Below, piece by piece: positions 1-64,000 of a stretch of DNA of 64,000 bases. Origin of the DNA: an uncultured Nitrospira sp. (GTDB lineage: Bacteria; Nitrospirota; Nitrospiria; Nitrospirales; Nitrospiraceae); assembly GCA_902500775.1 (NCBI GenBank), contig CABVRZ010000021.1, forward strand, positions 1 to 64,000, written 5' to 3'. Numbering within the stretch: position 1 is the stretch's first letter; the number at the start of each line of letters is the position of its first letter. Under the pieces are notes generated by a model. The model was not told the DNA's origin. It saw only the letters and a program-made list of their open reading frames with translations, and ran no database searches. The translations under genes and the position numbers were made by a program.

Positions 1-283
1 GTGCGTTGTGCATGAACACAATTATAGTCTACAAATGGGTGTTACGATCCACTAGGGTGCGCGTGTATTGTTCTGATCCTCGCAGCCTTCACCCCTCGTA
101 CTGTTCCTGCGCAATCGCACTGATCAGTTGTACCGCTCACGATTTCTTGGACACAGTTGTTGCTGTATTGGCCTCGACCGCCAGGGCGCATTGGTTGGCA
201 ATCGGCCGTCCTACGCCAAGTGTGTGCGTCGAGTTTTTGTGACCATCTCGTGATCCTCCAGCGCGTGTGATTGCGTTGTGCCC

Positions 284-1180
284 TCATGCGGCGACCTCTG
301 TTGCCAGGAAGTCCCGACGTACCTGCTCCGGTGAACGAAACCCATGCCGCTCGACCAACCACTGCTCATTATAGAGACGCACCCAGTCGAGGAGCGCCTG
401 GCGAAGCTCCTCCACCGTCTGGAACGTGCGCACCCATAAGAGTTGCTCTTTCAGCGTCCGAATGAACCGCTCTGCGACGCCGTTGCCTTCCGGGGCACGG
501 ACAAACGCTGGACTCGACGTCACCCCGAGAAAGCGGAGCTCGGCCTGGAAGTCGTCGCTCATATACTGACTGCCATGATCATGTCGCACCTGCAGGCCCG
601 TGGCGATTCCAGCGGAGACGGCCCCGAACTGCTGGCGCACCCCTTGGCGAATCGGCTCCAAGGCCTCAAAGCGGGTCGCTCGCTTCGCCGCATGGATGCC
701 GACCCCTTCGAGCGTACAATGATCCACACCGATGAAGACCGTGACGGCTCCATCCTGCACCGTCACCGTGCTGGTCGCATCGGTGCCTCACCTCTGATTG
801 GGGCGCTCGGTCGTGAGCGTGCCGTCGTGGACCCGTGGTCCCACGACGCGCGACACCCGGCTGGGCGCCAAGAGATGGGCTTGCCGCATAAGCCGGAGGA
901 CACGCGGCTTGGACGTACGAATCCCCTGCGCCCGCAGCCGTGCCCAGACTTTGCGATGCCCTTCTCCAAGAAACGGCGAGGTGGCCAACACCTGCCGGAT
1001 GTGAGCCGTGAGCCCCTCGTCCGTGTACGCCGTCTTCGGCCCTCGCTTGGCGGACTCAGCCGAAGGACCCGCCACGCAAGTCTGCTGGTGATAGAACGTT
1101 GCCCGACTCAGTCCCCATTCCGGACAGACCCGAACCACACCATACGGGCGTTGTGTGGAAGGCGACATGGTGTGGCTCAT
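284..1180 (-). pseudogene. IS3 orfB (DDE integrase), nonsense-broken
   Basis: The rve-type DDE catalytic subunit of the IS3 element. The N-terminal helical part runs from MSHTMSPS to TERPNQR; a TGA at 788-790 interrupts it where the family has Trp (PNQRW); the same frame then continues with GTDATSTVTVQDGAVTVFIG, DHGSQYMSDDFQ and GVAERFIRTLKEQ, which carry the expected catalytic Asp and Glu. There is no frameshift, so one TGG-to-TGA change inactivates an otherwise full-length gene of about 298 codons. Confidence 0.75.
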
Positions 1181-1515
1181 CGCGTCGACCTCCCGGTGGC
1201 CAAAGGGGCGCCACCTCGTAACCGTTGGACGGCCTCTCGCGACAGTTCCAACCGCATCGTCAAATCCCCGACCAAGGCTTTCAGCCGCGCGAGTTCGTCG
1301 TCGCGGTCATCGGCGACCCGGCTCTTCTAGGCCGCTTGGCCACTCGTGACGAACTGGTCCCGCCACTCCGACAGCTGCGCCGCGGTGATCCCGGCTTCAC
1401 GGGAGACCAGATCCAGATCGTCACCACGTAACACGCGCAACACGATCTCCATCTTCTTCCGCGAGGAAAACCGGCCTCGCGCTGCGTTCGATTTTGCCAT
1501 GAACACCTCCATCAC
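1177..1515 (-). pseudogene. IS3 orfA (HTH transposase subunit), nonsense-broken
   Basis: This encodes the small helix-turn-helix protein that, with orfB, makes an IS3 transposase. The first 62 residues read normally, with KKMEIVLRVLRGDDLDLVSREAGI followed by an AAQLSEWRDQF helix (shown here in parts), until a TAG at 1327-1329. The frame then continues with a leucine-zipper-like stretch (DDELARLKALVGDLTM) to a TGA at 1177-1179, which overlaps the orfB ATG. A single base change at a Leu codon would explain the TAG. The product is probably not functional. Confidence 0.7.
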
Positions 1516-1781
1516 TAATGGGGGCAGTATGCCCCAATGGTGTGTCCAAGGAACTCCTGAGGCGGAGGACAGTCGACGTCAGGTTAGGGGACCATGGCGT
1601 CTCTGTTGCAATCGCCAATGTCCATGATAGAGATCCATCCCGCAACCTGCCGCGTCCCTCGATGACTCATGAAGGGTAGTGCCGAATGCACTGCCCGTAG
1701 CCAGCGTTCCTGTGCCCTTGAAATCTGAATGAACAACCAGATAATCACTCCCACAAAGAGTGATCATCCATGAATACCTAC

Positions 1782-1988
1782 TAACAGTGTGTTGACAAAC
1801 CCCGTGACGACCTCGGAAAGGGCGTCGTGTCTGAGATCACGGATGACATTGGCGCGCCCCACAGGCTGTTCAGAAAGGCTGTCCAGCAAGGCCGCAGTGA
1901 GCGAGGAGGCAAATCGTACTCTCTGCCGTACGTTGAGCCTCTGAGCGAGGCGAGAACGCCGCTGGCGGCCTTTGTCAACAGCCTGCTA
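1782..1988. mobile_element. MITE-like element, TA-bounded (copy 1)
   Basis: A 207-bp non-coding element. The left end TAACAGTGTGTTGACAAA (1782-1799) matches the reverse complement of the right end (1971-1988) at 15 of 18 positions. It starts and ends with TA, as expected for insertion at a TA dinucleotide, the habit of IS630/Tc1-type transposases. The interior is nearly the same as the inverted copy at 44337-44563, including the block CGACCTCGGAAAGGGCGTCG. No real ORF is present. Confidence 0.7.
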
Positions 1989-2493
1989 ACCGAATCGACC
2001 GACACCCGGTGAATGTTGAATGTGGGTCCCAGACGGCAGGAGAGTACGCCATCAATCCAGAGGGCTACGGAGGAGCCATCGACATGCGTCGGAAGAAGCA
2101 GGGATTCCATGATCCCGGAGGAATGTCATGCGTACCGTCGATTGATGACCTGCGTCGCCAAATTGCTTCAGCCGCCAGTCGGAGGTTGAGTCTCGATACC
2201 GAGCGTTCGTAACGAGAAGACGGACAGCCAGGACTGGACGCCAAACGATCGGAGGCGACCCGCAAACGGGATCCAGATCAGTAACAAGCCGCACGGCACC
2301 AGATTGTACGCGAAAGGAGGGCATCAACGGAGGACCGGGACAAACCACCGCTGCGAGGAGAGACCGTGAGAAATCACGTCCACAGAAGCAGCGAGCCGTA
2401 GAATCACGCAGGGTACGCCGAAAGACCACTAACCTGAGGGGCCACAATGCCGCGCACAGCACGTGTTCAATGGAACACAAGAAAGGACCAACC
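1989..2493. other. Intergenic, no confident gene
   Basis: No recognisable gene. A plus-strand frame of 67 codons at 2009-2212 ends in SIDDLRRQIASAASRRLSLD, which could be the remnant of a small helical protein, but it has no good ribosome binding site and no start I trust. Confidence 0.4.
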
Positions 2494-2577
2494 ATGAATG
2501 GCAATACGCCTACATTTGCGTTCATCATCGTCGCACTCGGGATCGGTGGAGTGATTGTATATCTAAAGGGCAAGTAG
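2494..2577 (+). CDS. 27-residue single-pass membrane peptide
   Basis: A tiny ORF, MNGNTPTFAFIIVALG followed by IGGVIVYLKGK. A hydrophobic helix spans about residues 8-24 with a lysine-rich C-terminal end, so the peptide probably sits in the inner membrane. A purine-rich site (AGAAAGGA, 2479-2486) lies 7 bases before the ATG, and a strong hairpin follows 16 bases after the stop. Both support expression as a single gene. I cannot assign a family or function. A second 27-residue membrane peptide occurs at 42170-42253 but is not obviously similar in sequence. Confidence 0.5.
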   Translation: MNGNTPTFAFIIVALGIGGVIVYLKGK

Positions 2578-2593
2578 CCTCGTTGTGCGTTCC

Positions 2594-2632
2594 CCGTTGC
2601 CGGGGGGCATTGCCCTTGGCCTCCCGCAACGG
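2594..2632 (+). terminator. Hairpin after the 27-residue ORF
   Basis: CCGTTGCCGGGGGGC pairs with GCCTCCCGCAACGG through about 14-15 base pairs (one G-T wobble) around a 10-base loop. The position 16 bases after the stop codon suggests transcript termination or 3' protection. There is no run of T after it, so it is not a classic intrinsic terminator. Confidence 0.45.
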
Positions 2633-2785
2633 CATCACCTTGGCTAGCTACGATCCACAGATGATCGTTGAGGTAATTCCATGACTAACTCTTGATCAAT
2701 AGCCACAAATGCTATCCGCCCCCTCCCTGTTCACAAGCTCGCCTCGTCCATCACCAGCAAAGCGATCAGCGCATCGTTTAGTCTG

Positions 2786-3196
2786 CTATGGTTCGGCAAA
2801 GTACATCTGAGTAAGAATGTCGCTGGAGTGTGGGGCAGCGATAATTCGCCCAGGTGACCAAGGTGAGCTTGTGGTAGCAAGAATTCCTATAAATCCAGTC
2901 CCACTGTAGAAATATAACGGAGCGTTGTCTAGCGGTCCCAACCCGGATATCGCAAGACCAAATGACTTGCCACGTGTTTCAAATCCACTGAAAGCGATTG
3001 CTCTGAGTGAAGGATTGCCACTAAACGTAAAGTGGTCGCCATCGTCTAGCACCAAACCCTGGCTACTGAACGAGAAAAGTCCCCCAGGTGCTCCAAAGGT
3101 AGCGGGGAAACAGGTAGGGCTGGTCATGCAGGTAGCCGTAATCGTTTTATTTACGGCTAGTGCCCAGGCGCCATGATAATCAAAAAGTAAGAACAT
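2786..3196 (-). CDS. Hypothetical protein, 136 residues
   Basis: Not recognised. The ATG at 3196 is chosen because GGAGGT lies 5 bases upstream; the open frame extends further upstream without a better start. The sequence is balanced, rich in Gly, Phe and Ser (SFSSQGLVLDDGDHFTFSG, GLAISGLGPLDNAPLYFYSG), which suggests a beta-rich, possibly exported domain. The N-terminus (MFLLFDYHGAWALAV) is not a convincing signal peptide, so the gene may be a 5'-damaged remnant of a secreted protein. Confidence 0.45.
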   Translation of the reverse strand: MFLLFDYHGAWALAVNKTITATCMTSPTCFPATFGAPGGLFSFSSQGLVLDDGDHFTFSGNPSLRAIAFSGFETRGKSFGLAISGLGPLDNAPLYFYSGTGFIGILATTSSPWSPGRIIAAPHSSDILTQMYFAEP

Positions 3197-4426
3197 ACTG
3201 TACCTCCAACGTGATAAGTGGTGAGAAAGCCATAAAAGATGAGCGCGTGTTTGCTGGATACAAAAGCGATGCGCCGAAGATTGAAAAATCCCACACGGCA
3301 CTCCGTCCTTCGAAAAGGCCGGCTTTGTAGGCAACGGGACAGCGGATGGAGAAGTGATGGAAGGGGCGGATGGCCAAGCACATGAAATCCTGCCGGGGTT
3401 ATTTACGCTCAATAACCAGAGTGCATTGTGAGACCGCCGCTGTTGCCACACCGTACGGAGTAGTCATCTTTAAATCGTACGCGCTCCGCTTGGAAAGATC
3501 AACGTGCCCATCGTGTGCTCACCTTTCCCGCATATCTTGAGTGGTATGGTTGGAAGTCCAGGCGTGAGTACTGCCTGCTTCACCAGAGCCTTGCACCAGG
3601 GAAAAGTGCCGAAGAGAAAATCGAAGAATTGAGAGCGTGGTCCCACTCTAGAGTGAAGGACCAGTGTCCTTAGAAATCACCATTTGTTCATCGGTATACA
3701 GGCCGTCATTCTCAATTCGGCCTTGACTGGCTGTACGTGACGGGACAACGCCATGCGAGAGGAGAAATCACCACCACACTTTCTGCCGCTCGGCGAAGCT
3801 TGCTATTGAAGTAGCATGATTCCAGCCGAGTCGTCCATTCCCAACTAGCCAGGGATCGGCTAGACTCGGAGTTCGATTTCTTGAGAACGGCGAAGCAATC
3901 CTCAACCAGACTTCAGACACGCAGATGGAAAAGAAGCGGTTTCCCTCCCAAGTGGTAGGAATTGTTGGGGTCGGCGATTAGGTTGGACAGGCATCCAATC
4001 ATCAGGTCGGCCCTGGCACTTACCTCACTGATACCTACAAAGGGGACCACCCCTTTCGAATCTCTCCCGTTCGCACGTTCAATACTGTGACAAAGGTACC
4101 CGTACATCAAGCGAGCAACATTACTAATGTGGCTTTGTGTAATATGGAACTGGCGAAGGCATATCTGGAACTACCACGGAAATCTATGACATTGACAACG
4201 GGGACTATACCGCCTAGGGGTCTGTGCCAGTCTTGGGAATGGCTGGAAGCCACAGAATGCGGCTGGTATCAGGAAGCTGTTTAGCAGGCTTCTTGTCTGC
4301 CCCTGTGATGCGGTTAAGCTTCCTCTTGGCGACAAGATGGGGCTTCGAGAGCTTCTTCTCAAGCATACTTCACATATACCACTACAATAGAGTAGGTAAT
4401 CGACGGACTACCTGGAGATGATCGTA
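3197..4426. other. Long gene-poor stretch
   Basis: About 1.2 kb without a gene I can support. Only short frames without ribosome binding sites occur. Around 4205-4300 the plus strand reads VPVLGMAGS...SGSCLAGF, faintly like a decayed PEP-CTERM anchor (VPEP...GSGLAGL), but it follows a stop codon and no upstream domain was found. Probably degraded coding DNA. Confidence 0.4.
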
Positions 4427-4852
4427 CTACACATTCCGGCGGGTCTGCGGCATGCTCCGTACGATGGGCGCATAAGACGATTGAACGGGAGGCTCGTGCA
4501 GGGTACCCAGTAATAGTCGCCCCAGAAGCATGGTCATCGCGATGGAAATACTGCTCTGGAACCAGCCCGCGAGTGACTGCGCACCCACGAGGACGGCGGT
4601 TCCACTGAGGAACCAGACTCCTACACCCATTGCGACGAGACAGGCTGGTCTGGTGGTGTCTGTCATATGGAGTGCTACCGAGACACTAATTGTCCCCACC
4701 AACAGAGCAAGAAGCGGGTACAACCCCGGATCAATCTTGGGCGTAATTCCAAGAGCGGCGAGCAGCATGCCCACCAGAAATGTCATCCCAGAGGCAATGA
4801 TCGCTCCGCGTCCGATGGCTCTCCATGGAAGGGACTCGTGCTGAGGTGTCAT
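4427..4852 (-). CDS. Hypothetical four-helix membrane protein
   Basis: A 141-residue protein with four hydrophobic segments: about residues 19-38 (AIIASGMTFLVGMLLAALG), 45-65 (YPLLALLVGTISVSVAL), 74-95 (CLVAMGVGVWFLSGTAVLVG) and 98-115 (WFQSSISIAMTMLLG). The loops are short, so it is probably an inner-membrane protein with a polar C-terminal tail. The ATG at 4852 (MTPQHESLPW) is preferred because the 42 residues before it look unlike a membrane N-terminus, though its ribosome binding site is weak. No family is recognised and no neighbour gives context. Confidence 0.5.
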   Translation of the reverse strand: MTPQHESLPWRAIGRGAIIASGMTFLVGMLLAALGITPKIDPGLYPLLALLVGTISVSVALHMTDTTRPACLVAMGVGVWFLSGTAVLVGAQSLAGWFQSSISIAMTMLLGRLLLGTLHEPPVQSSYAPIVRSMPQTRRNV

Positions 4853-5508
4853 GCAGGTTAGAATACGATCTGCACGGTAGACACCGCCATCCCACGAAAG
4901 CCGGGGGAGGAGAATCGCAGAGATGTAGTTGAGGAGTTCTATGAAGGGATCATGAACCCACCCGATGACAATGCTCAACCGCTTACTGCATAAGGAGTAT
5001 CAACCTACGGTGTACAAACTCTACCTGATCCTCGCTCAGACAATCTAACTCCTCAAGAATCAACACACTCTGACTCTCTCGACATGGGGCAAGATAGGGC
5101 CAGTTTGTCCTGCCCGATAGCAACGTGATAGCAGAAGAGAGTGAGTAGAGTACTGCATCGTCTTTGGAATTCTGGCGGAAAGGGCAGTTGGAAAAGCCGT
5201 CGAATCGGCTGGGGAGAAGAGCATAGGAGAGCATCGATCTGCAGATTCTGCACACCTCGGCGAAACCAACGGCGACGTTCGCTGAACCCGTATAGGCGCA
5301 CAACGCGACTGGAAGAACAGCGGCGTTTAGGAGACATTGTGTTGTCCTGGGCCTGAGCCTTCGCGATGGCGATCATTTTCAACTAACTCCAAGATCACAA
5401 ACCCCATTCAGTACGCGCTCCAAGCATCTGACCGTTGTGACACAGAAATCGAGCCTCCCTCGACATGTTCCTTGGAATAAACACGTCGCCGCTGGTCAAA
5501 TGCGGCCG
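4853..5508. other. Intergenic, no confident gene
   Basis: Frames of 70-138 codons occur on both strands but show no domain, signal peptide or ribosome binding site. The minus-strand frames here are shadows of the decayed recombinase that begins near 5509 on the plus strand. Confidence 0.4.
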
Positions 5509-6070
5509 TTGACCATTCCGCAAGTCGCCATCATCCGTCAACGGCTGAAAAATGAACAGAACCTCCTGGACCTCGGCTAGTTTGACACGGCGCTCGATAC
5601 CATGCTGTGGGTCTTCGATTTGCTTCCGTTGCAGGTCCGACAGGTCACCAAGCATCGAGCGAGGCATCGTCGAGAAATTCACGATTCGCCGACAGAAAAC
5701 CGGTCGGACACGTGTGGTCGCGCTCTCCCTCAACAATCGGCGTGCTCTCGCCACATGGAACGCCCGGATCGGGAAACAACCACCGGCGTATCTGTGGACC
5801 AGCATCAGCAACCACCAAGACCGATTCGCACCTCACCCGCGAACAGTATGCGAATGTGGTGGAGCGCTGGATGTCTTTGGCCGATCTGGATGAGACACGT
5901 ACCGCACCCATTCCATGCAGCGCTCAAAATCCGTCGTCATCTATGCGGCCACCCAAAACCTCGCCGCCTGTCAGTATCTCTTAGGTCACAAGAGTATTGG
6001 GAGTACCGTGCCGTACGTGGGGATGGATGAAGAGATGGCCTTGGAGCTAGCGAAGAAGATTCAGATCTGA
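5509..6070 (+). pseudogene. Tyrosine recombinase (phage-type integrase) remnant
   Basis: A decayed tyrosine site-specific recombinase. In order across three frames: LTIPQVAIIRQRLKNEQNLL, then a TAG, then FDTALDTMLWVFDLLPLQVR (the family has ...FDLAIDSKLRGCDLV), RRQKTGRTRVVALSLNNRRA, LTREQYANVVERWMSLADLD, and the C-terminal active-site region HSMQRSKSVVIY...LAACQYLLGHKSIGSTVPYV ending EEMALELAKKIQI and TGA at 6068-6070. The LGH motif is kept, but the R of HSMRR and the catalytic Tyr region are altered. One stop and at least two frameshifts make it inactive. It is probably the trace of a former integrated element. Confidence 0.75.
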
Positions 6071-6409
6071 CGCAGGCTATCTTCCCACAGGTATTCTCAT
6101 CACCTGCTACCCTACCGTCTTCCTGATTTCGGCTTCTGGTACAAGCGGGAATCGAGAGAGTTCATTTATTTTGATCGACCGGATTTAGGCTGCGACAGGC
6201 GTCTGAGCCTCACCAGCACATCTTTGAATACATTTGAGTATTCTACAATCGAGAGCGTTGACACCTAACGCTCGGTTATCCACGGCCCAAAGCAAGGGCA
6301 ATTATCGCATATCCCAGTGTTCATAAATCGGGGAAGTTTGATCAGCGAGTATCAATGAGTTTTTGACCGGATGGTATTGGGAATCTTCCAAATCCACATA
6401 TGTCAATTT
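6071..6409. other. Intergenic, nothing recognised
   Basis: AT-richer spacer between the recombinase remnant and the 3' end of the cupredoxin-like lipoprotein gene. No gene, repeat or clear hairpin was found. Confidence 0.4.
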
Positions 6410-6937
6410 TTATCTAATGTTGGGTGTCGGATCTCGTGACCGCAGTATCCCACTGGTTGCAGCCTGTGCGGTTTCTACACTAATGGATCCTTGCGTGATC
6501 TTTTCAGGACGAAGAAGGGTGGAATCGGCCTCGATTACATACTTGGCCTTCAAGGCGGCTTTAAAGCATACGCTGGCCGAGTTGTTTGGACCAATGTCAG
6601 CGGCAAATTGATTCGGGTTGGCCCCTCTCCAGACTCCAAACCCGTCCTGACAGGACAATTGCGCCTCAACTGGGTCAAGAAAAACGATTTTGGCTCCACC
6701 TTGGCGCTTATTGATCCATCGAATCTCGTCGCCCGGATGGGCAGTTAGGACTGAAGGTGAGACTGTATCCCGGATGATAACCTCCCTGATGACACCGGTA
6801 CGCGTCGTGGGCGGAATGTGAGCTTTCCCCCAACCGAGATCTTGGCAGGAAGTTAAGACCAGTGATGTTCCAACCAAAGCTAAAATGCTACCTAGGTGGA
6901 TATTTCCTTTCACTCTCATCGCTTGTGCTGAGTTCAT
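6410..6937 (-). CDS. Cupredoxin-like lipoprotein
   Basis: A 175-residue exported protein. A signal peptide ends in a lipobox, SLVLTSC, with lipidated Cys31. The mature part has a cupredoxin-like beta domain: VLTAHPGDEIRWINKR and later IGPNNSASVCFKAALKAKYV, the usual GDxVxWxN and ...SxxxCFxxxGxYxY pattern. The usual His/Cys/Met copper ligands are not complete, so copper binding is doubtful. It is probably anchored facing the periplasm. The start is supported by AAAGGA 6 bases upstream. A ruined paralogue lies at 55131-55409. No operon partner is evident. Confidence 0.75.
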   Translation of the reverse strand: MNSAQAMRVKGNIHLGSILALVGTSLVLTSCQDLGWGKAHIPPTTRTGVIREVIIRDTVSPSVLTAHPGDEIRWINKRQGGAKIVFLDPVEAQLSCQDGFGVWRGANPNQFAADIGPNNSASVCFKAALKAKYVIEADSTLLRPEKITQGSISVETAQAATSGILRSRDPTPNIR

Positions 6938-7126
6938 AGTCGTCCTTTGCAGCTAGTTGGTCTGTGTGCACAACCACAATGGTCCCGTCAGCAAACCCTT
7001 ATCGTTCATCAGTTCTCCATCCCTCAATCAGATACCCGCCCGAGCACCTGGCGAACTAGACCTACCACTCTTCCAGCCACAGTCCGTACCGGGCTTTCCA
7101 AGAATACTTCTACCATTTACATATCC

Positions 7127-7546
7127 TCACCTCTTCCCATCTGTGGAATTCCAACTCGTTAATACAAACCCCGGGGAACTAGAACATTTACCTCTGGACG
7201 GTTCTCCTGGTGAAGATGGAGTTGGCGGCGTGGGAACCGAAGGCTGTTTGGTCATCGGTGACTCCTCTGAGTGAATCGGCATTATAGGATCGACAACCGG
7301 AGGCGTAATGACCAACTTCGGGTGAAGATCTGCAGGGGGAGGAACTACGATTCCTGGATCAAGACTAGGTGTCCCACTAGAAGAATAATTGAGGGGAGAG
7401 AGAGGACTCTTCTTAGAGCTCTCCGATTCGTTTCTGAGAGCTGGCGGTACGTCCGCTGCCCATATCAACGAACATTCATCTCGCATGTCTAGAATAGTGA
7501 AAAGTGTGGCCAAAGCAAATACACGGCAAAGTAAGTTCCATTGCAT
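7127..7546 (-). CDS. Secreted proline-rich protein
   Basis: A 139-residue protein with an N-terminal hydrophobic segment (CRVFALATLFTIL) resembling a signal peptide, then a low-complexity Pro/Ser-rich tail (DPGIVVPPPADLHPKLVITP, PVVDPIMPIH, PTPPTPSSPGEP). DPxxVxPP-type tails are common in small secreted proteins of Nitrospira. No enzymatic domain is visible. The ribosome binding site is weak, so the start is uncertain. The role is unknown; a periplasmic or surface location is inferred. Confidence 0.6.
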   Translation of the reverse strand: MQWNLLCRVFALATLFTILDMRDECSLIWAADVPPALRNESESSKKSPLSPLNYSSSGTPSLDPGIVVPPPADLHPKLVITPPVVDPIMPIHSEESPMTKQPSVPTPPTPSSPGEPSRGKCSSSPGFVLTSWNSTDGKR

Positions 7547-7794
7547 AGGTGGACTCTATGACTCCACAGGACTTCACACTACTAGTCATTTCCCTGGCTG
7601 TGATCAGAACATTGGCCATGGCCCAGGCTGGCCGTAACGCACTTCCATCGAGCCGTTAGGGCTAGGTGTTATGCCGGGTCACAGTAGTGACAAACGCTCT
7701 TAACATTCACATTCATGGGATGCGACGGCAACTTCGTACATTCGTGGTTATGGGATTTCTACCGATGAAATCATCTGAAACAATTGAGGATAAA

Positions 7795-8706
7795 CGTTCA
7801 TTATGAATGTCGACTGAGATGCCAACGGCAAGCTTTCTCAACGAAGAACGATAGCGCAAATCCTGGGACGGGCCCCGAGTACCCTGAGCCGGGAAGTGGC
7901 CAGCAACCGCGCCCCTCACCAACCGTGTCGCGCCTGTACGGCCCAGAGCCAGGCTGCCACCCAAGCCCAACAGCCCCGGCGGTGGCGCAAAGTCCTGGAC
8001 CCGTGGCGGTGGCAGTACGTCCGGACTCATCTGGAGCACGGTTGCTCGCCCAAAACCATTTATACGGCGCTGTACGTGTTGCCGCGTGGAACGCTGCGGA
8101 GCGAATTGTTGGACACCGTGCGGCAGGCCCGCAAGGCCAGTCTCCCGCGAGCGCGAGGCCAAGACCGCCGGGGCCAGATTCTCAACATAACATCGATCAC
8201 CAACGCCCGGCTGAGGTCGCCAGTCGCCGGGTGCCCGGTTACTGAGAAGGCAACTTACTGAAAGACGTCCGCAATGGCTCGGTTGCTGGCGCCTTGGTGG
8301 AATGGACGACGTGCCTGGTTCTGCTGGCCCGCATGGACGACACGGATGCCGCCAGGACGTATCGGGGCTTTACGAAGCAGCTCCGGCCTGTGCCTGCCCC
8401 ACTGCGGAAAACGCTGCCCGATGATCGGGGCAAAGAGATGGCGGACCATGAGCGGTTGGCACACCACCTCGCGATCCAGGTCTTCTTTGCCGATCCCCAC
8501 AGCCCCTGGCAACGCGGGACCAACGAGAATACGAATGGCCTGCTACGCCAGTACTTGCCAAAGGGCACCGACCTATACCCAGCGGGAGTTGAACGCCATC
8601 GCCCATCGGCTCAACACGCGCCCACAGAAATGCTCGCCTTTGCCACGCCGCTGGAGGTCTATGCGCAACTGCGCCATCTTTCACCTGTTGCACTTGGAAC
8701 TTGGAA
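7795..8706 (+). mobile_element. IS30-family transposase remnant (copy 1)
   Basis: A decayed IS30 transposase. The HTH part reads IAQILGRAPSTLSREVASN, then WRKVLDPWRWQYVRTHLEHG and IYTALYVLPRGTLRSEL; after a frame change RPAEVASRRVPGY is followed by a TGA where the family has Trp (GHWEGDL); then LVLLARMDDTDAA, DDRGKEMADHE, FFADPHSPWQRGTNENTNGL and LLRQYLPKGTDL from the DDE domain, and two more frame changes before LEVYAQLRHLSPVALGT. At least three frameshifts and one nonsense codon make it dead. The end lies about 40 bases from the stop of the CBS gene. Confidence 0.8.
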
Positions 8707-8747
8707 CCGCCCTGAGTGTTATTTCAAAATGGAATCAGACCTTCAAT

Positions 8748-9275
8748 TCAGAGTGAGATTGCCAACCAACCACGTATTTTTGACAACCATCGCGCTGCAG
8801 CAGGTGGTGAGAGAGCCCCGATGACGTCAAGGAGAGAAAGTGCTCCAATGAGACCCCCTTGCAGATTCAGAACCGGCACATGGCTGATGTGGTACGCGAC
8901 CATCTCGTGAATAGCATCTGCCAGAATGGCATCTTCACGACACCGAACAGCCACTCGGTCTTTGAGGAGGTCATGAAGAGTTTGTGGGCGAGTTAGATCC
9001 ACTCCTGCAGGGTTAGCGAGAGCTAGATCGAGTTCTGGCAGTGCATAGGCCGGTTCTTCAGCCTCGTTCACAACAAGAATGGTCTTCTTCTGCCCCCGGT
9101 AGAGTTCATGCACCGCTTCTAACGACATGAAAGATGGAAGGCTGACTACTTCTCGCGTCATAATCTCTCGCACAAAGCGGTCCTCTCCGGGTAGGACACC
9201 GTACGCTTCTGCTCTCGATGATTCGCCTTTGATACCACCCCGATGACGAGATACAACTGTCTTAATCTCCCTCAT
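8748..9275 (-). CDS. CBS-domain-pair protein
   Basis: A 175-residue soluble protein. Residues about 35-85 (VREIMTREVVSLPSFMSLEA ... TILVVNEAEEPAYALPE) and 105-155 (LKDRVAVRCREDAILADAIH ... ISHVPVLNLQGGLIGALSLL) form a pair of CBS motifs, a module that usually binds adenine nucleotides such as AMP or ATP to sense energy state. No enzyme or transporter domain is attached, so it probably acts as a partner or stand-alone sensor. GGGAGG lies 11 bases before the ATG. It is divergent from the NarL regulator at 9602, so the two may share a regulatory region. Confidence 0.8.
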   Translation of the reverse strand: MREIKTVVSRHRGGIKGESSRAEAYGVLPGEDRFVREIMTREVVSLPSFMSLEAVHELYRGQKKTILVVNEAEEPAYALPELDLALANPAGVDLTRPQTLHDLLKDRVAVRCREDAILADAIHEMVAYHISHVPVLNLQGGLIGALSLLDVIGALSPPAAARWLSKIRGWLAISL

Positions 9276-9601
9276 GTGTACGTGAACCTCCCACTGTGCG
9301 AGCGGTCAGTCGTAAAATGAGTTTATCGGACACGATTCCACTAGAGATGTTCATTCCCGCTGTCTCAATTCTAAGAAGGTACTCCGCGGGTTGGTACTAG
9401 TCAGAACCCGGGTGAAGAGCCAACAGCAAGACGGTTATCCAATTTTGAATCACAAGTCCCAAAGCCCCCACGCCCTAGGAATACTTCCAGGACACATGGC
9501 CTCTTGTAATATTTATAGTGGAAGTCGTATCGTCAGACTGTTAGGGGCGTGTTTAATCTTTCACCCATGACCTAATCGCTGTCTACGGATAAACGCGATC
9601 C
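9276..9601. promoter_or_regulatory. Divergent promoter region between CBS gene and regulator
   Basis: A 326-bp spacer upstream of both the CBS gene (minus) and the response regulator (plus), so promoters for both should lie here. I see no confident -10/-35 pair or operator. Confidence 0.35.
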
Positions 9602-10270
9602 ATGTCGCTTTTGAAACCCGCCGTGTTGATTGCCGATGACCATCCGCTTGTGGCGGAAGGGCTCAAACAACTTCTCGAATCTGATTTTGAGATTCTGGGG
9701 ACATTCAGCAATGGGGACGAGCTTATTCACCAGGCTCGCTTGTTGCGTCCAGATGTCATTTTGCTTGATGCGGTTATCCCGCCTCAGAACGGCTTCACCA
9801 CAGCTCGGCGACTCAAAGAATGTGTGCCAAGCTCGCGCATTATTTTTGTCACGATGCTGGAGGAACCTACGTACGTAAGCGAAGCATTTCGAGCCGGAGC
9901 GAAAGGGTACGTGCTCAAACACTCACTCTCATCGGACCTCATCAATGCCATGCGAGCTGTGCTTCGGAACGAACAGTACCTGTCTCCGGGGATTACCGGC
10001 GAGGTCCGCGAGTCGGTGGAATATCCCTGGACAAAACCCGGGGGGTTCACCGGTCGTCTGACTGAACGGCAAAAACAGGTCTTACAGCTGCTTTCTCGTG
10101 GAGACTCCACAAAAGTGATCGCAGAAACCTTACGTATCTCTCAAAAGACCGTTTTGTTCCATAAGACCAGCATTTTTAAAAAGATTGGAGTCCGATCACC
10201 TAGCGACCTCACCAAGTTCGCCCTGACCCAGGGACTGACCTCGCTGAGTACCACCAAACACACACCGTAA
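9602..10270 (+). CDS. NarL/LuxR-family response regulator
   Basis: A 222-residue two-component regulator. The receiver domain (about 5-122) has the acidic pair D12-D13 (IADDH), phosphoacceptor D56 (VILLDAVIP), T83 and K105 (YVLKHS). A LuxR-type helix-turn-helix follows (about 153-212: LTERQKQVLQLLSRGDSTKV and LRISQKTVLFHKTSIFKKIG), so it should bind DNA as a dimer when phosphorylated. No cognate kinase adjoins; the HisKA_3 kinases elsewhere in the window are possible partners. The ribosome binding site is weak. It is convergent with a paralogue at 10427. Confidence 0.9.
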   Translation: MSLLKPAVLIADDHPLVAEGLKQLLESDFEILGTFSNGDELIHQARLLRPDVILLDAVIPPQNGFTTARRLKECVPSSRIIFVTMLEEPTYVSEAFRAGAKGYVLKHSLSSDLINAMRAVLRNEQYLSPGITGEVRESVEYPWTKPGGFTGRLTERQKQVLQLLSRGDSTKVIAETLRISQKTVLFHKTSIFKKIGVRSPSDLTKFALTQGLTSLSTTKHTP

Positions 10271-10426
10271 CCCATCTCAATGTGCACCGGGGTGGGATCG
10301 TCGAGCCCGGATGAGCGTCGATTGCCATACTTCAAGAAACGTATTCGTCTCACAAGTGAGCTGAGTCTGCTTTGTCATCAGCAGATCGAACGCACCTTAA
10401 CATTATAAATGGATACCGTTTTGGCT

Positions 10427-11137
10427 CTACGACGAAGAGGACTCTGATGGTGTAAAGGTTTGCAGTGTGATGAGACCATTACTGATCGCATATTTTGTGA
10501 GCTCAGGTCTGGTTTTGAGTCCAAGTTCTTTCATAATCCGCGTACGATGAAATTCAATGGTTTTGGTCGAAACGTTCAGAATAGAGGCGATTTCTTTTGT
10601 TGATCGACCTTCGGCAACTAACTGAAGCACTTCGCGTTGGCGTGGACTCAAAGAATGGTCAAAGCCGGTTTTCTCTGTCTCATTGTTCTCCCCTGGATTA
10701 CCACCTTGTCCCACGCGGGTCGGCCGATTCATGTACTCGACCAGTCCCTGCGCTATACTCGGAGAAATGTAGGTATTGCCCTTCAGGACTTCTCTCACAG
10801 CGTGCTGGAGTTCGCCGGATAATGACTGCTTGAGCACATACCCAGTCACGCCAAGGCGGAAAGCCTCTACTACAAAAACCTGGTCCGCATGCATGGTAAG
10901 TACTAAAATTTTAATGCTCGGGTCGAATTGTTTTACTTGCCTTGCGGCATCCAATCCGTTCAGTAAAGGCAGGGAAATGTCGACGATAATTAAGTCCGGG
11001 TGCGTCTCCGGTAGCGCTTTCACCAATGCTCTACCGTCGGCGAAGACCCCCACAATCTCCGCTTCAGGCTCAAGGAGCCGCTGAATGCCTTCGGCAACCA
11101 AAAGGTGGTCATCGGCGAGCAATATTCTCGGTTTCAT
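10427..11137 (-). CDS. NarL/LuxR-family response regulator
   Basis: A 236-residue regulator similar in layout to the convergent one at 9602. The receiver (about 3-120) has D9-D10 (LLADDH), phosphoacceptor D53 (LIIVDISLP), T81 and K103 (YVLKQS). A linker rich in polar residues (RVGQGGNPGENNETEK) precedes a LuxR HTH (about 165-225: LSPRQREVLQLVAEGRSTKE, STKTIEFHRTRIMKELGLKT). A GGAGG 6 bases before the ATG fixes the start. The two share about the same C-terminal pattern and may be an old tail-to-tail duplication. Confidence 0.92.
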   Translation of the reverse strand: MKPRILLADDHLLVAEGIQRLLEPEAEIVGVFADGRALVKALPETHPDLIIVDISLPLLNGLDAARQVKQFDPSIKILVLTMHADQVFVVEAFRLGVTGYVLKQSLSGELQHAVREVLKGNTYISPSIAQGLVEYMNRPTRVGQGGNPGENNETEKTGFDHSLSPRQREVLQLVAEGRSTKEIASILNVSTKTIEFHRTRIMKELGLKTRPELTKYAISNGLITLQTFTPSESSSS

Positions 11138-11349
11138 CGAAAGCCTCCCTCACTAGACGAGCCTGCCCCGTTTGACATGGTTCGACTCCATAGGGACCTG
11201 TCGCGAGTAGTGTCATTTGTGCCGGCGTGAAATGTCAAGGGGGGACGGGTAAATTGTAGGGACTGCCCGTCACGAGGATAAACATTACTCTGCCCATAGA
11301 TCCCAAGGATGCTTCTTCGACCGTGCAGATGATCATGAGGGTTTTTTCT

Positions 11350-11603
11350 TCAAGCCGGTTCCCTGCATTGCGCTGACTTGTCGTTCTTTCCGACCTCCCC
11401 GTGGGCCCGGACTTTTATCGACGGCTTTCTTTCGACCAAATCTTCCTGGATTCTTCCCGCCCTTGTCCGTTTATTTAACGTGGTCCTTGCACGGCGTTCA
11501 GCCTCTTCCTCAGCGATTCCTTTTCGACGGTGATCTTCCTCAATCTTGACGGCCTTTCTCTTTTGCTTCCTCGTACACGTTTGATTTGCCTCCCCGTGTC
11601 ATA
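11350..11603 (-). pseudogene. Small basic MPRG-type protein, frameshifted
   Basis: The start reads MTRGGKSNVYEE; one extra base then shifts the frame, and the correct frame continues KQKRKAVKIEEDHRRKGIAE, EEAERRARTTLNKRTRAG and a longer tail ending at TGA 11350-11352. This matches a widespread small basic family beginning MPRG.KS.YT.KQKRKA.HIEE, often labelled plasmid stabilization protein without firm evidence. GGGAGGG lies 6-7 bases before the ATG. One base insertion is the only lesion I see in the conserved part, so a sequencing error is possible. Confidence 0.6.
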
Positions 11604-11699
11604 AACCCTCCCTTCCTCTATAATTCCAGTCCTCTTCACAACCGTCCATTATTCATGGACTCCGCAGTCAACATCCTGAGCTGGGAGATGATATCTGAG

Positions 11700-12630
11700 T
11701 CCAGCGTACCAGCGGCAGGCAGAGAGCCACCGCCAGACACATCCGTCGCTACGGACGGAACAGGCGGAGCCGCAGGGCTGAGACGAGACCATGCTGTCCT
11801 GAAGCAGGAACGGGATTTCTTACAACGTGCGGCAGCGTTCTTCCCGAAGAAGTTCCGATGAGACACCGGGTGATTCAGAAGCACGACCATCACTATCCTA
11901 TCCGCCTCATGTGCCGAGTGTTGGCAGTCTCCCCCGCCCGGTATTGCGCGGGGCGCGACCGTCCCGAAAATCAGGGGGCGGTTGCCAACCGGAGGCTGCT
12001 GACAACCATCCGCGTGATGCCTCAAGAGTCGCGTGAAACCTGCGGCAGTCCCCGCATCTGGGTTACACTGGTCATACAGGGCCACCGCATTGCCGGCATC
12101 GTGTCACTCGACTGGATTGGCCAAGACGGCATTCGGGCGAAGACCGTGAAGAAATGGTGGGCCACTATAGGCCCATCACACCCCTTCCTCGTGGCAGCAA
12201 ACATGCTTGACCGCTAATTAAGACCCGGCTGGGCTGGGATACCCTCCATCATCCAGATAATAGATGATATATCGCCTGCCTAGGCGCTGGTCGTATCTAG
12301 CCATGCTGCTGGATCTGCATTCTCATGCCGTCGCTGGATGGGCGATGGATCCGCGCATGACCGGAGATTTGCTCGAGCAGACCCTCCATATGGCACTCAC
12401 CATTCGCCAGCCCGAAGCAGGACTTCTGCATCACTTCGATCGTGGGAGTCAGGGTCGTACCAGCAACTACTCACCGTACATGGCATCACGGCCGGCATGA
12501 GCCGAGCAGGTAGCTGCTGGGATAATGCCTGCGTCGAGAGCGTCTTCGAAATACTCAAACGTGAGCTGGTGTCCATGAAATCGGGGAAATGGCACCTCGC
12601 ATGTCGGGGCACTTGCCTAGGGAGAGTGGA
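11700..12630 (+). mobile_element. IS3-family remnant
   Basis: A decayed IS3 copy of a different subgroup from the one at 148-1548. The end of orfA is visible (LRRDHAVLKQERDFLQRAAA), then orfB: MRHRVIQKHDHHYPIRLMCR, SRETCGSPRIWVTLVIQGHR, QDGIRAKTVKKWWATI, then in other frames YLAMLLDLHSHAVAGWAMD, MALTIRQPEAGLLHHFDRGS and ITAGMSRAGSCWDNACVESV. The catalytic Asp region and the DNACVES motif remain, but several frameshifts and stops separate them. The 5' part of orfA is missing or rearranged. Confidence 0.75.
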
Positions 12631-12838
12631 TTCCAGAACTAGGTGAGATACTAGTCGAATAGTCAGAAGTAGGGCGGTAGGGTCAGCGATACAGCCAATT
12701 CGTCTTGAGCTGGATATAGAAGAGAAGAAAGGAGGTGACGATAAGATTACATCAAGAGATGGGTTATCTCTCGGCGCGGAAAGTGATTATAAGGTTGTTC
12801 GGGTTCTTGGTCCAGATTTATCAAAAAAGGAGACTTCC

Positions 12839-13162
12839 ATGAGGGCTTTTACGACGTGGTGTTTCGGTCTGGCATTGTTGGGTGCGGTCGGATGTCAAGC
12901 GACGACCGGGAAAACAGCTGGTCAAATCGTGACGGATACAGGGATTACTGCCTCCGTACAAGGCAAGCTCACAGGTGATAAGGCGTCGAATTTTTCACGC
13001 ATCGACGTGGATACTGAGCGGGGCATTGTGACATTAAACGGAGTCGTTCAAACAGCACAGGATCGAGAGCGCGCGGAGTACTTGGCGAGGCAGGTGGAAG
13101 GAATCAGAGGGGTGAATAACAACCTTCAAATTCAAGGCCAACCACCGAAAGTTATGAACTAA
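12839..13162 (+). CDS. BON-domain lipoprotein
   Basis: A 107-residue exported protein. The signal peptide ends in the lipobox LLGAVGC with lipidated Cys19. The mature part is one BON domain (about 38-102): ITASVQGKLTGDKASNFSRI, DVDTERGIVTLNGVVQTAQD and YLARQVEGIRGVNNNLQIQ. BON domains are linked to phospholipid or envelope interaction in osmotic and envelope stress proteins such as OsmY. GGAGA 6 bases before the ATG supports the start. It appears to be transcribed alone. Confidence 0.88.
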   Translation: MRAFTTWCFGLALLGAVGCQATTGKTAGQIVTDTGITASVQGKLTGDKASNFSRIDVDTERGIVTLNGVVQTAQDRERAEYLARQVEGIRGVNNNLQIQGQPPKVMN

Positions 13163-13639
13163 GCGGTGATTGAGATACAGCTCAGGGGTGGGCACACTGA
13201 TCATGTGCTCACCCACCTGGGTGCGTCCGATGGATGGGCTGGAGAGAGGATTGTGCGATGAATCAATCGAACGAGATACTGAACTGGGGCTATGTATGGA
13301 TTGCTGACGGTGGCAGGTGCAGCCAGAGGTAGTATCGTTGAGAATTCGGTAGGTCTCTATATCGACGAAGCGTTGCAATCCTATCATTTAAGCATTCCAG
13401 GCACCGAGAGATGTGGTAGATCTGACCATGGCGGCCCACCCGCGGAGCAGGGTCCAGTCAGGAACCCCCGATTGCCGCCCCGGCTCGGTAACCATCCAAC
13501 TTTTTCAAGCGGAGTCATTCATCAGTACCCCAGCGAGTGCTGATGTGAGAGGCTCTGCTACCTGAGTCACTCGCAAATAATACTTGAGAGGAACATCGAC
13601 CAGCCGCTTGGGGCTGAACCGATCCATCTCCTCGGATGC
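13163..13639. other. Intergenic, nothing recognised
   Basis: A 477-bp spacer between the BON gene and the 3' end of the minus-strand lipoprotein gene. No domain, strong hairpin or repeat was found; the small frames here lack ribosome binding sites. Confidence 0.4.
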
Positions 13640-14869
13640 TTACTTGGTGATGGCAATGCCAGGCACCGGGGCCGTACTCGGTCGAACGGTCATCTGAAAG
13701 AGGTCATAAAGGAGGGCAAAGACACGAAGACTCCAATCGCGTTGTGGATCACCCTTGATTGCTACCGGCAAAGCGTATTGCACCCCCTCAAACGTGATCG
13801 CCACGACGGGATTGTTCGATATGTCCGGATCGCGTTCGATGTGAAGGAGGATCGGTGCATCGTATGCATCAGTCTTTGTGCCCTCATCCGGGGCAACTCT
13901 AAATTCGCGCTGGGCTATGAGGTCCTCCGCCAGGAACTCCATCGTATCCTTTAAACTTCGCAACTGGAGCGTTCCCAGCATGGGAACATCCCCACCTGGA
14001 AAGCGCGGATGGATGTGCACCAAGATCTCATTCGGTGGCCACGTTTGGAATTGTTCCCCCAATTCTCGTTTCTCTTCCAGACTCAGTGCCGAAGGGGGAT
14101 AATTGGTTAACATAATCCGCTTCCTAGCCAGAACCATTTCCCCCGGTTTTGAACATGACCAGACCAAATCCTTTTCGAGACCTGCGACAATATCGGCAGG
14201 ACTGGGCTGGACCGATAACCACCCTCTCCAGACGACCTCACTGGTTTCCTTTCCGATGGCGATGAGATTTTGCTGGTGAAGTGAGGATAGCTGAAGGATC
14301 TTTCGTCGAAACTCTGCGTATGCGGTCGGGTATCCAGGATCGTTGGTAAGAGTGGTGACACTTTGTCGTTCTACCAAGCGGAAGCTTCGCACGACGAGTC
14401 GAAGCAACATGTTCAAATCTCCATGGGTTGCCAACAGGCTGGTCACTCGTGATTCATCCATCGGAGTCAGCAGGCGCTGAGTAAATTCTTCTCCTCCCAT
14501 GGGGAGAATGGTTACGGTTGGATTTTCGGCTGCCGAAAAACTGGCAACAGGACCGGCCAGCCCTCGTCCACTGCCTTCCGGAGGGATAATTCCTGCGGTT
14601 GCCCTGAAATCAAAGGTGGCGGCTATACTCGGAACAGTTGTGAAGTGAAGTGGGCGATGGTGCGCGGCCCGCACGATATTGAGCAGCAACTCTTCACTGA
14701 TCGCTTGGGCAACGGATTGATCATAGGCCACCACGGCCCGGTGCAAAGCCGTGGGTGAGACACAACCGACGAGCAGAGTGGTAGCCACCCACAGCCCTGC
14801 GGCGCGCACAACAAGAAGGCAGCGCGGTCCCAGCCCTGGCAGGTCGGAGTCCTGTTGCGTTTTCGCCAT
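13640..14869 (-). CDS. Conserved hypothetical lipoprotein, 409 residues
   Basis: The N-terminal hydrophobic segment ends in the lipobox TTLLVGC (lipidated Cys about position 36), so it is probably a membrane-anchored lipoprotein. The mature chain begins with a helical part (AYDQSVAQAISEELLLNIVR) and the segment HHRPLHFTTVPSIAATFDF, then a long domain of mixed alpha/beta character with no catalytic motif I can name. The even codon use and length without stops show a maintained gene. The function is unknown. The ribosome binding site is weak, so translation may start a little downstream. Confidence 0.75.
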   Translation of the reverse strand: MAKTQQDSDLPGLGPRCLLVVRAAGLWVATTLLVGCVSPTALHRAVVAYDQSVAQAISEELLLNIVRAAHHRPLHFTTVPSIAATFDFRATAGIIPPEGSGRGLAGPVASFSAAENPTVTILPMGGEEFTQRLLTPMDESRVTSLLATHGDLNMLLRLVVRSFRLVERQSVTTLTNDPGYPTAYAEFRRKILQLSSLHQQNLIAIGKETSEVVWRGWLSVQPSPADIVAGLEKDLVWSCSKPGEMVLARKRIMLTNYPPSALSLEEKRELGEQFQTWPPNEILVHIHPRFPGGDVPMLGTLQLRSLKDTMEFLAEDLIAQREFRVAPDEGTKTDAYDAPILLHIERDPDISNNPVVAITFEGVQYALPVAIKGDPQRDWSLRVFALLYDLFQMTVRPSTAPVPGIAITK

Positions 14870-15196
14870 CTGATTGATAAAACCTCGTTTCTAGAGCCTA
14901 ATCCTCAAATTCACGCTTTGGTATTGAGAACGCCCAACTGACCCACTACGACTGGAACCGAATCAGCAATCGTCATCGCGTGTTGACCGGGGGTGAGCCT
15001 CGATGAATCCAACGAATGATCCATCAAAATCATAAACGTTCCGCCTAACCTGTCACCGCTTGTTGGTAATTTCCTACGTGTCGGCATATTCGCCTTCTAG
15101 CCCGTACACGCCATTGACAGTTCCTCGGCGAGACCTCGTGACGCCCTCTCGAAAGCAAACATGTTGGCAATCCGAGGTGATGCTGAGGAGTCATAA
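14870..15196. other. Intergenic spacer
   Basis: A 327-bp stretch between two minus-strand genes. It probably contains the promoter of the lipoprotein gene and the 3' end of the transporter transcript. No gene or clear terminator was seen. Confidence 0.35.
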
Positions 15197-16327
15197 TCAG
15201 TAAGGGCGTGAGAGTTCAAGATCGTCTTTCCTCGGGGAATCTGCCGTGACGATCAGATCGCTGTTTGGTTGCTGGTACTCCTCCTGATAAATGGCAAATG
15301 TTTCCAGGACTGCTGCCAGCAAGATAGGGCCCAAAAACAATCCGATTAGGCCGTAGAAGGCCAACCCCCCAATCGAAACGAAAAAAAGTGGAAGGAGGGG
15401 AAGGCGGGCATCGGAACCCACGAGCATCGGCTGCAAGAGATTATCCATCAGGCCGACAAGGCCTACGCCAGCGGCGATAAGAATGAGAGCCTTGACCATC
15501 GCCCCGCTGAGGAGCAAGTAACAGGTTAAGGGGATCCAGACTAGTGCAGTGCCCCCAACGGGGAGAAACGACAAGATCGCTGAAAGGAATCCCAAGAACG
15601 TCGCAAAGGGTAGACCCAAGAGATAATAGATCAGACCCGCGACAGCGCCCTGAGCCAACGCGGTCAATAAAGTCCCTCTCACGACAGCGTGCAGGGTGGA
15701 CTTCAGTCGCGTGAGAATTTTAGTTTTGTGCTCTTCTTGTAGTGGAATCGCCCGACACACTCGTTCAAAGGCATACTCCCCATCCCGAAATACGAAGAAC
15801 AGAGTGAAGATCATGACGATGAAATCCGTCGCAAGCATGAGGGCATTCATCGCAAAACCCACGCTCTGTGAAATGAGGAACGAACTCACGACTTTTCCAC
15901 CCTCTAAAATGGAGGACTGAATCGTTTCACTCTGATTCAGGAGGGCTTCGCCAACCCATCGTTGAACCATCGATCCCACGAAGGGAATCTCACCCAACAA
16001 TTCATGGTGATCATGGATGTGTCCGGCCCGCAGCCATGCGGCAATCAGGTTATAGGCTTCGATTCCTTGTTGCGTCGCCAAGATCGTGCCGTACACCGCC
16101 GGCAGCACCGCAGCCAGTAAGACAGCTGCGGTCATCAGTCCCGCCGCAAGGCTTGATCGTCGCCCGACTACATGCCAAAGCCGCTCATAGAGAGGATAGG
16201 TCGCCGTAGCAAGAATGATGGCCCAGGTAATCGGTGCAAGGAAGGGTTCAAGAATGCGTCCCAGGTGCCACAATAAAACCAAAAAGATCAACAGAAAGAT
16301 GACCGCAAACAGTTGCCGACGTGCCAT
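15197..16327 (-). CDS. AI-2E (PerM/YdiK) family membrane transporter
   Basis: A 376-residue polytopic protein of the AI-2E/UPF0118 family, which exports small molecules or ions; the substrate cannot be told from sequence. Helices are visible at about 8-30 (FAVIFLLIFLVLLWHLGRIL), 32-50, 62-85, 150-180 (FAMNALMLATDFIVMIFTLF), 210-235, 240-262 (LLGLPFATFLGFLSAILSFL), 270-300 and 310-350. The family's conserved PVGGTALVW-type loop and the later D-N-L-L-Q-P-M-L motif (VGLMDNLLQPMLVGSDARLP) are present. No good ribosome binding site precedes the ATG. It appears to be transcribed alone. Confidence 0.9.
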   Translation of the reverse strand: MARRQLFAVIFLLIFLVLLWHLGRILEPFLAPITWAIILATATYPLYERLWHVVGRRSSLAAGLMTAAVLLAAVLPAVYGTILATQQGIEAYNLIAAWLRAGHIHDHHELLGEIPFVGSMVQRWVGEALLNQSETIQSSILEGGKVVSSFLISQSVGFAMNALMLATDFIVMIFTLFFVFRDGEYAFERVCRAIPLQEEHKTKILTRLKSTLHAVVRGTLLTALAQGAVAGLIYYLLGLPFATFLGFLSAILSFLPVGGTALVWIPLTCYLLLSGAMVKALILIAAGVGLVGLMDNLLQPMLVGSDARLPLLPLFFVSIGGLAFYGLIGLFLGPILLAAVLETFAIYQEEYQQPNSDLIVTADSPRKDDLELSRPY

Positions 16328-16494
16328 AAGTACAGTCCAAGAGTGAGTGGTTAATTGCGGTCAAGCCCGCACCTGATCAAACCCCTTTCGCGCAGATTAA
16401 TTCCCTATTTGAGGATTGCTTCGGCGAGCACTTGCCCAAACCGATGCGAGGTCGCGTCTTCCTCTGTCTCATCTAATATTCCCGATCCTGAACA

Positions 16495-17560
16495 TCAGGT
16501 GAAAGAACCCAGTTCTTTGGACCAAAAAAGAAATAGACCGTGACCACCCCGTGAGGGATCATCCCCCGAATCACGACAAATCCCGAATTTATACGTGTAG
16601 TTCACCTCAACCTGGGAGCGCCATGAAGCTCCAGAGACAAACCCGACACCAACAACTGTCGGCATGGACTCCATCACCTGTTTGATCGTTCTCTGAGAGG
16701 TAAAATGTGCCTGCTCAACGAATGCCCATCCGGCCTCGACATAGGGAGACAGAACAAACAGGGCTTCGCAACGATACTGCAATTCGCGATCGCATAACGG
16801 CTGGGTACAAGCTCGTTAAAGGCAACACCGTATATCATGGGGAGTGAGACGGCCTCCCATTCATCGCCCGTTGGAGGCCCTGAAAGACGGAACGCGCTAA
16901 AGCGGTCCAGATGTTTTCGGTTGCCTCCATATAGACTTGAAATCAGCCGGTGTTTCTCACGCTTCAAGAATGGCAGACCTGTAGCTGCAAGAATATACCC
17001 ACTCATCGCTAAGTATGTCCGTTCTTCCTGATAATCTGGCGTTTCGATGGGAAGATCTCCCACGGGACCCACTTTGCGCGGTGTCCGTAGAAGAAGTCTC
17101 CGCCAATGGTTATGCCTTCGTGAGGCAACTCCATGAGGTTGCTGTTCATGGAATTCGTCCGAACTCTCACATGAACTCGGCCTTCATAGGTGTCACTCGG
17201 GACGCCGCATTGCGGCGACGAATGAGTTATGGCTTGAAACCCACGACCGCCAGGCTCATATGTCACAAACAGATTGACCGCTCTGTCCTGGCGGAAGGGA
17301 TGAACAGGAAGTCTGTAGCCAAGACTGATCCCCCCAAACACGTAACTCCAGTCCAATTCCGTTTCCCAAATACGCTGTCCCTCGCCATACTCCGATCGGC
17401 CCGGTGGGGCAATGAAGTTGTTCAGCGAAAATAAGAGTGTCCTACTGGGATAATTCCGAAGGCCGATGGCATATGAGAGATCGTTCACGGCGATGGAAAT
17501 GGGTGATTGGCAAAGGGCAACGACAACCGGCTCGTTGCCCTCTCCCGGAACGACCCTATT
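16495..17560 (-). pseudogene. Outer-membrane beta-barrel protein, frameshifted
   Basis: A degraded gene in three frames. Upstream part: LRNYPSRTLLFSLNNFIAPP, WETELDWSYVFGGISLGYRL. After a frameshift near 17040-17072: RTYLAMSGYILAATGLPFLK, DRFSAFRLSGPPTGDEWEAV. After another near 16675-16780: CEALFVLSPYVEAGWAFVEQ, VVGVGFVSGASWRSQVEVNY, GGHGLFLFWSKEL. The alternating strand pattern and C-terminal aromatic strand fit an outer-membrane barrel of the BamA/TamA-like surface-antigen type. The 5' end overlaps the small gene at 17556 and its own start and signal peptide were not found, so it is truncated as well as frameshifted. Confidence 0.65.
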
Positions 17561-17936
17561 TCTTTTTCCCTGCGTTAGTCTTTTCAGCATCCGGTTGAGA
17601 AAATGGCCGTAGGGACAGAAGGTGTTTCTGATCGTTGGCCTGAGCCTCAACCGTATCGCCTTGCTTGATCTGTCCGCTCATCTTGCTCGATTCGTCTCGA
17701 TGCAAACGGACTTCCTCCCCTTCCTTAGTTTTAATGACAACCTCATCACCCGCAATATGCGTCAGCTTCCCTCTGTAACGACCCTCCTGAAAACCCGTTT
17801 GATCCGTCATGGAGAACGTTTTCATATTGTCTGATGGAGATGGAGACTCCTGTGCGTGAGCGATTGCCCCCAGACCAAGCGGTGCAACAACAAACGACAG
17901 GCAGCACATCCACAAAGTAATCTGACGACCATTCAT
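17556..17936 (-). CDS. Secreted small hypothetical protein
   Basis: A 126-residue exported protein: signal peptide (TLWMCCLSFVVAPLGLGAIA, cleavage near AHA-QE), then a small beta-rich domain of about 45 residues (GRYRGKLTHIAGDEVVIKTK, EGEEVRLHRDESSKM, GDTVEAQANDQKHLLSLRP) and a lysine-rich end (NAGKKK). The domain resembles small OB- or SH3-like folds of periplasmic proteins, but this is a guess. The second ATG, at 17936, is preferred because GGAGGAGG lies 6 bases upstream; the first ATG is too close to it. Confidence 0.7.
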   Translation of the reverse strand: MNGRQITLWMCCLSFVVAPLGLGAIAHAQESPSPSDNMKTFSMTDQTGFQEGRYRGKLTHIAGDEVVIKTKEGEEVRLHRDESSKMSGQIKQGDTVEAQANDQKHLLSLRPFSQPDAEKTNAGKKK

Positions 17937-18026
17937 GACCATCCTCCTCCGTTAGGGGTTTGAGCCTCTCAGTAAGCTTCCCTCACTGGGGTTATAGTGA
18001 AGTGATACGGACCAAGAACAGGAGAT

Positions 18027-18212
18027 TTATTTGCACCCTACAACTTGCCGATACCGGCAAGTATCGCACTCGACAACCAACGCGGCGTGATGGCTAATCG
18101 CCTCAACTCGTAAAACCAGATGGTACGACGTCTCCGCACAGATGGGGCAGCTATAGCCCGCTAATTCCTCCTCAACCTCCTCACTCGGCACGTCGTATTG
18201 GTTTCGTATCAT
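18027..18212 (-). CDS. Small zinc-ribbon protein
   Basis: A 61-residue protein with two CxxC knuckles, CPIC at about 22-25 and CDTC at about 50-53, separated by a beta-rich stretch (ETSYHLVLRVEAISHHAALV). This is the layout of a zinc ribbon, which can bind nucleic acid or protein. The start is supported by GGAGGG 6 bases upstream. It has no partner gene nearby, and the function is unknown. Another zinc-ribbon protein occurs at 28760-29101. Confidence 0.65.
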   Translation of the reverse strand: MIRNQYDVPSEEVEEELAGYSCPICAETSYHLVLRVEAISHHAALVVECDTCRYRQVVGCK

Positions 18213-18650
18213 TCATCCCTCCTACCACAACCATGGTGGGCGACGAGGCTCAGCATAACGGAAACACCTTAGTGCACCCCTGGCACAAACCCTTGCGCAC
18301 TCCGCCACGATACCTAGCGCTTCGACTAGTTTTTTCTGGAGGATATCGTGACGAGATCCCAAGCGCAGTGCGTGCCCCCCGAGAACCTTTACTGTCGCGA
18401 TGTGAAGTCAGATGTTAGGACAAGAATGCGGCGATGGCTTGGTTGGCGAACAATCGCTCACCTGTGATGAGATACAGAACCCAATAGACATGAGACATGG
18501 GGAGGAAATGCACTCGTGAAATACTCATCCGCACTACCGCGCATCCAGTGGAGGAGTAACGCAGTGCCTCCATGTAGGAACCGGACAGAGACATTGGAAT
18601 TGCTTCTACGTGAGGAAAGCGTCATTAGGTGTATAGCTCAAGACTCCATC
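18213..18650. other. Intergenic, nothing recognised
   Basis: A 438-bp spacer between the zinc-ribbon gene and the left end of the IS481 relic. No supported gene or repeat was seen. Confidence 0.4.
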
Positions 18651-19740
18651 TGACAGACAACGAGTCCTCACCGGGTTTAGGCCGCTAACATTTTCTCTTT
18701 GGCCAGTAGCACACTATCGAAACACGTCTGCATCGGCGTCTTGCGATAGCACCAGCGCCTTTGGTGGGAGCATTGCTCGTTGTGCTCCTGGATCCACGCA
18801 TCCAAGTCAACCCGGAATTCCTCCAGCGTTCGATAGACCTTCTTACAGAGCGCCACGCGGTAAAACTTGTTCAACATAGTCTTGTGGAACCGTTCACAGA
18901 CCCCGTTAGCCTGGGGATGCCGCGTCTTGGTGCGCATATGATCGATGTTCTCCACGGCCAGGTAGAGTTCGTACTCATGGTGCTCCGGAGTTCCACAGTA
19001 TTCCGTGCCGCGATCCGTGAGCGCACGGTTCAGCGGAATGGCATGCTGCTCGAAGAACGGCAAGACCTGATCATTAAGCGATTCCCCAGCCGTCACCGAC
19101 GTCTTGCGGTCGTACAGTTTCGCAAAGCCAACCTTGTTGTAGCTATCGAGGAAGGTTTGCTGATAGATACGACCGACGCCCTTCAAGGTGCCGACGTAGA
19201 TCGTATCCTGCGCGCCACAGTAGCCTGAACATTCGCTCTCAAATTCGCCGTGGGCCTCTTTGTCCGCCGTCGCCTTCACCAGCACCACGATTTGGGCCTC
19301 GGTAAGCACCAGTCCCTCTTGGGCTACCTTCGCTTCCAGTCCCTGTAAGCGTTTCCGCATCGTTGCGAGATCATGGCGGAGGCAGATACAGCGCACGCTC
19401 GCTGAGGAAATGGACAGCGCCTGCTTGCGCAGTTCATTCGCCACGCGGGTTGCTCAATAGCGATCTGCACGATGGCCTGTTCCACCTCGGGCGCCACCCG
19501 ATTCTTGAAGAGCGGCTTCTGCCGCGCAATCTCTTGAAGCGCGGCCTCGCAGTCGGTCTCGTAGGGTTTTTTAAATCGATAGAAACTATTGCCCTATTTC
19601 CTATCAGCCGGCAGGCTTTGGAGACATTGCCGAGCTGCTTCGCCAATTCCAGCACGCCGACTTTCGTCCTAATGATCTTTTGTTCCGTCGTCATGGTCCT
19701 CGCTCCTTTCCTGAAGAGGGAGGACTCTAGCTGACTGTCA
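18651..19740 (-). mobile_element. IS481-family insertion sequence with terminal repeats
   Basis: A 1,090-bp element. The left end TGACAGACAACGAGTCCTC (18651-18669) pairs with the right end, whose reverse complement (from 19740) reads TGACAGTCAGCTAGAGTCCTC, an imperfect terminal inverted repeat that frames the transposase remnant. TG...CA ends and about 1.1 kb length fit IS481. No obvious target duplication flanks it. Confidence 0.7.
18677..19694 (-). pseudogene. IS481-family transposase, frameshifted
   Basis: The N-terminal HTH part reads MTTEQKIIRTKVGVLELAKQ and LGNVSKACRLIG, then the frame shifts. The second frame has [20 protein letters not shown] and [20 protein letters not shown]; a short deletion loses the GQxR motif, and the third frame continues [13 protein letters not shown] through YCGAQDTIYVGTLKGVGRIY, NRALTDRGTEYC, HPQANGVCERFHKTMLNKFY to the normal end. 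The DDE catalytic core is intact in one long frame (18677-19444), but the HTH is disconnected. Confidence 0.8.
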
Positions 19741-19785
19741 GATTACGTTCTAGCTTTCACACATTAGGACTGACATCTCCGATCC

Positions 19786-20184
19786 TTAAAGACTAGGAGG
19801 ATCCTCTCGATCCTCCCCTGTGAGTACGCTCGCTTCTTTAGCTTCCAATGTCTCCATCTCCGTGAGCATGGCGTGGAGTGCCTGTCGCCGCTGTTGAAAG
19901 CGAGTCTTTGCCGAATCGGTTGGGGGTAGCTCCTGTGCAGCTTCCGGCAAATTGACCAAGGCTTCAGCTTCGCCCAAAGTTGCATACTTGTACAATTCCA
20001 GGTACTGATGCCCCTCCCCGTACAAACGGCCTAATACTGACTGCGTTTGGATATCGAACGCCATCAGGTCTCTCTCATTCGCATTTGTGTAGTCCTGGGA
20101 GGATAGTAGTTCCAGACGTGCCAATTGTTCTTTCAAGGCATCACTGCGGGTATAGGGTGTAAACGACGCATTGGTATTCGGCAT
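19786..20184 (-). CDS. Hypothetical soluble protein, 132 residues
   Basis: A mostly helical, charged protein (RSDALKEQLARLELLSSQDY, MAFDIQTQSVLGRLYGEGHQ, MLTEMETLEAKEASVLTGED). GAGGAGG 8 bases upstream gives a strong start. It lies 108 bases downstream of the superoxide dismutase gene on the same strand, so co-transcription is possible. No family was recognised. It has no signal peptide or membrane helix, so it is probably cytoplasmic. Confidence 0.65.
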   Translation of the reverse strand: MPNTNASFTPYTRSDALKEQLARLELLSSQDYTNANERDLMAFDIQTQSVLGRLYGEGHQYLELYKYATLGEAEALVNLPEAAQELPPTDSAKTRFQQRRQALHAMLTEMETLEAKEASVLTGEDREDPPSL

Positions 20185-20291
20185 AACGTAACCTCCTCAT
20201 AGATGAACTAGCGAGAACAAGATGGCTAAGGTCTGAGCCTGCCACAAGACGCCTTGAGACCGATTAGCGCCATAGGAGATCCCCTTTCATG

Positions 20292-20942
20292 TCATCCCCC
20301 TGGCGGTGTGGACGTGGGTGCGACAGACCGATTCAGGCGATGCTCAACGACCTTCCAATCGATATTCTCAAAGAAAGCATCAAGGTAATCTCCGCGCTCA
20401 CTGGGCTGATAGTCCAGCATGAACGCGTGCTCCCAAACATCCGCGACCAGCACGGGAGTGAAACCGGCGACGTTCCCGACTTCGTGCAGCGAGATCCAGT
20501 GATTACTCAATTTCCCAGTGTACGGATTGAGATAACACACGGCCCATCCCACCCCACGCATCTTGCCGACACCCACAAAATCAACCTTCCATGTTTCATA
20601 CGTGCCGAAGCTTTCTTCGGCAGCCCATCGGAAAGCAGAGGTGGCTGAGGGTTCTTTGGATCCGCCACTCATTAAACCGTCGAAGTAGTACTCATGAAGG
20701 AGCATACCGTTATGTTCAAAACCCAGCCGACGCTTGAATTCGGCATAAGCCGGTGACTCCTCTTGATCTACTTGGCCGTCCATGAGTATGTCGCGAATTC
20801 GATTCATCAGGTTGTTCGTTTCCGCAACATACCCTTCATAGAGTTTGAGATGGATGGCTAAGGTCTGATCCGAGATGCCGTTCAATCCATGGAGGTCATA
20901 TGGCTTCGGCACATACTTGTGTGATGGAAGTGGTACGTACAT
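20292..20942 (-). CDS. Superoxide dismutase (Fe/Mn family)
   Basis: This enzyme converts superoxide to oxygen and hydrogen peroxide, probably in the cytoplasm (no signal peptide). At 216 residues it is within the family range. The metal ligands expected for Fe/Mn SOD are present: H31 in the N-terminal helix, H83 (MLLHEYYF), D168 and H172 in the signature DVWEHAFM. The C-terminal end YLDAFFENIDW is typical. Iron versus manganese cannot be told by eye. AAGGAGG 7 bases upstream supports the start. It sits in a run of stress-related envelope genes (DUF3015, CsbD-like, ElaB-like). Confidence 0.95.
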   Translation of the reverse strand: MYVPLPSHKYVPKPYDLHGLNGISDQTLAIHLKLYEGYVAETNNLMNRIRDILMDGQVDQEESPAYAEFKRRLGFEHNGMLLHEYYFDGLMSGGSKEPSATSAFRWAAEESFGTYETWKVDFVGVGKMRGVGWAVCYLNPYTGKLSNHWISLHEVGNVAGFTPVLVADVWEHAFMLDYQPSERGDYLDAFFENIDWKVVEHRLNRSVAPTSTPPGG

Positions 20943-21015
20943 AAAACAACCTCCTTTCGATGTTAGGATCTAAGCTTATTATCTCAGACTTCACAGCGCA
21001 GGATGAGACGCCTGC

Positions 21016-21501
21016 TCATTGCGCGGTGTGCGCTCCAACTGGCGCCAGCCACACGATATCAACAAGGCGTATAACATCCGCGGCCTTCTGATCCGCCAGG
21101 AACAACTCGACATACTGGGTCTGAAGCGTACGAAAGAATTCAGGCTGGCGGTTCGTCGGTATCTCCGCAAGCGTCGCCAACGAGGAAAGGTACTCGCCGC
21201 GACCTTGAGCGATTTCGTGCTGCACGTTGCCGAAGTTATAGGCGATGAAGGTGTGCACGCGTTGCTTGGCTCGAATTAGACGCTCGCTTCCCACACGCGA
21301 CCCAGGTGTGGTGCTGGAGGTGAACTCTTTGCTTGGCTGCGTGAATTCAGAGGAAGCCTGTGTCGTGCCGTCAGAGACAGCTGTAGTGGCATCAAAGGGG
21401 GCCTTCACGAGTTCACGTGTGGCGTCACAGGCGGCAAGACTGATCAACAGACAGGCCGCTAATCCAAAAACTGGAAGACGATGTGCTGCAGATGTCAGCA
21501 T
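21016..21501 (-). CDS. DUF3015-type lipoprotein
   Basis: A 161-residue exported protein. The signal peptide ends in the lipobox LISLAAC (lipidated Cys about 25). A Ser/Thr-rich linker with repeated TxxxS (ATTAVSDGTTQASSEFTQPS) leads to a helical C-terminal part with the family motif GRGEYLSSLATLAEI. DUF3015 proteins have no established function. The ATG at 21501 is preferred to one 33 bases upstream because it sits 8 bases after AGGA and directly begins the signal peptide. Its neighbours on the same strand are superoxide dismutase downstream and a CsbD-like gene upstream. Confidence 0.75.
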   Translation of the reverse strand: MLTSAAHRLPVFGLAACLLISLAACDATRELVKAPFDATTAVSDGTTQASSEFTQPSKEFTSSTTPGSRVGSERLIRAKQRVHTFIAYNFGNVQHEIAQGRGEYLSSLATLAEIPTNRQPEFFRTLQTQYVELFLADQKAADVIRLVDIVWLAPVGAHTAQ

Positions 21502-21539
21502 ACGACTATCCTTTCGTTCGCACGCACCGGTCAAGACTC

Positions 21540-21824
21540 TCAGTCCTTCATTTTTTCTGATAACTCTTTCGTTTTACCCTTCCCTCGTTCCACGGCACCC
21601 TTGATATTACCCTTGGCTCTTTCTATGTCTGCCTTTAGGTCGTTGCCCTTCGACTCTTCCTTGAGCGCTTTTAGCTCTCCTTTAGTCTCCTCGACAGTTC
21701 CCTTCATCTCACCTTTGGCCTTTTCCATTTGTGCTTTGACTTCTCCTGCCGTACTACCGGTTGACAGTCCCACCACGGTTGCCAAAGCCAACAACACTGT
21801 GCCGAGTACCACACTTATCCACAT
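21540..21824 (-). CDS. Membrane-anchored CsbD-like repeat protein
   Basis: A 94-residue protein: an N-terminal membrane helix (MWISVVLGTVLLALATVVGL), then short tandem repeats built on KAKGEMKGTVEETKGELK and RAKGNIKGAVERGKGKTKEL. This resembles CsbD-type stress proteins and forms an amphipathic helix likely to lie along the membrane in the periplasm. GAGGAGG 5 bases before the ATG at 21824 fixes the start. It is divergent from the ElaB-like gene at 22222 and 39 bases upstream of the DUF3015 gene, so it may form an operon with it and the dismutase. Confidence 0.75.
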   Translation of the reverse strand: MWISVVLGTVLLALATVVGLSTGSTAGEVKAQMEKAKGEMKGTVEETKGELKALKEESKGNDLKADIERAKGNIKGAVERGKGKTKELSEKMKD

Positions 21825-22221
21825 AATGACCTCCTCGTGTTTAAATAACGCTAAACAGAAGTGGAAACATTTCATGAATCCAGTATCTATACGAATAAGT
21901 CATAAATGAATGACGGAAGTAGTGGGCCTAGCTGAAGCCCTAGCTGAATACGCTTTAGCCCCCAGTTGTGGTGATACCGTATAGATCTGGTGGGTAGCTG
22001 AGGATGAGATGCACACTCGTCGATACAGATTGCACACCATCTCGTACGCGGTGACCTCACCCATCAACAACTAGGGCTTTTTCGAGTACTCGATAGGCTG
22101 GTAATCCGATAGGGTGCAACTACGATGATTGTGGCTCAGGACACGGCAATTGGAAAAATGGTCGTGGCAAGAGTGGGCCGAGTGTTTTCACTTTCAGTTA
22201 CCTACTACGAGGAGGTGCGCG
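21825..22221. promoter_or_regulatory. Divergent promoter region
   Basis: A 397-bp spacer between the leftward CsbD-like/DUF3015 genes and the rightward ElaB-like cluster, so at least two promoters should lie here. I could not identify a convincing promoter box by eye. No gene was recognised. Confidence 0.4.
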
Positions 22222-22572
22222 ATGCAGAGAACGGAATCTCTTGAAAGAACCGGTGAGCAGCTGACCCGCGAGGGAAAGGATTTTATCAACAAGACAAGCG
22301 ACAAAGCCCGTGAAGCCGTGGACTCTGTAGGGGACAAGATCGCGGGTGCTTCGGAAACTCTCCAGGGTAAGCTGAAAGAAACTGGTAAGGAAGTAGGGGA
22401 AGTGGTGACGGCCGTATCAGATAAGGTACGATCCTCGGCCCAGTACCTGGAGGATTCAAGCGTTCAGGAAGTGGTGGGAGATGTGACGAGTCTTATTAAG
22501 CGATATCCCGTGCATGCCATTCTGATTGGCGCAGGAATCGGCTTTCTTCTGGCGCGAGGACGCACGCGGTAG
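22222..22572 (+). CDS. ElaB/YqjD-like (DUF883) membrane protein
   Basis: A 116-residue protein with a long amphipathic N-terminal region (GEQLTREGKDFINKTSDKAR, VGDKIAGASETLQGKLKETG) and a single C-terminal membrane helix (YPVHAILIGAGIGFLLARGR) ending in arginines. This is the tail-anchored layout of the E. coli ElaB/YqjD/YgaM family, inner-membrane proteins that can bind ribosomes in stationary phase. The ATG at 22222 is chosen because GGAGGTG lies just upstream. It is the first gene of a likely operon with the two genes that follow. Confidence 0.8.
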   Translation: MQRTESLERTGEQLTREGKDFINKTSDKAREAVDSVGDKIAGASETLQGKLKETGKEVGEVVTAVSDKVRSSAQYLEDSSVQEVVGDVTSLIKRYPVHAILIGAGIGFLLARGRTR

Positions 22573-22583
22573 GATCACATGAC

Positions 22584-23039
22584 ATGGATACCATGAGACG
22601 ACAAGAGGCAGACGCCGATCGAGAACCTCAACCTAATCCGCCGGGTCAGGTCGGTGTGCTTCGCTTGGTTTCCGGAATCATGGACGACCTTAAAAAGCTT
22701 GTCTGCCAACAGGCCCAGCTGGCCATCCATGAGGTACAGATGGAGGCTGACCGAGTGGTGACTATCGTTACCGCAACGGTCAGCGCCATCATTCTTGTGA
22801 CACTCTGTGCGACATTCCTGCTCTTGACGGCGGTTGCAGCACTGCATGAGATGGGTGGCTTCTCCCTTTGGAAGAGCTGTGGAGTAGTGGCTCTAATGCT
22901 CATGGTCCTGGCCGGAAGCCTAGGGTTGTATATTAGATGGCAAACGCAACGCTTTCGGATTCTGCCCGCCCGTTCATTGCACACCGTAAAGGAGGATCTC
23001 CGATGGATCAAGGAATGGCTCGCATCACCCAGGATGTGA
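22584..23039 (+). CDS. YqjE-like phage-holin-family membrane protein
   Basis: A 151-residue protein with a helical N-terminal part (LRLVSGIMDDLKKLVCQQAQ), two membrane helices (about 55-80, VTIVTATVSAIILVTLCATF, and 90-112, KSCGVVALMLMVLAGSLGLY) and a short basic end. This is the layout of YqjE (holin superfamily III / DUF1469) proteins, which in E. coli sit next to yqjD. It starts 11 bases after the ElaB-like gene and overlaps the next gene by 37 bases, so the three are probably translated together. Confidence 0.8.
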   Translation: MDTMRRQEADADREPQPNPPGQVGVLRLVSGIMDDLKKLVCQQAQLAIHEVQMEADRVVTIVTATVSAIILVTLCATFLLLTAVAALHEMGGFSLWKSCGVVALMLMVLAGSLGLYIRWQTQRFRILPARSLHTVKEDLRWIKEWLASPRM

Positions 23040-23692
23040 AAGATATCGTGGAAACACGTACGGCCATCGCCGACAAACTCGAAAAGCTTGAGCAGCGGTT
23101 TGCGTCCAGCGTGGAAGAGGCCAAAATGATAGCGGACGATTTTGCCGATCGTACCCAGTCGGTGATCGAAGATACGGTTGACTCCATTAGGGAGGCAACG
23201 GATCCAGCTCGTATTGTTTCCCATTACCCATGGGTGATGGTCAGTGGGGCGATCATGGCGGGATTTGCCCTGGGGCAGGTATTCAAAAATGGTGGAAGCG
23301 CTGTCATGCCCTATTACCCTCCCGGTTCACGAGGGGCCAACGTCATGCCCCAATCCGGGTCGGACACGACCAGCAAAGAAGGTGTATATCCGTTCTATCC
23401 TCACCCATCCGGAGACAAAGCTCCACGACCCACGCCGGCACCTTCCTCTACGGCGGCATTGCTGTTCACCTATCTTGGTCCTGTCATTGCCGAAGGACTG
23501 GGACAAGTAAAAGGAGACCTGGTAGCGATTGGGACATCTGCTCTACGAGCATGGTTAAAAGAAGCAGTACAGGCCGGAAGGCAACCGCTACAATCCGCAG
23601 ACAAGAGTCGACCAGGCCAGGCGAGACCCCAAACGCGGGCAACAAGAGGCGAGCCTGAGCAGCCTCGTGAAGCTTCAGCAACGGACGCCTAG
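23003..23692 (+). CDS. Membrane protein with coiled coil and proline-rich tail
   Basis: A 229-residue protein. Residues 1-65 form a coiled coil (RITQDVKDIVETRTAIADKL), residues about 73-92 a membrane helix (SHYPWVMVSGAIMAGFALGQ), followed by a Pro/Ser/Gly-rich tail (YPFYPHPSGDKAPRPTPAPS) and a second amphipathic part (LLFTYLGPVIAEGLGQVKGD). It resembles DUF883/DUF3618 envelope proteins extended by a long tail. GGAGG 7 bases upstream of 23003 supports this start; the longer frame from 22937 overlaps the previous gene more. The third gene of the ElaB/YqjE-like cluster; the role is probably envelope maintenance under stress (inference). Confidence 0.75.
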   Translation: MDQGMARITQDVKDIVETRTAIADKLEKLEQRFASSVEEAKMIADDFADRTQSVIEDTVDSIREATDPARIVSHYPWVMVSGAIMAGFALGQVFKNGGSAVMPYYPPGSRGANVMPQSGSDTTSKEGVYPFYPHPSGDKAPRPTPAPSSTAALLFTYLGPVIAEGLGQVKGDLVAIGTSALRAWLKEAVQAGRQPLQSADKSRPGQARPQTRATRGEPEQPREASATDA

Positions 23693-23880
23693 ACAGGCTG
23701 CCCGGAACAGACCGTATTGGCAATTGCGACTTCAAACGGAAGACTGTGTTCGAGTCACCGACTCAAGGGTACCAAGTCTGCCAAAGCGATGCGGGCCGAT
23801 TTCATCAAGGGACGACCGCAACATGAGCGGCCTCTCAATGGCTGCCATAGTGTTTATGCGTATGCTCAGAGGTCGAAGCT

Positions 23881-24795
23881 ATGCTTGATGGAGTTCCTGG
23901 CACCTCTATGCGAATCATCAATCATTGGGAACGTGGTGGGCTCTCCTGGTCTGAGCTCGGAACGAGAGTATGGAATCAGGTACAGAAGAACGGAATTCTT
24001 GGGCGGGCTGCTCAACTTGCCTACTACTTTCTCCTTGCATTATTTCCTCTCTTGCTCTTCCTCACGGCCTTGATCGGATTATTTCCTATTAACGCACCTA
24101 CATCAGCACTACTGGACTATGCGAGACAGATCATTCCTGCCGAGGCACTGGGGCTCGTCGAACAATACTTGGACAACATCGTACAAGGAAGCGGGACAGA
24201 TATCCTCTCTCTTGGGATTCTCGGAGCGCTCTGGGCTTCGTCAAGTGGGATGACAGCAATCATGGAAGCGTTGAATGTCGCATATGATCAGGCAGAGACA
24301 CGACCCTTCTGGAAAGTCCGCCTGCTCGGGATTCTACTCACACTCTGTCTAGCCGGCCTCATCATTATGTCCGCCACCCTAGTCGTATACGGCGGACAAC
24401 TGCTGCAGTGGGCGACCCAGTTGTTCGAATTGACCATGGTCTCTGAAATACTCTGGCAGCTCGTGCGTTGGCCGGTAGCGATTGCACTGATGCTGCTCGC
24501 GATGGCCATCATCTACTACGTGTGCCCTGACGTCGAGCAACAATGGCGATGGATAACCCCAGGAGCCGTATTCGCCGTCGTCATGTGGCTGATGGTGTCA
24601 CTGGCTTTCAAATACTACGTTCAAAACTTTGGCAACTACAATGTGGCTTATGGCTCCATTGCTGGTGTCATCGTCCTCATGCTCTGGTTATACCTGAGCG
24701 GCGCAGTGATTCTCCTCGGCGGCGAAATCAACGCGGAAATTGAGGCCGCTGCACACCGGCAAGCTCCGGTCAGTTCATCTCTCACTACGACCTAG
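23881..24795 (+). CDS. YihY/BrkB-family inner-membrane protein
   Basis: A 304-residue polytopic protein. The family signature GRAAQLAYYFLLALFPLLLF is at about 40-60, with further helices at about 100-125, 140-170 (LLGILLTLCLAGLIIMSATL), 180-205, 212-240 and 245-270. YihY/BrkB proteins are of unknown molecular function. It has a GAGG 8 bases before the ATG and lies 189 bases after the ElaB-like operon. The last codon is ACC and the TAG stop is the TA-G of an adjoining terminal-repeat element (24793-24929), so the natural C-terminus may have been altered by insertion. Confidence 0.9.
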   Translation: MLDGVPGTSMRIINHWERGGLSWSELGTRVWNQVQKNGILGRAAQLAYYFLLALFPLLLFLTALIGLFPINAPTSALLDYARQIIPAEALGLVEQYLDNIVQGSGTDILSLGILGALWASSSGMTAIMEALNVAYDQAETRPFWKVRLLGILLTLCLAGLIIMSATLVVYGGQLLQWATQLFELTMVSEILWQLVRWPVAIALMLLAMAIIYYVCPDVEQQWRWITPGAVFAVVMWLMVSLAFKYYVQNFGNYNVAYGSIAGVIVLMLWLYLSGAVILLGGEINAEIEAAAHRQAPVSSSLTTT

Positions 24796-24929
24796 CAGTC
24801 TGCTGAAAAACCCTTCGTGCATCCTTCGAGCGCCTCAGGACGAACGAGGCAGCCATTGAAACTATTGAGGTGTTCCGTTCGTGCTGAGCTTGTCGAAGCA
24901 CACATATTGAGTTTTTCAGCAGACGGCTA
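24793..24929. mobile_element. MITE-like element, TA-bounded (copy 2)
   Basis: A 137-bp non-coding element. The left end TAGCAGTCTGCTGAAAAAC (24793-24811) matches the reverse complement of the right end (24911-24929) at 18 of 19 positions. It is bounded by TA. Its ends agree with copy 1 (1782) at the positions TA-CAGT-TG-TGA-AAA, so they are related. The interior holds two REP-like half-sites, CGTCCTGAGGCGCTCGAAGG (on the minus strand) and CGTGCTGAGCTTGTCGAAGC, which could fold into a cruciform. It is not coding; it may also act as a terminator for the yihY-like gene. Confidence 0.75.
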
Positions 24930-25112
24930 GATGTGTTCGTCCTCATTTCTAAAGATCCTCCCGAGATGGGAGCTAAGGAAGGTCTGATTTATTCACGGTT
25001 TCACTCGGAAATCCGTTTTTGAGGTGATTCACCAGATATCTCCGGTGCACATCCATTTGGCCTAGCCCCCCTTGTAAGGATTGGCGGCCGGGTCCGACCG
25101 CCCACGCCCCAG

Positions 25113-25256
25113 GGCACACTGAAGAACGAATTGGTCCAGCACCGGCGTTACGACATGCGGGAGCAGGCCCAGCGAAAGATCGCAGAGTCTATCGAGTTTT
25201 TCTACAACCACCGCCGGCAGCGTTCTGGATTGGGGAATCTCGCGCCGGCGGCATGA
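25113..25256 (+). pseudogene. IS3 orfB C-terminal fragment
   Basis: A 47-codon piece: GTLKNELVQHRRYDMREQAQ, IAESIEFFYNHRRQRSGLGN, ending LAPAA and TGA. This is the C-terminal end of an IS3 orfB (family ...GTLKNELVHHRRYATR...YNRQRRHSRLGYLSP). Nothing upstream matches, so it is an isolated remnant. It does not extend far enough to include a catalytic residue. Confidence 0.75.
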
Positions 25257-25293
25257 GGCTGCAACCTATGGCGTCTACTCTTGACGACCGGGG

Positions 25294-25800
25294 TCAGTAG
25301 TTCGTTGACGGTTCTCCACCTTGTCGTCGGTCGTCTGACTGGGTGCCCCGAGAACCCTCTGTTCCTCGGCTTGGATCTGAGGCCTGCGTGGAAGCAGGGG
25401 ATTGCGTCATCCCCTTAGCTGGGGCATCCTGGGTGTGGTGGTCTTCTTTCAGGTCGCGTCGGTCCTCAGTCCCACGAGCTTCATCAGATCTCGGCTTAGC
25501 ACTTGGCGACTGTTTCTTCGATGAGTCTGTTTTTTTCTTTGGTTTTTCCTTCTTGAGCCGTTGTCCAGCCGCATTAGTGTCATCGTGGTCGCGAGTATCG
25601 ATCAATCGTGTTAGCGGAGAGGAGAATTCGACATGATGTATCAGCCCTCCTGTCATCAGCGTCACAACTCCAGGCTTCACCAATGAGACAGTGGCATGCG
25701 CCGGGCCGTAGCCAAGCGCCATGGCCCCAACGAGCAGTAAACTCCCTAGAGATACACGATATCTCCTCGCACCCACCTTGGGTTGTCGCGTGTTCTGCAT
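25294..25800 (-). CDS. Secreted protein with charged low-complexity tail
   Basis: A 168-residue exported protein. The signal peptide (SLGSLLLVGAMALGYGPAHA) is followed by about 40 ordered residues (VSLVKPGVVTLMTGGLIHHV, FSSPLTRLIDTRDHDD) and then a Lys/Asp/Glu/Ser-rich disordered tail (KKEKPKKKTDSSKKQSPSAK). The ATG at 25800 is chosen because GGAGGG lies 7 bases upstream. The function is unknown. The low-complexity tail suggests a charge-rich periplasmic or surface linker. Confidence 0.65.
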   Translation of the reverse strand: MQNTRQPKVGARRYRVSLGSLLLVGAMALGYGPAHATVSLVKPGVVTLMTGGLIHHVEFSSPLTRLIDTRDHDDTNAAGQRLKKEKPKKKTDSSKKQSPSAKPRSDEARGTEDRRDLKEDHHTQDAPAKGMTQSPASTQASDPSRGTEGSRGTQSDDRRQGGEPSTNY

Positions 25801-26121
25801 GATAGTTCCCTCCATGGATTTACAGGATTTGAATGTGTAATGCCTTTGAACGATGCCCGCATAGTCATCAGTTGAAACCTGGAATTAGCCCTAGTCTCTC
25901 GAACGCTCGTCCTTGTCTCACTTCGAGTCCCCAGTGAGGCATGCGTGGATTCACCTCAATCACATGTGGAGCGATCTCAACCCACCACGCTTATCTAGGG
26001 ATTCTACCAGTACCGATGGACACATCCTTAGTGACCTCACATGCATCGCAGCGGAAGTCCCTAGACTTCTCAACGACGAACTATGGAGCGTTTTGTATGA
26101 CCTTCTAGCGAAACCGGCGAT
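25801..26121. other. Intergenic spacer
   Basis: A 321-bp stretch upstream of the secreted-protein gene (minus) and of a small plus-strand ORF. No domain or strong repeat was seen. Confidence 0.35.
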
Positions 26122-26331
26122 GTGAAGGATATGAAGGGGGCCGGATGCGATGTGCACCTGGCTTTTGTACTGGCCAAAGAAGGTTGGACGGTTGTTGGAA
26201 CAGTGGCCAGCGGGATTGGTGAAAATACAAATAAGGAGACCATTAGGAGCGGCCCCTGGGCTACCCAGGATCAAGCTGAGCAACGAGCGCTTGATGCGTT
26301 CACGAAACCACTCGGACACAATGTGGGTTGA
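26122..26331 (+). CDS. Small hypothetical protein, 69 residues
   Basis: A GTG-started frame (an ATG 9 bases later is the alternative) with VHLAFVLAKEGWTVVGTVAS and WATQDQAEQRALDAFTKPLG. The alternating strand-helix character could be a small alpha/beta fold. The ribosome binding site is poor, so it may be a remnant. A hairpin 50 bases after the stop would suit a 3' end. Confidence 0.35.
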   Translation: MKDMKGAGCDVHLAFVLAKEGWTVVGTVASGIGENTNKETIRSGPWATQDQAEQRALDAFTKPLGHNVG

Positions 26332-26380
26332 CACACGGCGCGGGTAAATAATCCAGGAGAAATGACGACACCGATGAAGA

Positions 26381-26405
26381 ACCCCGCTCTTACAGAGCGC
26401 GGGGT
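26381..26405. terminator. GC-rich hairpin, terminator-like
   Basis: ACCCCGCTC and GAGCGCGGGGT pair across a short loop (TTACA), giving a strong stem with one bulge. It lies 50 bases after the small plus-strand ORF and could end its transcript. Only CTCCTT follows on the plus strand, so it lacks a clean T run. Confidence 0.45.
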
Positions 26406-26649
26406 CTCCTTACCATTCAAGCTGTCTTGACCCGTCTCCTGCTCGCCCTGGTGCCGCACATATCGCCAAATTGTAGTCTGAGGTCTCATCCGCACCCATC
26501 ATAGCACCGGGTGAGCAACAGACGGCTCCCCGCTCACACCAGCACACATACAGCCGAATGCACCAGCAATCGGAACAGGCCAATCAGGCTACGTGGCTCA
26601 TGACAGACCAAGACATTCCCGTGTCCAACAACCAGAATATAGCCAAACC

Positions 26650-27122
26650 TGTATTTCTTGATTGGCTCTGACGATTTCATCGAGGGAGGCGGTACCATGA
26701 CATCCCCGGTGTTTTTTTGAGGGTGGCGAGATCATGTTCAACAGGGTTGACGTCGGGAGAGTACGGCGGCAGGAATAGCAGCATGGCGCCGGTGGCTGCG
26801 ATCAGCTGCGCCGTCTCCAGTGATTTGTGAAAAGTCCCACTATCGAGTGTGACGAGATGCTGGGCATTGTTTGTAACCAGGTGTTGAAGACCATCGTGTC
26901 GCATGTACCCGCGAATAACAGCGGTTCTTCGAGTCGCCCTTCCATACGGGCGGCAATCAACGAGGTCCGTGGCCGCCGATGCCCGGAGATCAGATCGTCC
27001 ACGCGATGGCCTTTCGACACGTACCCATACCACCGTGCCGTCGAATTCGAGGTCACGTTTCTCACTCCACCCGAAGTTCGTGAGCAGTTTGGGATCACAC
27101 GTCGCGCCGCGATTCTCGGCTA
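26650..27122 (-). mobile_element. IS630-family transposase remnant
   Basis: Pieces of an IS630 transposase in different frames: ERNVTSNSTARWYGYVS-like N-terminal part (here NVTSNSTARWYGYVSKGHRV), RTSLIAARMEGRLEEPLLFA, FNTWLQTM, then TLDSGTFHKS, and the catalytic LLFLPPYSPDVNPVEHDLAT motif with its Asp/Glu. The C-terminal end is shifted (visible in another frame as SLDEIVRANQEIQ). Frameshifts and a missing 5' end make it dead. Such enzymes insert at TA, the same target seen for the short elements at 1782, 24793 and 44337. Confidence 0.7.
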
Positions 27123-27756
27123 GGATAGCTGTATCGCCAACCTCAGGCTACTCGCCTCTGGTTTTCTACATAGAGCGCTCGAGCGTGGTGCGCAGCCGTG
27201 TTCTCGAGTAGAGGTCACTAGCCTCAGCAGTCAAACGACCAACGTCATCGTCCAGACAACACAGGGACCCACCCTCCGCGCCCGCCACGTCGTGCTTGTA
27301 ATCGTGTGCGAGCTGCCGAGCATCGTTCCTTCGAAAGGCCACGAGGTTGTGTCAACCTGAGCGATCGCGACCAAACCACGGCGACGAGAACCTTGGCCTG
27401 GAAGGGTCCTTGGACCGATTCCTCCGCAACCGCGTTGCTATGCAGTGCTCGGGTACGGAGGGAATGGGATCGTCTTCTCGATATTGGCTGCGCAGATGTT
27501 ACGTAGTTTGATCAGGGGGATTGGTGACCCGGATACAGATCTGGTTTCATTCGTACGTTCTCAATGAGGCAGCCTCCGCAAGTGGCTACCGTATGTTCGG
27601 TCCTTCATATGTTGATTGATCTGCACCGATACTGCCCCGCAGACCCCTGCCTACCTCTCAACTAGAGGTTTTGCCAGTGCACGCTCTCAGACAAACAAAC
27701 TAATGTGGCTACGGATGAAGCAAGATTGCTCGGTTGCTCCACGATGGAGGCGAGAT
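27123..27756. other. Gene-poor stretch
   Basis: A 634-bp stretch after the IS630 remnant with no supported gene. It may contain more degraded transposon DNA on the 27120-27200 side. An upstream open frame exists to 27616 but I prefer the later start at 27757. Confidence 0.35.
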
Positions 27757-28005
27757 ATGGTGAGTACGGATGTGAAACGAGCCATCAGCATTGCAGTGGA
27801 GAGTCGTCCTGGTTTGAGCATGGATGATCTGATTCTCTGCTGCGCCCCATATAGCTGGAATCAGATCTTCTTGGCACTCAACGAGCTCGTCAGGAAGGGA
27901 GCCATCACCATGAGTCAAGGGGGCGGATTGTTTTTGATCACCCCTTGTGGAGATACGACAAAAAGAGAACCATCGCCTCCCCTATATCTGGGCTCCCAGA
28001 TTTGA
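27757..28005 (+). CDS. Small winged-helix-like protein
   Basis: An 82-residue protein. The pattern DVKRAISIAVESRPGLSMDD, LILCCAPYSWNQIFLALNEL and VRKGAITMSQGGGLFLITPC has helix-helix-recognition-helix-wing spacing and resembles small HTH proteins seen repeatedly in Nitrospira (...TWNQVFLEVDRLSR.GQV.LTQQGGGIYT). It is a possible DNA-binding regulator. The start at 27757 is preferred because GGAGG lies 6 bases upstream; the frame is open further upstream. No target is evident nearby. Confidence 0.65.
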   Translation: MVSTDVKRAISIAVESRPGLSMDDLILCCAPYSWNQIFLALNELVRKGAITMSQGGGLFLITPCGDTTKREPSPPLYLGSQI

Positions 28006-28759
28006 CAAGGTCGTCGAAACTGAGGCGGAGTGCTCTGAGGGTCAATCCGGAATGTGATCTCAACGACAAAGTCAAGGCTTGTTTAATCCGTGTTTCGAAC
28101 TTGCCGTCATGCGGCCGTGGAATCGATGTGTTGTCGATCCATTGGACTTCGACCGAAGACACACCCTCATCTTGTGCTCATGACCTGTTTCTCCGCAGAG
28201 ATCAGTCGCGCAATTGCCCGAGGATTCGCCTCTCGCCAGGCATAGATCGGTTTGAACGCGCACAATCGAGCACATCGGTAGGCAGCGCGAGCAGAAGTTT
28301 GAAAAAACCGGAGCCCTGGCCCCTCACGCTGGTGGCGGATGTCGCTAATGATGTTCAACCTGAGGAGGCAGCTCAAACCTTTATCAACCGAAAGTCATTG
28401 CTCCAGCAGTCTACCGGGCCGTCCATCAACGCCGGCGAAAGGCCACTGCACGGCTGGCTGACCGTGCAGGTCGAGAGCGCTCAAAAGTTCATTGCCTCAT
28501 GGATCGATTGTTGCCTGGCGTGGAAGGGCAACTCCTGGCAGCAGACCGACCGGCCTCTTGAGACCAATCGGCCAGATTATTTATTTGAATCGGTTGCCGG
28601 ACCATTTGCAACGCAGGGAGGCTTTAACAAAAAAGCGCAGTCGTGCTCCCTGCAGTTCTGAATCAACAGCATCGTAGCGCATAGATCATCGTGGGGCTCG
28701 GCCTTGCTGCATACGCCTGTGGCCGAGCCCTCGGCTGATGGCTTGCTCACCGGCCCCCT
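28006..28759. other. Long open frame without support
   Basis: A plus-strand frame stays open from 27945 to 28661 (238 codons) but overlaps the winged-helix gene, lacks a ribosome binding site and has no recognised domain; the minus strand has frames of 60-75 codons, also unsupported. I annotate no gene here. Confidence 0.35.
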
Positions 28760-29101
28760 TCATGCGCTGACGGCTTCCGGGAGCACAGAAGACCCAGCCG
28801 GTTGGTCATCCCCTAGAGTATTTTCCTCGAGCGCCTGTCTGCCAGTGACAGGATTTAAGCGATTGCGAAGGATCATCCGGTCGAGGATGTCCCCACATTG
28901 GATACATCGCAAAGCAGACACTTGTTGCTCGAACATCGAATCGGCTGCACTATCGAGACGTTCTATGACGAGCAATCCTCCGCAACGCATACAGTTTCGT
29001 GACCCCCGCAACATCAGAAGGAGCCGCGTCGCATGAAGATCATCATGATGTGGGAGTATCACTGCTGTCTCGGATTTCTTGATCTTGGACTTCGCACGCA
29101 T
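28760..29101 (-). CDS. Zinc-ribbon protein
   Basis: A 113-residue protein with two knuckles, CMRCGG (about 37-42) and CIQCGD (about 65-70), each followed by hydrophobic residues (CMRCGGLLVIERLD, LRCIQCGDILDRMIL). A basic N-terminal part (MRAKSKIKKSE) could contact nucleic acid. The start has GGAGGTGG upstream at good distance. The family is common but uncharacterised. It lies between two gene-poor stretches on the minus strand. Confidence 0.75.
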   Translation of the reverse strand: MRAKSKIKKSETAVILPHHDDLHATRLLLMLRGSRNCMRCGGLLVIERLDSAADSMFEQQVSALRCIQCGDILDRMILRNRLNPVTGRQALEENTLGDDQPAGSSVLPEAVSA

Positions 29102-29379
29102 GATTCCACCTCCGTACTTGTTGATAACAGATAGATGATGCTCTCCCGATCTGCCGTACGCGCCCTTGGCCGTTCAATAGAACAGGTGCCAGAAGGCGTA
29201 GTTGAAATGTAGCGTGAAGAGCGACCGCGGAGGACTAGCAAACCCTCCAGATCCCCACCTAGGTGTGGCTGGTTTCCAGGGTGTTATGACCTTGGACGAG
29301 AGGGCCAAAAGCTGATAGTCACGTGCCTGACGGCCTAGTGATTCAACTACATCTCAGCCCCTTGTATATCCGAGCAGGA

Positions 29380-30957
29380 TCAGGACGAGTTCCGGCGGGA
29401 GTAATGCCAGGCAAGCCCGAGCAAACCAACTCCGATGGCAATGGACGATAAGAGAAGGGCGGGATGGCTATACGATTGATACTGACTCAATGATGAACCA
29501 GGCAGCATCTTCCACAGCTGGTCTGGCCCCGCCGGACGCTCCGGATCAGCAAGAGCTGTGTCGAGGACCAGATGGTCAACTTCAGGAGCCACCTCGCACG
29601 AGCAGTCCCACAATCCCCGGCTTCCATTGTTAAGGTGATCAATCGTTTCAATGAAAGAGAATCCCCGTCGTTCAGCGTGCTCCACTTCAGATGGGTCCCG
29701 CCCCATATGCTCCCCCAGAAGGCGATATCTCAGGCTTCTCAGGCCGGCTTGTACCTGTTCGTTCCCGGTCCCGTCGATAATAAGATTGCACTCGGTGTCG
29801 AGCCCCATCGACCGATTGGAACAATTTGCCGATCCGATCGTCGCGACTGCATCGTCTACGATCAGAAGCTTGCTGTGGACACCGATAGACGTGTCGGAGG
29901 GCGCATTGGGGGTTGCGGGCCAATACACCCTCAGTCTGTCACGACCCGTGGCGTCTCGAAGTCGACGGATCAGTCGTGCGCGGAGGACATCCATCGTATG
30001 GTGTTCAAGCCAGCCGTCACTTTTCATCCTGGTCACCAGAACGATCTCTGGTCCCTGGGGATCAGTCAACCGCCGATGGAGCGCCTCACCGATCCGATGT
30101 GCTGTCAGATATTGCGACTCAATGAAGATATACCTTCGAGCAGTCGCAATCGCATCGCGATACAGCTGCTCGATTTCTCGAGCCTCCGGTTGATCTTCAA
30201 ATTGCGGCTGGGTTCGCGCAACGGCAACAGAGCAGCGTGTCAGATCAGCGGGAATACCGGCCGGCCACAGATCGGAAACCGGTCGGCGATGGGTTGGCAT
30301 GAGATGCTCACCCGTCGCACGATGCCAACCCAGCCGTGCCAGGTCACCCAATACCACAGCAACCTCTCCAGCGACGATAGTATGGACATCGTGAAAAGGA
30401 GCATAGCGACTCCCATCCGGGTCCACACGCCGAGGATCATGATGTTGATGTTCAGACGTATCCCAACGTCGCGTCGTCAGGTCGAGACCCCCAATAAATG
30501 CCACGGTGTCATCGATTACGACAAGTTTCTCGTGGTGACAGGCTCCGATGGGATGGCGATTATTCAGGTGAAAGTGGAGTCGAGGATGCGAGTTCCATCC
30601 GAATCGGACCGCTGGGAACCATTGTCGTTCCGTGGCATAGATGAAGGAATAATCCCAATTAAGAATGTACACATGCAGTGACTGTTTCCGATGCAACAAT
30701 CGCCGAAGGAATGGACCGAGTTCCGGGGGGAATCCATCAACATTGGGAACGTTGCGGAGAAGTCGAGTTCGCGGATTGATATCCCAGCTGAGAATCGTAA
30801 TCGAACGTTCGGCATTCAATGCAGCTCGGTAGAAAGCCTCAAAGTACGAGGCGCCATCGATCAAAAACGTCAGTCTCTCTGCTTCCGCCACACGCCAACA
30901 GTTACGGCCTGGCTGCAGACTGAGCGGTGGGCCGAGGGACGAGGAATGCCTGCTCAT
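29380..30957 (-). CDS. Phospholipase D / cardiolipin synthase-like enzyme
   Basis: A 525-residue PLD-superfamily protein that cleaves or transfers phosphodiester bonds of phospholipids. Two HKD motifs are present: HHEKLVVIDDTVAFIGGLD at about 140-158 and HSKLLIVDDAVATIGSANC at about 358-376, each with His, Lys and Asp at the expected spacing. The C-terminal end has a single membrane helix (LLLSSIAIGVGLLGLAWHYS), so it is probably anchored to the inner membrane. It may make cardiolipin or remodel lipids; the substrate is not determinable by eye. No signal peptide. The start lacks a good ribosome binding site. Confidence 0.9.
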   Translation of the reverse strand: MSRHSSSLGPPLSLQPGRNCWRVAEAERLTFLIDGASYFEAFYRAALNAERSITILSWDINPRTRLLRNVPNVDGFPPELGPFLRRLLHRKQSLHVYILNWDYSFIYATERQWFPAVRFGWNSHPRLHFHLNNRHPIGACHHEKLVVIDDTVAFIGGLDLTTRRWDTSEHQHHDPRRVDPDGSRYAPFHDVHTIVAGEVAVVLGDLARLGWHRATGEHLMPTHRRPVSDLWPAGIPADLTRCSVAVARTQPQFEDQPEAREIEQLYRDAIATARRYIFIESQYLTAHRIGEALHRRLTDPQGPEIVLVTRMKSDGWLEHHTMDVLRARLIRRLRDATGRDRLRVYWPATPNAPSDTSIGVHSKLLIVDDAVATIGSANCSNRSMGLDTECNLIIDGTGNEQVQAGLRSLRYRLLGEHMGRDPSEVEHAERRGFSFIETIDHLNNGSRGLWDCSCEVAPEVDHLVLDTALADPERPAGPDQLWKMLPGSSLSQYQSYSHPALLLSSIAIGVGLLGLAWHYSRRNSS

Positions 30958-31115
30958 GTGAAACTACGTCAATCGCCGAGATTCCAATTGGATAGGGTAG
31001 AGACACTCAGCTCTATGATTATCATACTGATCCCCTCGCCCTCTCGCAAATCGCCCCTGGACAACCCAGGGGTTCTGCTAGCTCTTGCCAGCATAGAAAC
31101 CCATATAATGGAGGC

Positions 31116-34100
31116 GTGGTACGAGGTCCAACCACGGGGGGCAATTATTGCCTCCTTGGAAATTCTAAGGAGACACCAAGGCTTACCCCTGCCCCGCCTC
31201 CTCTCATTGTCGTGCATCTGATTTCGATAGTCGGATGCGTCCTAACAATTGTGTGGGCTCTGTTAGCAATGGAGGCTCTCGCCTTTCAAGTTGGGGAAGA
31301 AGCTTCCCCAGTTCCTCGTTTCCTCGATATCAGTGCGATGAGCGCAGTGGGATTTTTCGTGGGGGGAACCAGCTTGCTCCTCTATACCTACCGGAAACCC
31401 ACCCCTTCGCGGAGAATGGCTGCTCAAATCCTGGGTGGATGTCTTGTGTTGTGGGGGGTGGGCTGCTTTGTCACAAATCAGTGGCCCCATGCTTCTCCGA
31501 GCATAACCCCGTCTGGCCCGATCACTTGTGCGATTCTGCTCAATCTTGGGCTAGCGATCCTCACCTTGCCCATTCGGACCTCTACGGGACAACGACCGTT
31601 TCAATATTTCGCGGGAGCAATCCTTCTCATGGGCGGAGTTGCGATCACTGGGTATCTTTACCGCGTTCCTCCGCTCTATGATTCCAGCACCTATGGGCCG
31701 ATCGATGCCCCGACCGCTGCCCTTTCCCTCCTACTAGGTCTTGTGCTCTTGTGCATCTATCCGACCGAAGGGCCCATGAGGATACTCCTCTCACCGAACA
31801 TCGGTGGAGCGATCTTGAGGCGCCTCCTCCCGTTCGCGATCGGGCTCCCGATTCTGGGGGGCTATCTCCGGATACTTGGACAGCGGCAGGGATGGTACAG
31901 CTTCGATTTTGGGGTGGCCGTAGCCATCGGCGTCGTCCTCGCTATTCTGTTGGCCTGTCTCTGGTACGTAGCCGGTTGGGCTGATCGAGTCGACCGTGAG
32001 CGCCACCGTATGAGCCTGGCGTATGAGGATCAGGAGACCAGGTTGAATCTCGCAGCGGCAGCCGCGCGAATCGGGTATTGGCGATGGACGGACGAGAATG
32101 ATCTCATCGAGTTCGACCAGGTCTCCGCCGAGTTATTGAATCTGTCCTCTGATTCACCCCTGCCGATCCCCTCGCTCCTTAATGCAATCGGAGCGGAGGA
32201 TCGCGATCTATTCCACCAGGTCGTAGAGAAGGCTCGCCGGAACTCGACGCCGTTCGAAATCGAATGTCAACCTGGCAACACAACCCACGCTAAATGGATC
32301 AGCCTGAGGGGCTTCCCATTGCCTCAGACTCAAGGATCCCCATACCGGTTTCATGGTGTTATTCTCGACATTACCGAGCGACGGACCGTTCAAGAGGCGT
32401 TGCGGGACAGTCAGCAGCGTTTGAACAGCATCGTCCAGTCGGCTATGGACGCCATCATTACAGTTGATCAGGAGCAGCGGATTCTCTTATTCAACAAGGC
32501 GGCTGAGCAGCTTTTTCAGTGCCCGGCGAAAGATGTCATCGGAACCCCGATCCATCGGTTTGTCCCAGATGGATTTCGGCAACAGCATAGCTCATACATG
32601 GACAGGTTCAAACGGAGCGGCGTGATTGCCAGAGCAATGGGACGTCCGGGATCGGTGAGGGCCCTGCGAGCTGATGGCCATGAGTTTCCGATTGAGGCGT
32701 CTATCTCGCAAGTAAACGTGAGCGGACAAAGTTTGTGCACAATAATTCTGCGAGATATCACGAAGCGCTTGCAGAGCGAAGACGCTATTCGTGAACGAGA
32801 GGCTCGTTTTCGAACCATGGCCGACAGTGCTCCGGTCATGATGTTCGTCATCGATTCAAAAGGCCTATGCACCTACCTTAATCGACAATGGTATGACTTC
32901 ACTGGGCAAACCGAGGAAACAGGGCTTCAGACCGGCTGGTTGAGCCGAATTCACGAGGACGACCGCAGCCGTCTGGTCGAATCGCTGAGGATCCCGAGCG
33001 GCCCCGTGGTCAGACGTCTGGAATGCCGAGTCCTCGGATATAGTGGATCATATCAATGGACGCTCTGCTCGATTCTCTCCATGGTCGATGAGCCGGGAAC
33101 CTTGTCTGGAAGTATCGGGTCGATTGTCGATATCACGGACCGCAAGATGGCTGAACAGACGCTCCAACGATGGGCGCAGGAACTCGAAAGTCAGGTCTCC
33201 GAGCGGACGGCGGCGTTAAGCCGTTCTCAAGAACGATTGCGAGCGCTCACCATCCAGCTCACGCGAACGGAGCATCAAGAACGTCGGCGTATTGCCGGTG
33301 AATTGCATGACTACCTCGCACAGCTACTGGTTGCCGCGCATCTTAAGTTAGCGCAGGATAGACGACCGCTCGTAACTGAGCAAGACCACAGGCTGGTTAA
33401 GGATCTTGAGCGGATCCTGGATGAAGCGCTTACCTACACACGCTCATTGGTCGCGAAAATGAGCCCTCCTGTCTTGTACCATCTCGGCCTCCCCGCCGCA
33501 CTGCAATGGCTGGCAGAGCAGATGGAAGAGCATCAACTGATCGTCGAGACGGCGTTTGACCTTCCATCCACTTTGCCGAAGTTGCCGGATGATGTCGCCC
33601 CAATCCTTTTTCAATCGGTGAGGGAACTGCTCTTCAATGTGGTGAAACATGCAGGCTCGTCGGCCGTCCAGATCACGCTGAAAATGGGTTCAGATCAGAC
33701 CCTCATGATCGTGGTTTCAGACCAGGGACTGGGCTTCGACGTCTCTCGACTGGAGCAGCCCTCTGCCGACACCACCTCGTTCGGACTCTTTAGCGTCAAG
33801 GAGCGTATGGAAGCACTCGGAGGCTCAATGCACGTGAGCAGCCGAGTCGGTCACGGCACCTCCGTCACGCTTCTCTGCCCGCTAGCGACGCAGCAGGGAA
33901 CCGGCTCCCTCGCACCGATGCCAGGCCCGCACCACGCCATACCTACACATCCGGAACATGGGGCTTCAACACCGTGGCGGATTCTGTTGGTCGACGATCA
34001 TGCCATGGTGCGACAAGGGATACGGGCATTACTCGAACGACAGCTCGACCTGGAAGTCGTGGGTGAGGCCTGGGACGGTCAGCACGCCTGCGACCTCACG

Positions 34101-34352
34101 GATGCCCTGCACCCAGACGTCATAGTGATGGATGCCAACATGCCTCGCCTTGATGGAATTGAGGCGACCCGCCGCATCAAACAACGATATCCACACACAG
34201 TGATCATCGGACTCTCCGTGCAAACTGCAGCCCAGGTGGCCACCAGCATGATACAGGCCGGCGCCAGCCGCTACCTGACGAAAGAATCGGCGGGCGAGCA
34301 GCTGTATGAAACCATCATCACTGCGATCTCTGAAAGAACTGATCAACGATAA
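31116..34352 (+). CDS. Membrane PAS hybrid histidine kinase
   Basis: A 1,078-residue sensor. Residues about 30-300 hold seven or eight membrane helices (VHLISIVGCVLTIVWALLAM onward), then three PAS domains (about 305-420, 430-545, 560-685), a HisKA_3 region with phosphoacceptor H731 (RRRIAGELHDYLAQLL), a HATPase domain (about 820-930; FNVVKHAG, GLGFDV, FGLFSVKERMEALGG) and a C-terminal receiver (about 953-1075; ILLVDDHAM, phosphoacceptor D1006). HisKA_3 kinases usually signal to NarL-type regulators. The receiver lacks an output domain. The annotated GTG start is uncertain, since a TATAAT box overlaps it at 31104-31109. Confidence 0.92.
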   Translation: MVRGPTTGGNYCLLGNSKETPRLTPAPPPLIVVHLISIVGCVLTIVWALLAMEALAFQVGEEASPVPRFLDISAMSAVGFFVGGTSLLLYTYRKPTPSRRMAAQILGGCLVLWGVGCFVTNQWPHASPSITPSGPITCAILLNLGLAILTLPIRTSTGQRPFQYFAGAILLMGGVAITGYLYRVPPLYDSSTYGPIDAPTAALSLLLGLVLLCIYPTEGPMRILLSPNIGGAILRRLLPFAIGLPILGGYLRILGQRQGWYSFDFGVAVAIGVVLAILLACLWYVAGWADRVDRERHRMSLAYEDQETRLNLAAAAARIGYWRWTDENDLIEFDQVSAELLNLSSDSPLPIPSLLNAIGAEDRDLFHQVVEKARRNSTPFEIECQPGNTTHAKWISLRGFPLPQTQGSPYRFHGVILDITERRTVQEALRDSQQRLNSIVQSAMDAIITVDQEQRILLFNKAAEQLFQCPAKDVIGTPIHRFVPDGFRQQHSSYMDRFKRSGVIARAMGRPGSVRALRADGHEFPIEASISQVNVSGQSLCTIILRDITKRLQSEDAIREREARFRTMADSAPVMMFVIDSKGLCTYLNRQWYDFTGQTEETGLQTGWLSRIHEDDRSRLVESLRIPSGPVVRRLECRVLGYSGSYQWTLCSILSMVDEPGTLSGSIGSIVDITDRKMAEQTLQRWAQELESQVSERTAALSRSQERLRALTIQLTRTEHQERRRIAGELHDYLAQLLVAAHLKLAQDRRPLVTEQDHRLVKDLERILDEALTYTRSLVAKMSPPVLYHLGLPAALQWLAEQMEEHQLIVETAFDLPSTLPKLPDDVAPILFQSVRELLFNVVKHAGSSAVQITLKMGSDQTLMIVVSDQGLGFDVSRLEQPSADTTSFGLFSVKERMEALGGSMHVSSRVGHGTSVTLLCPLATQQGTGSLAPMPGPHHAIPTHPEHGASTPWRILLVDDHAMVRQGIRALLERQLDLEVVGEAWDGQHACDLTDALHPDVIVMDANMPRLDGIEATRRIKQRYPHTVIIGLSVQTAAQVATSMIQAGASRYLTKESAGEQLYETIITAISERTDQR

Positions 34353-34452
34353 GAATTGTATCTGAGGACCAGGGGGGATTCATGTCACCTATCATGTCAG
34401 AGTCTCTCTCGCATCATGTCGCTCGATGACGGGTGGGCAGTTGAAGGAGGGG

Positions 34453-34483
34453 CCACCGGACTCAACACCTTTGAATCCGGTGG
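34453..34483. terminator. Hairpin between convergent genes
   Basis: CCACCGGA (34453-34460) pairs with TCCGGTGG (34476-34483), with a short loop. It lies 100 bases after the kinase stop and about 80 bases from the 3' end of the convergent DUF1328 gene, so it could act for either strand. No T run follows. Confidence 0.45.
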
Positions 34484-34561
34484 ACGGGGCGGGTTTGCAA
34501 CAGCCTTAGACCGTCGAAACATGAGGGTATTCGTGCGGCCAACCAACGACCGCTGATCCAG

Positions 34562-34726
34562 TCAGGCTGTCGGTTTGCGTCCAGTCACGAAACCGACGAG
34601 CGCCAGTAGAATAAAAATGACGAACAATGCGTAGGCGATACTCGTGGCTGTACCAGCTACTCCGGTTAAGCCTAGTACTCCCGCAATGATGGCAACGATG
34701 AGAAATGTAACTGCCCAGCTCAGCAT
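34562..34726 (-). CDS. DUF1328 (YtjA-type) membrane protein
   Basis: A 54-residue protein with two close membrane helices ([20 protein letters not shown] and [20 protein letters not shown]) and a short basic end (GRKPTA). This matches DUF1328/YtjA, small inner-membrane proteins of unknown role, often in stress regulons. The ATG at 34726 is chosen because AGGAGG lies 5-6 bases upstream; the frame extends 19 codons further without a ribosome binding site. Confidence 0.85.
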
Positions 34727-34797
34727 AACGCACCTCCTAACTTCATGGTTCACCTGCTCACTGTGATATCGGCCCGTACACACACTCTCCTACCCTC

Positions 34798-35229
34798 CTA
34801 TTTACAAGAGAGTCGGAGCGATTCGATGTCGTTTTTCATCTGTGCGTCTGACAAACTCTCCAGACTCTGGTTTGCCGCCAGAATGAGCGTGCGGCCCCCG
34901 AATTCCTGATCGGCATACAGCACCACATAGGCCTCTGGACCGACGATGATGCTCTCAATATCATTGTCCCAGTTTTGATCGTTGAGACCCTTGAGTGTCG
35001 TAAGCTCGTGAGGCCCCACCAGCAACAGCCGAGGCCCATTCTTATCGAACTCAGCATTCATATAGATTTCCGCCCAGCATTTATTGTCATGTTTGAGTGG
35101 ATTGTTATCCTGCTGTTGAGACACCCCCGCAGCCAGGGATTCCGTTCCCATACTATTCAGAGCCACGATGGCCAGGACCGCGATGATACTTGCGCCATAT
35201 ACCAGCATCACTATACGCATCACGCTCAT
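34798..35229 (-). CDS. Secreted beta/gamma-crystallin domain protein
   Basis: A 143-residue protein with an N-terminal signal segment (RIVMLVYGASIIAVLAIVAL). The mature part has two Greek-key motifs: CWAEIYMNAEFDKNGPRLLL ... NDIESI, and AYVVLYADQEFGGRTLILAA ... NDIESL. NDxxS loops at matching positions fit the N/D-N/D-x-x-S/T-S calcium site of beta/gamma-crystallins, with the final Ser replaced by Ile or Leu, so calcium binding is plausible but perhaps weaker. GGAGGAGG upstream supports the start. It lies in a minus-strand run with a beta-barrel protein and a DUF1328 gene. Confidence 0.8.
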   Translation of the reverse strand: MSVMRIVMLVYGASIIAVLAIVALNSMGTESLAAGVSQQQDNNPLKHDNKCWAEIYMNAEFDKNGPRLLLVGPHELTTLKGLNDQNWDNDIESIIVGPEAYVVLYADQEFGGRTLILAANQSLESLSDAQMKNDIESLRLSCK

Positions 35230-35310
35230 CCCCTCCTCCCTACCAGGAGTCCCCCTAAGTCCCGCCAGACAATCGGTGCCATCGTGGTGACCGCCTCAGG
35301 AGGCCCGAAT

Positions 35311-35901
35311 CTAGAAGTGAAAATTTAGACCCACCGTAACCATGTGGCCATTGTCATTAAACTTCTTGTCGTCAAGGGACACGTTCTTCGACTCGATTTT
35401 TTCCAGCCAGATATGTCGGTACGAAGCGTCGGCAGAAATATGATTACTAATAAATACTTGCACCCCTCCGCCAACATGTCCGCCGAATCGCTGCTGCGTA
35501 TCATCAAAGCCGCCGGGACCCGTGACCGTCGTAAAATACCAACCACCTCCGCCGAGTATGAATGGCGAGATACGTTTGAGCCCTAACGGATAAATCATCA
35601 ACGACCCCTGCACGGGGTATGAATGGACCCGAGTATCGCCAAAATCGTTCCGCCGATAATCGACTGAGCCTTCCACAGCGAGATACCGTATCGGGTGAAC
35701 ACGAACTTGTGCACCACCAAACCATCGATCATCACCTTCCTTCGGGTCAAAATAGGTCGCACGGCCACCGATGGAGAATAGGCCGACATCGACATCGCTG
35801 AAGATGTTTTCGGCCCCCGAGTTACCCACTGATGTGATGGAGAGTGATCCAGCTGCAACGAATGCCAGGGCATACGCCATTACCCGATGTCGAATAGTCA
35901 T
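35311..35901 (-). CDS. Outer-membrane beta-barrel protein (OMP_b-brl type)
   Basis: A 196-residue exported protein. The signal peptide (YALAFVAAGSLSITSVGNSG, cleavage near SGA-EN) leads to eight or so amphipathic strands (VDVGLFSIGGRATYFD, WFGGAQVRVHPIRYLAVEGS, RFGGHVGGGVQVFISNHISA, HMVTVGLNFHF), ending in the terminal Phe typical of outer-membrane proteins. It fits the OmpA/OmpW-like porin superfamily. The ATG at 35901 is preferred, with GGAGG 8 bases upstream. Probably an outer-membrane structural or adhesion-type protein; the specific role is unknown. Confidence 0.85.
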   Translation of the reverse strand: MTIRHRVMAYALAFVAAGSLSITSVGNSGAENIFSDVDVGLFSIGGRATYFDPKEGDDRWFGGAQVRVHPIRYLAVEGSVDYRRNDFGDTRVHSYPVQGSLMIYPLGLKRISPFILGGGGWYFTTVTGPGGFDDTQQRFGGHVGGGVQVFISNHISADASYRHIWLEKIESKNVSLDDKKFNDNGHMVTVGLNFHF

Positions 35902-36281
35902 ACAACGATCCTCCTCAAGTCCTAGTAGAATGGCCAACTCTTCAGAACAGCATTTTTATCGTCTGATTAATATATTCATACGATACATATATCCGTGCCG
36001 TGCATCTTCCGTTCCTGGCAGATGCCCTAGTCTGCTTGGCCCGTTCCCCTAGCTTCTGACTGTCGCCCTGAGGGGTTGCTGGAGGTGATGCTGGCTTCCT
36101 GATGATCGTGACGGAGCGGTTGACCTTCACAGAAGATGAAGCGTAGGCTACCGCGGTAGTTTGCCTTCCGGAGCGGATCTTCCTCACTGAGGACATCCCA
36201 CCGAGAAGGAGCAAGCTCCTTGGCCTGTGAACTGGGAGCCAGATCAACGACAGGCTTTCACACAGTCTGATGTCATGAAGG
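35902..36281. other. Divergent spacer upstream of the split kinase
   Basis: A 380-bp region upstream of both the barrel gene (minus) and the kinase remnant (plus). It should hold both promoters. A minus-strand frame at 35942-36247 has no ribosome binding site or domain and I do not annotate it. Confidence 0.35.
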
Positions 36282-37204
36282 TTGAAATGGACGGAGCGGA
36301 AACTGGCTTTTACCGGCCTGGGGCTCGGTTTGTTGGTGCTAATTGGCCTTGTTACCTATGCGGTCAATCGTCGGTCTGAACAGGCGAGCCAGCGCGAAGC
36401 ATTTCGAGAAATCCGAACCGTATTGGAATACATTCTCGCGCGACACTCGTATCTCTCTGATGCCGAGAGTAGACAACGGGGGGATTTGCTGACCCATGAT
36501 CCAACCTATCTCGCCCCGTACCATGTCGCCACCGAAAAGATTCCAGCTGTCTTGACACACCTGGAACAGGAGACTAAGCAGGACAGCGGTCAGCGGAAAC
36601 ACATTGAGGCGCTTCGGCCCTTGACCGAGAGGAAGCTGGTGGAACTCCGCACATCGCTGGAGATGACTACGACCAGTCCTACAGATGCTATCGAATTCGG
36701 CAGAAGCAAAACCGGCAGATTGCTGATGGAGGACCTTAGATGTTAACGAGAACTGGGGACCATCCGTGAACGAGAGTACGAGACCCCCCAGGCAGTTGAT
36801 CGACATGAGCGGCAGGCTGCCGAGGCAGGCCTATCATACGATCATCGGTGCGGCCATCACGACGTTGATTCTGCTTGGGCTCGGGACCTCCCGGTGCTTC
36901 AAGATTCTGGGTCCACAGAACAGGCTGAGCGCCTGACCGTGCAGGCCAAGCTGTTGAATCTCGCTCCGATCATGACGCGAGACATCAATGGACGCATTCT
37001 GTCGTGGAGTAAAGGGTACGAACGTCTGTACGGCCGGACCGAGGACGATGCCGTCGGAAAATCCGTCTCGCTCTGCTCCAAACATAGTTCAGCATCCCGC
37101 TGGAGAAAGTCCAACGCAGGTTCTCGAATGAGGGGAATTGGTTAGGAGAACTGACGCATACGCGACGCGATGGGACCACCATTCTTGTCTCAGCCAATTG
37201 GACG
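36282..37204 (+). pseudogene. Sensor kinase 5' part (CHASE3), broken
   Basis: The first 154 codons read MKWTERKLAFTGLGLGLLVL (membrane helix) and a CHASE3-like helical sensor domain (REIRTVLEYILARHSYLSDA, HLEQETKQDSGQRKHIEALR), then TAA at 36744-36746. The second membrane helix appears in another frame (YHTIIGAAITTLILLGLG, about 36830-36885). The first PAS domain begins in the original frame (LTVQAKLLNLAPIMTRDING, ILSWSKGYERLYGR) and shifts again before 37205. At least one stop and two or three frame changes separate the sensor half from the kinase half at 37205-39919. Confidence 0.65.
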
Positions 37205-39919
37205 TTGCTCAAAGGAAGGGGGCAGAGTTCCCCGATGGCCGTTGAAGTGAACACCGACATCTCCAAGATCAAGGCCGCACAGGCCGCCCAAGCCGAGAGT
37301 GAGGCTCGGTTCCGACTCCTAGCCGAGAACATGTCCCAGTTCGCGTGGATCACTGATGAGAAAGGTTGGGTTCACTGGTACAACCAACGCTGGTTCGACT
37401 ACACCGGAACCACCCTCTCAGAAATGGAAGGTTGGGGTTGGAAGAAAGTCCACCATCCGGATCATGTGGACCGGGTCGTCGAGAAGATCGCTCGATGTTT
37501 CGAGATCGGAGAGGTCTGGGAAGATACGTTCCCGTTACGAGGGCGGGACAGTCAGTACCGCTGGTTCCTGTCCCGTGCCACTCCGATTCGTGATGCAGAG
37601 GGACGGATTCTCCAGTGGTTCGGTACCCATACCGACATCACGGACCGATATCAGGCCGAGCAAGCCCTCATGGAGCAGACGATCTTTACCAAATCCGTGT
37701 TGAATTCGCTTGAGGCCACGATCGCCGTCATCGACAAACAAGGCGTGATCCTCCAGGTCAATGAAGCCTGGGCCACATTTGCCCGAAAGAATAGCCCACA
37801 GGGGTGGGCACATACGGCCGGTGTCGGCGCCAATTACCTTGAGGTAAGTAATCGAGCCTCCTCTTCGGACCCTATCGCCCGTGAGGCGAAGGACGGTATC
37901 AAGGCCGTGCTGGATGGATCCCAGGTCACATATGAATTGGAATACCCCTGCCATTCCCCGTCACAGCGCCGTTGGTTTCGGATGACGGTGTCTCCACTGA
38001 GAACGGCGAGTGGGGGGGCAGTCATCGCACATGTCGACATCACGGCTCACAAGACAGCTGCAGAGACCGAGGCGTTTCTTGCTGCCATCGTGACAGGCAG
38101 CGCGGACGCGATCATCACCAAATCAGTCAAGGGGGTTATTCTTACCTGGAATCAAAGAGCCGAGAGGTTGTTTGGCTACGCCAGTGGCGAGATTGTCGGT
38201 CGACAAGTTGAGGTGCTGGTTCCCGAAGAGTTGCGAGAGGAAGAGCATAAGCTCCGCCACCGCACGCTCAGCGGTACCATCGTCGAACAGTTTGAAACTC
38301 AGCGGTTGCACAAGACCGGTCGCCTGATCGACGTCTCGGTCAACATGTCGCCGATCAAGGACGAAACCGGAGCGATCGTGGCCACGGCACAGACGATGCG
38401 GGATATTACGCTTCGGAAGCAGGCGGAGCTGGCGCTCCAAAAGACCGAGCGTTTCAATCGCGCGCTGTTCCAGAGCAGCCCTGATTGTGTAAAAGTTCTC
38501 GGTCCGAGCGGAGAGCTGCTTGATATGAATACCCCGGGTATGTGCGCGATGGAGATAGAGGAGCTGGAACGGCTCAAAGGGCAACATTGGGAACAGTTCT
38601 GGCCGGCTGAAGCCCGAGCGACAATCCAATCAACGCTCAACCAATGTCGGTCAGGAGAGCCTGCCAGTTTTCGCGGTTTCTGCCCAACCGCCCAAGGAAG
38701 TCCTCGATGGTGGGATGTGACCGCGACCCTCGTACAGGACGGAAGCGGCCGGATACTCGTCGTCTCGCGCGATGTCACTCATCAACGACGGGCAGAGGAG
38801 ACGCTTCGAGCGAGCGAAGATCGGTTCCGTACCCTGACGACAAACATTCCACAACTCGTGTGGTCCTGTCGCCCGGACGGCACCTGTGAATATATGAGCG
38901 AACAATGGCTCTCGTTCACTGGTACTCGTCTCGATGAGAATCTCGGACATGGGTGGCTTTCCCTGATTCACCCAGAGGATGCTCCCATGGTCAATCAAGT
39001 CTGGAACGAGGCCGTGGCATCCAGAAATCAGTATGCTGCTGAATATCGGTTGCGGGCTGCCGACGGGAGCTATCATTGGCATCTGGCTCGTGGAACTCCC
39101 CAGCAAGACGAACAAGGAAACATCATACGATGGTTCGGGACCACCACCAATATTTCTGATCAAAAGGAAACTGAAGCGGCGCTTGAGCAATTGAACACCC
39201 TCCTGGAATCCAAGAGCGAGGCACTCGCCGCGGTCAACAAGGAGCTGGAAGCCTTCTCGTATAGCGTGTCCCATGATCTACGTGCGCCGCTTCGAACGAT
39301 GACAGGCTTTGCCCAAGCCTTGCTGGAGGATTATGGGGAGAAATTAGAACCAGAGGCTGCGCGGTATCTAAGGATCATTTCCAATGGCGCGACCCAAATG
39401 GGTCGCCTGGTCGATGATCTCCTCTCATTTTCTCGATTATCCCGGCAACCATTGACTATGGGCACAATCTCGATCGGGGGCTTGGTTAAGGAGGTCCGCG
39501 AAGACCTCGCCGCGGATCAAGTTGACCGCACAATTGAATGGGATGTGGCCGATCTGCCGGTTTGTCAAGGCGATCGCACCACCATCAAACTGGTCCTTGC
39601 CAACCTGCTCGGCAATGCGCTTAAATACTCGCGAACGCGAGAGATTGCCAAAATCCAAATCGGATGGCAGGCCGACGATCAGCGTCCTGGGCATTGCCAA
39701 ATCTTTTGCAAAGACAACGGCGTCGGGTTCGACATGCAATATGCCGACAAGTTGTATGCCGTGTTTCAACGGCTGCATCGCGCGGAAGAGTTCGAAGGAA
39801 CGGGCGTGGGACTCGCCATCGTGGAGCGCATCGTCCATCGCCATGGAGGGCGAGTCTGGGCTGATGCGCGGCCCAACGAGGGTGCGACCTTCTGGTTTAC
39901 CCTGGAGCGATCATCATGA
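37205..39919 (+). CDS. PAS histidine kinase (catalytic part of split gene)
   Basis: A 904-residue frame with five PAS domains (about 35-150, 160-285, 290-410, 420-535, 545-665), a HisKA region with phosphoacceptor H690 (SYSVSHDLRAPLRTMTGFAQ) and a HATPase domain (about 795-900; NLLGNALKYSR, DNGVGFDMQYADKLYAVFQR, GTGVGLAIVERIVHRHGG). This bacteriophytochrome-like HisKA class is often paired with Rcp1-type receivers, and one follows with a 4-bp overlap. It probably once continued from the CHASE3 part upstream; as it stands it has no membrane helix. The start is the first ATG and is uncertain. Confidence 0.8.
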   Translation: MLKGRGQSSPMAVEVNTDISKIKAAQAAQAESEARFRLLAENMSQFAWITDEKGWVHWYNQRWFDYTGTTLSEMEGWGWKKVHHPDHVDRVVEKIARCFEIGEVWEDTFPLRGRDSQYRWFLSRATPIRDAEGRILQWFGTHTDITDRYQAEQALMEQTIFTKSVLNSLEATIAVIDKQGVILQVNEAWATFARKNSPQGWAHTAGVGANYLEVSNRASSSDPIAREAKDGIKAVLDGSQVTYELEYPCHSPSQRRWFRMTVSPLRTASGGAVIAHVDITAHKTAAETEAFLAAIVTGSADAIITKSVKGVILTWNQRAERLFGYASGEIVGRQVEVLVPEELREEEHKLRHRTLSGTIVEQFETQRLHKTGRLIDVSVNMSPIKDETGAIVATAQTMRDITLRKQAELALQKTERFNRALFQSSPDCVKVLGPSGELLDMNTPGMCAMEIEELERLKGQHWEQFWPAEARATIQSTLNQCRSGEPASFRGFCPTAQGSPRWWDVTATLVQDGSGRILVVSRDVTHQRRAEETLRASEDRFRTLTTNIPQLVWSCRPDGTCEYMSEQWLSFTGTRLDENLGHGWLSLIHPEDAPMVNQVWNEAVASRNQYAAEYRLRAADGSYHWHLARGTPQQDEQGNIIRWFGTTTNISDQKETEAALEQLNTLLESKSEALAAVNKELEAFSYSVSHDLRAPLRTMTGFAQALLEDYGEKLEPEAARYLRIISNGATQMGRLVDDLLSFSRLSRQPLTMGTISIGGLVKEVREDLAADQVDRTIEWDVADLPVCQGDRTTIKLVLANLLGNALKYSRTREIAKIQIGWQADDQRPGHCQIFCKDNGVGFDMQYADKLYAVFQRLHRAEEFEGTGVGLAIVERIVHRHGGRVWADARPNEGATFWFTLERSS

Positions 39920-40365
39920 CGACCTCACCTCACGTCGATATTCTCCTGGTTGAAGATAATCCTGATGATGTCGAGCTCACGCTTCGCTCCCTCAGAAAGA
40001 ACAACGTCACCAACCGAGTCGCCGTGGTACAGGATGGAGCCGAGGCCCTGGAGTATTTGTTTGCTACAGGCCGCTATGCTGATCGCTCGATCTCCCGTCT
40101 GCCAAAGGTCGTGTTCCTTGATCTGAAGCTACCGTTGGTCAGCGGGATCGAAGTACTCCGCCAATGTAAGGAAGACGAACGGATGAGTCAGCTTCCGATC
40201 GTCGTCCTCACCTCCTCCCGTGAAGAACCGGACGTTCACACCTGCTATGGGCTGGGGGTGAACAGTTACATCGTCAAGCCCGTCGATTTTCAGCAATTCA
40301 CTGAAGCCGTGCGCCAAGTTGGGCTCTACTGGCTCTTCTTGAATGAGGCTCCGTCAGCCTTGTAA
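39916..40365 (+). CDS. Rcp1-type single-domain response regulator
   Basis: A 149-residue receiver without output domain. It has the acidic pair in DILLVEDNPDDVE, the long alpha4-beta5 insertion typical of Rcp1 (ATGRYADRSISRLPKVVFLD), phosphoacceptor D69, T92 (VVLTSSRE) and K113 (SYIVKPVDF). The ATG overlaps the stop of the upstream kinase (ATGA), a GGAG lies 8 bases upstream, and the next gene begins 14 bases after the stop, so the three are very likely one operon. It should accept phosphate from the kinase at 37205. Confidence 0.92.
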   Translation: MTTSPHVDILLVEDNPDDVELTLRSLRKNNVTNRVAVVQDGAEALEYLFATGRYADRSISRLPKVVFLDLKLPLVSGIEVLRQCKEDERMSQLPIVVLTSSREEPDVHTCYGLGVNSYIVKPVDFQQFTEAVRQVGLYWLFLNEAPSAL

Positions 40366-40379
40366 GTGAGAATGCTCGC

Positions 40380-42104
40380 ATGCCAGCTCTGGGGCAGACT
40401 GATACGTCACAATCCATCCCTCTTCGTCTCCTGATCGTCGAGGACCGCGAAACCGATACGGAGTTGATCGCCCGCGAACTCAAGAAACAGGGGTTCACTC
40501 CTTCCTGGGTGCGGGTCGACACGGAAGAGGAATTCCTTCGCCAGATTCAGGCACCATTTGATTTGATCACGGCCGATGCCGTTATGCCTCAGTTCAGTGC
40601 CCGGCGCGTGCTTGCGCTACTCAAGGAACACAAAATCGAGCTGCCATGCATCATTGTTTCCGGCTCGATCGGAGAGGAAGAGGCTGTCGCGCTTATTCGT
40701 GAGGGTGCGGTGGACTACATCCTAAAGGATCGCTTCGGCCGCCTAGGGCAAGCTGTCCGCCACGTGCTTGACCAGCACCTCTTGCGCGCCGAGCACCGTC
40801 AGGCCCACGTAGCCCTTGTAAAGTTGAATGCAGAACTGGAGCGACGGATCGCTGAGCGAACCGCCAAGCTTGAAGAAGTCAACCGACAATTGGCTCAGGA
40901 GCTGGCGGAGCGGAAGCAAATCGAGCTCCGTCTCCGACAACAGGAGGCCACGCTCGAACGTCGAGTGGCCGCACGCACGACGCAGCTGGAGCGGTCGCAC
41001 ACGCGATTGCGCCGCCTGGTTACGGAACTCACATTGGTGGAACAGCGAGAACGAAAGCAACTGGCTTCCGAATTACATGACTACCTTGCTCAGCTCCTCG
41101 TCGTCGGCAAGCTGAAGATCGATCAGCTCTGCCGAAATCCCTCGGTGGCCCCCGCCGCTCGGATGCTCGAAGAAGCGGGATCCGCGCTTGATCAGGCCCT
41201 GATCTATAGCCGTACGCTCGTCGCTCAACTCAGCCCAACCGTCCTCTTTACTCAAGGGCTGGTGGCTGCCCTTCATGGGTTGCCAGAATATTTTTCCCGG
41301 TCCGGGCTCCGGGTCCAGGTGCAGTCGACCGTCCTATCCGTGGAACTTCCCGAAGATCGATCCGTGTTGTTATTCCAGTCAGTGCGAGAACTGCTATTTA
41401 ATGTGCTGAAGCATGCTGGAACTGGAGAGGCGACGGTCGCCCTCGACCGCCCGAACGATCAGACCGTACGAATCACCGTGGCAGATCACGGACTAGGTTT
41501 CGACATACAGACCTCAGCGGAGACATCCAAAGGGTTTGGGCTCTTTAGTATTCGTGAACGCATCGAAGTTCTGGCTGGCACGTTTTCAGTGCAATCTTCT
41601 CCTGATACAGGCACTCAGGTTGAACTGACCGTACCGCTCTCCGAATCCGTCGCATCCCCTCTCCTGCAGAGCAGGCCGGCGATTGAGAGGAGGACGAGCT
41701 CGCCAACGGAGTCGAAAGCCTTGCACGTACTGATTGTCGACGACCATGAATTAATCCGAAATGAACTCCGTCAGCTTTTGACCGCCACGAAGAATGTGGT
41801 GATCGTTGGCGAGGCCTCAAATGGTCGACAGGGAGTGGCACTCGCTGCCGATTTATGTCCGGACCTAGTGGTCATGGACATCAATATGCCGGAACTCGAC
41901 GGGATCGAGGCGACGAAACGGATCCTCGCTCGGAACCCACGAATAAAAGTGGTCGGTATTACTGTCAATACCGACCCCGATATTCACAAGCAGATGGTAG
42001 CTGCAGGAGCAGTTGCATCGCTCGAAAAAACATCTCTTTCCTCCGAGCTTCAACCGATCATCATGCAGATACTGACCCAGCTTGAAGAGTTGGAACTATC
42101 GTGA
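40380..42104 (+). CDS. REC-HisKA_3-HATPase-REC hybrid kinase
   Basis: A 574-residue soluble protein. An N-terminal receiver (about 15-130, phosphoacceptor D66 in LITADAVMP) leads through a coiled coil (about 140-215, LNAELERRIAERTAKLEEVN) to a HisKA_3 region with H233 (ERKQLASELHDYLAQLLVVG), a HATPase domain (about 325-415, GLGFDI, GFGLFSIRERIEVLAG) and a NarL-like C-terminal receiver (about 448-570, D500 in VVMDINMP) without HTH. It probably takes phosphate from the Rcp1 or kinase encoded upstream and passes it on. Third gene of the operon. Confidence 0.92.
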   Translation: MPALGQTDTSQSIPLRLLIVEDRETDTELIARELKKQGFTPSWVRVDTEEEFLRQIQAPFDLITADAVMPQFSARRVLALLKEHKIELPCIIVSGSIGEEEAVALIREGAVDYILKDRFGRLGQAVRHVLDQHLLRAEHRQAHVALVKLNAELERRIAERTAKLEEVNRQLAQELAERKQIELRLRQQEATLERRVAARTTQLERSHTRLRRLVTELTLVEQRERKQLASELHDYLAQLLVVGKLKIDQLCRNPSVAPAARMLEEAGSALDQALIYSRTLVAQLSPTVLFTQGLVAALHGLPEYFSRSGLRVQVQSTVLSVELPEDRSVLLFQSVRELLFNVLKHAGTGEATVALDRPNDQTVRITVADHGLGFDIQTSAETSKGFGLFSIRERIEVLAGTFSVQSSPDTGTQVELTVPLSESVASPLLQSRPAIERRTSSPTESKALHVLIVDDHELIRNELRQLLTATKNVVIVGEASNGRQGVALAADLCPDLVVMDINMPELDGIEATKRILARNPRIKVVGITVNTDPDIHKQMVAAGAVASLEKTSLSSELQPIIMQILTQLEELELS

Positions 42105-42169
42105 GGGGTCCCCGCCTCTGTTTTTCCCTTACCGGGCAGCCGCGAGCATCCTTCATCGACCATCCGTAC

Positions 42170-42253
42170 TTATCGGAGAAAACCAAAGAGATACAAAAAG
42201 ACGACGATGACTCCTGGAACTCCGAGCATCCATAGTAGCAATCCTTTTGCCAT
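42170..42253 (-). CDS. 27-residue membrane peptide
   Basis: A very small ORF, MAKGLLLWMLGVPGVIVV and then FLYLFGFLR. One hydrophobic helix of about 22 residues with basic residues at both ends. GGAAGGAGAACGCC before the ATG is one of the best ribosome binding sites in the window. It is convergent with the hybrid-kinase operon, ending 65 bases from its stop. Similar very short hydrophobic proteins occur widely but are uncharacterised. Confidence 0.6.
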   Translation of the reverse strand: MAKGLLLWMLGVPGVIVVFLYLFGFLR

Positions 42254-42334
42254 GGCGTTCTCCTTCCTGGTCAGACTTAGAATCTGAGTTTGCGACTATC
42301 ACACCGTGACATGCTCTCCACCTAGAGAGAGTAA

Positions 42335-42373
42335 GAGAGGAACCGGGCGGTGTGACCCCGGCCGGTTCCTCTC
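42335..42373 (-). terminator. Hairpin after the CsbD gene
   Basis: GAGAGGAACCGG pairs perfectly with CCGGTTCCTCTC (12 bp) around a GC-rich loop that can pair further. It lies 60 bases after the 3' end of the CsbD gene at 42434 (minus), which it probably terminates. On that strand it is followed by TTACTCTC, not a clean T run. Confidence 0.55.
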
Positions 42374-42433
42374 ATCAAAGAAGCATGTATGTACGCCATG
42401 CTTCTCCGAACCGAACGCCTCGGACACTCTGTA

Positions 42434-42802
42434 TTACTTGGCTCGGTTGCGTCCCTGTGCGTCATGCCGCTCAAACCATTCATCAATCCACTGCTTCACT
42501 TCTTTGCGACGGTCTCCGTATCGTTCCTGAATCTTGCCATTCAATTTATCGTTATGGCCTTCGATGTACAGGAGATCGTCATCGGTAATGTCCGCCCATT
42601 TCTTTTTCAGCTCTCCCTTAAATTGTTTCCAGTTCCCCTTGAGTTGATCAGAATTGACCACGGGATGCACATACCTATTAGGGTGATCGACAGCCGTGGG
42701 CGAAATCCCGAGCGGTGTCGTCATCGCAAACATCTCAGGCGTCGTTGTGATGCAACCTAGAATAAACAGTCCCACGAACCATTGCTGGAGATCACGCTTC
42801 AT
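42434..42802 (-). CDS. CsbD-family protein with export segment
   Basis: A 122-residue protein. The N-terminal hydrophobic segment (WFVGLFILGCITTTPEMFAM) looks like a signal or membrane anchor, unusual for CsbD, which is normally cytoplasmic. The C-terminal CsbD domain reads NSDQLKGNWKQFKGELKKKW, ITDDDLLYIEGHNDKLNGKI, QERYGDRRKEVKQWIDEWFE. AGGGAAG 4 bases before the ATG at 42802 favours this start. CsbD proteins are abundant stress proteins of unknown mechanism. It is downstream of a second, cytoplasmic CsbD gene. Confidence 0.8.
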   Translation of the reverse strand: MKRDLQQWFVGLFILGCITTTPEMFAMTTPLGISPTAVDHPNRYVHPVVNSDQLKGNWKQFKGELKKKWADITDDDLLYIEGHNDKLNGKIQERYGDRRKEVKQWIDEWFERHDAQGRNRAK

Positions 42803-42904
42803 ATGCTTCCCTGCGTGTGTGAACAACAATGTATGACGGCCATCCAGATGATCCCGAATTCTTTCCAGAACCGCATGCAACGGCTAACAGCGTCTCCCCT
42901 TACC

Positions 42905-42944
42905 ACCCAATCCAGCGCGGCGAAGTGGCCGCGCTGGATTGGGT
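42905..42944 (-). terminator. Perfect 17-bp stem hairpin between CsbD genes
   Basis: ACCCAATCCAGCGCGGC pairs base for base with GCCGCGCTGGATTGGGT around a 6-base loop (GAAGTG). It begins 10 bases after the stop of the upstream CsbD gene on the minus strand and about 100 bases before the next CsbD start, so it probably ends or stabilises the first transcript. There is no T run. Confidence 0.6.
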
Positions 42945-42953
42945 ACACGCGAT

Positions 42954-43178
42954 TTACCGTCTTGGGGCTCCAGCCTCACCAGGCTGCCGCTCATACCAAT
43001 CATTGGCCCATTTAAGCACGTCTTCCTTTTTGTCTCCGTATCGCTCCTGAACACGGCCAACAAACTTGTCGTAGTTGCCTTCGGCTTCAATGAGATCATC
43101 GTCAGTCAGCTTCCCCCACTGACGCTTGGCTTCTCCCTTGAACTGTTGCCACTTCCCTTTGAATTGTTCGGCGTTCAT
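42954..43178 (-). CDS. CsbD-family stress protein
   Basis: A 74-residue canonical CsbD protein: MNAEQFKGKWQQFKGEAKRQ, LTDDDLIEAEGNYDKFVGRV, QERYGDKKEDVLKWANDWYE. It is soluble and predicted cytoplasmic. AAGGAGG 6 bases before the ATG. CsbD is a stress-inducible family (sigma-B controlled in Bacillus) whose molecular role is not known. It is followed by a perfect hairpin and by a second CsbD with an export segment. Confidence 0.92.
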   Translation of the reverse strand: MNAEQFKGKWQQFKGEAKRQWGKLTDDDLIEAEGNYDKFVGRVQERYGDKKEDVLKWANDWYERQPGEAGAPRR

Positions 43179-44163
43179 AAGAACCTCCTTGTGATGGTTG
43201 AGTTACTGACTGTGTTTCTTCCTGTGCTTCCCTGCCTGCTTGGAGAAACAAAGTATCAGCATTGCTGATACCGGTTATAACGTGAGAATCGTCCCAACGG
43301 GACTGGAGAAGTCCCTAGTTTTGAGCCCTGCTGGGCCTCAATGATCATGTTCTTCCGTTGCATTTCGTTGGCCCGTTGTGTTCGCTTCACAGATTCTGAC
43401 TTGAGGGGTGGTACTGCTGCGTAGATCTCGGGAGCCGGGCTTCGATGGCTGTCATCGTTAGCAGCCTCGCCAACTTTCCTGTATCATCTAGTGCCGACAG
43501 ATGCCTATGCCCTGCCCTTTGCAGACGTTGATGCACATTCCACGACGGATCCTGTAGAGAAACTGGCTCAGGAGTCGTATCCATGGTATCGACAGCGGTT
43601 CGCCGTTCCGCAGGGCTCGAACAGTTTCCCTATGCCAGCGTCACAGAGAGCCAAGCCCCCACTCCCTGATAACGTCGTCCATCGTATACCACCATTACCT
43701 CGCTCACGATTTTCTTGAATATATAGCGTCCCTCCTCCAGCGCGGCTCGTGAGCTCACCACTCAAACATTCCAGGTCGTCAGATCCTTGACAGTCAGGCG
43801 CTCACAATCGCTCGGATGTGTTCTCACCGATACTTGGCTATGGTTCTGCGTCTTTGACTGCGAGACATCTGTGGCTATGCAGCTGCGTTCACCTCCGGGT
43901 TCATTAATTCGGCACCGCGCTACACAGCGCATATCACTTGGATGTTTTGGCCAACCGGATAGACGCCGAGTTTCAAGAGCGACTGGTTCAACACAAGCGA
44001 CAAGGACTTCTCCCCAACACACGACGCATTTCAGGCCCACCTGAGATTCGGCACTGGGACATTCCCCATGTCCGTATTTTTTCGCTCCCCCCTATGGTCC
44101 TGGATAACGTCATTATTGGTATATGTCCGATTCGGTGCACCACCACATTTCCGAAGGAGATTT
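43179..44163. other. Gene-poor stretch
   Basis: About 1 kb without a gene I can support. Frames at 43491-43718 (plus) and 43387-43584 (minus) have no ribosome binding site or domain. Probably degraded DNA upstream of the truncated secreted-protein gene. Confidence 0.4.
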
Positions 44164-44336
44164 ATGTGCCGCCCAACACAGCCATTTCTCATGGGATTAG
44201 CCATATTCTCGTATGGCGTCACGCTCTCTCTTACGGCCGTGGCTGCTGACCTCGCGGTGTAGAAAGAACCGGATGATGAAGTACCCGGCACGATCATTTA
44301 CTGGAAGGTCGTCAAGGTCACGGAAATCGATCTGGC
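44164..44336 (+). pseudogene. Secreted-protein gene 5' fragment
   Basis: An excellent ribosome binding site (GAAGGAGATTT) precedes MCRPTQPFLMGLAIFSYGVT and LSLTAVAADLAV, a signal peptide with cleavage near AVAA-DL, then a TAG, then KEPDDEVPGTIIYWKVVKVT and EIDLAQ in the same frame. The next bases are a TA-bounded terminal-repeat element. The stop probably replaced Trp (AVW). The rest of the gene is missing. The product is not identifiable. Confidence 0.55.
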
Positions 44337-44563
44337 ACAAAGTCCGCCAGCGGCGTGCTCGCTCCACTCAGAGGCTCACCGTACGGCCTGGGCAAACGCC
44401 TGTTCACACAGGCGATGGGTGAGGCGGGTGAACAAAGTCTACGATTCGCCTCTTCGCTCGCTGGGGCCTTGCTGAACAGCCTGTGGGGCACGCTGATGGC
44501 CTCCGTGAGCTCAGACACGACGCCCTTTCCGAGGTCGTCACAGGGTTTGTCAACACACCGCTA
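44337..44563. mobile_element. MITE-like element (copy 3), truncated
   Basis: An inverted copy of the element at 1782-1988. The right end reads as the reverse complement TAGCGGTGTGTTGACAAA (44546-44563) and matches the TA-C-GT-TG-TGA-AAA consensus; the interior shares the block CGACCTCGGAAAGGGCGTCG and ACGGTGAGCCTCTGAG-type sequence with copy 1, plus an extra segment of about 40 bp. The left end stops at ACAAAGTCC and lacks the last dozen bases, so it is truncated. It interrupts the secreted-protein gene. Confidence 0.65.
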
Positions 44564-44676
44564 AACGGATTTGTCTGTAAGCCTAGGACATATTCTAGGT
44601 CTGGCCATAGAGGAATACGGGTAAGTTGAGATTGGAGGCCAACCGTCATTGGAATGGTGGGGAAGGGTCTTTTCAC

Positions 44677-46830
44677 ATGACGACTCCTGCAAAAAGCGAA
44701 CAACAGCGCGTGAGTCGTTCGGAATGGAGTCCGACCGCTAGGGTAGTGCCCATTCTCGGATTTCTCCTCGGCCTGGTTGCATGCGTGAGCCTCATTGTCG
44801 TCGCAGTTCCTACACTCGTACGAAACTGGGCTGCGTCACACCTGACGTCTCTGATCCATCACGAGGTTGAGATCGACGATCTCACGCTAAACTTCATGAC
44901 CGGCCATCTCACCGTCACTGGTTTTCGCATCCGGTTAGACGATGATCACTCGGAACTAGTCTCAATTGCCAAAATCCATGCGGATATCGAGGTACTTCGC
45001 ACGCTCCGACGAGAGGTGCGAGTGAGACGCGTGGACGTAGTTTCACCCAAGATGCACCTCATCCGAACCGTGGATTCAGGATGGCTGCTGCCTTTTCCTG
45101 CACAACCAACGTCCGGTGAGAATACGTTCATCTCATCCGTCGTCATTCAGCGTCTCGAACTCCGGGACGGGACGTTGATCATAGAAGACCACTCAGCCAT
45201 TTCGACTTGGACTGACCACCTCCAGCACATCCAACTTAGCGTGATGAACCTGTCGACAACCACCTTATCCCCTATGACTGTCCATGGCTCGGCCCAGGTC
45301 TTCGATCGAGGTAGTTTGCTGTTGAACGGATCAGCCGTATCAGACTTCCGCTCAGGAACGTTGGGGATCGACCTTTCGGGCATAGCACTCGCTAGAGTTC
45401 AAGACTATCTCGACAATCTTCCAGGCATGAAGGGACTCGTGGATGCTCGGCTCTCGATTACCTGGCCCGGCAAAGGACCGGCGTCGATCCAGATCGGTGG
45501 CTCACTTGAGGGACACAACATAGAGATGGGATCCGCGGATCATCTGAGTGGTCGTGCTCATGCTGTGACTCTTTCACAAATAGACATCCTGTGGCCCAAT
45601 CGCATCACTGTGGATCGCGTGCTTGTGATGAAACCCGAAATCTGGGTCCGCCGAAATGAGAGTGGCCATTTCGCGGGAGTTATTCCATCCAGGAGCTCAG
45701 GAGTGCCGTCACCTTCCTCGCGATCTCACGACAACAGGCCAGAAGACACAAGAGGTTCCATACAGTGGTCCATCAATGAGGTCGTTGTCCACGGAGGAAT
45801 CGTGCATATCGAAGATCGCGCGGTCAGTCCAGTGTATACAAATGTGCTTCGGAACATCGAAATGTCTTACGAGAATATCAGCTCTGTCGCTCAGCACCCG
45901 GGAGCAGTCACTGTACGGGCTGATATTGCGAGCGGGGGGGCGCTGGACATCCACGGTCACCTCACACTGTCTGGCGCTGGACCAACCCTTTCATTAAAAG
46001 CGGTCATTCGTCAGTTTGTCGTCCCATCCACCAATCCCTATCTCTCACGAACCCTCGCACACTATACCACCGATGGAATGCTCACATCGGTCATGGAACT
46101 ACAACTCAACGGTGATCAGTTGCAGGTTCACAGCGATGTTACGCTCTCCGATCTACAAGTTGAACCGGTTCGGAACTCGACGCATGGGACAGTCCGAGAA
46201 CGAATCGGCCTTCCGTTGGGGCTGCTTATCGCCCTGCTCAAGGATGAGACCGGTCGTATCATCATCACGTTTCCCATTTCCGGCCCCCTGTCCAACCCCA
46301 CCTTCGATTGGACAAATGCATTCTGGACGACCATTCGCAATAGTGTGATGAAACTCATTGCCTTGCCACTCCGTTCGATCGGGAGTCTTTTCAAGAATAC
46401 GAACCACGTCGATGAAGTGGTTCTTACCCCCATCACCTTTACCCCTGGCGTACCGACAATTTCCTCATCCATGGAACGCATGCTGCGTGACATTGCACGG
46501 CTGATGAGTTCGGCGGATCGGACGATTCTCCATATTATCCCTATACTTCACTCAGCCGACCTCGATGCCCTTCAGCGACTCCAACCCGAGTCTTGGCCGG
46601 TTCCAAATATAGATACCCCTGAAACTGCAGGGTACTTATTGGCCGTGCGTCGAGCCTATCTTGTGGCTGCCCGCATAGCCGGGCTGAAAAAAATACCGGC
46701 GACACGACTCCATGTGCTCTCACCTCAACCAAATGGCTCGGCAGCAGCCACGCCTCGAGTCGAGCTCAGATTGGAAAACCCTGGTGGAACCGCTCCCACC
46801 CATCGCGCCTTCTCCGAGAGTCAGAGTTGA
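44677..46830 (+). CDS. DUF748 (AsmA-like) envelope protein
   Basis: A 717-residue protein. An N-terminal membrane helix (VVPILGFLLGLVACVSLIVV) is followed by a long periplasmic region of beta-rich repeats typical of the AsmA/DUF748 family: LNFMTGHLTVTGFRIRLDDD, VDVVSPKMHLIRTVDSGWLL, VEPVRNSTHGTVRERIGLPL, and the DUF748 signature ITFPISGPLSNPTFDWTNAF near 540-560. AsmA-like proteins may shuttle lipids across the periplasm. The C-terminal part (TPITFTPGVPTISSSMERML) resembles the extra domain of larger DUF748 proteins. The ATG at 44677 is preferred, with a purine-rich GGGGAAGGG upstream. Confidence 0.88.
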   Translation: MTTPAKSEQQRVSRSEWSPTARVVPILGFLLGLVACVSLIVVAVPTLVRNWAASHLTSLIHHEVEIDDLTLNFMTGHLTVTGFRIRLDDDHSELVSIAKIHADIEVLRTLRREVRVRRVDVVSPKMHLIRTVDSGWLLPFPAQPTSGENTFISSVVIQRLELRDGTLIIEDHSAISTWTDHLQHIQLSVMNLSTTTLSPMTVHGSAQVFDRGSLLLNGSAVSDFRSGTLGIDLSGIALARVQDYLDNLPGMKGLVDARLSITWPGKGPASIQIGGSLEGHNIEMGSADHLSGRAHAVTLSQIDILWPNRITVDRVLVMKPEIWVRRNESGHFAGVIPSRSSGVPSPSSRSHDNRPEDTRGSIQWSINEVVVHGGIVHIEDRAVSPVYTNVLRNIEMSYENISSVAQHPGAVTVRADIASGGALDIHGHLTLSGAGPTLSLKAVIRQFVVPSTNPYLSRTLAHYTTDGMLTSVMELQLNGDQLQVHSDVTLSDLQVEPVRNSTHGTVRERIGLPLGLLIALLKDETGRIIITFPISGPLSNPTFDWTNAFWTTIRNSVMKLIALPLRSIGSLFKNTNHVDEVVLTPITFTPGVPTISSSMERMLRDIARLMSSADRTILHIIPILHSADLDALQRLQPESWPVPNIDTPETAGYLLAVRRAYLVAARIAGLKKIPATRLHVLSPQPNGSAAATPRVELRLENPGGTAPTHRAFSESQS

Positions 46831-46877
46831 CAATGGCTACCCATTTGCTCCTCGCTACCTGAGAGGTACCTACGGCC

Positions 46878-47897
46878 ATGCATACGATCGGTAGGATTCT
46901 CCAAGTACCGGCCGTATTGCATCATGAGTTCAATGTGATCGATGCGAATCTGACCGTTCGTGACGGAATCATTTAGATCAGTGGCCGCAGCCTCGAGGGA
47001 ATCAATCACGACAAACTCAAGCGAGCGTTAGGTAGCATCGAGGGTGTGCCACAGGTGGTCCTCACCGAGACGGACGTCCATATGGCTCCCACGGCACCCG
47101 ACAAGAGTGGTGAGCTCGATCGCGTCGGCGAGGAATCCCGATTCTTGCCGAGAAGGCTCCTATTTGCCCCGCTTCACGCTGATCCTCGGTGGCCGCATTT
47201 CTCTGCCGCCTATCGCGGGTATCGCACCAACGATCTCACTGCGGCCTTTGCCGGGACCTTCGGTGAGACCTTCTCCCTGTACCGGAACCGAGCGCCGCTG
47301 AGAGGGCAATGGGACCTTGTGCTCCAAGCCTGAGTTTTCAGCCTATTTGATTTGAGTGCGACCTCGCTGGACCTCGTAAACGCGGACTACAACGTGGGAT
47401 TTCTCATGGCCTATCGCTCCGGAAGGCTCTCAGGATTCCTGTGTCTCCATCATCAAAGCTCACACCTCGGTGATGAGTTTCTCCTCGCAAATCAGCGTGT
47501 CCAACGAATCAACCTGAGTTATGAAGAGGTGGACATGAAGTTGGCTTATGAGGCGTTTAATTGGTTACGCCTCTATGTCGGCAGTGGATATCTGGTTCAC
47601 GGTGCCCCATCGACTGTGGGAGCGATCGGTACTCAGTGGGGCATTGAGTTGACGAGTCCCGTAACGTTTTTGGGGGGATCCATTACCCCGATCGGGTACG
47701 CCGATTTTCAGTCCAATGAACGTTCGCAATGGGCGATGGCACAATCCCTCATGGCAGGCTTGCGATTTGAAAACGCACGAATTGGAAACCGGCAGTTACA
47801 ACTTCTCGTACATTAGTTTGCAGGTCCGTCCCCTGACGGCCAGTTTTACACACAGCACTCCCATTGGTTTGGCGTTGGGCTCCACTTTTATTTCTGA
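46878..47897 (+). pseudogene. DUF1207 protein with BON-like N-terminal part, three in-frame stops
   Basis: One continuous frame of 340 codons interrupted only by TAG (46974), TGA (47331) and TAG (47814), with no frameshift. The N-terminal 55 residues look like a small BON-like domain (FNVIDANLTVRDGII, then ISGRSLEGINHDKLKRALGS, IEGVPQVVLTETD). The rest is DUF1207: FLPRRLLFAPLHADPRWPHF, SLFDLSATSLDLVNADYNVG, QSSHLGDEFLLANQRVQRIN, FAGPSPDGQFYTQHSHWFGV and GLHFYF, a beta-barrel-like end. The stops sit at conserved positions and look like single base changes. Confidence 0.75.
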
Positions 47898-47968
47898 ACA
47901 CGCTATGGAAATGCACGGAACCGCACGCTGATCCCGGGATCCTGACCACTTGAAATGCCGGTCGTGCT

Positions 47969-49372
47969 TTAGCGCAGGACTGAAGGCCAAGACGAACCTG
48001 CCCGATAGGACCGTAACGGGACGAGATTTTTTTGCCACGCAGCCACGATCGGATCGATGACTCTCCAAGCCTCTTCTGCCTCATCATTTCTGATAAAAAA
48101 AGTTGAATTGCCCTCCAGGACGTCCAGAAAAAGACTTGCATACGCAGAGAGCGGTTCTGGTGCCAGTTCCGTGCGGAGCTCAACTGCATCGGCCTCTAAA
48201 GGATTTCCAGGACCGTTCACATTAATGGTCAATCCCACCTGATCTGTTTTGAGACCCAAACGTAACTGGTTGGATGTCACGACTTGTGAGGAGCCGAAGG
48301 TGGAGAGATGGGAGGGTTTGAAGAATACCGTCAATTCTTGTCGATCCTGCTTCATCGCCTTGCCCGTTCGTAAGACGAACGGGATGCCACGCCACCGGTG
48401 GTTATCGATAAACAATCGGATCTCGGCAAATGTTTCGGTCTGACGACGAGGATCCACTCCTGCTTCCTTGCCGTAGCCACGCATCGATCGCCCATTGCTC
48501 CTGCCAGCTGTGTAACGACCTCGGACCGTATGAGCGTCCATCTCCTGTTCTGATAATGGACGGATGGCCCTCAACAGCTCCGTTTTCCGGTCACGCAACT
48601 CGGATTCCGTCAACTGCGAAGGAGGTTCCATCGCCAGCAGGCACATTAACTGCAGCAAGTGATTCTGGATCATGTCTTTCAACGCCCCAGCTGAATCATA
48701 ATAGCCGACCCGACCTGCTAATCCATTCATCTCCTCCCACACAATTTCGACCTTCTCCACATGCTCATGGTCCCATGCCGACTCCAATACCCTGTTGGCA
48801 AAGCGTAGCCCGAGAATATTTTGCACGGTTTGTTTAGCCAAGAAATGATCCACTCGGAAAATGTCCTGTTCAGGCAAGAGATTGAGCAATCGGCGATTGA
48901 GCGCTCTGGCGGACTTCTCATCCTGCCCGAATGGCTTCTCCAGCATTAACCGACTATGTGGCGGTAACTGGACCTCATGGAGGTTGTCCACGATGGCCTC
49001 TGTGATAGAGGGGGGAAGACCGAAATAGAGTATCAACGGACCCCGCAGCGGCGTGATGACCGCTCTCAGTTGTCGTGCGTCGGTCAGGTCTGCAGATACA
49101 CGTCGTACCCGTGCGAACAGCTTCTTCAACACACCCATGCGTATATTTCGATGATACCTCTTGACCCGCGTTTCAATGCGGTGACGAACAGCGTGCCAGG
49201 GCTGTCTGGTCACAGCCATAATTCGCAACCCTCTAGGCAGCAGGTTCGCCGATTCAAGTTCGGCCAACGCTGGAAATACATACCGGCTGGCCACGTCAGA
49301 GCCGGCGCCGAGGAGAACGATATGCAGGTTCGGTAGTGTCGTAGCGAGAACAGCACGCTTATAGAAAGACAT
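47969..49372 (-). CDS. zwf: Glucose-6-phosphate 1-dehydrogenase
   Basis: A 467-residue enzyme of the oxidative pentose phosphate pathway, making 6-phosphogluconolactone and NADPH. It has a Rossmann fold (LLGAGSDVASRYVFPALAEL, a variant of the usual GASGDL), the EKPFG loop (about 143-147) and the active-site segment FRVDHFLAKQTVQNILGLRF, equivalent to RIDHYLGKE with the catalytic His. The substitutions are unusual, so the enzyme is divergent. The typical neighbours pgl and gnd are absent. It has GAGG 6 bases upstream and is transcribed alone on the minus strand. Confidence 0.9.
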   Translation of the reverse strand: MSFYKRAVLATTLPNLHIVLLGAGSDVASRYVFPALAELESANLLPRGLRIMAVTRQPWHAVRHRIETRVKRYHRNIRMGVLKKLFARVRRVSADLTDARQLRAVITPLRGPLILYFGLPPSITEAIVDNLHEVQLPPHSRLMLEKPFGQDEKSARALNRRLLNLLPEQDIFRVDHFLAKQTVQNILGLRFANRVLESAWDHEHVEKVEIVWEEMNGLAGRVGYYDSAGALKDMIQNHLLQLMCLLAMEPPSQLTESELRDRKTELLRAIRPLSEQEMDAHTVRGRYTAGRSNGRSMRGYGKEAGVDPRRQTETFAEIRLFIDNHRWRGIPFVLRTGKAMKQDRQELTVFFKPSHLSTFGSSQVVTSNQLRLGLKTDQVGLTINVNGPGNPLEADAVELRTELAPEPLSAYASLFLDVLEGNSTFFIRNDEAEEAWRVIDPIVAAWQKNLVPLRSYRAGSSWPSVLR

Positions 49373-49824
49373 ACAACCTCACTGGAAGTAGTTCATGATG
49401 ACTCGGCGCTGGTGCGGCAATCCGCGAGACACCTATCAACCTATGGACGTACGAGGTCCACCATATTGTCCTCGTAACAATAGAATATTGGGTAGTTTGC
49501 GTTTCAGCTCCTGGCACAGATGCACATTCCCTTCAGCACCATCACCGCAGGGAGCAGATTGAACAAACAATGGGATGCAATCAATTCAAGCAAGCCATCA
49601 TATCAATTTAGAGGAATAGGCCCCGGGCTTCATACTGGCGCAAACCCTAGCCCAAATGAATCGATGCAGGAAGCGCGTGAAGCCACCATTCAACCTGGTA
49701 CCTACCGGACACTGGATACCTTCTCCCTTCGAGGACAGCACGTCTTCAAGATTCATGCGAAGGAGGTAGACTCGAAAAAGTGGACGCCTTTACCCTCTAA
49801 GATTCACGGGGCTGCAGGTGTGAG
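49373..49824. other. Spacer upstream of IS3 remnant
   Basis: A 452-bp stretch between the zwf start and the IS3 remnant. It should contain the zwf promoter. A plus-strand frame from 49520 runs into the transposase but its first 100 residues show no recognised domain. Confidence 0.35.
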
Positions 49825-50910
49825 ATGGAACGAGTGCCACGACGGCAGTATACGAAGGAATTCCGGGAGCAGGCCGTGCGGTTGGTTTTTGGAACAGCAG
49901 GTGACGATTCCGAAGGACGCCCGACGCCTCAGCATGTCGGGCAAAACGCTCAAGAACTGGGTGGGGCAAGCGCGGCGTGGCCAGCTTGCGACAGTGGGCG
50001 AGAGCCGACGGCCCGTGACGGAGCTGGAGGCTGAGCTATCTCGGCTCAAACGCGATCTTGCTGACGCACGGATGGAGCCGAACATCCTAAAACAATTCCA
50101 CCGCATACGTTGCCAAGACGCAGCTGCCCGGTACGCGCTCATGAGAACACTGCGTCTCCAGTATCCGCTGAGTCTGTTGTGTCGAGTACTGGAGGTGTCC
50201 CGAAGCGACTCCTAGGCCTGGCAGCATCGGCGACCGTCGACACACGTACGGCCCGGAGCGTCTCCAAGCGGAATTGCGTGAAGACGGTTTTCCAGCTGGG
50301 ATCGGCCGCATCAAGCGGCTGCGGAAGACACTGGGCCTGCGCTGTACACCGGTGCGACGGTTCACGCTCACCACGGATTCGGCGCATCGACTGCCGGTGG
50401 CGGACAACCTCCTGGCTCAAACGTTCACCGCGACGCGCCCGAATGAGACGTGGGTGACCGACATCACCTAGATCGCGACGGCGGAAGGGTGGTTGTATCT
50501 GGCGGGGATCAAAGATCGGTATACGTGTGAGGTGGTCGGGCATGCGATGGAGGGCCGCATGACGATGGACTTGGTGAGGCACGCCTTGGTGCGAGCGGTG
50601 GAGGCGAAGCGCCCACGCCCGGGGTTGATCCACCACTCCGATCGCGGGTTCCAATATTGTGCCCGGGACTATCAGGATCAGCTGCAGCCGTTGGGCCTGA
50701 CCCCGTCCATGAGTCGGAAGGGCACCTGCTATGACAACGCACCGATGGAGCGTTTTGGGGGGACGTTGAAGAATGAGCTGGTGCACCACCGGCGGTATGC
50801 CACGCGAGAGCAGGCCCGGCGTGAGATCACGGAGTCCATCGAGCTGTTCGATAACCGTCAGCGGCGACATTCTCGACTGGGGTATTACTCGCTCACAACG
50901 ATGTCTTTTG
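49825..50910 (+). mobile_element. IS3-family insertion sequence remnant
   Basis: A decayed IS3 element. orfA starts at MERVPRRQYTKEFREQAVRL (49825), shifts frame, and continues VTIPKDARRLSMSGKTLKNW, ELEAELSRLKRDLADARM. orfB begins YALMRTLRLQYPLSLLCRVL, shifts at about 50210, and continues FPAGIGRIKRLRKTLGLRCT, NETWVTDIT, then a TAG (50469-50471) replacing Tyr, then IATAEGWLYLAGIKDRYTCE, MERFGGTLKNELVHHRRYAT and RQRRHSRLGYYS. The TAG and shifts make it inactive. The last 460-codon frame runs through the IS end into the GGDEF gene. Confidence 0.8.
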
Positions 50911-51137
50911 CCATGTGGCTAGAGATGGCGTCTGAGAAGCGTGGAAACGGCTCAAGCCCAGAATGCCCACGTAACGCACGGCTTCGTGCCAATGTGTTTA
51001 GGATATGCCTGTTCACCAGTGCTAGAACTCTCTTCAGATTGCCGACCAGGGTTCTTGCTAGTATCAACGAGGCGAGATTTTCCGCACAATCCACCCGTAG
51101 AATCACAACACGTTCAAAGACTTGCCTGAGGTGCACA

Positions 51138-51626
51138 ATGACACACACACACAGAAGTTCTCGACGTCTTGTCAAGAGACGTGATCACTCGACCGGCCTT
51201 TCCCAGCCATCCCTTCGCGAAGATCACTTTTCCCAAAACTCTGCATCTTTGATTCTCTTTCATATTGATCGTTTGTCCAATCACGAAACAAGGAGCGATC
51301 CAGGTGCAAATACGTTACGCATGGAGGAGGTCGCGGAGAACATTTCCAAGACCATCAAGCATAGTGACGCGTTAGTGGCGCGTTATGGAATCGATGGATT
51401 TGCGGTACTCCTACGTCAAACCGACTTTGAAAATGCGGTTCGAGTCGTTGGTACTATCGATAGTCGGCTAGAATCTCTAGGCTATGCGTATTCCAGCACG
51501 CAACCGCTCGTTATTCAGGTAGGACCAGCATCGTCATTGTGGTCCAAAATGAACTCGTCCCTGAGCTCACTTATCCAAGCAAATCGACCTGGCTATGTTC
51601 GGAGTCCCGAGCGCGAGTGCCTTTAA
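51138..51626 (+). CDS. Degenerate GGDEF-domain protein
   Basis: A 162-residue protein. Its central part is GGDEF-like (LILFHIDRLSNHETRSDPGA, VAENISKTIKHSDALVARYG, LLRQTDFENAVRVVGTID), but the active-site loop reads ARYGIDGF where a working diguanylate cyclase has RYGGEEF, so it probably does not make cyclic di-GMP and may be a sensor or a relic. The N-terminal 30 residues have no sensor domain. GAGGTG 4 bases before the ATG at 51138 gives an independent start within the frame that continues from the IS3 remnant. Confidence 0.6.
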   Translation: MTHTHRSSRRLVKRRDHSTGLSQPSLREDHFSQNSASLILFHIDRLSNHETRSDPGANTLRMEEVAENISKTIKHSDALVARYGIDGFAVLLRQTDFENAVRVVGTIDSRLESLGYAYSSTQPLVIQVGPASSLWSKMNSSLSSLIQANRPGYVRSPERECL

Positions 51627-51732
51627 CCTCTTCAAGCAAATTGAACGATGTACTGAGTCTCAATCCTGCTCGCCCACGAAAAGGATTGAGAGTATTTTGC
51701 TCCCTGCCTGTAATTACTAAGCCGAACGCTAA

Positions 51733-51949
51733 CTAGCCCGCATTATTCATGAACACTTCTACTGCACCCGCCGATACGCCGCTGCGACAAGCCTGGCCGC
51801 GGTCTGTCAGCGGTCAGTCGAGCAGGCTCGCCCTTCGTGACCTCGACATACTGTTGCAAGTATGCCTCGGTCTCTCAGGGCTCCGCGTGCCCGTCTCGCC
51901 TGGCGTTTCGTCGGTTTCGTCACGAACTGTCATGAATAATGCGGGCTAG
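51733..51949. mobile_element. Short element with perfect 20-bp terminal repeats
   Basis: The left end CTAGCCCGCATTATTCATGA (51733-51752) is the exact reverse complement of the right end (51930-51949). The element is 217 bp and non-coding, bounded by TA (the TA of CTAG). The ends do not match the other family (CAGTxTGxTGA), so it is a separate type, perhaps a MITE of an absent IS. It lies between the GGDEF gene and the ferritin-like gene, 107 bases after the GGDEF stop. Confidence 0.7.
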
Positions 51950-52046
51950 TGCTCACCTTCAATTCTTGAACGGTGCATAAACAGGGGGCTTCTGAATGCC
52001 CTAATTTATAACATGTGCACGGTATCGCGGTCGGATCAGTAAGCGT

Positions 52047-52604
52047 TCAGTCCCCATGTTTCAATAGACTTACTAAATCCTCCGCATGCTCCTCCTCCTT
52101 GGCTACAATCTCTTCCAGCAGGCGTTGTGTGGTTGGATCATTATCATGGATAAAGGCAATCATCTCTCGGTAACTATCAGTGGCGATTCGTTCCGCAATA
52201 AGATCTTCCTTGATCATATCCGGAAGAGTCTTCCCTTCAACGTATTCGGCATGACTTCGACTCAACATTCCCTCTGGTGAGAAGTTAGGCTCCCCTCCCA
52301 ACTGAATGATTCGCTCCGCGAGCTGATCTGCATGACCTTGCTCTTCACCGGCATGCGCGAGAAACTCTTTTTTTACGCTCTCAGAATTCATTCCTTGGGC
52401 CATAAAATAGTGTCGACGATAGCGCAACACACAAACAATTTCAGTCGCCGGCGCCTCGTTTAGTAGCCTAACCACCACCTTCGGATCGCCGCGGTACCCT
52501 TCAGTTAAAGCCCCTTCCTCAATTTGCTTACGCGCGCGCTGTCGGAGTGTCTTTACATCCGTCAAAAACGGTGATTGTCCCTTTCGGGCACTGTCTTGTT
52601 TCAT
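52047..52604 (-). CDS. Ferritin-like (bacterioferritin-type) protein
   Basis: A 185-residue four-helix protein. Likely diiron ligands lie in helices EIVCVLRYRRHYF, EFLAHAGEEQGHADQLAERI, DLIAERIATDSYREMIAFIH and EEIVAKEEEHAEDLVSLL, with the E...ExxH pairs expected for ferritin-like proteins. It may store iron or protect from oxidative stress, in agreement with a superoxide dismutase elsewhere in the window. The ATG at 52604 is preferred over an earlier GTG because AAAGGG is 9 bases upstream. The C-terminal end is cytoplasmic in character. Confidence 0.88.
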   Translation of the reverse strand: MKQDSARKGQSPFLTDVKTLRQRARKQIEEGALTEGYRGDPKVVVRLLNEAPATEIVCVLRYRRHYFMAQGMNSESVKKEFLAHAGEEQGHADQLAERIIQLGGEPNFSPEGMLSRSHAEYVEGKTLPDMIKEDLIAERIATDSYREMIAFIHDNDPTTQRLLEEIVAKEEEHAEDLVSLLKHGD

Positions 52605-52733
52605 GTCTATCACCCTTTAAACAGTATCATGCTCAGGTTGCATCCACGTATCTTGTGGCACGAGACCCACTTTGAAGTTGGGTTCTCTCACGGCATTCAG
52701 AAACAGTTTTCTTAGCAGCGACACAATCCAATT

Positions 52734-53048
52734 CTATACGTGCAATGTTTTTATCTGCCGCTCCGCTTCCAACCAATGCTGCAGGTGATTGCCGTCCTTG
52801 AAACCACTGGCCTCATAGAGCAGATACGCCCTTTCAGAGATCCTATAGTGAAGTGCATCATCCGATGAAACGTCAGCCTCATCCGACTCAATGTCCTGAA
52901 TCCTTCTATCTTGCCACGAGAAGGGTCGAGACGGCGGCGGAGCCTCGGCATAATCGCTCCCCTCGGACTCCTCACGTATCATCAATTCAGGACTCTCCGT
53001 CTTCTTAGGTTTTGTGGTGCTGGTTTCCTTTGCTTTCAAGCGTGCCAT
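52734..53048 (-). CDS. DUF2934-family protein
   Basis: A 104-residue protein. The N-terminal half is charged and low-complexity (KAKETSTTKPKKTESPELMI); the C-terminal 45 residues are a DUF2934 domain (RISERAYLLYEASGFKDGNH, LQHWLEAERQI), a short helical motif of unknown role often found in stress clusters and in Nitrospira. GGAGGG 6 bases before the ATG. It starts 39 bases before the 3' end of the OmpA-like gene is reached on the same strand, so the two may be co-transcribed. Confidence 0.82.
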   Translation of the reverse strand: MARLKAKETSTTKPKKTESPELMIREESEGSDYAEAPPPSRPFSWQDRRIQDIESDEADVSSDDALHYRISERAYLLYEASGFKDGNHLQHWLEAERQIKTLHV

Positions 53049-53087
53049 GATAACCCTCCCTCTACATAAACCCTGCCGGCTATCTCC

Positions 53088-54338
53088 TTATTTGACCGGG
53101 ACAAGAACGATCTCCACGCGACGATTTTGGGCCTTCCCGACAGGTGTGTTATTGTCTGCAATTGGATTGCTTTCACCGTACCCTTTAACCTCCATCCGTT
53201 CTGCCGCAATTCCTCCCATTAGAAAGACCTTGCGGACTGATTCAGCACGCAACTCCGAGAGGGACTGATTGGATTCGTTCGACCCATCCGAATCGGTATG
53301 TCCCTCAATGATGAGCTGTTGGTCTGGGACAACCGCCAGTGCCTTTGCGATTTTCGTCAACTGCATGTGCATCGACGGGTTTACGTCAGTTTTATTCACC
53401 TTGAAAAATACGTTTCCCGGCAGCGTGATCACCAGGCCTCGGGCTTCTTCTCGCAGCTTGGTCAGGCGTGACAGTGCAACTGTAAGTTCCGCGCGCGATT
53501 TGTCGCGCTCGGCATGAAGCCGGGCGACTTGACGCTCGGCCTGATCAGCCCGAGCCTGCTCCGCCGACAATGCCGCGTATTGTTCCTGCTCCTCGCGAAT
53601 CCTGGCGGCGTCTTCCTCCCTAGCAGCGCGCTCTGCATCTTGAGCTGCCAATCGTTCCTGCTCCTTGCGCAACCGGGCCACTTCACGTTCCGCCTGGTCA
53701 GCGCGAGTCTGTTCTGCCGCTAGGGCTGCCTGTCTGTCTTGCTCCTCGCGAAGGCGAGTGGTTTCATTTTCTATTGCGGCACGTTGCGCCTCCTGCAATA
53801 CCAGTTTATCCTGCTCTTCGCGCAGTCTCAGCACCTCACGCTCTGCGCGAGCCCGTTCCGCAGCCTGTTTCTCTCTCGACTGTATCAGAGCTTGTTCTTG
53901 TTCCTTGGCAAAAGCCTTGGCTCGTTCAAGTTCTGCATCATTGTCCTTTTGTTTCAGGAGGACGATCTCCGCATCTCGGAGAGCGATCTCGTTGCGGATC
54001 TTCCGATCATCTTCACGTCGGAACGTTTCTTGATCCGCCTGGGCTTCAGCGACGAACTGAGCTTTCCTGGCCTCGGCTTCGGCCAAGTGTGCATGATGAA
54101 GAAGTGTGGATGTGTCGTGGTCCTTGTCCCATAGCTTATTGGCACGCTCCAGGTGTCCCGCGGCAGAGTCGTAGGTGCGGGTCGCCCGTTTATCTGCGCT
54201 CACAGATCTCGCGTCTTGCAGGGCCATACGTGCATCGAGCAGTTCTTTCGGCGGACTGGGACTGGGACCTGTACATGCCGCGACAATCCAAACACCTAGA
54301 ACAAGGGCTTTGTCGATCCATCTTCTGGTTTGCATCAT
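53088..54338 (-). CDS. OmpA-family lipoprotein with coiled-coil repeats
   Basis: A 416-residue exported protein. The N-terminal signal ends in the lipobox VWIVAAC (lipidated Cys22). A helical DUF4398-like region follows (ARMALQDARSVSADKRATRT), then a long coiled coil built from 51-residue repeats beginning AEREVLRLREEQ, AEREVARLRKEQ and AERQVARLHAER. The C-terminal OmpA domain (about 300-415) binds peptidoglycan: VFFKVNKTDVNPSMHMQLTK, IIEGHTDSDGSNESNQSLSE, RVEIVLVPVK, with the conserved D and R. It could link the outer membrane to the cell wall. Confidence 0.9.
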   Translation of the reverse strand: MMQTRRWIDKALVLGVWIVAACTGPSPSPPKELLDARMALQDARSVSADKRATRTYDSAAGHLERANKLWDKDHDTSTLLHHAHLAEAEARKAQFVAEAQADQETFRREDDRKIRNEIALRDAEIVLLKQKDNDAELERAKAFAKEQEQALIQSREKQAAERARAEREVLRLREEQDKLVLQEAQRAAIENETTRLREEQDRQAALAAEQTRADQAEREVARLRKEQERLAAQDAERAAREEDAARIREEQEQYAALSAEQARADQAERQVARLHAERDKSRAELTVALSRLTKLREEARGLVITLPGNVFFKVNKTDVNPSMHMQLTKIAKALAVVPDQQLIIEGHTDSDGSNESNQSLSELRAESVRKVFLMGGIAAERMEVKGYGESNPIADNNTPVGKAQNRRVEIVLVPVK

Positions 54339-54386
54339 ATCTTTCCCCCCTCTCTCTCTGCATGACCCGCAACTCTCCCGCTGAGG

Positions 54387-54785
54387 TCAGGGTCCCTGTA
54401 ATTGGCGCTGTAACGCATTAGCCCTCTGCTCAATTTCATCTGCTTGCTGTCGCACCTTGTCAGTCTGGAGTTTCTGCTGTTCCGCTTCAGCTTGAGCTCG
54501 TGCGGCTTCCGCATATGTCGTCGTTTCCAGTAGACGCTCACGAGCGACTGCATGATCGCCCCTCCCGGATGCCTGCTGAGCGGCACCCAGAGTCTGCCGT
54601 GCTCTATGCAGAAGGTCAGAGGCTCGTTCAAAGGCGCCTGCGGATTCTGCACTCCTAATGGTGGCCTCTGCTTCCGCCAGTTGGATAGCGGTCACGGGTT
54701 TCTCTCTGGACGCACAGCCAATCCCAGTCAACAAGATGGCGAGACCAATCGTGGCGCCACCAGCAATGTTCTTCCTAGCTACCAT
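54387..54785 (-). CDS. DUF4398-type lipoprotein
   Basis: A 132-residue exported protein. A signal peptide (AGGATIGLAILLTGIGC) ends in the lipobox with Cys24. The mature part is helical (AEAEATIRSAESAGAFERAS, LLETTTYAEAARAQAEAEQQ), typical of DUF4398 proteins. It lies 48 bases upstream of the OmpA-type gene on the same strand; the two resemble each other in their helical parts and are probably an operon and interacting partners at the outer membrane. The ATG at 54785 has GAGGTG 4 bases upstream. Confidence 0.82.
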   Translation of the reverse strand: MVARKNIAGGATIGLAILLTGIGCASREKPVTAIQLAEAEATIRSAESAGAFERASDLLHRARQTLGAAQQASGRGDHAVARERLLETTTYAEAARAQAEAEQQKLQTDKVRQQADEIEQRANALQRQLQGP

Positions 54786-55130
54786 ATCGCACCTCGCTTT
54801 CTTGTTTTGAGTCATCTGACACGCATGACTCTCAGTCACTTACTTACCCTGCTTTGAATGCCGACGCAGCTGGATGAACCCCTAGCCGTGTCTGTCCAAT
54901 TGAATAGACGGCAACACATTTGCCAGGAGTCCAGCTTGTGTTGCCCGTTTATTCTACATACTTGAATACAATGGCAATAAACGCCACGGGGCTTCCAGAT
55001 GGTATGCAGGCGGAAGGAAGAAGAAGAGCTCCATGAAAGAGATCGCATGTGCATATAGTGTCATGGCACTGCCGCAGTTTCTTCTCGTGCTGGGACGCTA
55101 AAGTCTGCCGTCAGATGCTCGGAGCGGATA
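54786..55130. other. Intergenic spacer
   Basis: About 345 bp upstream of the DUF4398 gene (minus) and of the cupredoxin-like remnant (plus). The promoter of the DUF4398-OmpA pair should lie here. Nothing else was recognised. Confidence 0.35.
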
Positions 55131-55409
55131 GGTGAAGGAACTCATCATCAGAGGGCACCTGCCTCCCAAGGAGGTACGCGTGAGTGTTGGAGATGAAACC
55201 CGATGGATGCGTCACAACTCAGCATCTCTACAGATCATGTTTTTCGTGCGTATAATCGGAAAGATGCCTATCGCCCTAACTTCAGCGGATGGATGAGCGG
55301 CGAAGCGGAGATGACCATTGGCCCCAATGAATCAGCCGGCCTTTGCTTAACAGATCCAGATATTCCACATACCTGGCTCGAACGACCTGAGGGCGAGACG
55401 GTGAAGTAA
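55131..55409 (+). pseudogene. Cupredoxin-like domain remnant
   Basis: A decayed paralogue of the lipoprotein at 6410-6937. One frame reads LPPKEVRVSVGDETRWMRHN (compare VLTAHPGDEIRWINKR) and a second, after a frameshift near 55240, MSGEAEMTIGPNESAGLCLT (compare FAADIGPNNSASVCFK). The signal peptide and lipobox are gone, so only the soluble domain is left. Confidence 0.6.
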
Positions 55410-55449
55410 ATACCACGGGAATGATTCACATTGGCGAACTATCAGAAGC

Positions 55450-57600
55450 CTCGTCGCAATCCCAATCTAATGCCATCCACAACGGATCTCCCTTCCAACG
55501 GGTACAATCTACGTTGCACGCCATAAAAACCAGGACATTGTTGATTCTGCGGAGGTATATCCAGCACAAGGTTCCAATGTCGCTCTGGTCCATGCTCTGG
55601 AAGCACAAAGGCAATCGCCTCATGCTGTGCATTCATGAGCAGGAGAACGGTATCGTCACGGATCCCATCACCAAGATGGTCTTTTTTATCGATGCGGTCT
55701 TCAGTAGAGCACATTCCCAAGCAACGCACGTACCATTGTTGCCAATCGGAGTCTGTCATCTCCTCACCGCCTGGTCGGAACCTCGACAGATCATTTATTC
55801 CGACACATACATGCTGCGCCCTTGAAAGAACTGACGCTGTCGAATGACTGGATGGGCGGCACGGAGGCGAATACGGGCCTTGGTAAAATGAGCAATGCTC
55901 GATCCTCCTCCGACCATTCCCAAGTGAACCCGCTGGTGTCGTTATCTTGGCAATAGGCATTGTTGTTGCCATGTTGTGTTCGCCCCATTTCCTCGCCTCC
56001 GCAGATCATCGGAACACGTTAGAGACAGCAACAACGTCGTTAAGATGTTCCGCTTCTGGCCTTGTCGTAACTGCTGAATGACTAAGTCATCTGTCGCCCC
56101 TTCTGTGCCACAGTTCCAACTGTGATTGTCGTTCGATCCGGCCCTGTTTTCTTCTTGGTTGGCCTCATGATACTTCTGGCCGTAGGAGACCAACTCATGG
56201 AGGGTGAAACCGTCACGCGAGACGACACAATTGATACTCGCAAAAGAGCGCCTGCCGCTCGCCTCATAGAGATCGCTGCTTCCGGACCGACGATATTCCA
56301 ATTCCGTAACCTGGCCCCCATCTCCTATCCAGTATCGACGGATCGAATCGCAATATTTCCCGTTCCATTCAGCTCATCCCGCAGGGCAATTCCCAACCTG
56401 GTAGCTTCCCGCGCCGATATCCTAGGGCTCGGCGATGAGCTTGACCTGAGACAGCACCGGGTCTTGCCGGATCATATCGAAAAACCCGCCCAACCGATCG
56501 ATCTCGTGTAACCCCCGAGCAAGCGATGAAGCCAGGTCAAAACGAAAACCATCGATATGCATATCCTGAACCCAGTACCGAAGACTCTCCATGATCAGTT
56601 GAAGCCTGTGCTGATGCTGAACTTTGAGTGTACTCCCGGTTCCAGAGTAATCCATATAGTAGCGAGGCTCATCCGCTTTCACTCGGTAATAGACTGCATT
56701 GCCGATGCCTCGAAAGCACAGCGTCAGGCCGAGATGATTGCCTTCGGCGGTATGGTTGTAGGCCACATCCACAATCACTTCGATGCCAGCGTTGTGGAAT
56801 GTCTTCAACATCGTTTTGAACTGATTGACCTCGATCTCGGGTTCGGTAGGGTATCGTTATTCTGGAGCGAGGAACCCGATGGGGTTATACCCAATAATTA
56901 CCCAGACCGCGATCGAGCAAATGCTTATCACTCAGGAAAGTATGGACTGGCATGAGCTCAACTGCTGTGACTCAAAGCTTCTGCAGATATTCGATCACGG
57001 GTCTGGTGGCCAGCCCAGCATACGTTCCACGTAAGGGATCCGCCACCAATGGATGGCGCATGGTAAATCCTCGAACATGCATTTCGTAAATGACGGTTTC
57101 GCTCCAAGGTCTACGTAAGAGGCGATCATCGCCCCCGGGTAAACGCCGGTTCGATGATGACAGCTTTTGGCACGTCCCCCGCGTTATTGCGGTCATCAAA
57201 AGAGAGAGCTCCCTCGGCATCACCAAGTCAGTAGCCAAACATTGCGTCAGACCATCGCTGTGGATGTTGCAACGCTTTGGCATAGGGATCGCTAAATAGT
57301 TTATTCGGATTGAAACGGTGACCTCTCTGGACCATGGACACGGTAGCCCTATCACTGACCGGGTCGCACCTCTGGCAAATAGACGTGCCACACATGATTG
57401 GTGCGCTCCTCAATGCGAATGCCGTGACGTTCCTTATCTGGATCGGTTCGCTCGAACAAGCAGAGCTCGACCGCCGTGGCATTCTCCGAGAACAACGCGG
57501 AATTCACATCTTCGCCGTTCCAGGTTGCCCCCAGTGGATAGACCGATCCAGGGTGAATCTTTAACAGATTATCCAAACATTTTGGCCAGAAATACCTCAA
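55450..57600 (-). pseudogene. glgX: Glycogen debranching enzyme (GlgX), extensively decayed
   Basis: A full-length remnant of a GlgX-type alpha-amylase-family enzyme, which trims alpha-1,6 branches. Pieces in order: HPGSVYPLGATWNGEDVNSA (start), [55 protein letters not shown] (catalytic region), SGSSDLYEASGRRSFASINC, EEMGRTQHGNNNAYCQDN, and the C-terminal FRPGGEEMTDSDWQQWYVRC. These lie in several frames with many shifts, so nothing functional remains. No glgA, glgB or glgC neighbours are present. Confidence 0.85.
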
Positions 57601-57987
57601 ACAGTTCGAGCTGTGGCGGCTACCTGCTCGAATATGTTACCAGGGACTCATTAGCTTTCTTCCTGTAGGCTGGCTGTGGCGTGGGCTTGCATTGCCGAAT
57701 GATCATAGGAGGGAGACCTCCAGAGAGATGACAAGCCCGACAACGTGAGAGCACCGGATTCCCTATTGTGGCAATGCCATGGAGAGGCTAGGTGACGATG
57801 AAATGTTGCTGAGGGTTTTCGCTAATGAGCAAGCCCGTTAGCTCGATATTGATGCCCCGAAGACCAAACCATCCTCCGCCTCATTGTAGGAATACCACCG
57901 CCAGGCATATACTCCGATCTTCGCGCATCACGTAGAACAGAACTCAAGGTTTAAGAGAGCAGTCGGAACGAGCACCGCGAGATCATT
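57601..57987. other. Intergenic spacer
   Basis: A 387-bp stretch between the glgX remnant and the RibD-C gene. No supported gene or repeat was seen; the promoter of the RibD-C gene should lie here. Confidence 0.35.
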
Positions 57988-58836
57988 GTGGAAATCAGAA
58001 CACTCTACGAGAGAGCCGCAGCTCTACCATCATCATATCTCACCGATGTGTTGCGCGCGCGCTACGATGGTGACTTGATCTTCGGTGATGCGAGGAGAAA
58101 TCCGATGGTCATCTGCAACTTTGTCCAAACCCTAGACGGTATTGTTTCATTCAAGCTCCCAGGCCGGTCAGGGGGAGGCGAGATCAGCGGAAACAACCAA
58201 GAAGATGGATTCATCATGGCGGTCTTACGGGCCTGCGCTGATGCCGTCATCATCGGGGAAGATACCTTCCGGAACGCGCCCGGGCATGTGTGGACCGCTG
58301 GCCAGGTATATCCCACATTGGTCGACGAGTTCAAACGTTTTCGCCAACGGCTGGGCAAACCCACTCTACACCCGTTAAATGTCATCGTCAGCGGCAGGGG
58401 CCATATCGATCTGGACCAGCCATTGTTTAACCAAGCCGAGATCCCAACCTTGGTACTGACGACCCATCATGGCGCCAAGCATCTACGACATCGCTACGGA
58501 GCCACCTTACCCGCGCCAATCCGTGTCCTCCCGGGAGAAAACACCCTCACTTCATCGGATATCGTGACGTTACTTCATGCCGAATATGGAATTCATCTAT
58601 TGCTGCATGAGGGAGGACCGTCGTTGCTAGCCTCGTTCCTGGAGCAAGCCTGGCTGGACGAACTGTTTGTCACGATGTCTCCGCAGGTCATCGGACGAGG
58701 GCCAACGGGTGAACGGCCGTCCTTTTCTGGTCCCCTTGCATTGGCTCCTGAGCAAGCAGTGTGGGGAACATTGCTGTCGGTGAAGTGCGCGGTGGAAGAC
58801 GGCCATCTATTTCTCCGCTACCGACTCTCGGTCTAG
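57988..58836 (+). CDS. RibD C-terminal-domain (DHFR-like) reductase
   Basis: A 282-residue protein of the RibD-C family, NADPH-dependent reductases related to dihydrofolate reductase. The core reads RRNPMVICNFVQTLDGIVSF, ADAVIIGEDTFRNAPGHVWT, HPLNVIVSGRGHIDLDQPLF, and near the C-terminus LLLHEGGPSLLASFLEQAWL with LDELFVTMSPQVIGRG. There is no deaminase (RibD-N) half, so it is a stand-alone reductase of unknown substrate rather than a complete riboflavin enzyme. It starts at a GTG with no strong ribosome binding site. No rib genes are nearby. Confidence 0.85.
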   Translation: MEIRTLYERAAALPSSYLTDVLRARYDGDLIFGDARRNPMVICNFVQTLDGIVSFKLPGRSGGGEISGNNQEDGFIMAVLRACADAVIIGEDTFRNAPGHVWTAGQVYPTLVDEFKRFRQRLGKPTLHPLNVIVSGRGHIDLDQPLFNQAEIPTLVLTTHHGAKHLRHRYGATLPAPIRVLPGENTLTSSDIVTLLHAEYGIHLLLHEGGPSLLASFLEQAWLDELFVTMSPQVIGRGPTGERPSFSGPLALAPEQAVWGTLLSVKCAVEDGHLFLRYRLSV

Positions 58837-58966
58837 CGTGGTGCCTCTGAGGCACCGTACTCTGATGGGCAAGGTGACTTATTGAGCTGAGATAATCAGA
58901 CAACCCTCGCGATGGAATGCGCGCAGCCTGAAACAACCAATCCGAGAGAGCTGCAGCACGGAGAGG

Positions 58967-59452
58967 TCATGGGGGAGGTCGTTTTGTGATAGCCTCCACG
59001 ATCGCATCATGCAGTTTTTCGATCGCGGCGGCTTTAGGTACGACTGTCGTCGCTCCGGCCTTCTTCATAGCCGCACTATTTTCATCGCTGGCGTCAATTG
59101 AAATACCGACCACCGCGATATAAGGCTGGTGGAATTTGATGTGGGCCGTCGCTTCGACGCCGCCCATTCTTGGCATGTTGATATCCATGACGACGACGTG
59201 AGGGCCGAGTTCATCAACAAGCCGCACAGCCTCCACTCCATCCCGTCCCTCCCCTACCACCAGAAGATCATCGTAGGAATCCAGTACAGTGCGCAGCTCT
59301 CGTCGTAGCATGGCATGGTCATCGACGAGTAACACGGGCACTATCTTTGGTTCGTTCTTCCGAGGCCCAGTCTCCACGATTCCCCCTGTGCGGACGATCT
59401 GATCTATCTCCACTGGATTCCCATTAAAGAACATGTTTCCTGCACCCAGCAT
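58967..59452 (-). CDS. Stand-alone NarL-like receiver protein
   Basis: A 161-residue single receiver domain. The acidic pair is in VPVLLVDDHAM, phosphoacceptor D90 in VVVMDINMP, with a conserved Lys in TTVVPKAAA. It is close to the C-terminal receiver of the kinase at 60676 (shared VVVMDINMP, GVEAT, GIS, GAT) and probably derives from such a hybrid kinase. The first 38 residues (GNMFFNGNPVEIDQIVRTGG) are of no known domain; the true start could be the second Met. It may take phosphate from that kinase or be a leftover. Confidence 0.75.
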   Translation of the reverse strand: MLGAGNMFFNGNPVEIDQIVRTGGIVETGPRKNEPKIVPVLLVDDHAMLRRELRTVLDSYDDLLVVGEGRDGVEAVRLVDELGPHVVVMDINMPRMGGVEATAHIKFHQPYIAVVGISIDASDENSAAMKKAGATTVVPKAAAIEKLHDAIVEAITKRPPP

Positions 59453-59700
59453 CAGCAGCGAACTAGATATTTTGACGCCCTCTTCATTTGATGGTGAAGA
59501 TCACGGAGCACCTTTCTGCCTGTCTTTTTCCGCAATCCTAGTTAAGCCGATTTGGCATGATTTCCCCACTAGCGATTCCCCCAGCTACCTCCAGGCACAT
59601 TTGATGCACACTAGAGCCGAATGGCAGCCGACAATGATGGGCAGTCACGGGTAAGTTCCTACCTCACGGCCTGCTTATGCTTCGGTGATGCTTCAGGTTA

Positions 59701-60030
59701 TTATGCAGCGGGCATCACCTTGTGCCCTCCTTCTGCAAACTCTTGTTCGATGGTGAAGCGTAATTCGCTTGCGCTCCTATTAGGGTCGACCTCTGGAGCA
59801 ATTTCGAGCCAGTAATTGATCGCGGCAATGCTGGCCTGAGATCCGAATTCATCCAGAAGCACCTGCGGTGGATGCTGTTTCATGATTTGATGATGTTGGA
59901 CGGGAAAGGTAGAAAGGAGATCCGCTACCTGCTGGGCGGTGATTCTGTAGACGGTCCCTACACTGATGGACAATCGACTTACGCTGCTTGAATACGTCCA
60001 ATTCGTGAGATGCCGTTCCAATCCACCGAT
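59701..60030 (-). pseudogene. MscS-type channel C-terminal fragment
   Basis: A fragment resembling the C-terminal domain of MscS-family mechanosensitive channels: VQHHQIMKQHPPQVLLDEFG and INYWLEIAPEVDPNRSASEL, RFTIEQEFAEGG. The channel-forming membrane part is missing. The 5' side runs toward the IS30 remnant at 60094, whose insertion may have truncated the gene. A signal or start is not visible. Non-functional. Confidence 0.55.
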
Positions 60031-60093
60031 GACGTTCCTTGAGTTCTAACTCCACGTGCAGCACTACATGCCCGAAGGGGTTACGGTGTTGCC

Positions 60094-60679
60094 ATGCACA
60101 CGAGATCATACCGACACCTGATTACTGAAGCACGTGGGATGGTGAGTCTGGGCCTGGCACAGGGGCATTCGATCCGAGCGATGGCATGGATTTTTGGACG
60201 AGCTCCGAACACGTTAAATCGCGAGTTGAATCGCAACGCCAGACATGGCCACCCCTATCACACATGCACGGTGCGGACCCAGGACTGCGGTCCGATCCTG
60301 TTAGCCCCGGCGGCAGCGGAAACCGACGGACGCGTGGTTTTGCTGAAAGGTGTGCGCAACCGATCGGCTGTTGATACCTTGGTCGAGTGCACGACGGGGC
60401 TTTACCACGAAGCTTCGGCCTGTGCCCGCCTCGCCACGAAAAACATTGACCGATGATCGGGGCCAAGAGATGGCGGAACACGAACAGCTGTCACACCGGC
60501 TCTCCTTTCAGGTGTGCTTTGCCGATCCGCACAGCCCCTGGGAACGCGGGACCAAGGAGAACACCAAGGGCCTGCTGCGTCAGTACTTGCCGAAGGGCAC
60601 GGAGTTGTCGACGTACACCCAGCACGAGCTGAATGTCGTTGCGCATCGGCTGAATGCGCGCCAGACGACTCTGTGTTAG
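60094..60679 (+). mobile_element. IS30-family transposase remnant (copy 2)
   Basis: The N-terminal HTH part reads MHTRSYRHLITEARGMVSLG, SIRAMAWIFGRAPNTLNREL; a deletion then removes the middle; the DDE part continues RPVPASPRKTLTDDRGQEMA, CFADPHSPWERGTKENTKGL and QHELNVVAHRLNAR, then stops early. It is a different copy from that at 7795, with an internal deletion. Its right end joins directly to the stop codon of the kinase at 60676. Confidence 0.8.
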
Positions 60680-63600
60680 GTAGAAACGGTTGCCACGGCT
60701 CGCACGATCGTTTCGTGCAGTTGTTCCACCGCAGCCTCTTTCGGAAGAACGGTCACGGCTCCGGCTTGCATCATCGCTTGGCAATTTTCGTCGCCGGTGT
60801 TGACTGAAATCCCGACGACAGTGATCTCAGGCCAATGGGACTTGATCTGTTCAGTGGCCTCGATACCGTTCATCTTCGGCATATTGATATCCATCACGAC
60901 CACGTGCGGCTGAAGTGCGTCGGTGAGCCGGATCGCCTCTGTGCCATTCCCCGCCTCGCCAATGACGTGGAGATCCGTATAGATCTCCAGCATGGAACGC
61001 AGCCCCTGTCGCACCATCGCATGGTCATCCACCAAGAGCACTCGCAGGATTCGTTCCTGGGGCTGTGATTGTGGAACAGCACGCTCTCCCATAGGAACGA
61101 CGGCTTCAGAGCCATTGGCTTCGGGCTCCTTCCCCTCTCCACTTGTTGGGAGTGGTAACAGCAGCCTTGCGGTGGTCCCTTTACCTGGTTCAGAGTGAAG
61201 CTCAAACGCGCCTCCGAGCGCTCGCATCCGTTCTTGGATACTGAAGAGCCCAAACTTGGAGGAGATTCCGCCACTAGGTGAACCCGCCTCCGCCACCACC
61301 GCAAGATCGAAACCTGCCCCTTCATCACACACATCGATTATCAACTGCCCATCTCGTTTGTCCATCTGAACGGTCGCCGTGCCCGTCCCCGCATGCTTCG
61401 CAGCATTAATCAACAGTTCCCGCACGGACTGAAACAACAAGATGACATGGTCCTCCGGGAGATGAAGCTCGCTGTCGTCCGGCACCATGACCGTTACGGC
61501 AAAGGCATGTTTATTTCGCATATGCTCGGTCAGCCATTTCAGGCCGACTGCCAAGCCATGGTCTCGCAGCACCGAAGGACTTAGCTCCGTCACGAGGGTC
61601 CTGGTGTAAGTCAACGCATCCGAGAAGATATCGTCCAACTTCTTCAGCATATCGAATACGCTCGGCACCTCAGCCAGCTGGCGTTTGCTATTTCCAATCG
61701 TCAATTTGCCGAACACCAAGATCTGTTGCAGATGATCATGGAGCTCGGCAGCCAGGCGCTTGCGTTCCCGCTGTTCAGTCAGATTTAGTTCGGAGGCCAT
61801 GGCGCGTAATCGGGCTTGCGACAGTTTCAACTCCTGGGTCCGTTCCGCGACCCGTTGTTCAAGCGTATCCTTCCATCGGCGCAACTCTTCTTCCTGTCGC
61901 TTGCGTTCAGTGATGTCGCGTACCACTTTTGAAGCACCGACGATCTGACCCTGTTCATCTTTGATGGGTGAAACCGTGATGGACACGTCCAGAAGCGTGC
62001 CGTCCTTCCGGCATCGCACAGTTTCATGGTGTTCGACAGATTGATTACGGCGTATTCTACTGAGAATACTCGCCCCCTCACCGTACCGTTCTGGGGGAAT
62101 GAGCATCAGTGTTGATCGGCCAATGGCTTCTTCAGCGGTATAGCCAAACAGTCGCTCAGCCCCACGATTCCAACTCATAATAAAACCACCCGGACTGACA
62201 CTGAACATCGCATCGTCCGACGACCGAACGATCGACGCCAAGGTCGCCAGGTTTTCTTCCGCTTCACGCAATTCGGTAATGTCGGTGTTGGTGCCAAACC
62301 ATCGGACGACGTTTCCTCCTCCATCTCGAATCGGTACCGCACAAGAGAGAAACCACCGGTAAGACCCATCTTTTGCACGCAACGGAAACGTATCTCCCCA
62401 CACTGTCTTCGTTTCCACAGCCTGACGCCACTTCTCTATCACCCGATGCAGATGGTCAGGGTGATGGACCTTCTGCCACCCCCACCCATTCATGTCCACC
62501 AACGTGGTCCCGGTGTAGTCAAACCAGCGTCGGTTGTACCAAAAGAACGAGCCATCAGCATCGGCCATCCAGGCGAACTGGGACATGTTATCCGCGAGGG
62601 TTCGAAACCGCTCTTCGTTTTCTTTCAGCGCTTCCTCCGCCCTCCGTCGTTCCGTGACGTCTGAATTAAACCCGAACCATTTCACGGTCTTTCCCTGCTC
62701 ATCACGTACAGGGGTTGCTTTCGACTCAAACCACCGGTACTCGCCGTCGTAGCGTCGAATGCAGAAGTCCCAATGGAAATCAGAATCCGCTTCCACGGCG
62801 GCGTTCCATGCCACCACCGTCCGGTCACGATCGTCGGGATGGAGTTGTTCCAGCCACCCATAGCCCAATTGCTCCGCTTCCGGTATGCCCGTGTAAGTCA
62901 CCCATTGCTGACTGAGAAAATCGCACAAGCCGTTCGGCAGACAGGTCCAGGCCAGGAGCGGCAGCGAGGTCGAGAGTTGTCGGAATCGTGCTTCGCTCTC
63001 GCGCAAACGGTCCTCCGTCTGCTTGCGCGCCGTAATGTCGAGCACCACGGCCACCAGGCCAAGTAAGGTCCCGTCCTGATCGCGCGATGCGCTGACCATA
63101 CTATTCGCCGTCAACACGGAGCCATCTTTGCGGCGATAGTTCTTCTCGATCTGAATCTGCTGTGCACCCTCAATTAGGCGATTGATGAGGGACTTCGTCG
63201 CCTCAAGGCTCGAGTGATCCGTCACATCCATCACACTCATCTGTAATAACTCGCCTTCGGTATAGCCGAGCATCTCACACCAGCGCTGATTGACCAGCGT
63301 CATCCTGCCCGTGGCATCCGTTTCCACAATGCCGGCAGGAGATTGTCTCAAAAGTTTTTGAAGCCGTGATGCGCTCTCCTGAAATTGTTCCCGGATGCGT
63401 TGCCCGCGAAGGTCCGTGACGATACAGCAATAGAACCGCTCCGGCTCCATCGGCAACTGTTGGACCGATAGCAGTATAGGGATCGTCTCGCCGACCGCGC
63501 TTATAAGCGACAGCTCTCCTCGACTTGCTTGCCCCTTGGCCTTGTCGGTCACCTCTTCCCACTGGGACCGATCGGGAGGTGACACGAATTGCTGTACCGC

Positions 63601-63906
63601 CGTTCCAATCGTGCGTTCCAATGGGACGCTAATCAGGTCCGCAAACAGGCGGTTGGCGTAAACAATGATGCCGTTCACATCGATCGTAACCGCACCCTCA
63701 TTCATGGATTCGACGAAGATTCGATACGGATGGTCGGCCCCTTGAAGGGTGTACACCTGCTCACCCTGGGAGCCGTTGAGCAACACGGCATCGACCCCTC
63801 CGGTGCGGATGGCCTGCAACGCCTCCCGCGCCTCATCGAGTTGCATGCGCAGCGCCTGATTCTCCTTGAGCACTGCTGTGTAAGATGATGTTCGCTTCGG
63901 GCTCAT
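60676..63906 (-). CDS. Soluble PAS hybrid histidine kinase
   Basis: A 1,076-residue protein without membrane helices. An N-terminal coiled coil (ALRMQLDEAREALQAIRTGG) precedes five PAS domains (about 60-175, 180-300, 305-425, 430-550, 555-680), a HisKA_3 region with H723 (RKRLAAELHDHLQQILVFGK), a HATPase domain (about 810-915, FGLFSIQERMRALGGAFELH) and a NarL-like receiver (about 945-1070, D1006 in VVVMDINMP). The ATG overlaps the stop of an incomplete upstream gene (ATGA), so the two are probably co-translated. The stop is supplied at the edge of the IS30 remnant. Confidence 0.92.
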   Translation of the reverse strand: MSPKRTSSYTAVLKENQALRMQLDEAREALQAIRTGGVDAVLLNGSQGEQVYTLQGADHPYRIFVESMNEGAVTIDVNGIIVYANRLFADLISVPLERTIGTAVQQFVSPPDRSQWEEVTDKAKGQASRGELSLISAVGETIPILLSVQQLPMEPERFYCCIVTDLRGQRIREQFQESASRLQKLLRQSPAGIVETDATGRMTLVNQRWCEMLGYTEGELLQMSVMDVTDHSSLEATKSLINRLIEGAQQIQIEKNYRRKDGSVLTANSMVSASRDQDGTLLGLVAVVLDITARKQTEDRLRESEARFRQLSTSLPLLAWTCLPNGLCDFLSQQWVTYTGIPEAEQLGYGWLEQLHPDDRDRTVVAWNAAVEADSDFHWDFCIRRYDGEYRWFESKATPVRDEQGKTVKWFGFNSDVTERRRAEEALKENEERFRTLADNMSQFAWMADADGSFFWYNRRWFDYTGTTLVDMNGWGWQKVHHPDHLHRVIEKWRQAVETKTVWGDTFPLRAKDGSYRWFLSCAVPIRDGGGNVVRWFGTNTDITELREAEENLATLASIVRSSDDAMFSVSPGGFIMSWNRGAERLFGYTAEEAIGRSTLMLIPPERYGEGASILSRIRRNQSVEHHETVRCRKDGTLLDVSITVSPIKDEQGQIVGASKVVRDITERKRQEEELRRWKDTLEQRVAERTQELKLSQARLRAMASELNLTEQRERKRLAAELHDHLQQILVFGKLTIGNSKRQLAEVPSVFDMLKKLDDIFSDALTYTRTLVTELSPSVLRDHGLAVGLKWLTEHMRNKHAFAVTVMVPDDSELHLPEDHVILLFQSVRELLINAAKHAGTGTATVQMDKRDGQLIIDVCDEGAGFDLAVVAEAGSPSGGISSKFGLFSIQERMRALGGAFELHSEPGKGTTARLLLPLPTSGEGKEPEANGSEAVVPMGERAVPQSQPQERILRVLLVDDHAMVRQGLRSMLEIYTDLHVIGEAGNGTEAIRLTDALQPHVVVMDINMPKMNGIEATEQIKSHWPEITVVGISVNTGDENCQAMMQAGAVTVLPKEAAVEQLHETIVRAVATVST

Positions 63907-64000
63907 GGTTCCACAGTGTTTGTCGAGAGACCCAGGCGGCGCACAGTCTCCTTCGTCTCGGAGAGATCACCGATAAGCCGACGCTGGGGGAGCGGCAAAG
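63903..64000 (-). CDS. Partial upstream gene, C-terminal end
   Basis: The last about 31 codons of a gene that continues beyond the window: QRRLIGDLSETKETVRRLGL and STNTVEP, then TGA. The amphipathic LSETKETVRRL stretch resembles the coiled-coil end of kinase or PAS-type proteins. The stop overlaps the ATG of the hybrid kinase by ATGA, a sign of co-translation. The identity is unknown. Confidence 0.4.
   Translation of the reverse strand, partial: LPLPQRRLIGDLSETKETVRRLGLSTNTVEP

Follow-up and report, generated by a model that had tools for sequence, protein, structure and literature searches.

The window analysed here, a 64,000-nucleotide stretch of DNA from an uncultured Nitrospira, encodes on its minus strand a 143-residue protein (34798–35229) that its open reading frame, PDB matches and profile matches identify as a protein of β/γ-crystallin type, predicted to be exported. 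The ATG is preceded by a strong Shine–Dalgarno sequence, GGAGGAGGGG. It is the middle member of three consecutive minus-strand genes, the first encoding an outer-membrane β-barrel protein (35311–35901, 196 residues from an ATG start; PF13505, E = 3.8e-13) and the last a small DUF1328 membrane protein (34562–34726, 54 residues; PF07043, E = 1.1e-12; Shine–Dalgarno AGGAGG), both domain matches bearing out the neighbours named in a preliminary description of this locus. With gaps of 81 bp and 71 bp, the three genes would form one transcript. The region 3′ of the DUF1328 gene (34355–34561) folds no better than its shuffles (z = −0.69), and an Rfam scan of 29000–43500 returned nothing at gathering score. 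Histidine kinases on the plus strand flank the set: a PAS hybrid kinase with HisKA_3 and receiver domains (31116–34352) is convergent and a CHASE3-PAS kinase (36282–39919) divergent, and another hybrid kinase, which matches HisKA_3 and twice a receiver domain, lies at 40380–42104. The CHASE3-PAS kinase passes from frame 3 to frame 2 near 37058, either a sequencing error or decay; its counterpart in the related genome G037 is a single ORF of 1,121 residues.

The crystallin protein opens with a putative export segment (residues ~1–34; 35128–35229, minus strand), recognized by eye, with a likely cleavage site near SLA-A and without a lipobox; hydrophobic N-terminal segments are likewise seen by eye in the aligned family (18 rows). 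The rest of the protein is one domain. Cys51 and Cys142 (codons 35077–35079 and 34804–34806, minus strand), each aligned to a Cys of PDB 3enu, are invariant in 18/18 family rows, and the invariant columns of these 18 sequences also include W87, S93 and S137. In a survey of 33 sequences that demanded Glu-Ser in the second clamp loop (so that its own loop-2 count is given by construction and is not evidence), the domains are uniformly acidic (pI 4.05–4.92) and 31/33 hold exactly two Cys. We thus have a protein that is predicted to be exported and whose mature form a Cys51–Cys142 disulphide would close. The gene is under purifying selection, with dN/dS of 0.043–0.091 in four pairs and dS saturated in the other two. 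One relative of the same clamp type, at locus L083, has a Thr-rich C-terminal tail beyond the last Cys.

A single-sequence search matches residues 48–141 to PDB 3ent/3enu (E about 1e-5; 1.1e-5), which we take to be nitrollin from Nitrosospira multiformis (PDB title ‘Putative uncharacterized protein’). A profile of 18 Nitrospirales sequences, run against the PDB with hmmsearch, recovers 3enu over the whole domain (E = 1.8e-12), as well as spherulin 3a (E = 1.3e-6) and protein S (E = 6.6e-6). AlphaFold2, supplied with only 3 sequences, gave no usable model (mean pLDDT 41.6 for the mature region and 43.2 for the trimmed domain); the fold assignment therefore rests on profile homology, which argues strongly for two crystallin Greek keys, and the earlier statement that two such keys are clear stands on these matches. 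That the ORF is real and belongs to the β/γ-crystallin family we regard as virtually certain. Like nitrollin, the window protein has a single domain of two Greek keys by homology, with a C-W start, a C-terminal Cys, a W-x-N-x-x-x-S first loop and a VGP turn, but it has Glu where the alignment places Arg at position 5 of the nitrollin clamps. Spherulin 3a (1hdf) and protein S (1prr, 1nps) share the superfamily and align over the second Greek key, but their own clamps are of the canonical S-S kind; we know of no gene set resembling barrel–crystallin–DUF1328 for either. Key 2 carries the Y-x4-Y/F-x-G signature of Greek keys (Y105, F110-G-G112), and key 1 (Y56, F61-D-K) is without the signature Gly, taking the signature as worded in PMC3551895.

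Within Pfam, the best match of the window protein is Inhibitor_I36, marginally above threshold (21.5 bits against a cut-off of 21.1), and Crystall scores 17.7 bits, under its cut-off of 25; at E up to 0.1, 16/18 family members match Inhibitor_I36 and 14/18 match a Crystall or Crystall_3 profile. The protein could accordingly be read as an I36-family peptidase inhibitor of the periplasm, of the Streptomyces metalloproteinase inhibitor type, a reading that gains something from the NfeD-family neighbour found in f3-family genomes (L026, L027, L030 and L032), with a weak protease-domain match in L027. The I36 family has a fold that itself resembles that of crystallins, so the match can reflect fold kinship. 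The Streptomyces inhibitor has four Cys in two disulphides, against the two Cys of the window protein and of almost all its relatives surveyed; the scanned window neighbours include no protease family. We consider an inhibitor very improbable.

HMMER aligns N-N-T-I-S-S of protein S and E-N-K-V-R-S of 3enu with D-N-D-I-E-S of the window protein, and because these alignments to solved crystallins set the register, the S/T of position 5 is replaced by Glu and the Ser of position 6 is kept in both keys. The loops are D88-N-D-I-E92-S93 in key 1 (34951–34968, minus strand) and K132-N-D-I-E136-S137 in key 2 (34819–34836, minus strand), the latter with Lys at position 1. Neither key thus presents the canonical N/D-N/D-x-x-S/T-S. 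The preliminary description had picked out NDIESI and NDIESL loops, residues that are indeed present, but its alignment of NDIESI on the canonical motif was wrong, and its claim that the second Ser of the site is replaced was out of register by one: it is position 5 that has become Glu, and the last Ser persists.

Among intact Nitrospirales sequences, the window’s included, position 5 is Glu in 27/33 and Gln in 6/33 for loop 1, and Glu in 33/33 for loop 2, Ser following at position 6; this Ser is found in 18/18 rows of the profile alignment too. Loop 2 opens with K, S, A or G rather than N/D in the 25 sequences from a pattern search that required Ser6; of the fetched loci, 12 escaped that pattern, namely 8 intact ones, read by eye, 3 decayed ones and L087, which has no crystallin match. 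An acidic X1 residue mostly adjoins the Glu of loop 2. Other crystallins of the phylum provide a comparison, PF00030 matching 4/295 genomes. The clamps read in G012 and G016 are of the NDRVSS, NDSISS and NDQITS kind, position 5 being S or T, and those read in G082 have S in some and R, K or G in others. No Glu occupies position 5 among the clamps read in these three genomes, a reading that took those frames in which one or more clamps are canonical, plus a second G082 frame; the fourth genome, G147, falls below the cut-off and the frames read there are other proteins. G016 carries both a canonical and a Glu-type crystallin, and its contig C97 (L091) encodes a long protein with eight canonical clamps of the NDSISS/NDQITS kind.

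What such a clamp does with metal can be argued in two directions. In known crystallins, the position-5 residue of the partner motif is itself a calcium ligand, and we suggest that the Glu-bearing clamps hold a divalent cation by carboxylate instead of hydroxyl, to which we give slightly less than an even chance. A clamp can nevertheless change without keeping its metal, since 3enu aligns with Arg at both fifth positions and Arg, not an acidic residue, is the position-5 substitution discussed in print (PMC8639718). Glu5 may then have abolished metal binding, leaving a metal-free, disulphide-stabilized domain, perhaps a swapped dimer resembling nitrollin, in the same envelope-stress role. For this speaks 3enu, the nearest solved relative, with its two Arg residues. 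So does an extension N-terminal to Cys51 that is conserved between the window protein and its two nearest relatives, as would be expected of a swapped strand, and nitrollin is reportedly domain-swapped. The Gln of loop 1 in six sequences points the same way, as does the stabilizing effect of Ser-to-Arg at position 5 in microbial crystallins, described for M-crystallin, where X1 is a main-chain calcium ligand, in PMC8639718 too. The replacement here is acidic rather than basic, however, invariant in loop 2 and mostly accompanied by acidic X1, in domains that are themselves acidic; loss of metal is a possibility to which we give roughly one chance in three.

The family is patchily distributed. 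The window protein has matches in 16/98 nearer relatives, its own genome included, and the family profile in 28/295 genomes of the phylum; by our own count, 21 of those 28 hold a full-length domain, 4 a partial or decayed one (G007, G296, G019 and G317) and 3 a remote match (G241, G256 and G269). Bacterial β/γ-crystallins had been called uncommon, which holds in the sense of patchiness within Nitrospirota, to which our survey was confined. Named records from Nitrospira sp. KAN-bin2 and ACE_NIT9 show 84% and 79% identity, respectively. Plasmids gave no tblastn match to the window domain or to a distant relative, and viral contigs gave 16 pattern matches with no relative among them. A partial literature search found nothing on a crystallin in Nitrospira, one paper that came up reading ‘crystalline’ (PMC13109103).

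The gene order between the kinases, with a receiver and a hybrid kinase, recurs in G037, G004, G051 and G227, making five genomes with the window; on its DUF1328 flank, G051 has a shorter kinase ORF, of 543 residues and from the same family. The five crystallins form one clade in the tree (100/100), so this gene set samples a single clade. Together with homology and the invariant Cys pair, this synteny sustains the earlier proposal of a secreted crystallin in an envelope gene set, the signal segment being assigned by eye. Other relatives have different neighbours: NfeD/FloA with a glycogen debrancher in some, a GFO/IDH oxidoreductase in others. Three genomes (G007, G296 and G019) have an intact DUF1328 gene adjoining decayed crystallin remnants, and the crystallin gene is dispensable, since it has decayed in these genomes and DUF1328 is kept; the remnants lie at 7808–7996 of L039, 6985–7179 of L085 and 7753–7951 of L086.

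Of 36 crystallin loci, three of them decayed, 10 have DUF1328 no more than 2 kb away, where 0.07 would be expected, and 14 have CsbD within 10 kb, where 0.42 would be; these counts take related genomes as independent. The only DUF1328 gene of the window genome and both of its CsbD matches are all within the window. The crystallin might serve the outer-membrane barrel encoded beside it, as partner or plug, and not be a free protectant, and the barrel and crystallin genes are indeed adjacent in 5/5 genomes of the clade; yet a barrel relative accompanies the crystallin at only 4/36 fetched loci, with one ~3.6 kb away at L078 and none found in the rest, which makes this role improbable. In Salmonella, CsbD (YjbJ) and DUF1328 (YtjA) are among the small proteins under sigma-S control (PMC5437024).

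Upstream of the barrel gene, the five genomes have diverged save for one clear block, CTAGGG-N16-CTAGGG-N6-CYAGG. In the window this candidate operator reads CTAGGG-N16-CTAGGG-N6-CCAGG (36014–36052, minus strand), 112 bp 5′ of the barrel gene, with a −10-like box at ~35986–35991 (minus strand) at a fixed distance from it. Allowing 3 mismatches, the window has 5 matches, against an average of 0.20 over 100 shuffles, none of which reached 5, and the 4.53-Mb genome has 10; all four genomic matches with up to 2 mismatches fall within the window, in one 24-kb stretch at 12.6–36.0 kb. Besides the barrel site, these are 12617–12655 (plus strand, 2 mismatches), 5′ of a BON-domain gene (12839–13162); 18279–18317 (minus strand, 2 mismatches), 5′ of a small gene judged zinc-ribbon-like by eye and a gene for a secreted protein of 128 residues; and 21927–21965 (minus strand, 1 mismatch), 5′ of a 94-residue gene judged LEA-like by eye and a DUF3015 gene. 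The fifth window match, with 3 mismatches, lies at 25878–25916 (minus strand), 5′ of a gene for a secreted protein of 168 residues. Weaker element-like sites with scores of 10–16 occur at 22049 (plus), 43302 (minus), 44561 (plus) and 54869 (minus), that at 43302 upstream of the second CsbD match and that at 44561 upstream of a DUF748 gene.

In the relatives, sites with up to 2 mismatches also gather near the unit (4/6 in G037, 3/4 in G004, 2/3 in G051 and 3/3 in G227), and the same types of gene recur 3′ of the element: the barrel unit in 5 genomes, the LEA-like (by eye) and DUF3015-like genes in 4, the zinc-ribbon-like gene in 3 (followed in two by a secreted-protein gene), a BON-type lipoprotein in 2 and CsbD in G030. 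Several matches elsewhere have no or unrelated genes downstream, L109, L111, L114, L116, L126 and L128 among them. The dinucleotide TA, which formed no part of the search pattern, stands at offset 62 in 21/36 listed sites and at offsets 61–63 in 29/36, against a mean of 2.05 at other offsets. A site model was built from 22 of these 36 sites, picked for stress-type or regulator genes downstream, with 14 dropped; TA at offset 62 is found in 15/22 and 6/14, respectively. A model trained on six sites, taken from G030, G279 and G086, gives five window matches scoring >10, at four places, versus 2 in 259 kb of other loci, although it is only partly independent, all sites having been found with the pattern derived from the site at 36014. 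Match counts do not exceed those of a backwards-pattern control (10 versus 35 in the own genome, 39 versus 72 in relatives), a control that is harsh if CTAG is rare.

Upstream of the other crystallin loci, the element was found within 600 bp at 0/31, 3 of them decayed (best score 2.5); on this count we no longer regard it as an ancestral feature of the crystallin, and among the crystallin loci examined it occurs only before units of the window type. A sigma-70 scan of 34300–36400 gave 2 sites against 1.8 in shuffles, with none on the minus strand, and a partial literature search found nothing evidently relevant to the CTAGGG element, whose letters occur once in each of two papers, or to a Nitrospira stress regulon. 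A shared element at a fixed distance from a promoter-like box thus precedes several conserved genes, and the crystallin unit probably belongs to a stress regulon. The clustering of CTAGGG-type elements between 12617 and 36052, before small envelope- and stress-type genes, possibly marks a Nitrospira stress regulon not previously described.

A candidate regulator is found in the same region: two NarL/LuxR-type response regulators, each with Response_reg and GerE domains, form a divergent pair (9602–10270, plus strand; 10427–11137, minus strand). NarL-type regulators usually pair with HisKA_3 kinases, and the island has two of these kinases. A similar divergent pair also adjoins the element sites of G037, G004, G051, G227, G199, G279 and G030, eight genomes with the window, and G055 and G022 have neither sites nor pair. 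Nearby sites were already known when the G199, G279, G030 and G086 regions were selected, so the fair part of the comparison is the eight regions chosen by regulator alone (L139–L146, 122 kb), where 9 sites score at least 8, in 4/8 regions, compared with 4 such sites in 259 kb of other loci. The NarL-type pair is a plausible regulator of the CTAGGG element on this evidence.

The element might instead belong to an ECF sigma factor or to a different activator. Eight further genomes have a regulator at 59–64% identity with only 0–2 full sites, and G296, G335 and G175 carry a single site apiece, their regulator relative reaching just 50–53%; in G086 the divergent pair, at 2.68 Mb, is ~0.45 Mb from three clustered sites near 2.23 Mb, which adjoin two other, tandem regulators (52% and 50% identity). 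However, one of these tandem regulators has a site 57 bp 5′ of its frame, and two weak sites of the nine lie directly before response-regulator genes in G001 and G012 (scores 8.3 and 8.6). Given also the eight genomes with a pair beside their sites and the −10-like box at its fixed offset, we judge control by another factor rather unlikely.

The best reading of the crystallin, to which we give even chances, makes it a member of a two-component regulon that acts in envelope stress and perhaps binds metal through its Glu-modified clamp as a protein of that regulon. The exported, probably disulphide-closed, acidic single-domain protein would be a small stabilizing or metal-loaded component of the envelope, made together with the outer-membrane barrel and the DUF1328 protein as one unit of an envelope or general-stress programme. 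A sensor kinase of the island (31116–34352 or 40380–42104) would phosphorylate a NarL/LuxR-type regulator (10427–11137 and/or 9602–10270), which would bind the CTAGGG repeats upstream of the promoter and activate the barrel unit, presumably co-transcribed, and the other small stress-type genes, so that the crystallin unit would be induced by stress. The protein would then pass to the periplasm or cell surface and be closed by Cys51–Cys142; its two Greek keys would pair and, at the slightly less than even chance given above, their Glu clamps would hold a divalent cation, stiffening it as calcium does other microbial crystallins. By analogy, protein S and spherulin 3a may serve as the model of a stress-linked crystallin, being stress-linked and calcium-bound (PMC3551895, PMC10574481). 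The sigma-S and sigma-B general stress regulons resemble this island in that small CsbD and DUF1328 families are co-located here; they differ in using an alternative sigma factor, where we propose a two-component element bearing CTAGGG repeats. The fullest version, in which a dedicated two-component envelope-stress regulon of Nitrospirales, with CTAGGG-N16-CTAGGG-N6-CYAGG promoters and a divergent NarL-type pair, deploys a Glu-clamp crystallin whose acid-ligated metal site has a selectivity unlike that of known β/γ-crystallins, we think unlikely.

The crystallin itself is a new variant within a known superfamily, and the promoter-marked island, a by-product, is of greater use. The functions of bacterial β/γ-crystallins are mostly obscure, and here is a conserved subfamily with Glu fixed at position 5, the charge reverse of the Arg in 3enu and lens γ-crystallins, which provides a natural test of how this position sets metal binding and stability. 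Nitrospira nitrifiers are hard to manipulate; the promoter-marked stress island places the crystallin in a physiological context that can be tested, and it provides a way into the control of stress responses in these bacteria.
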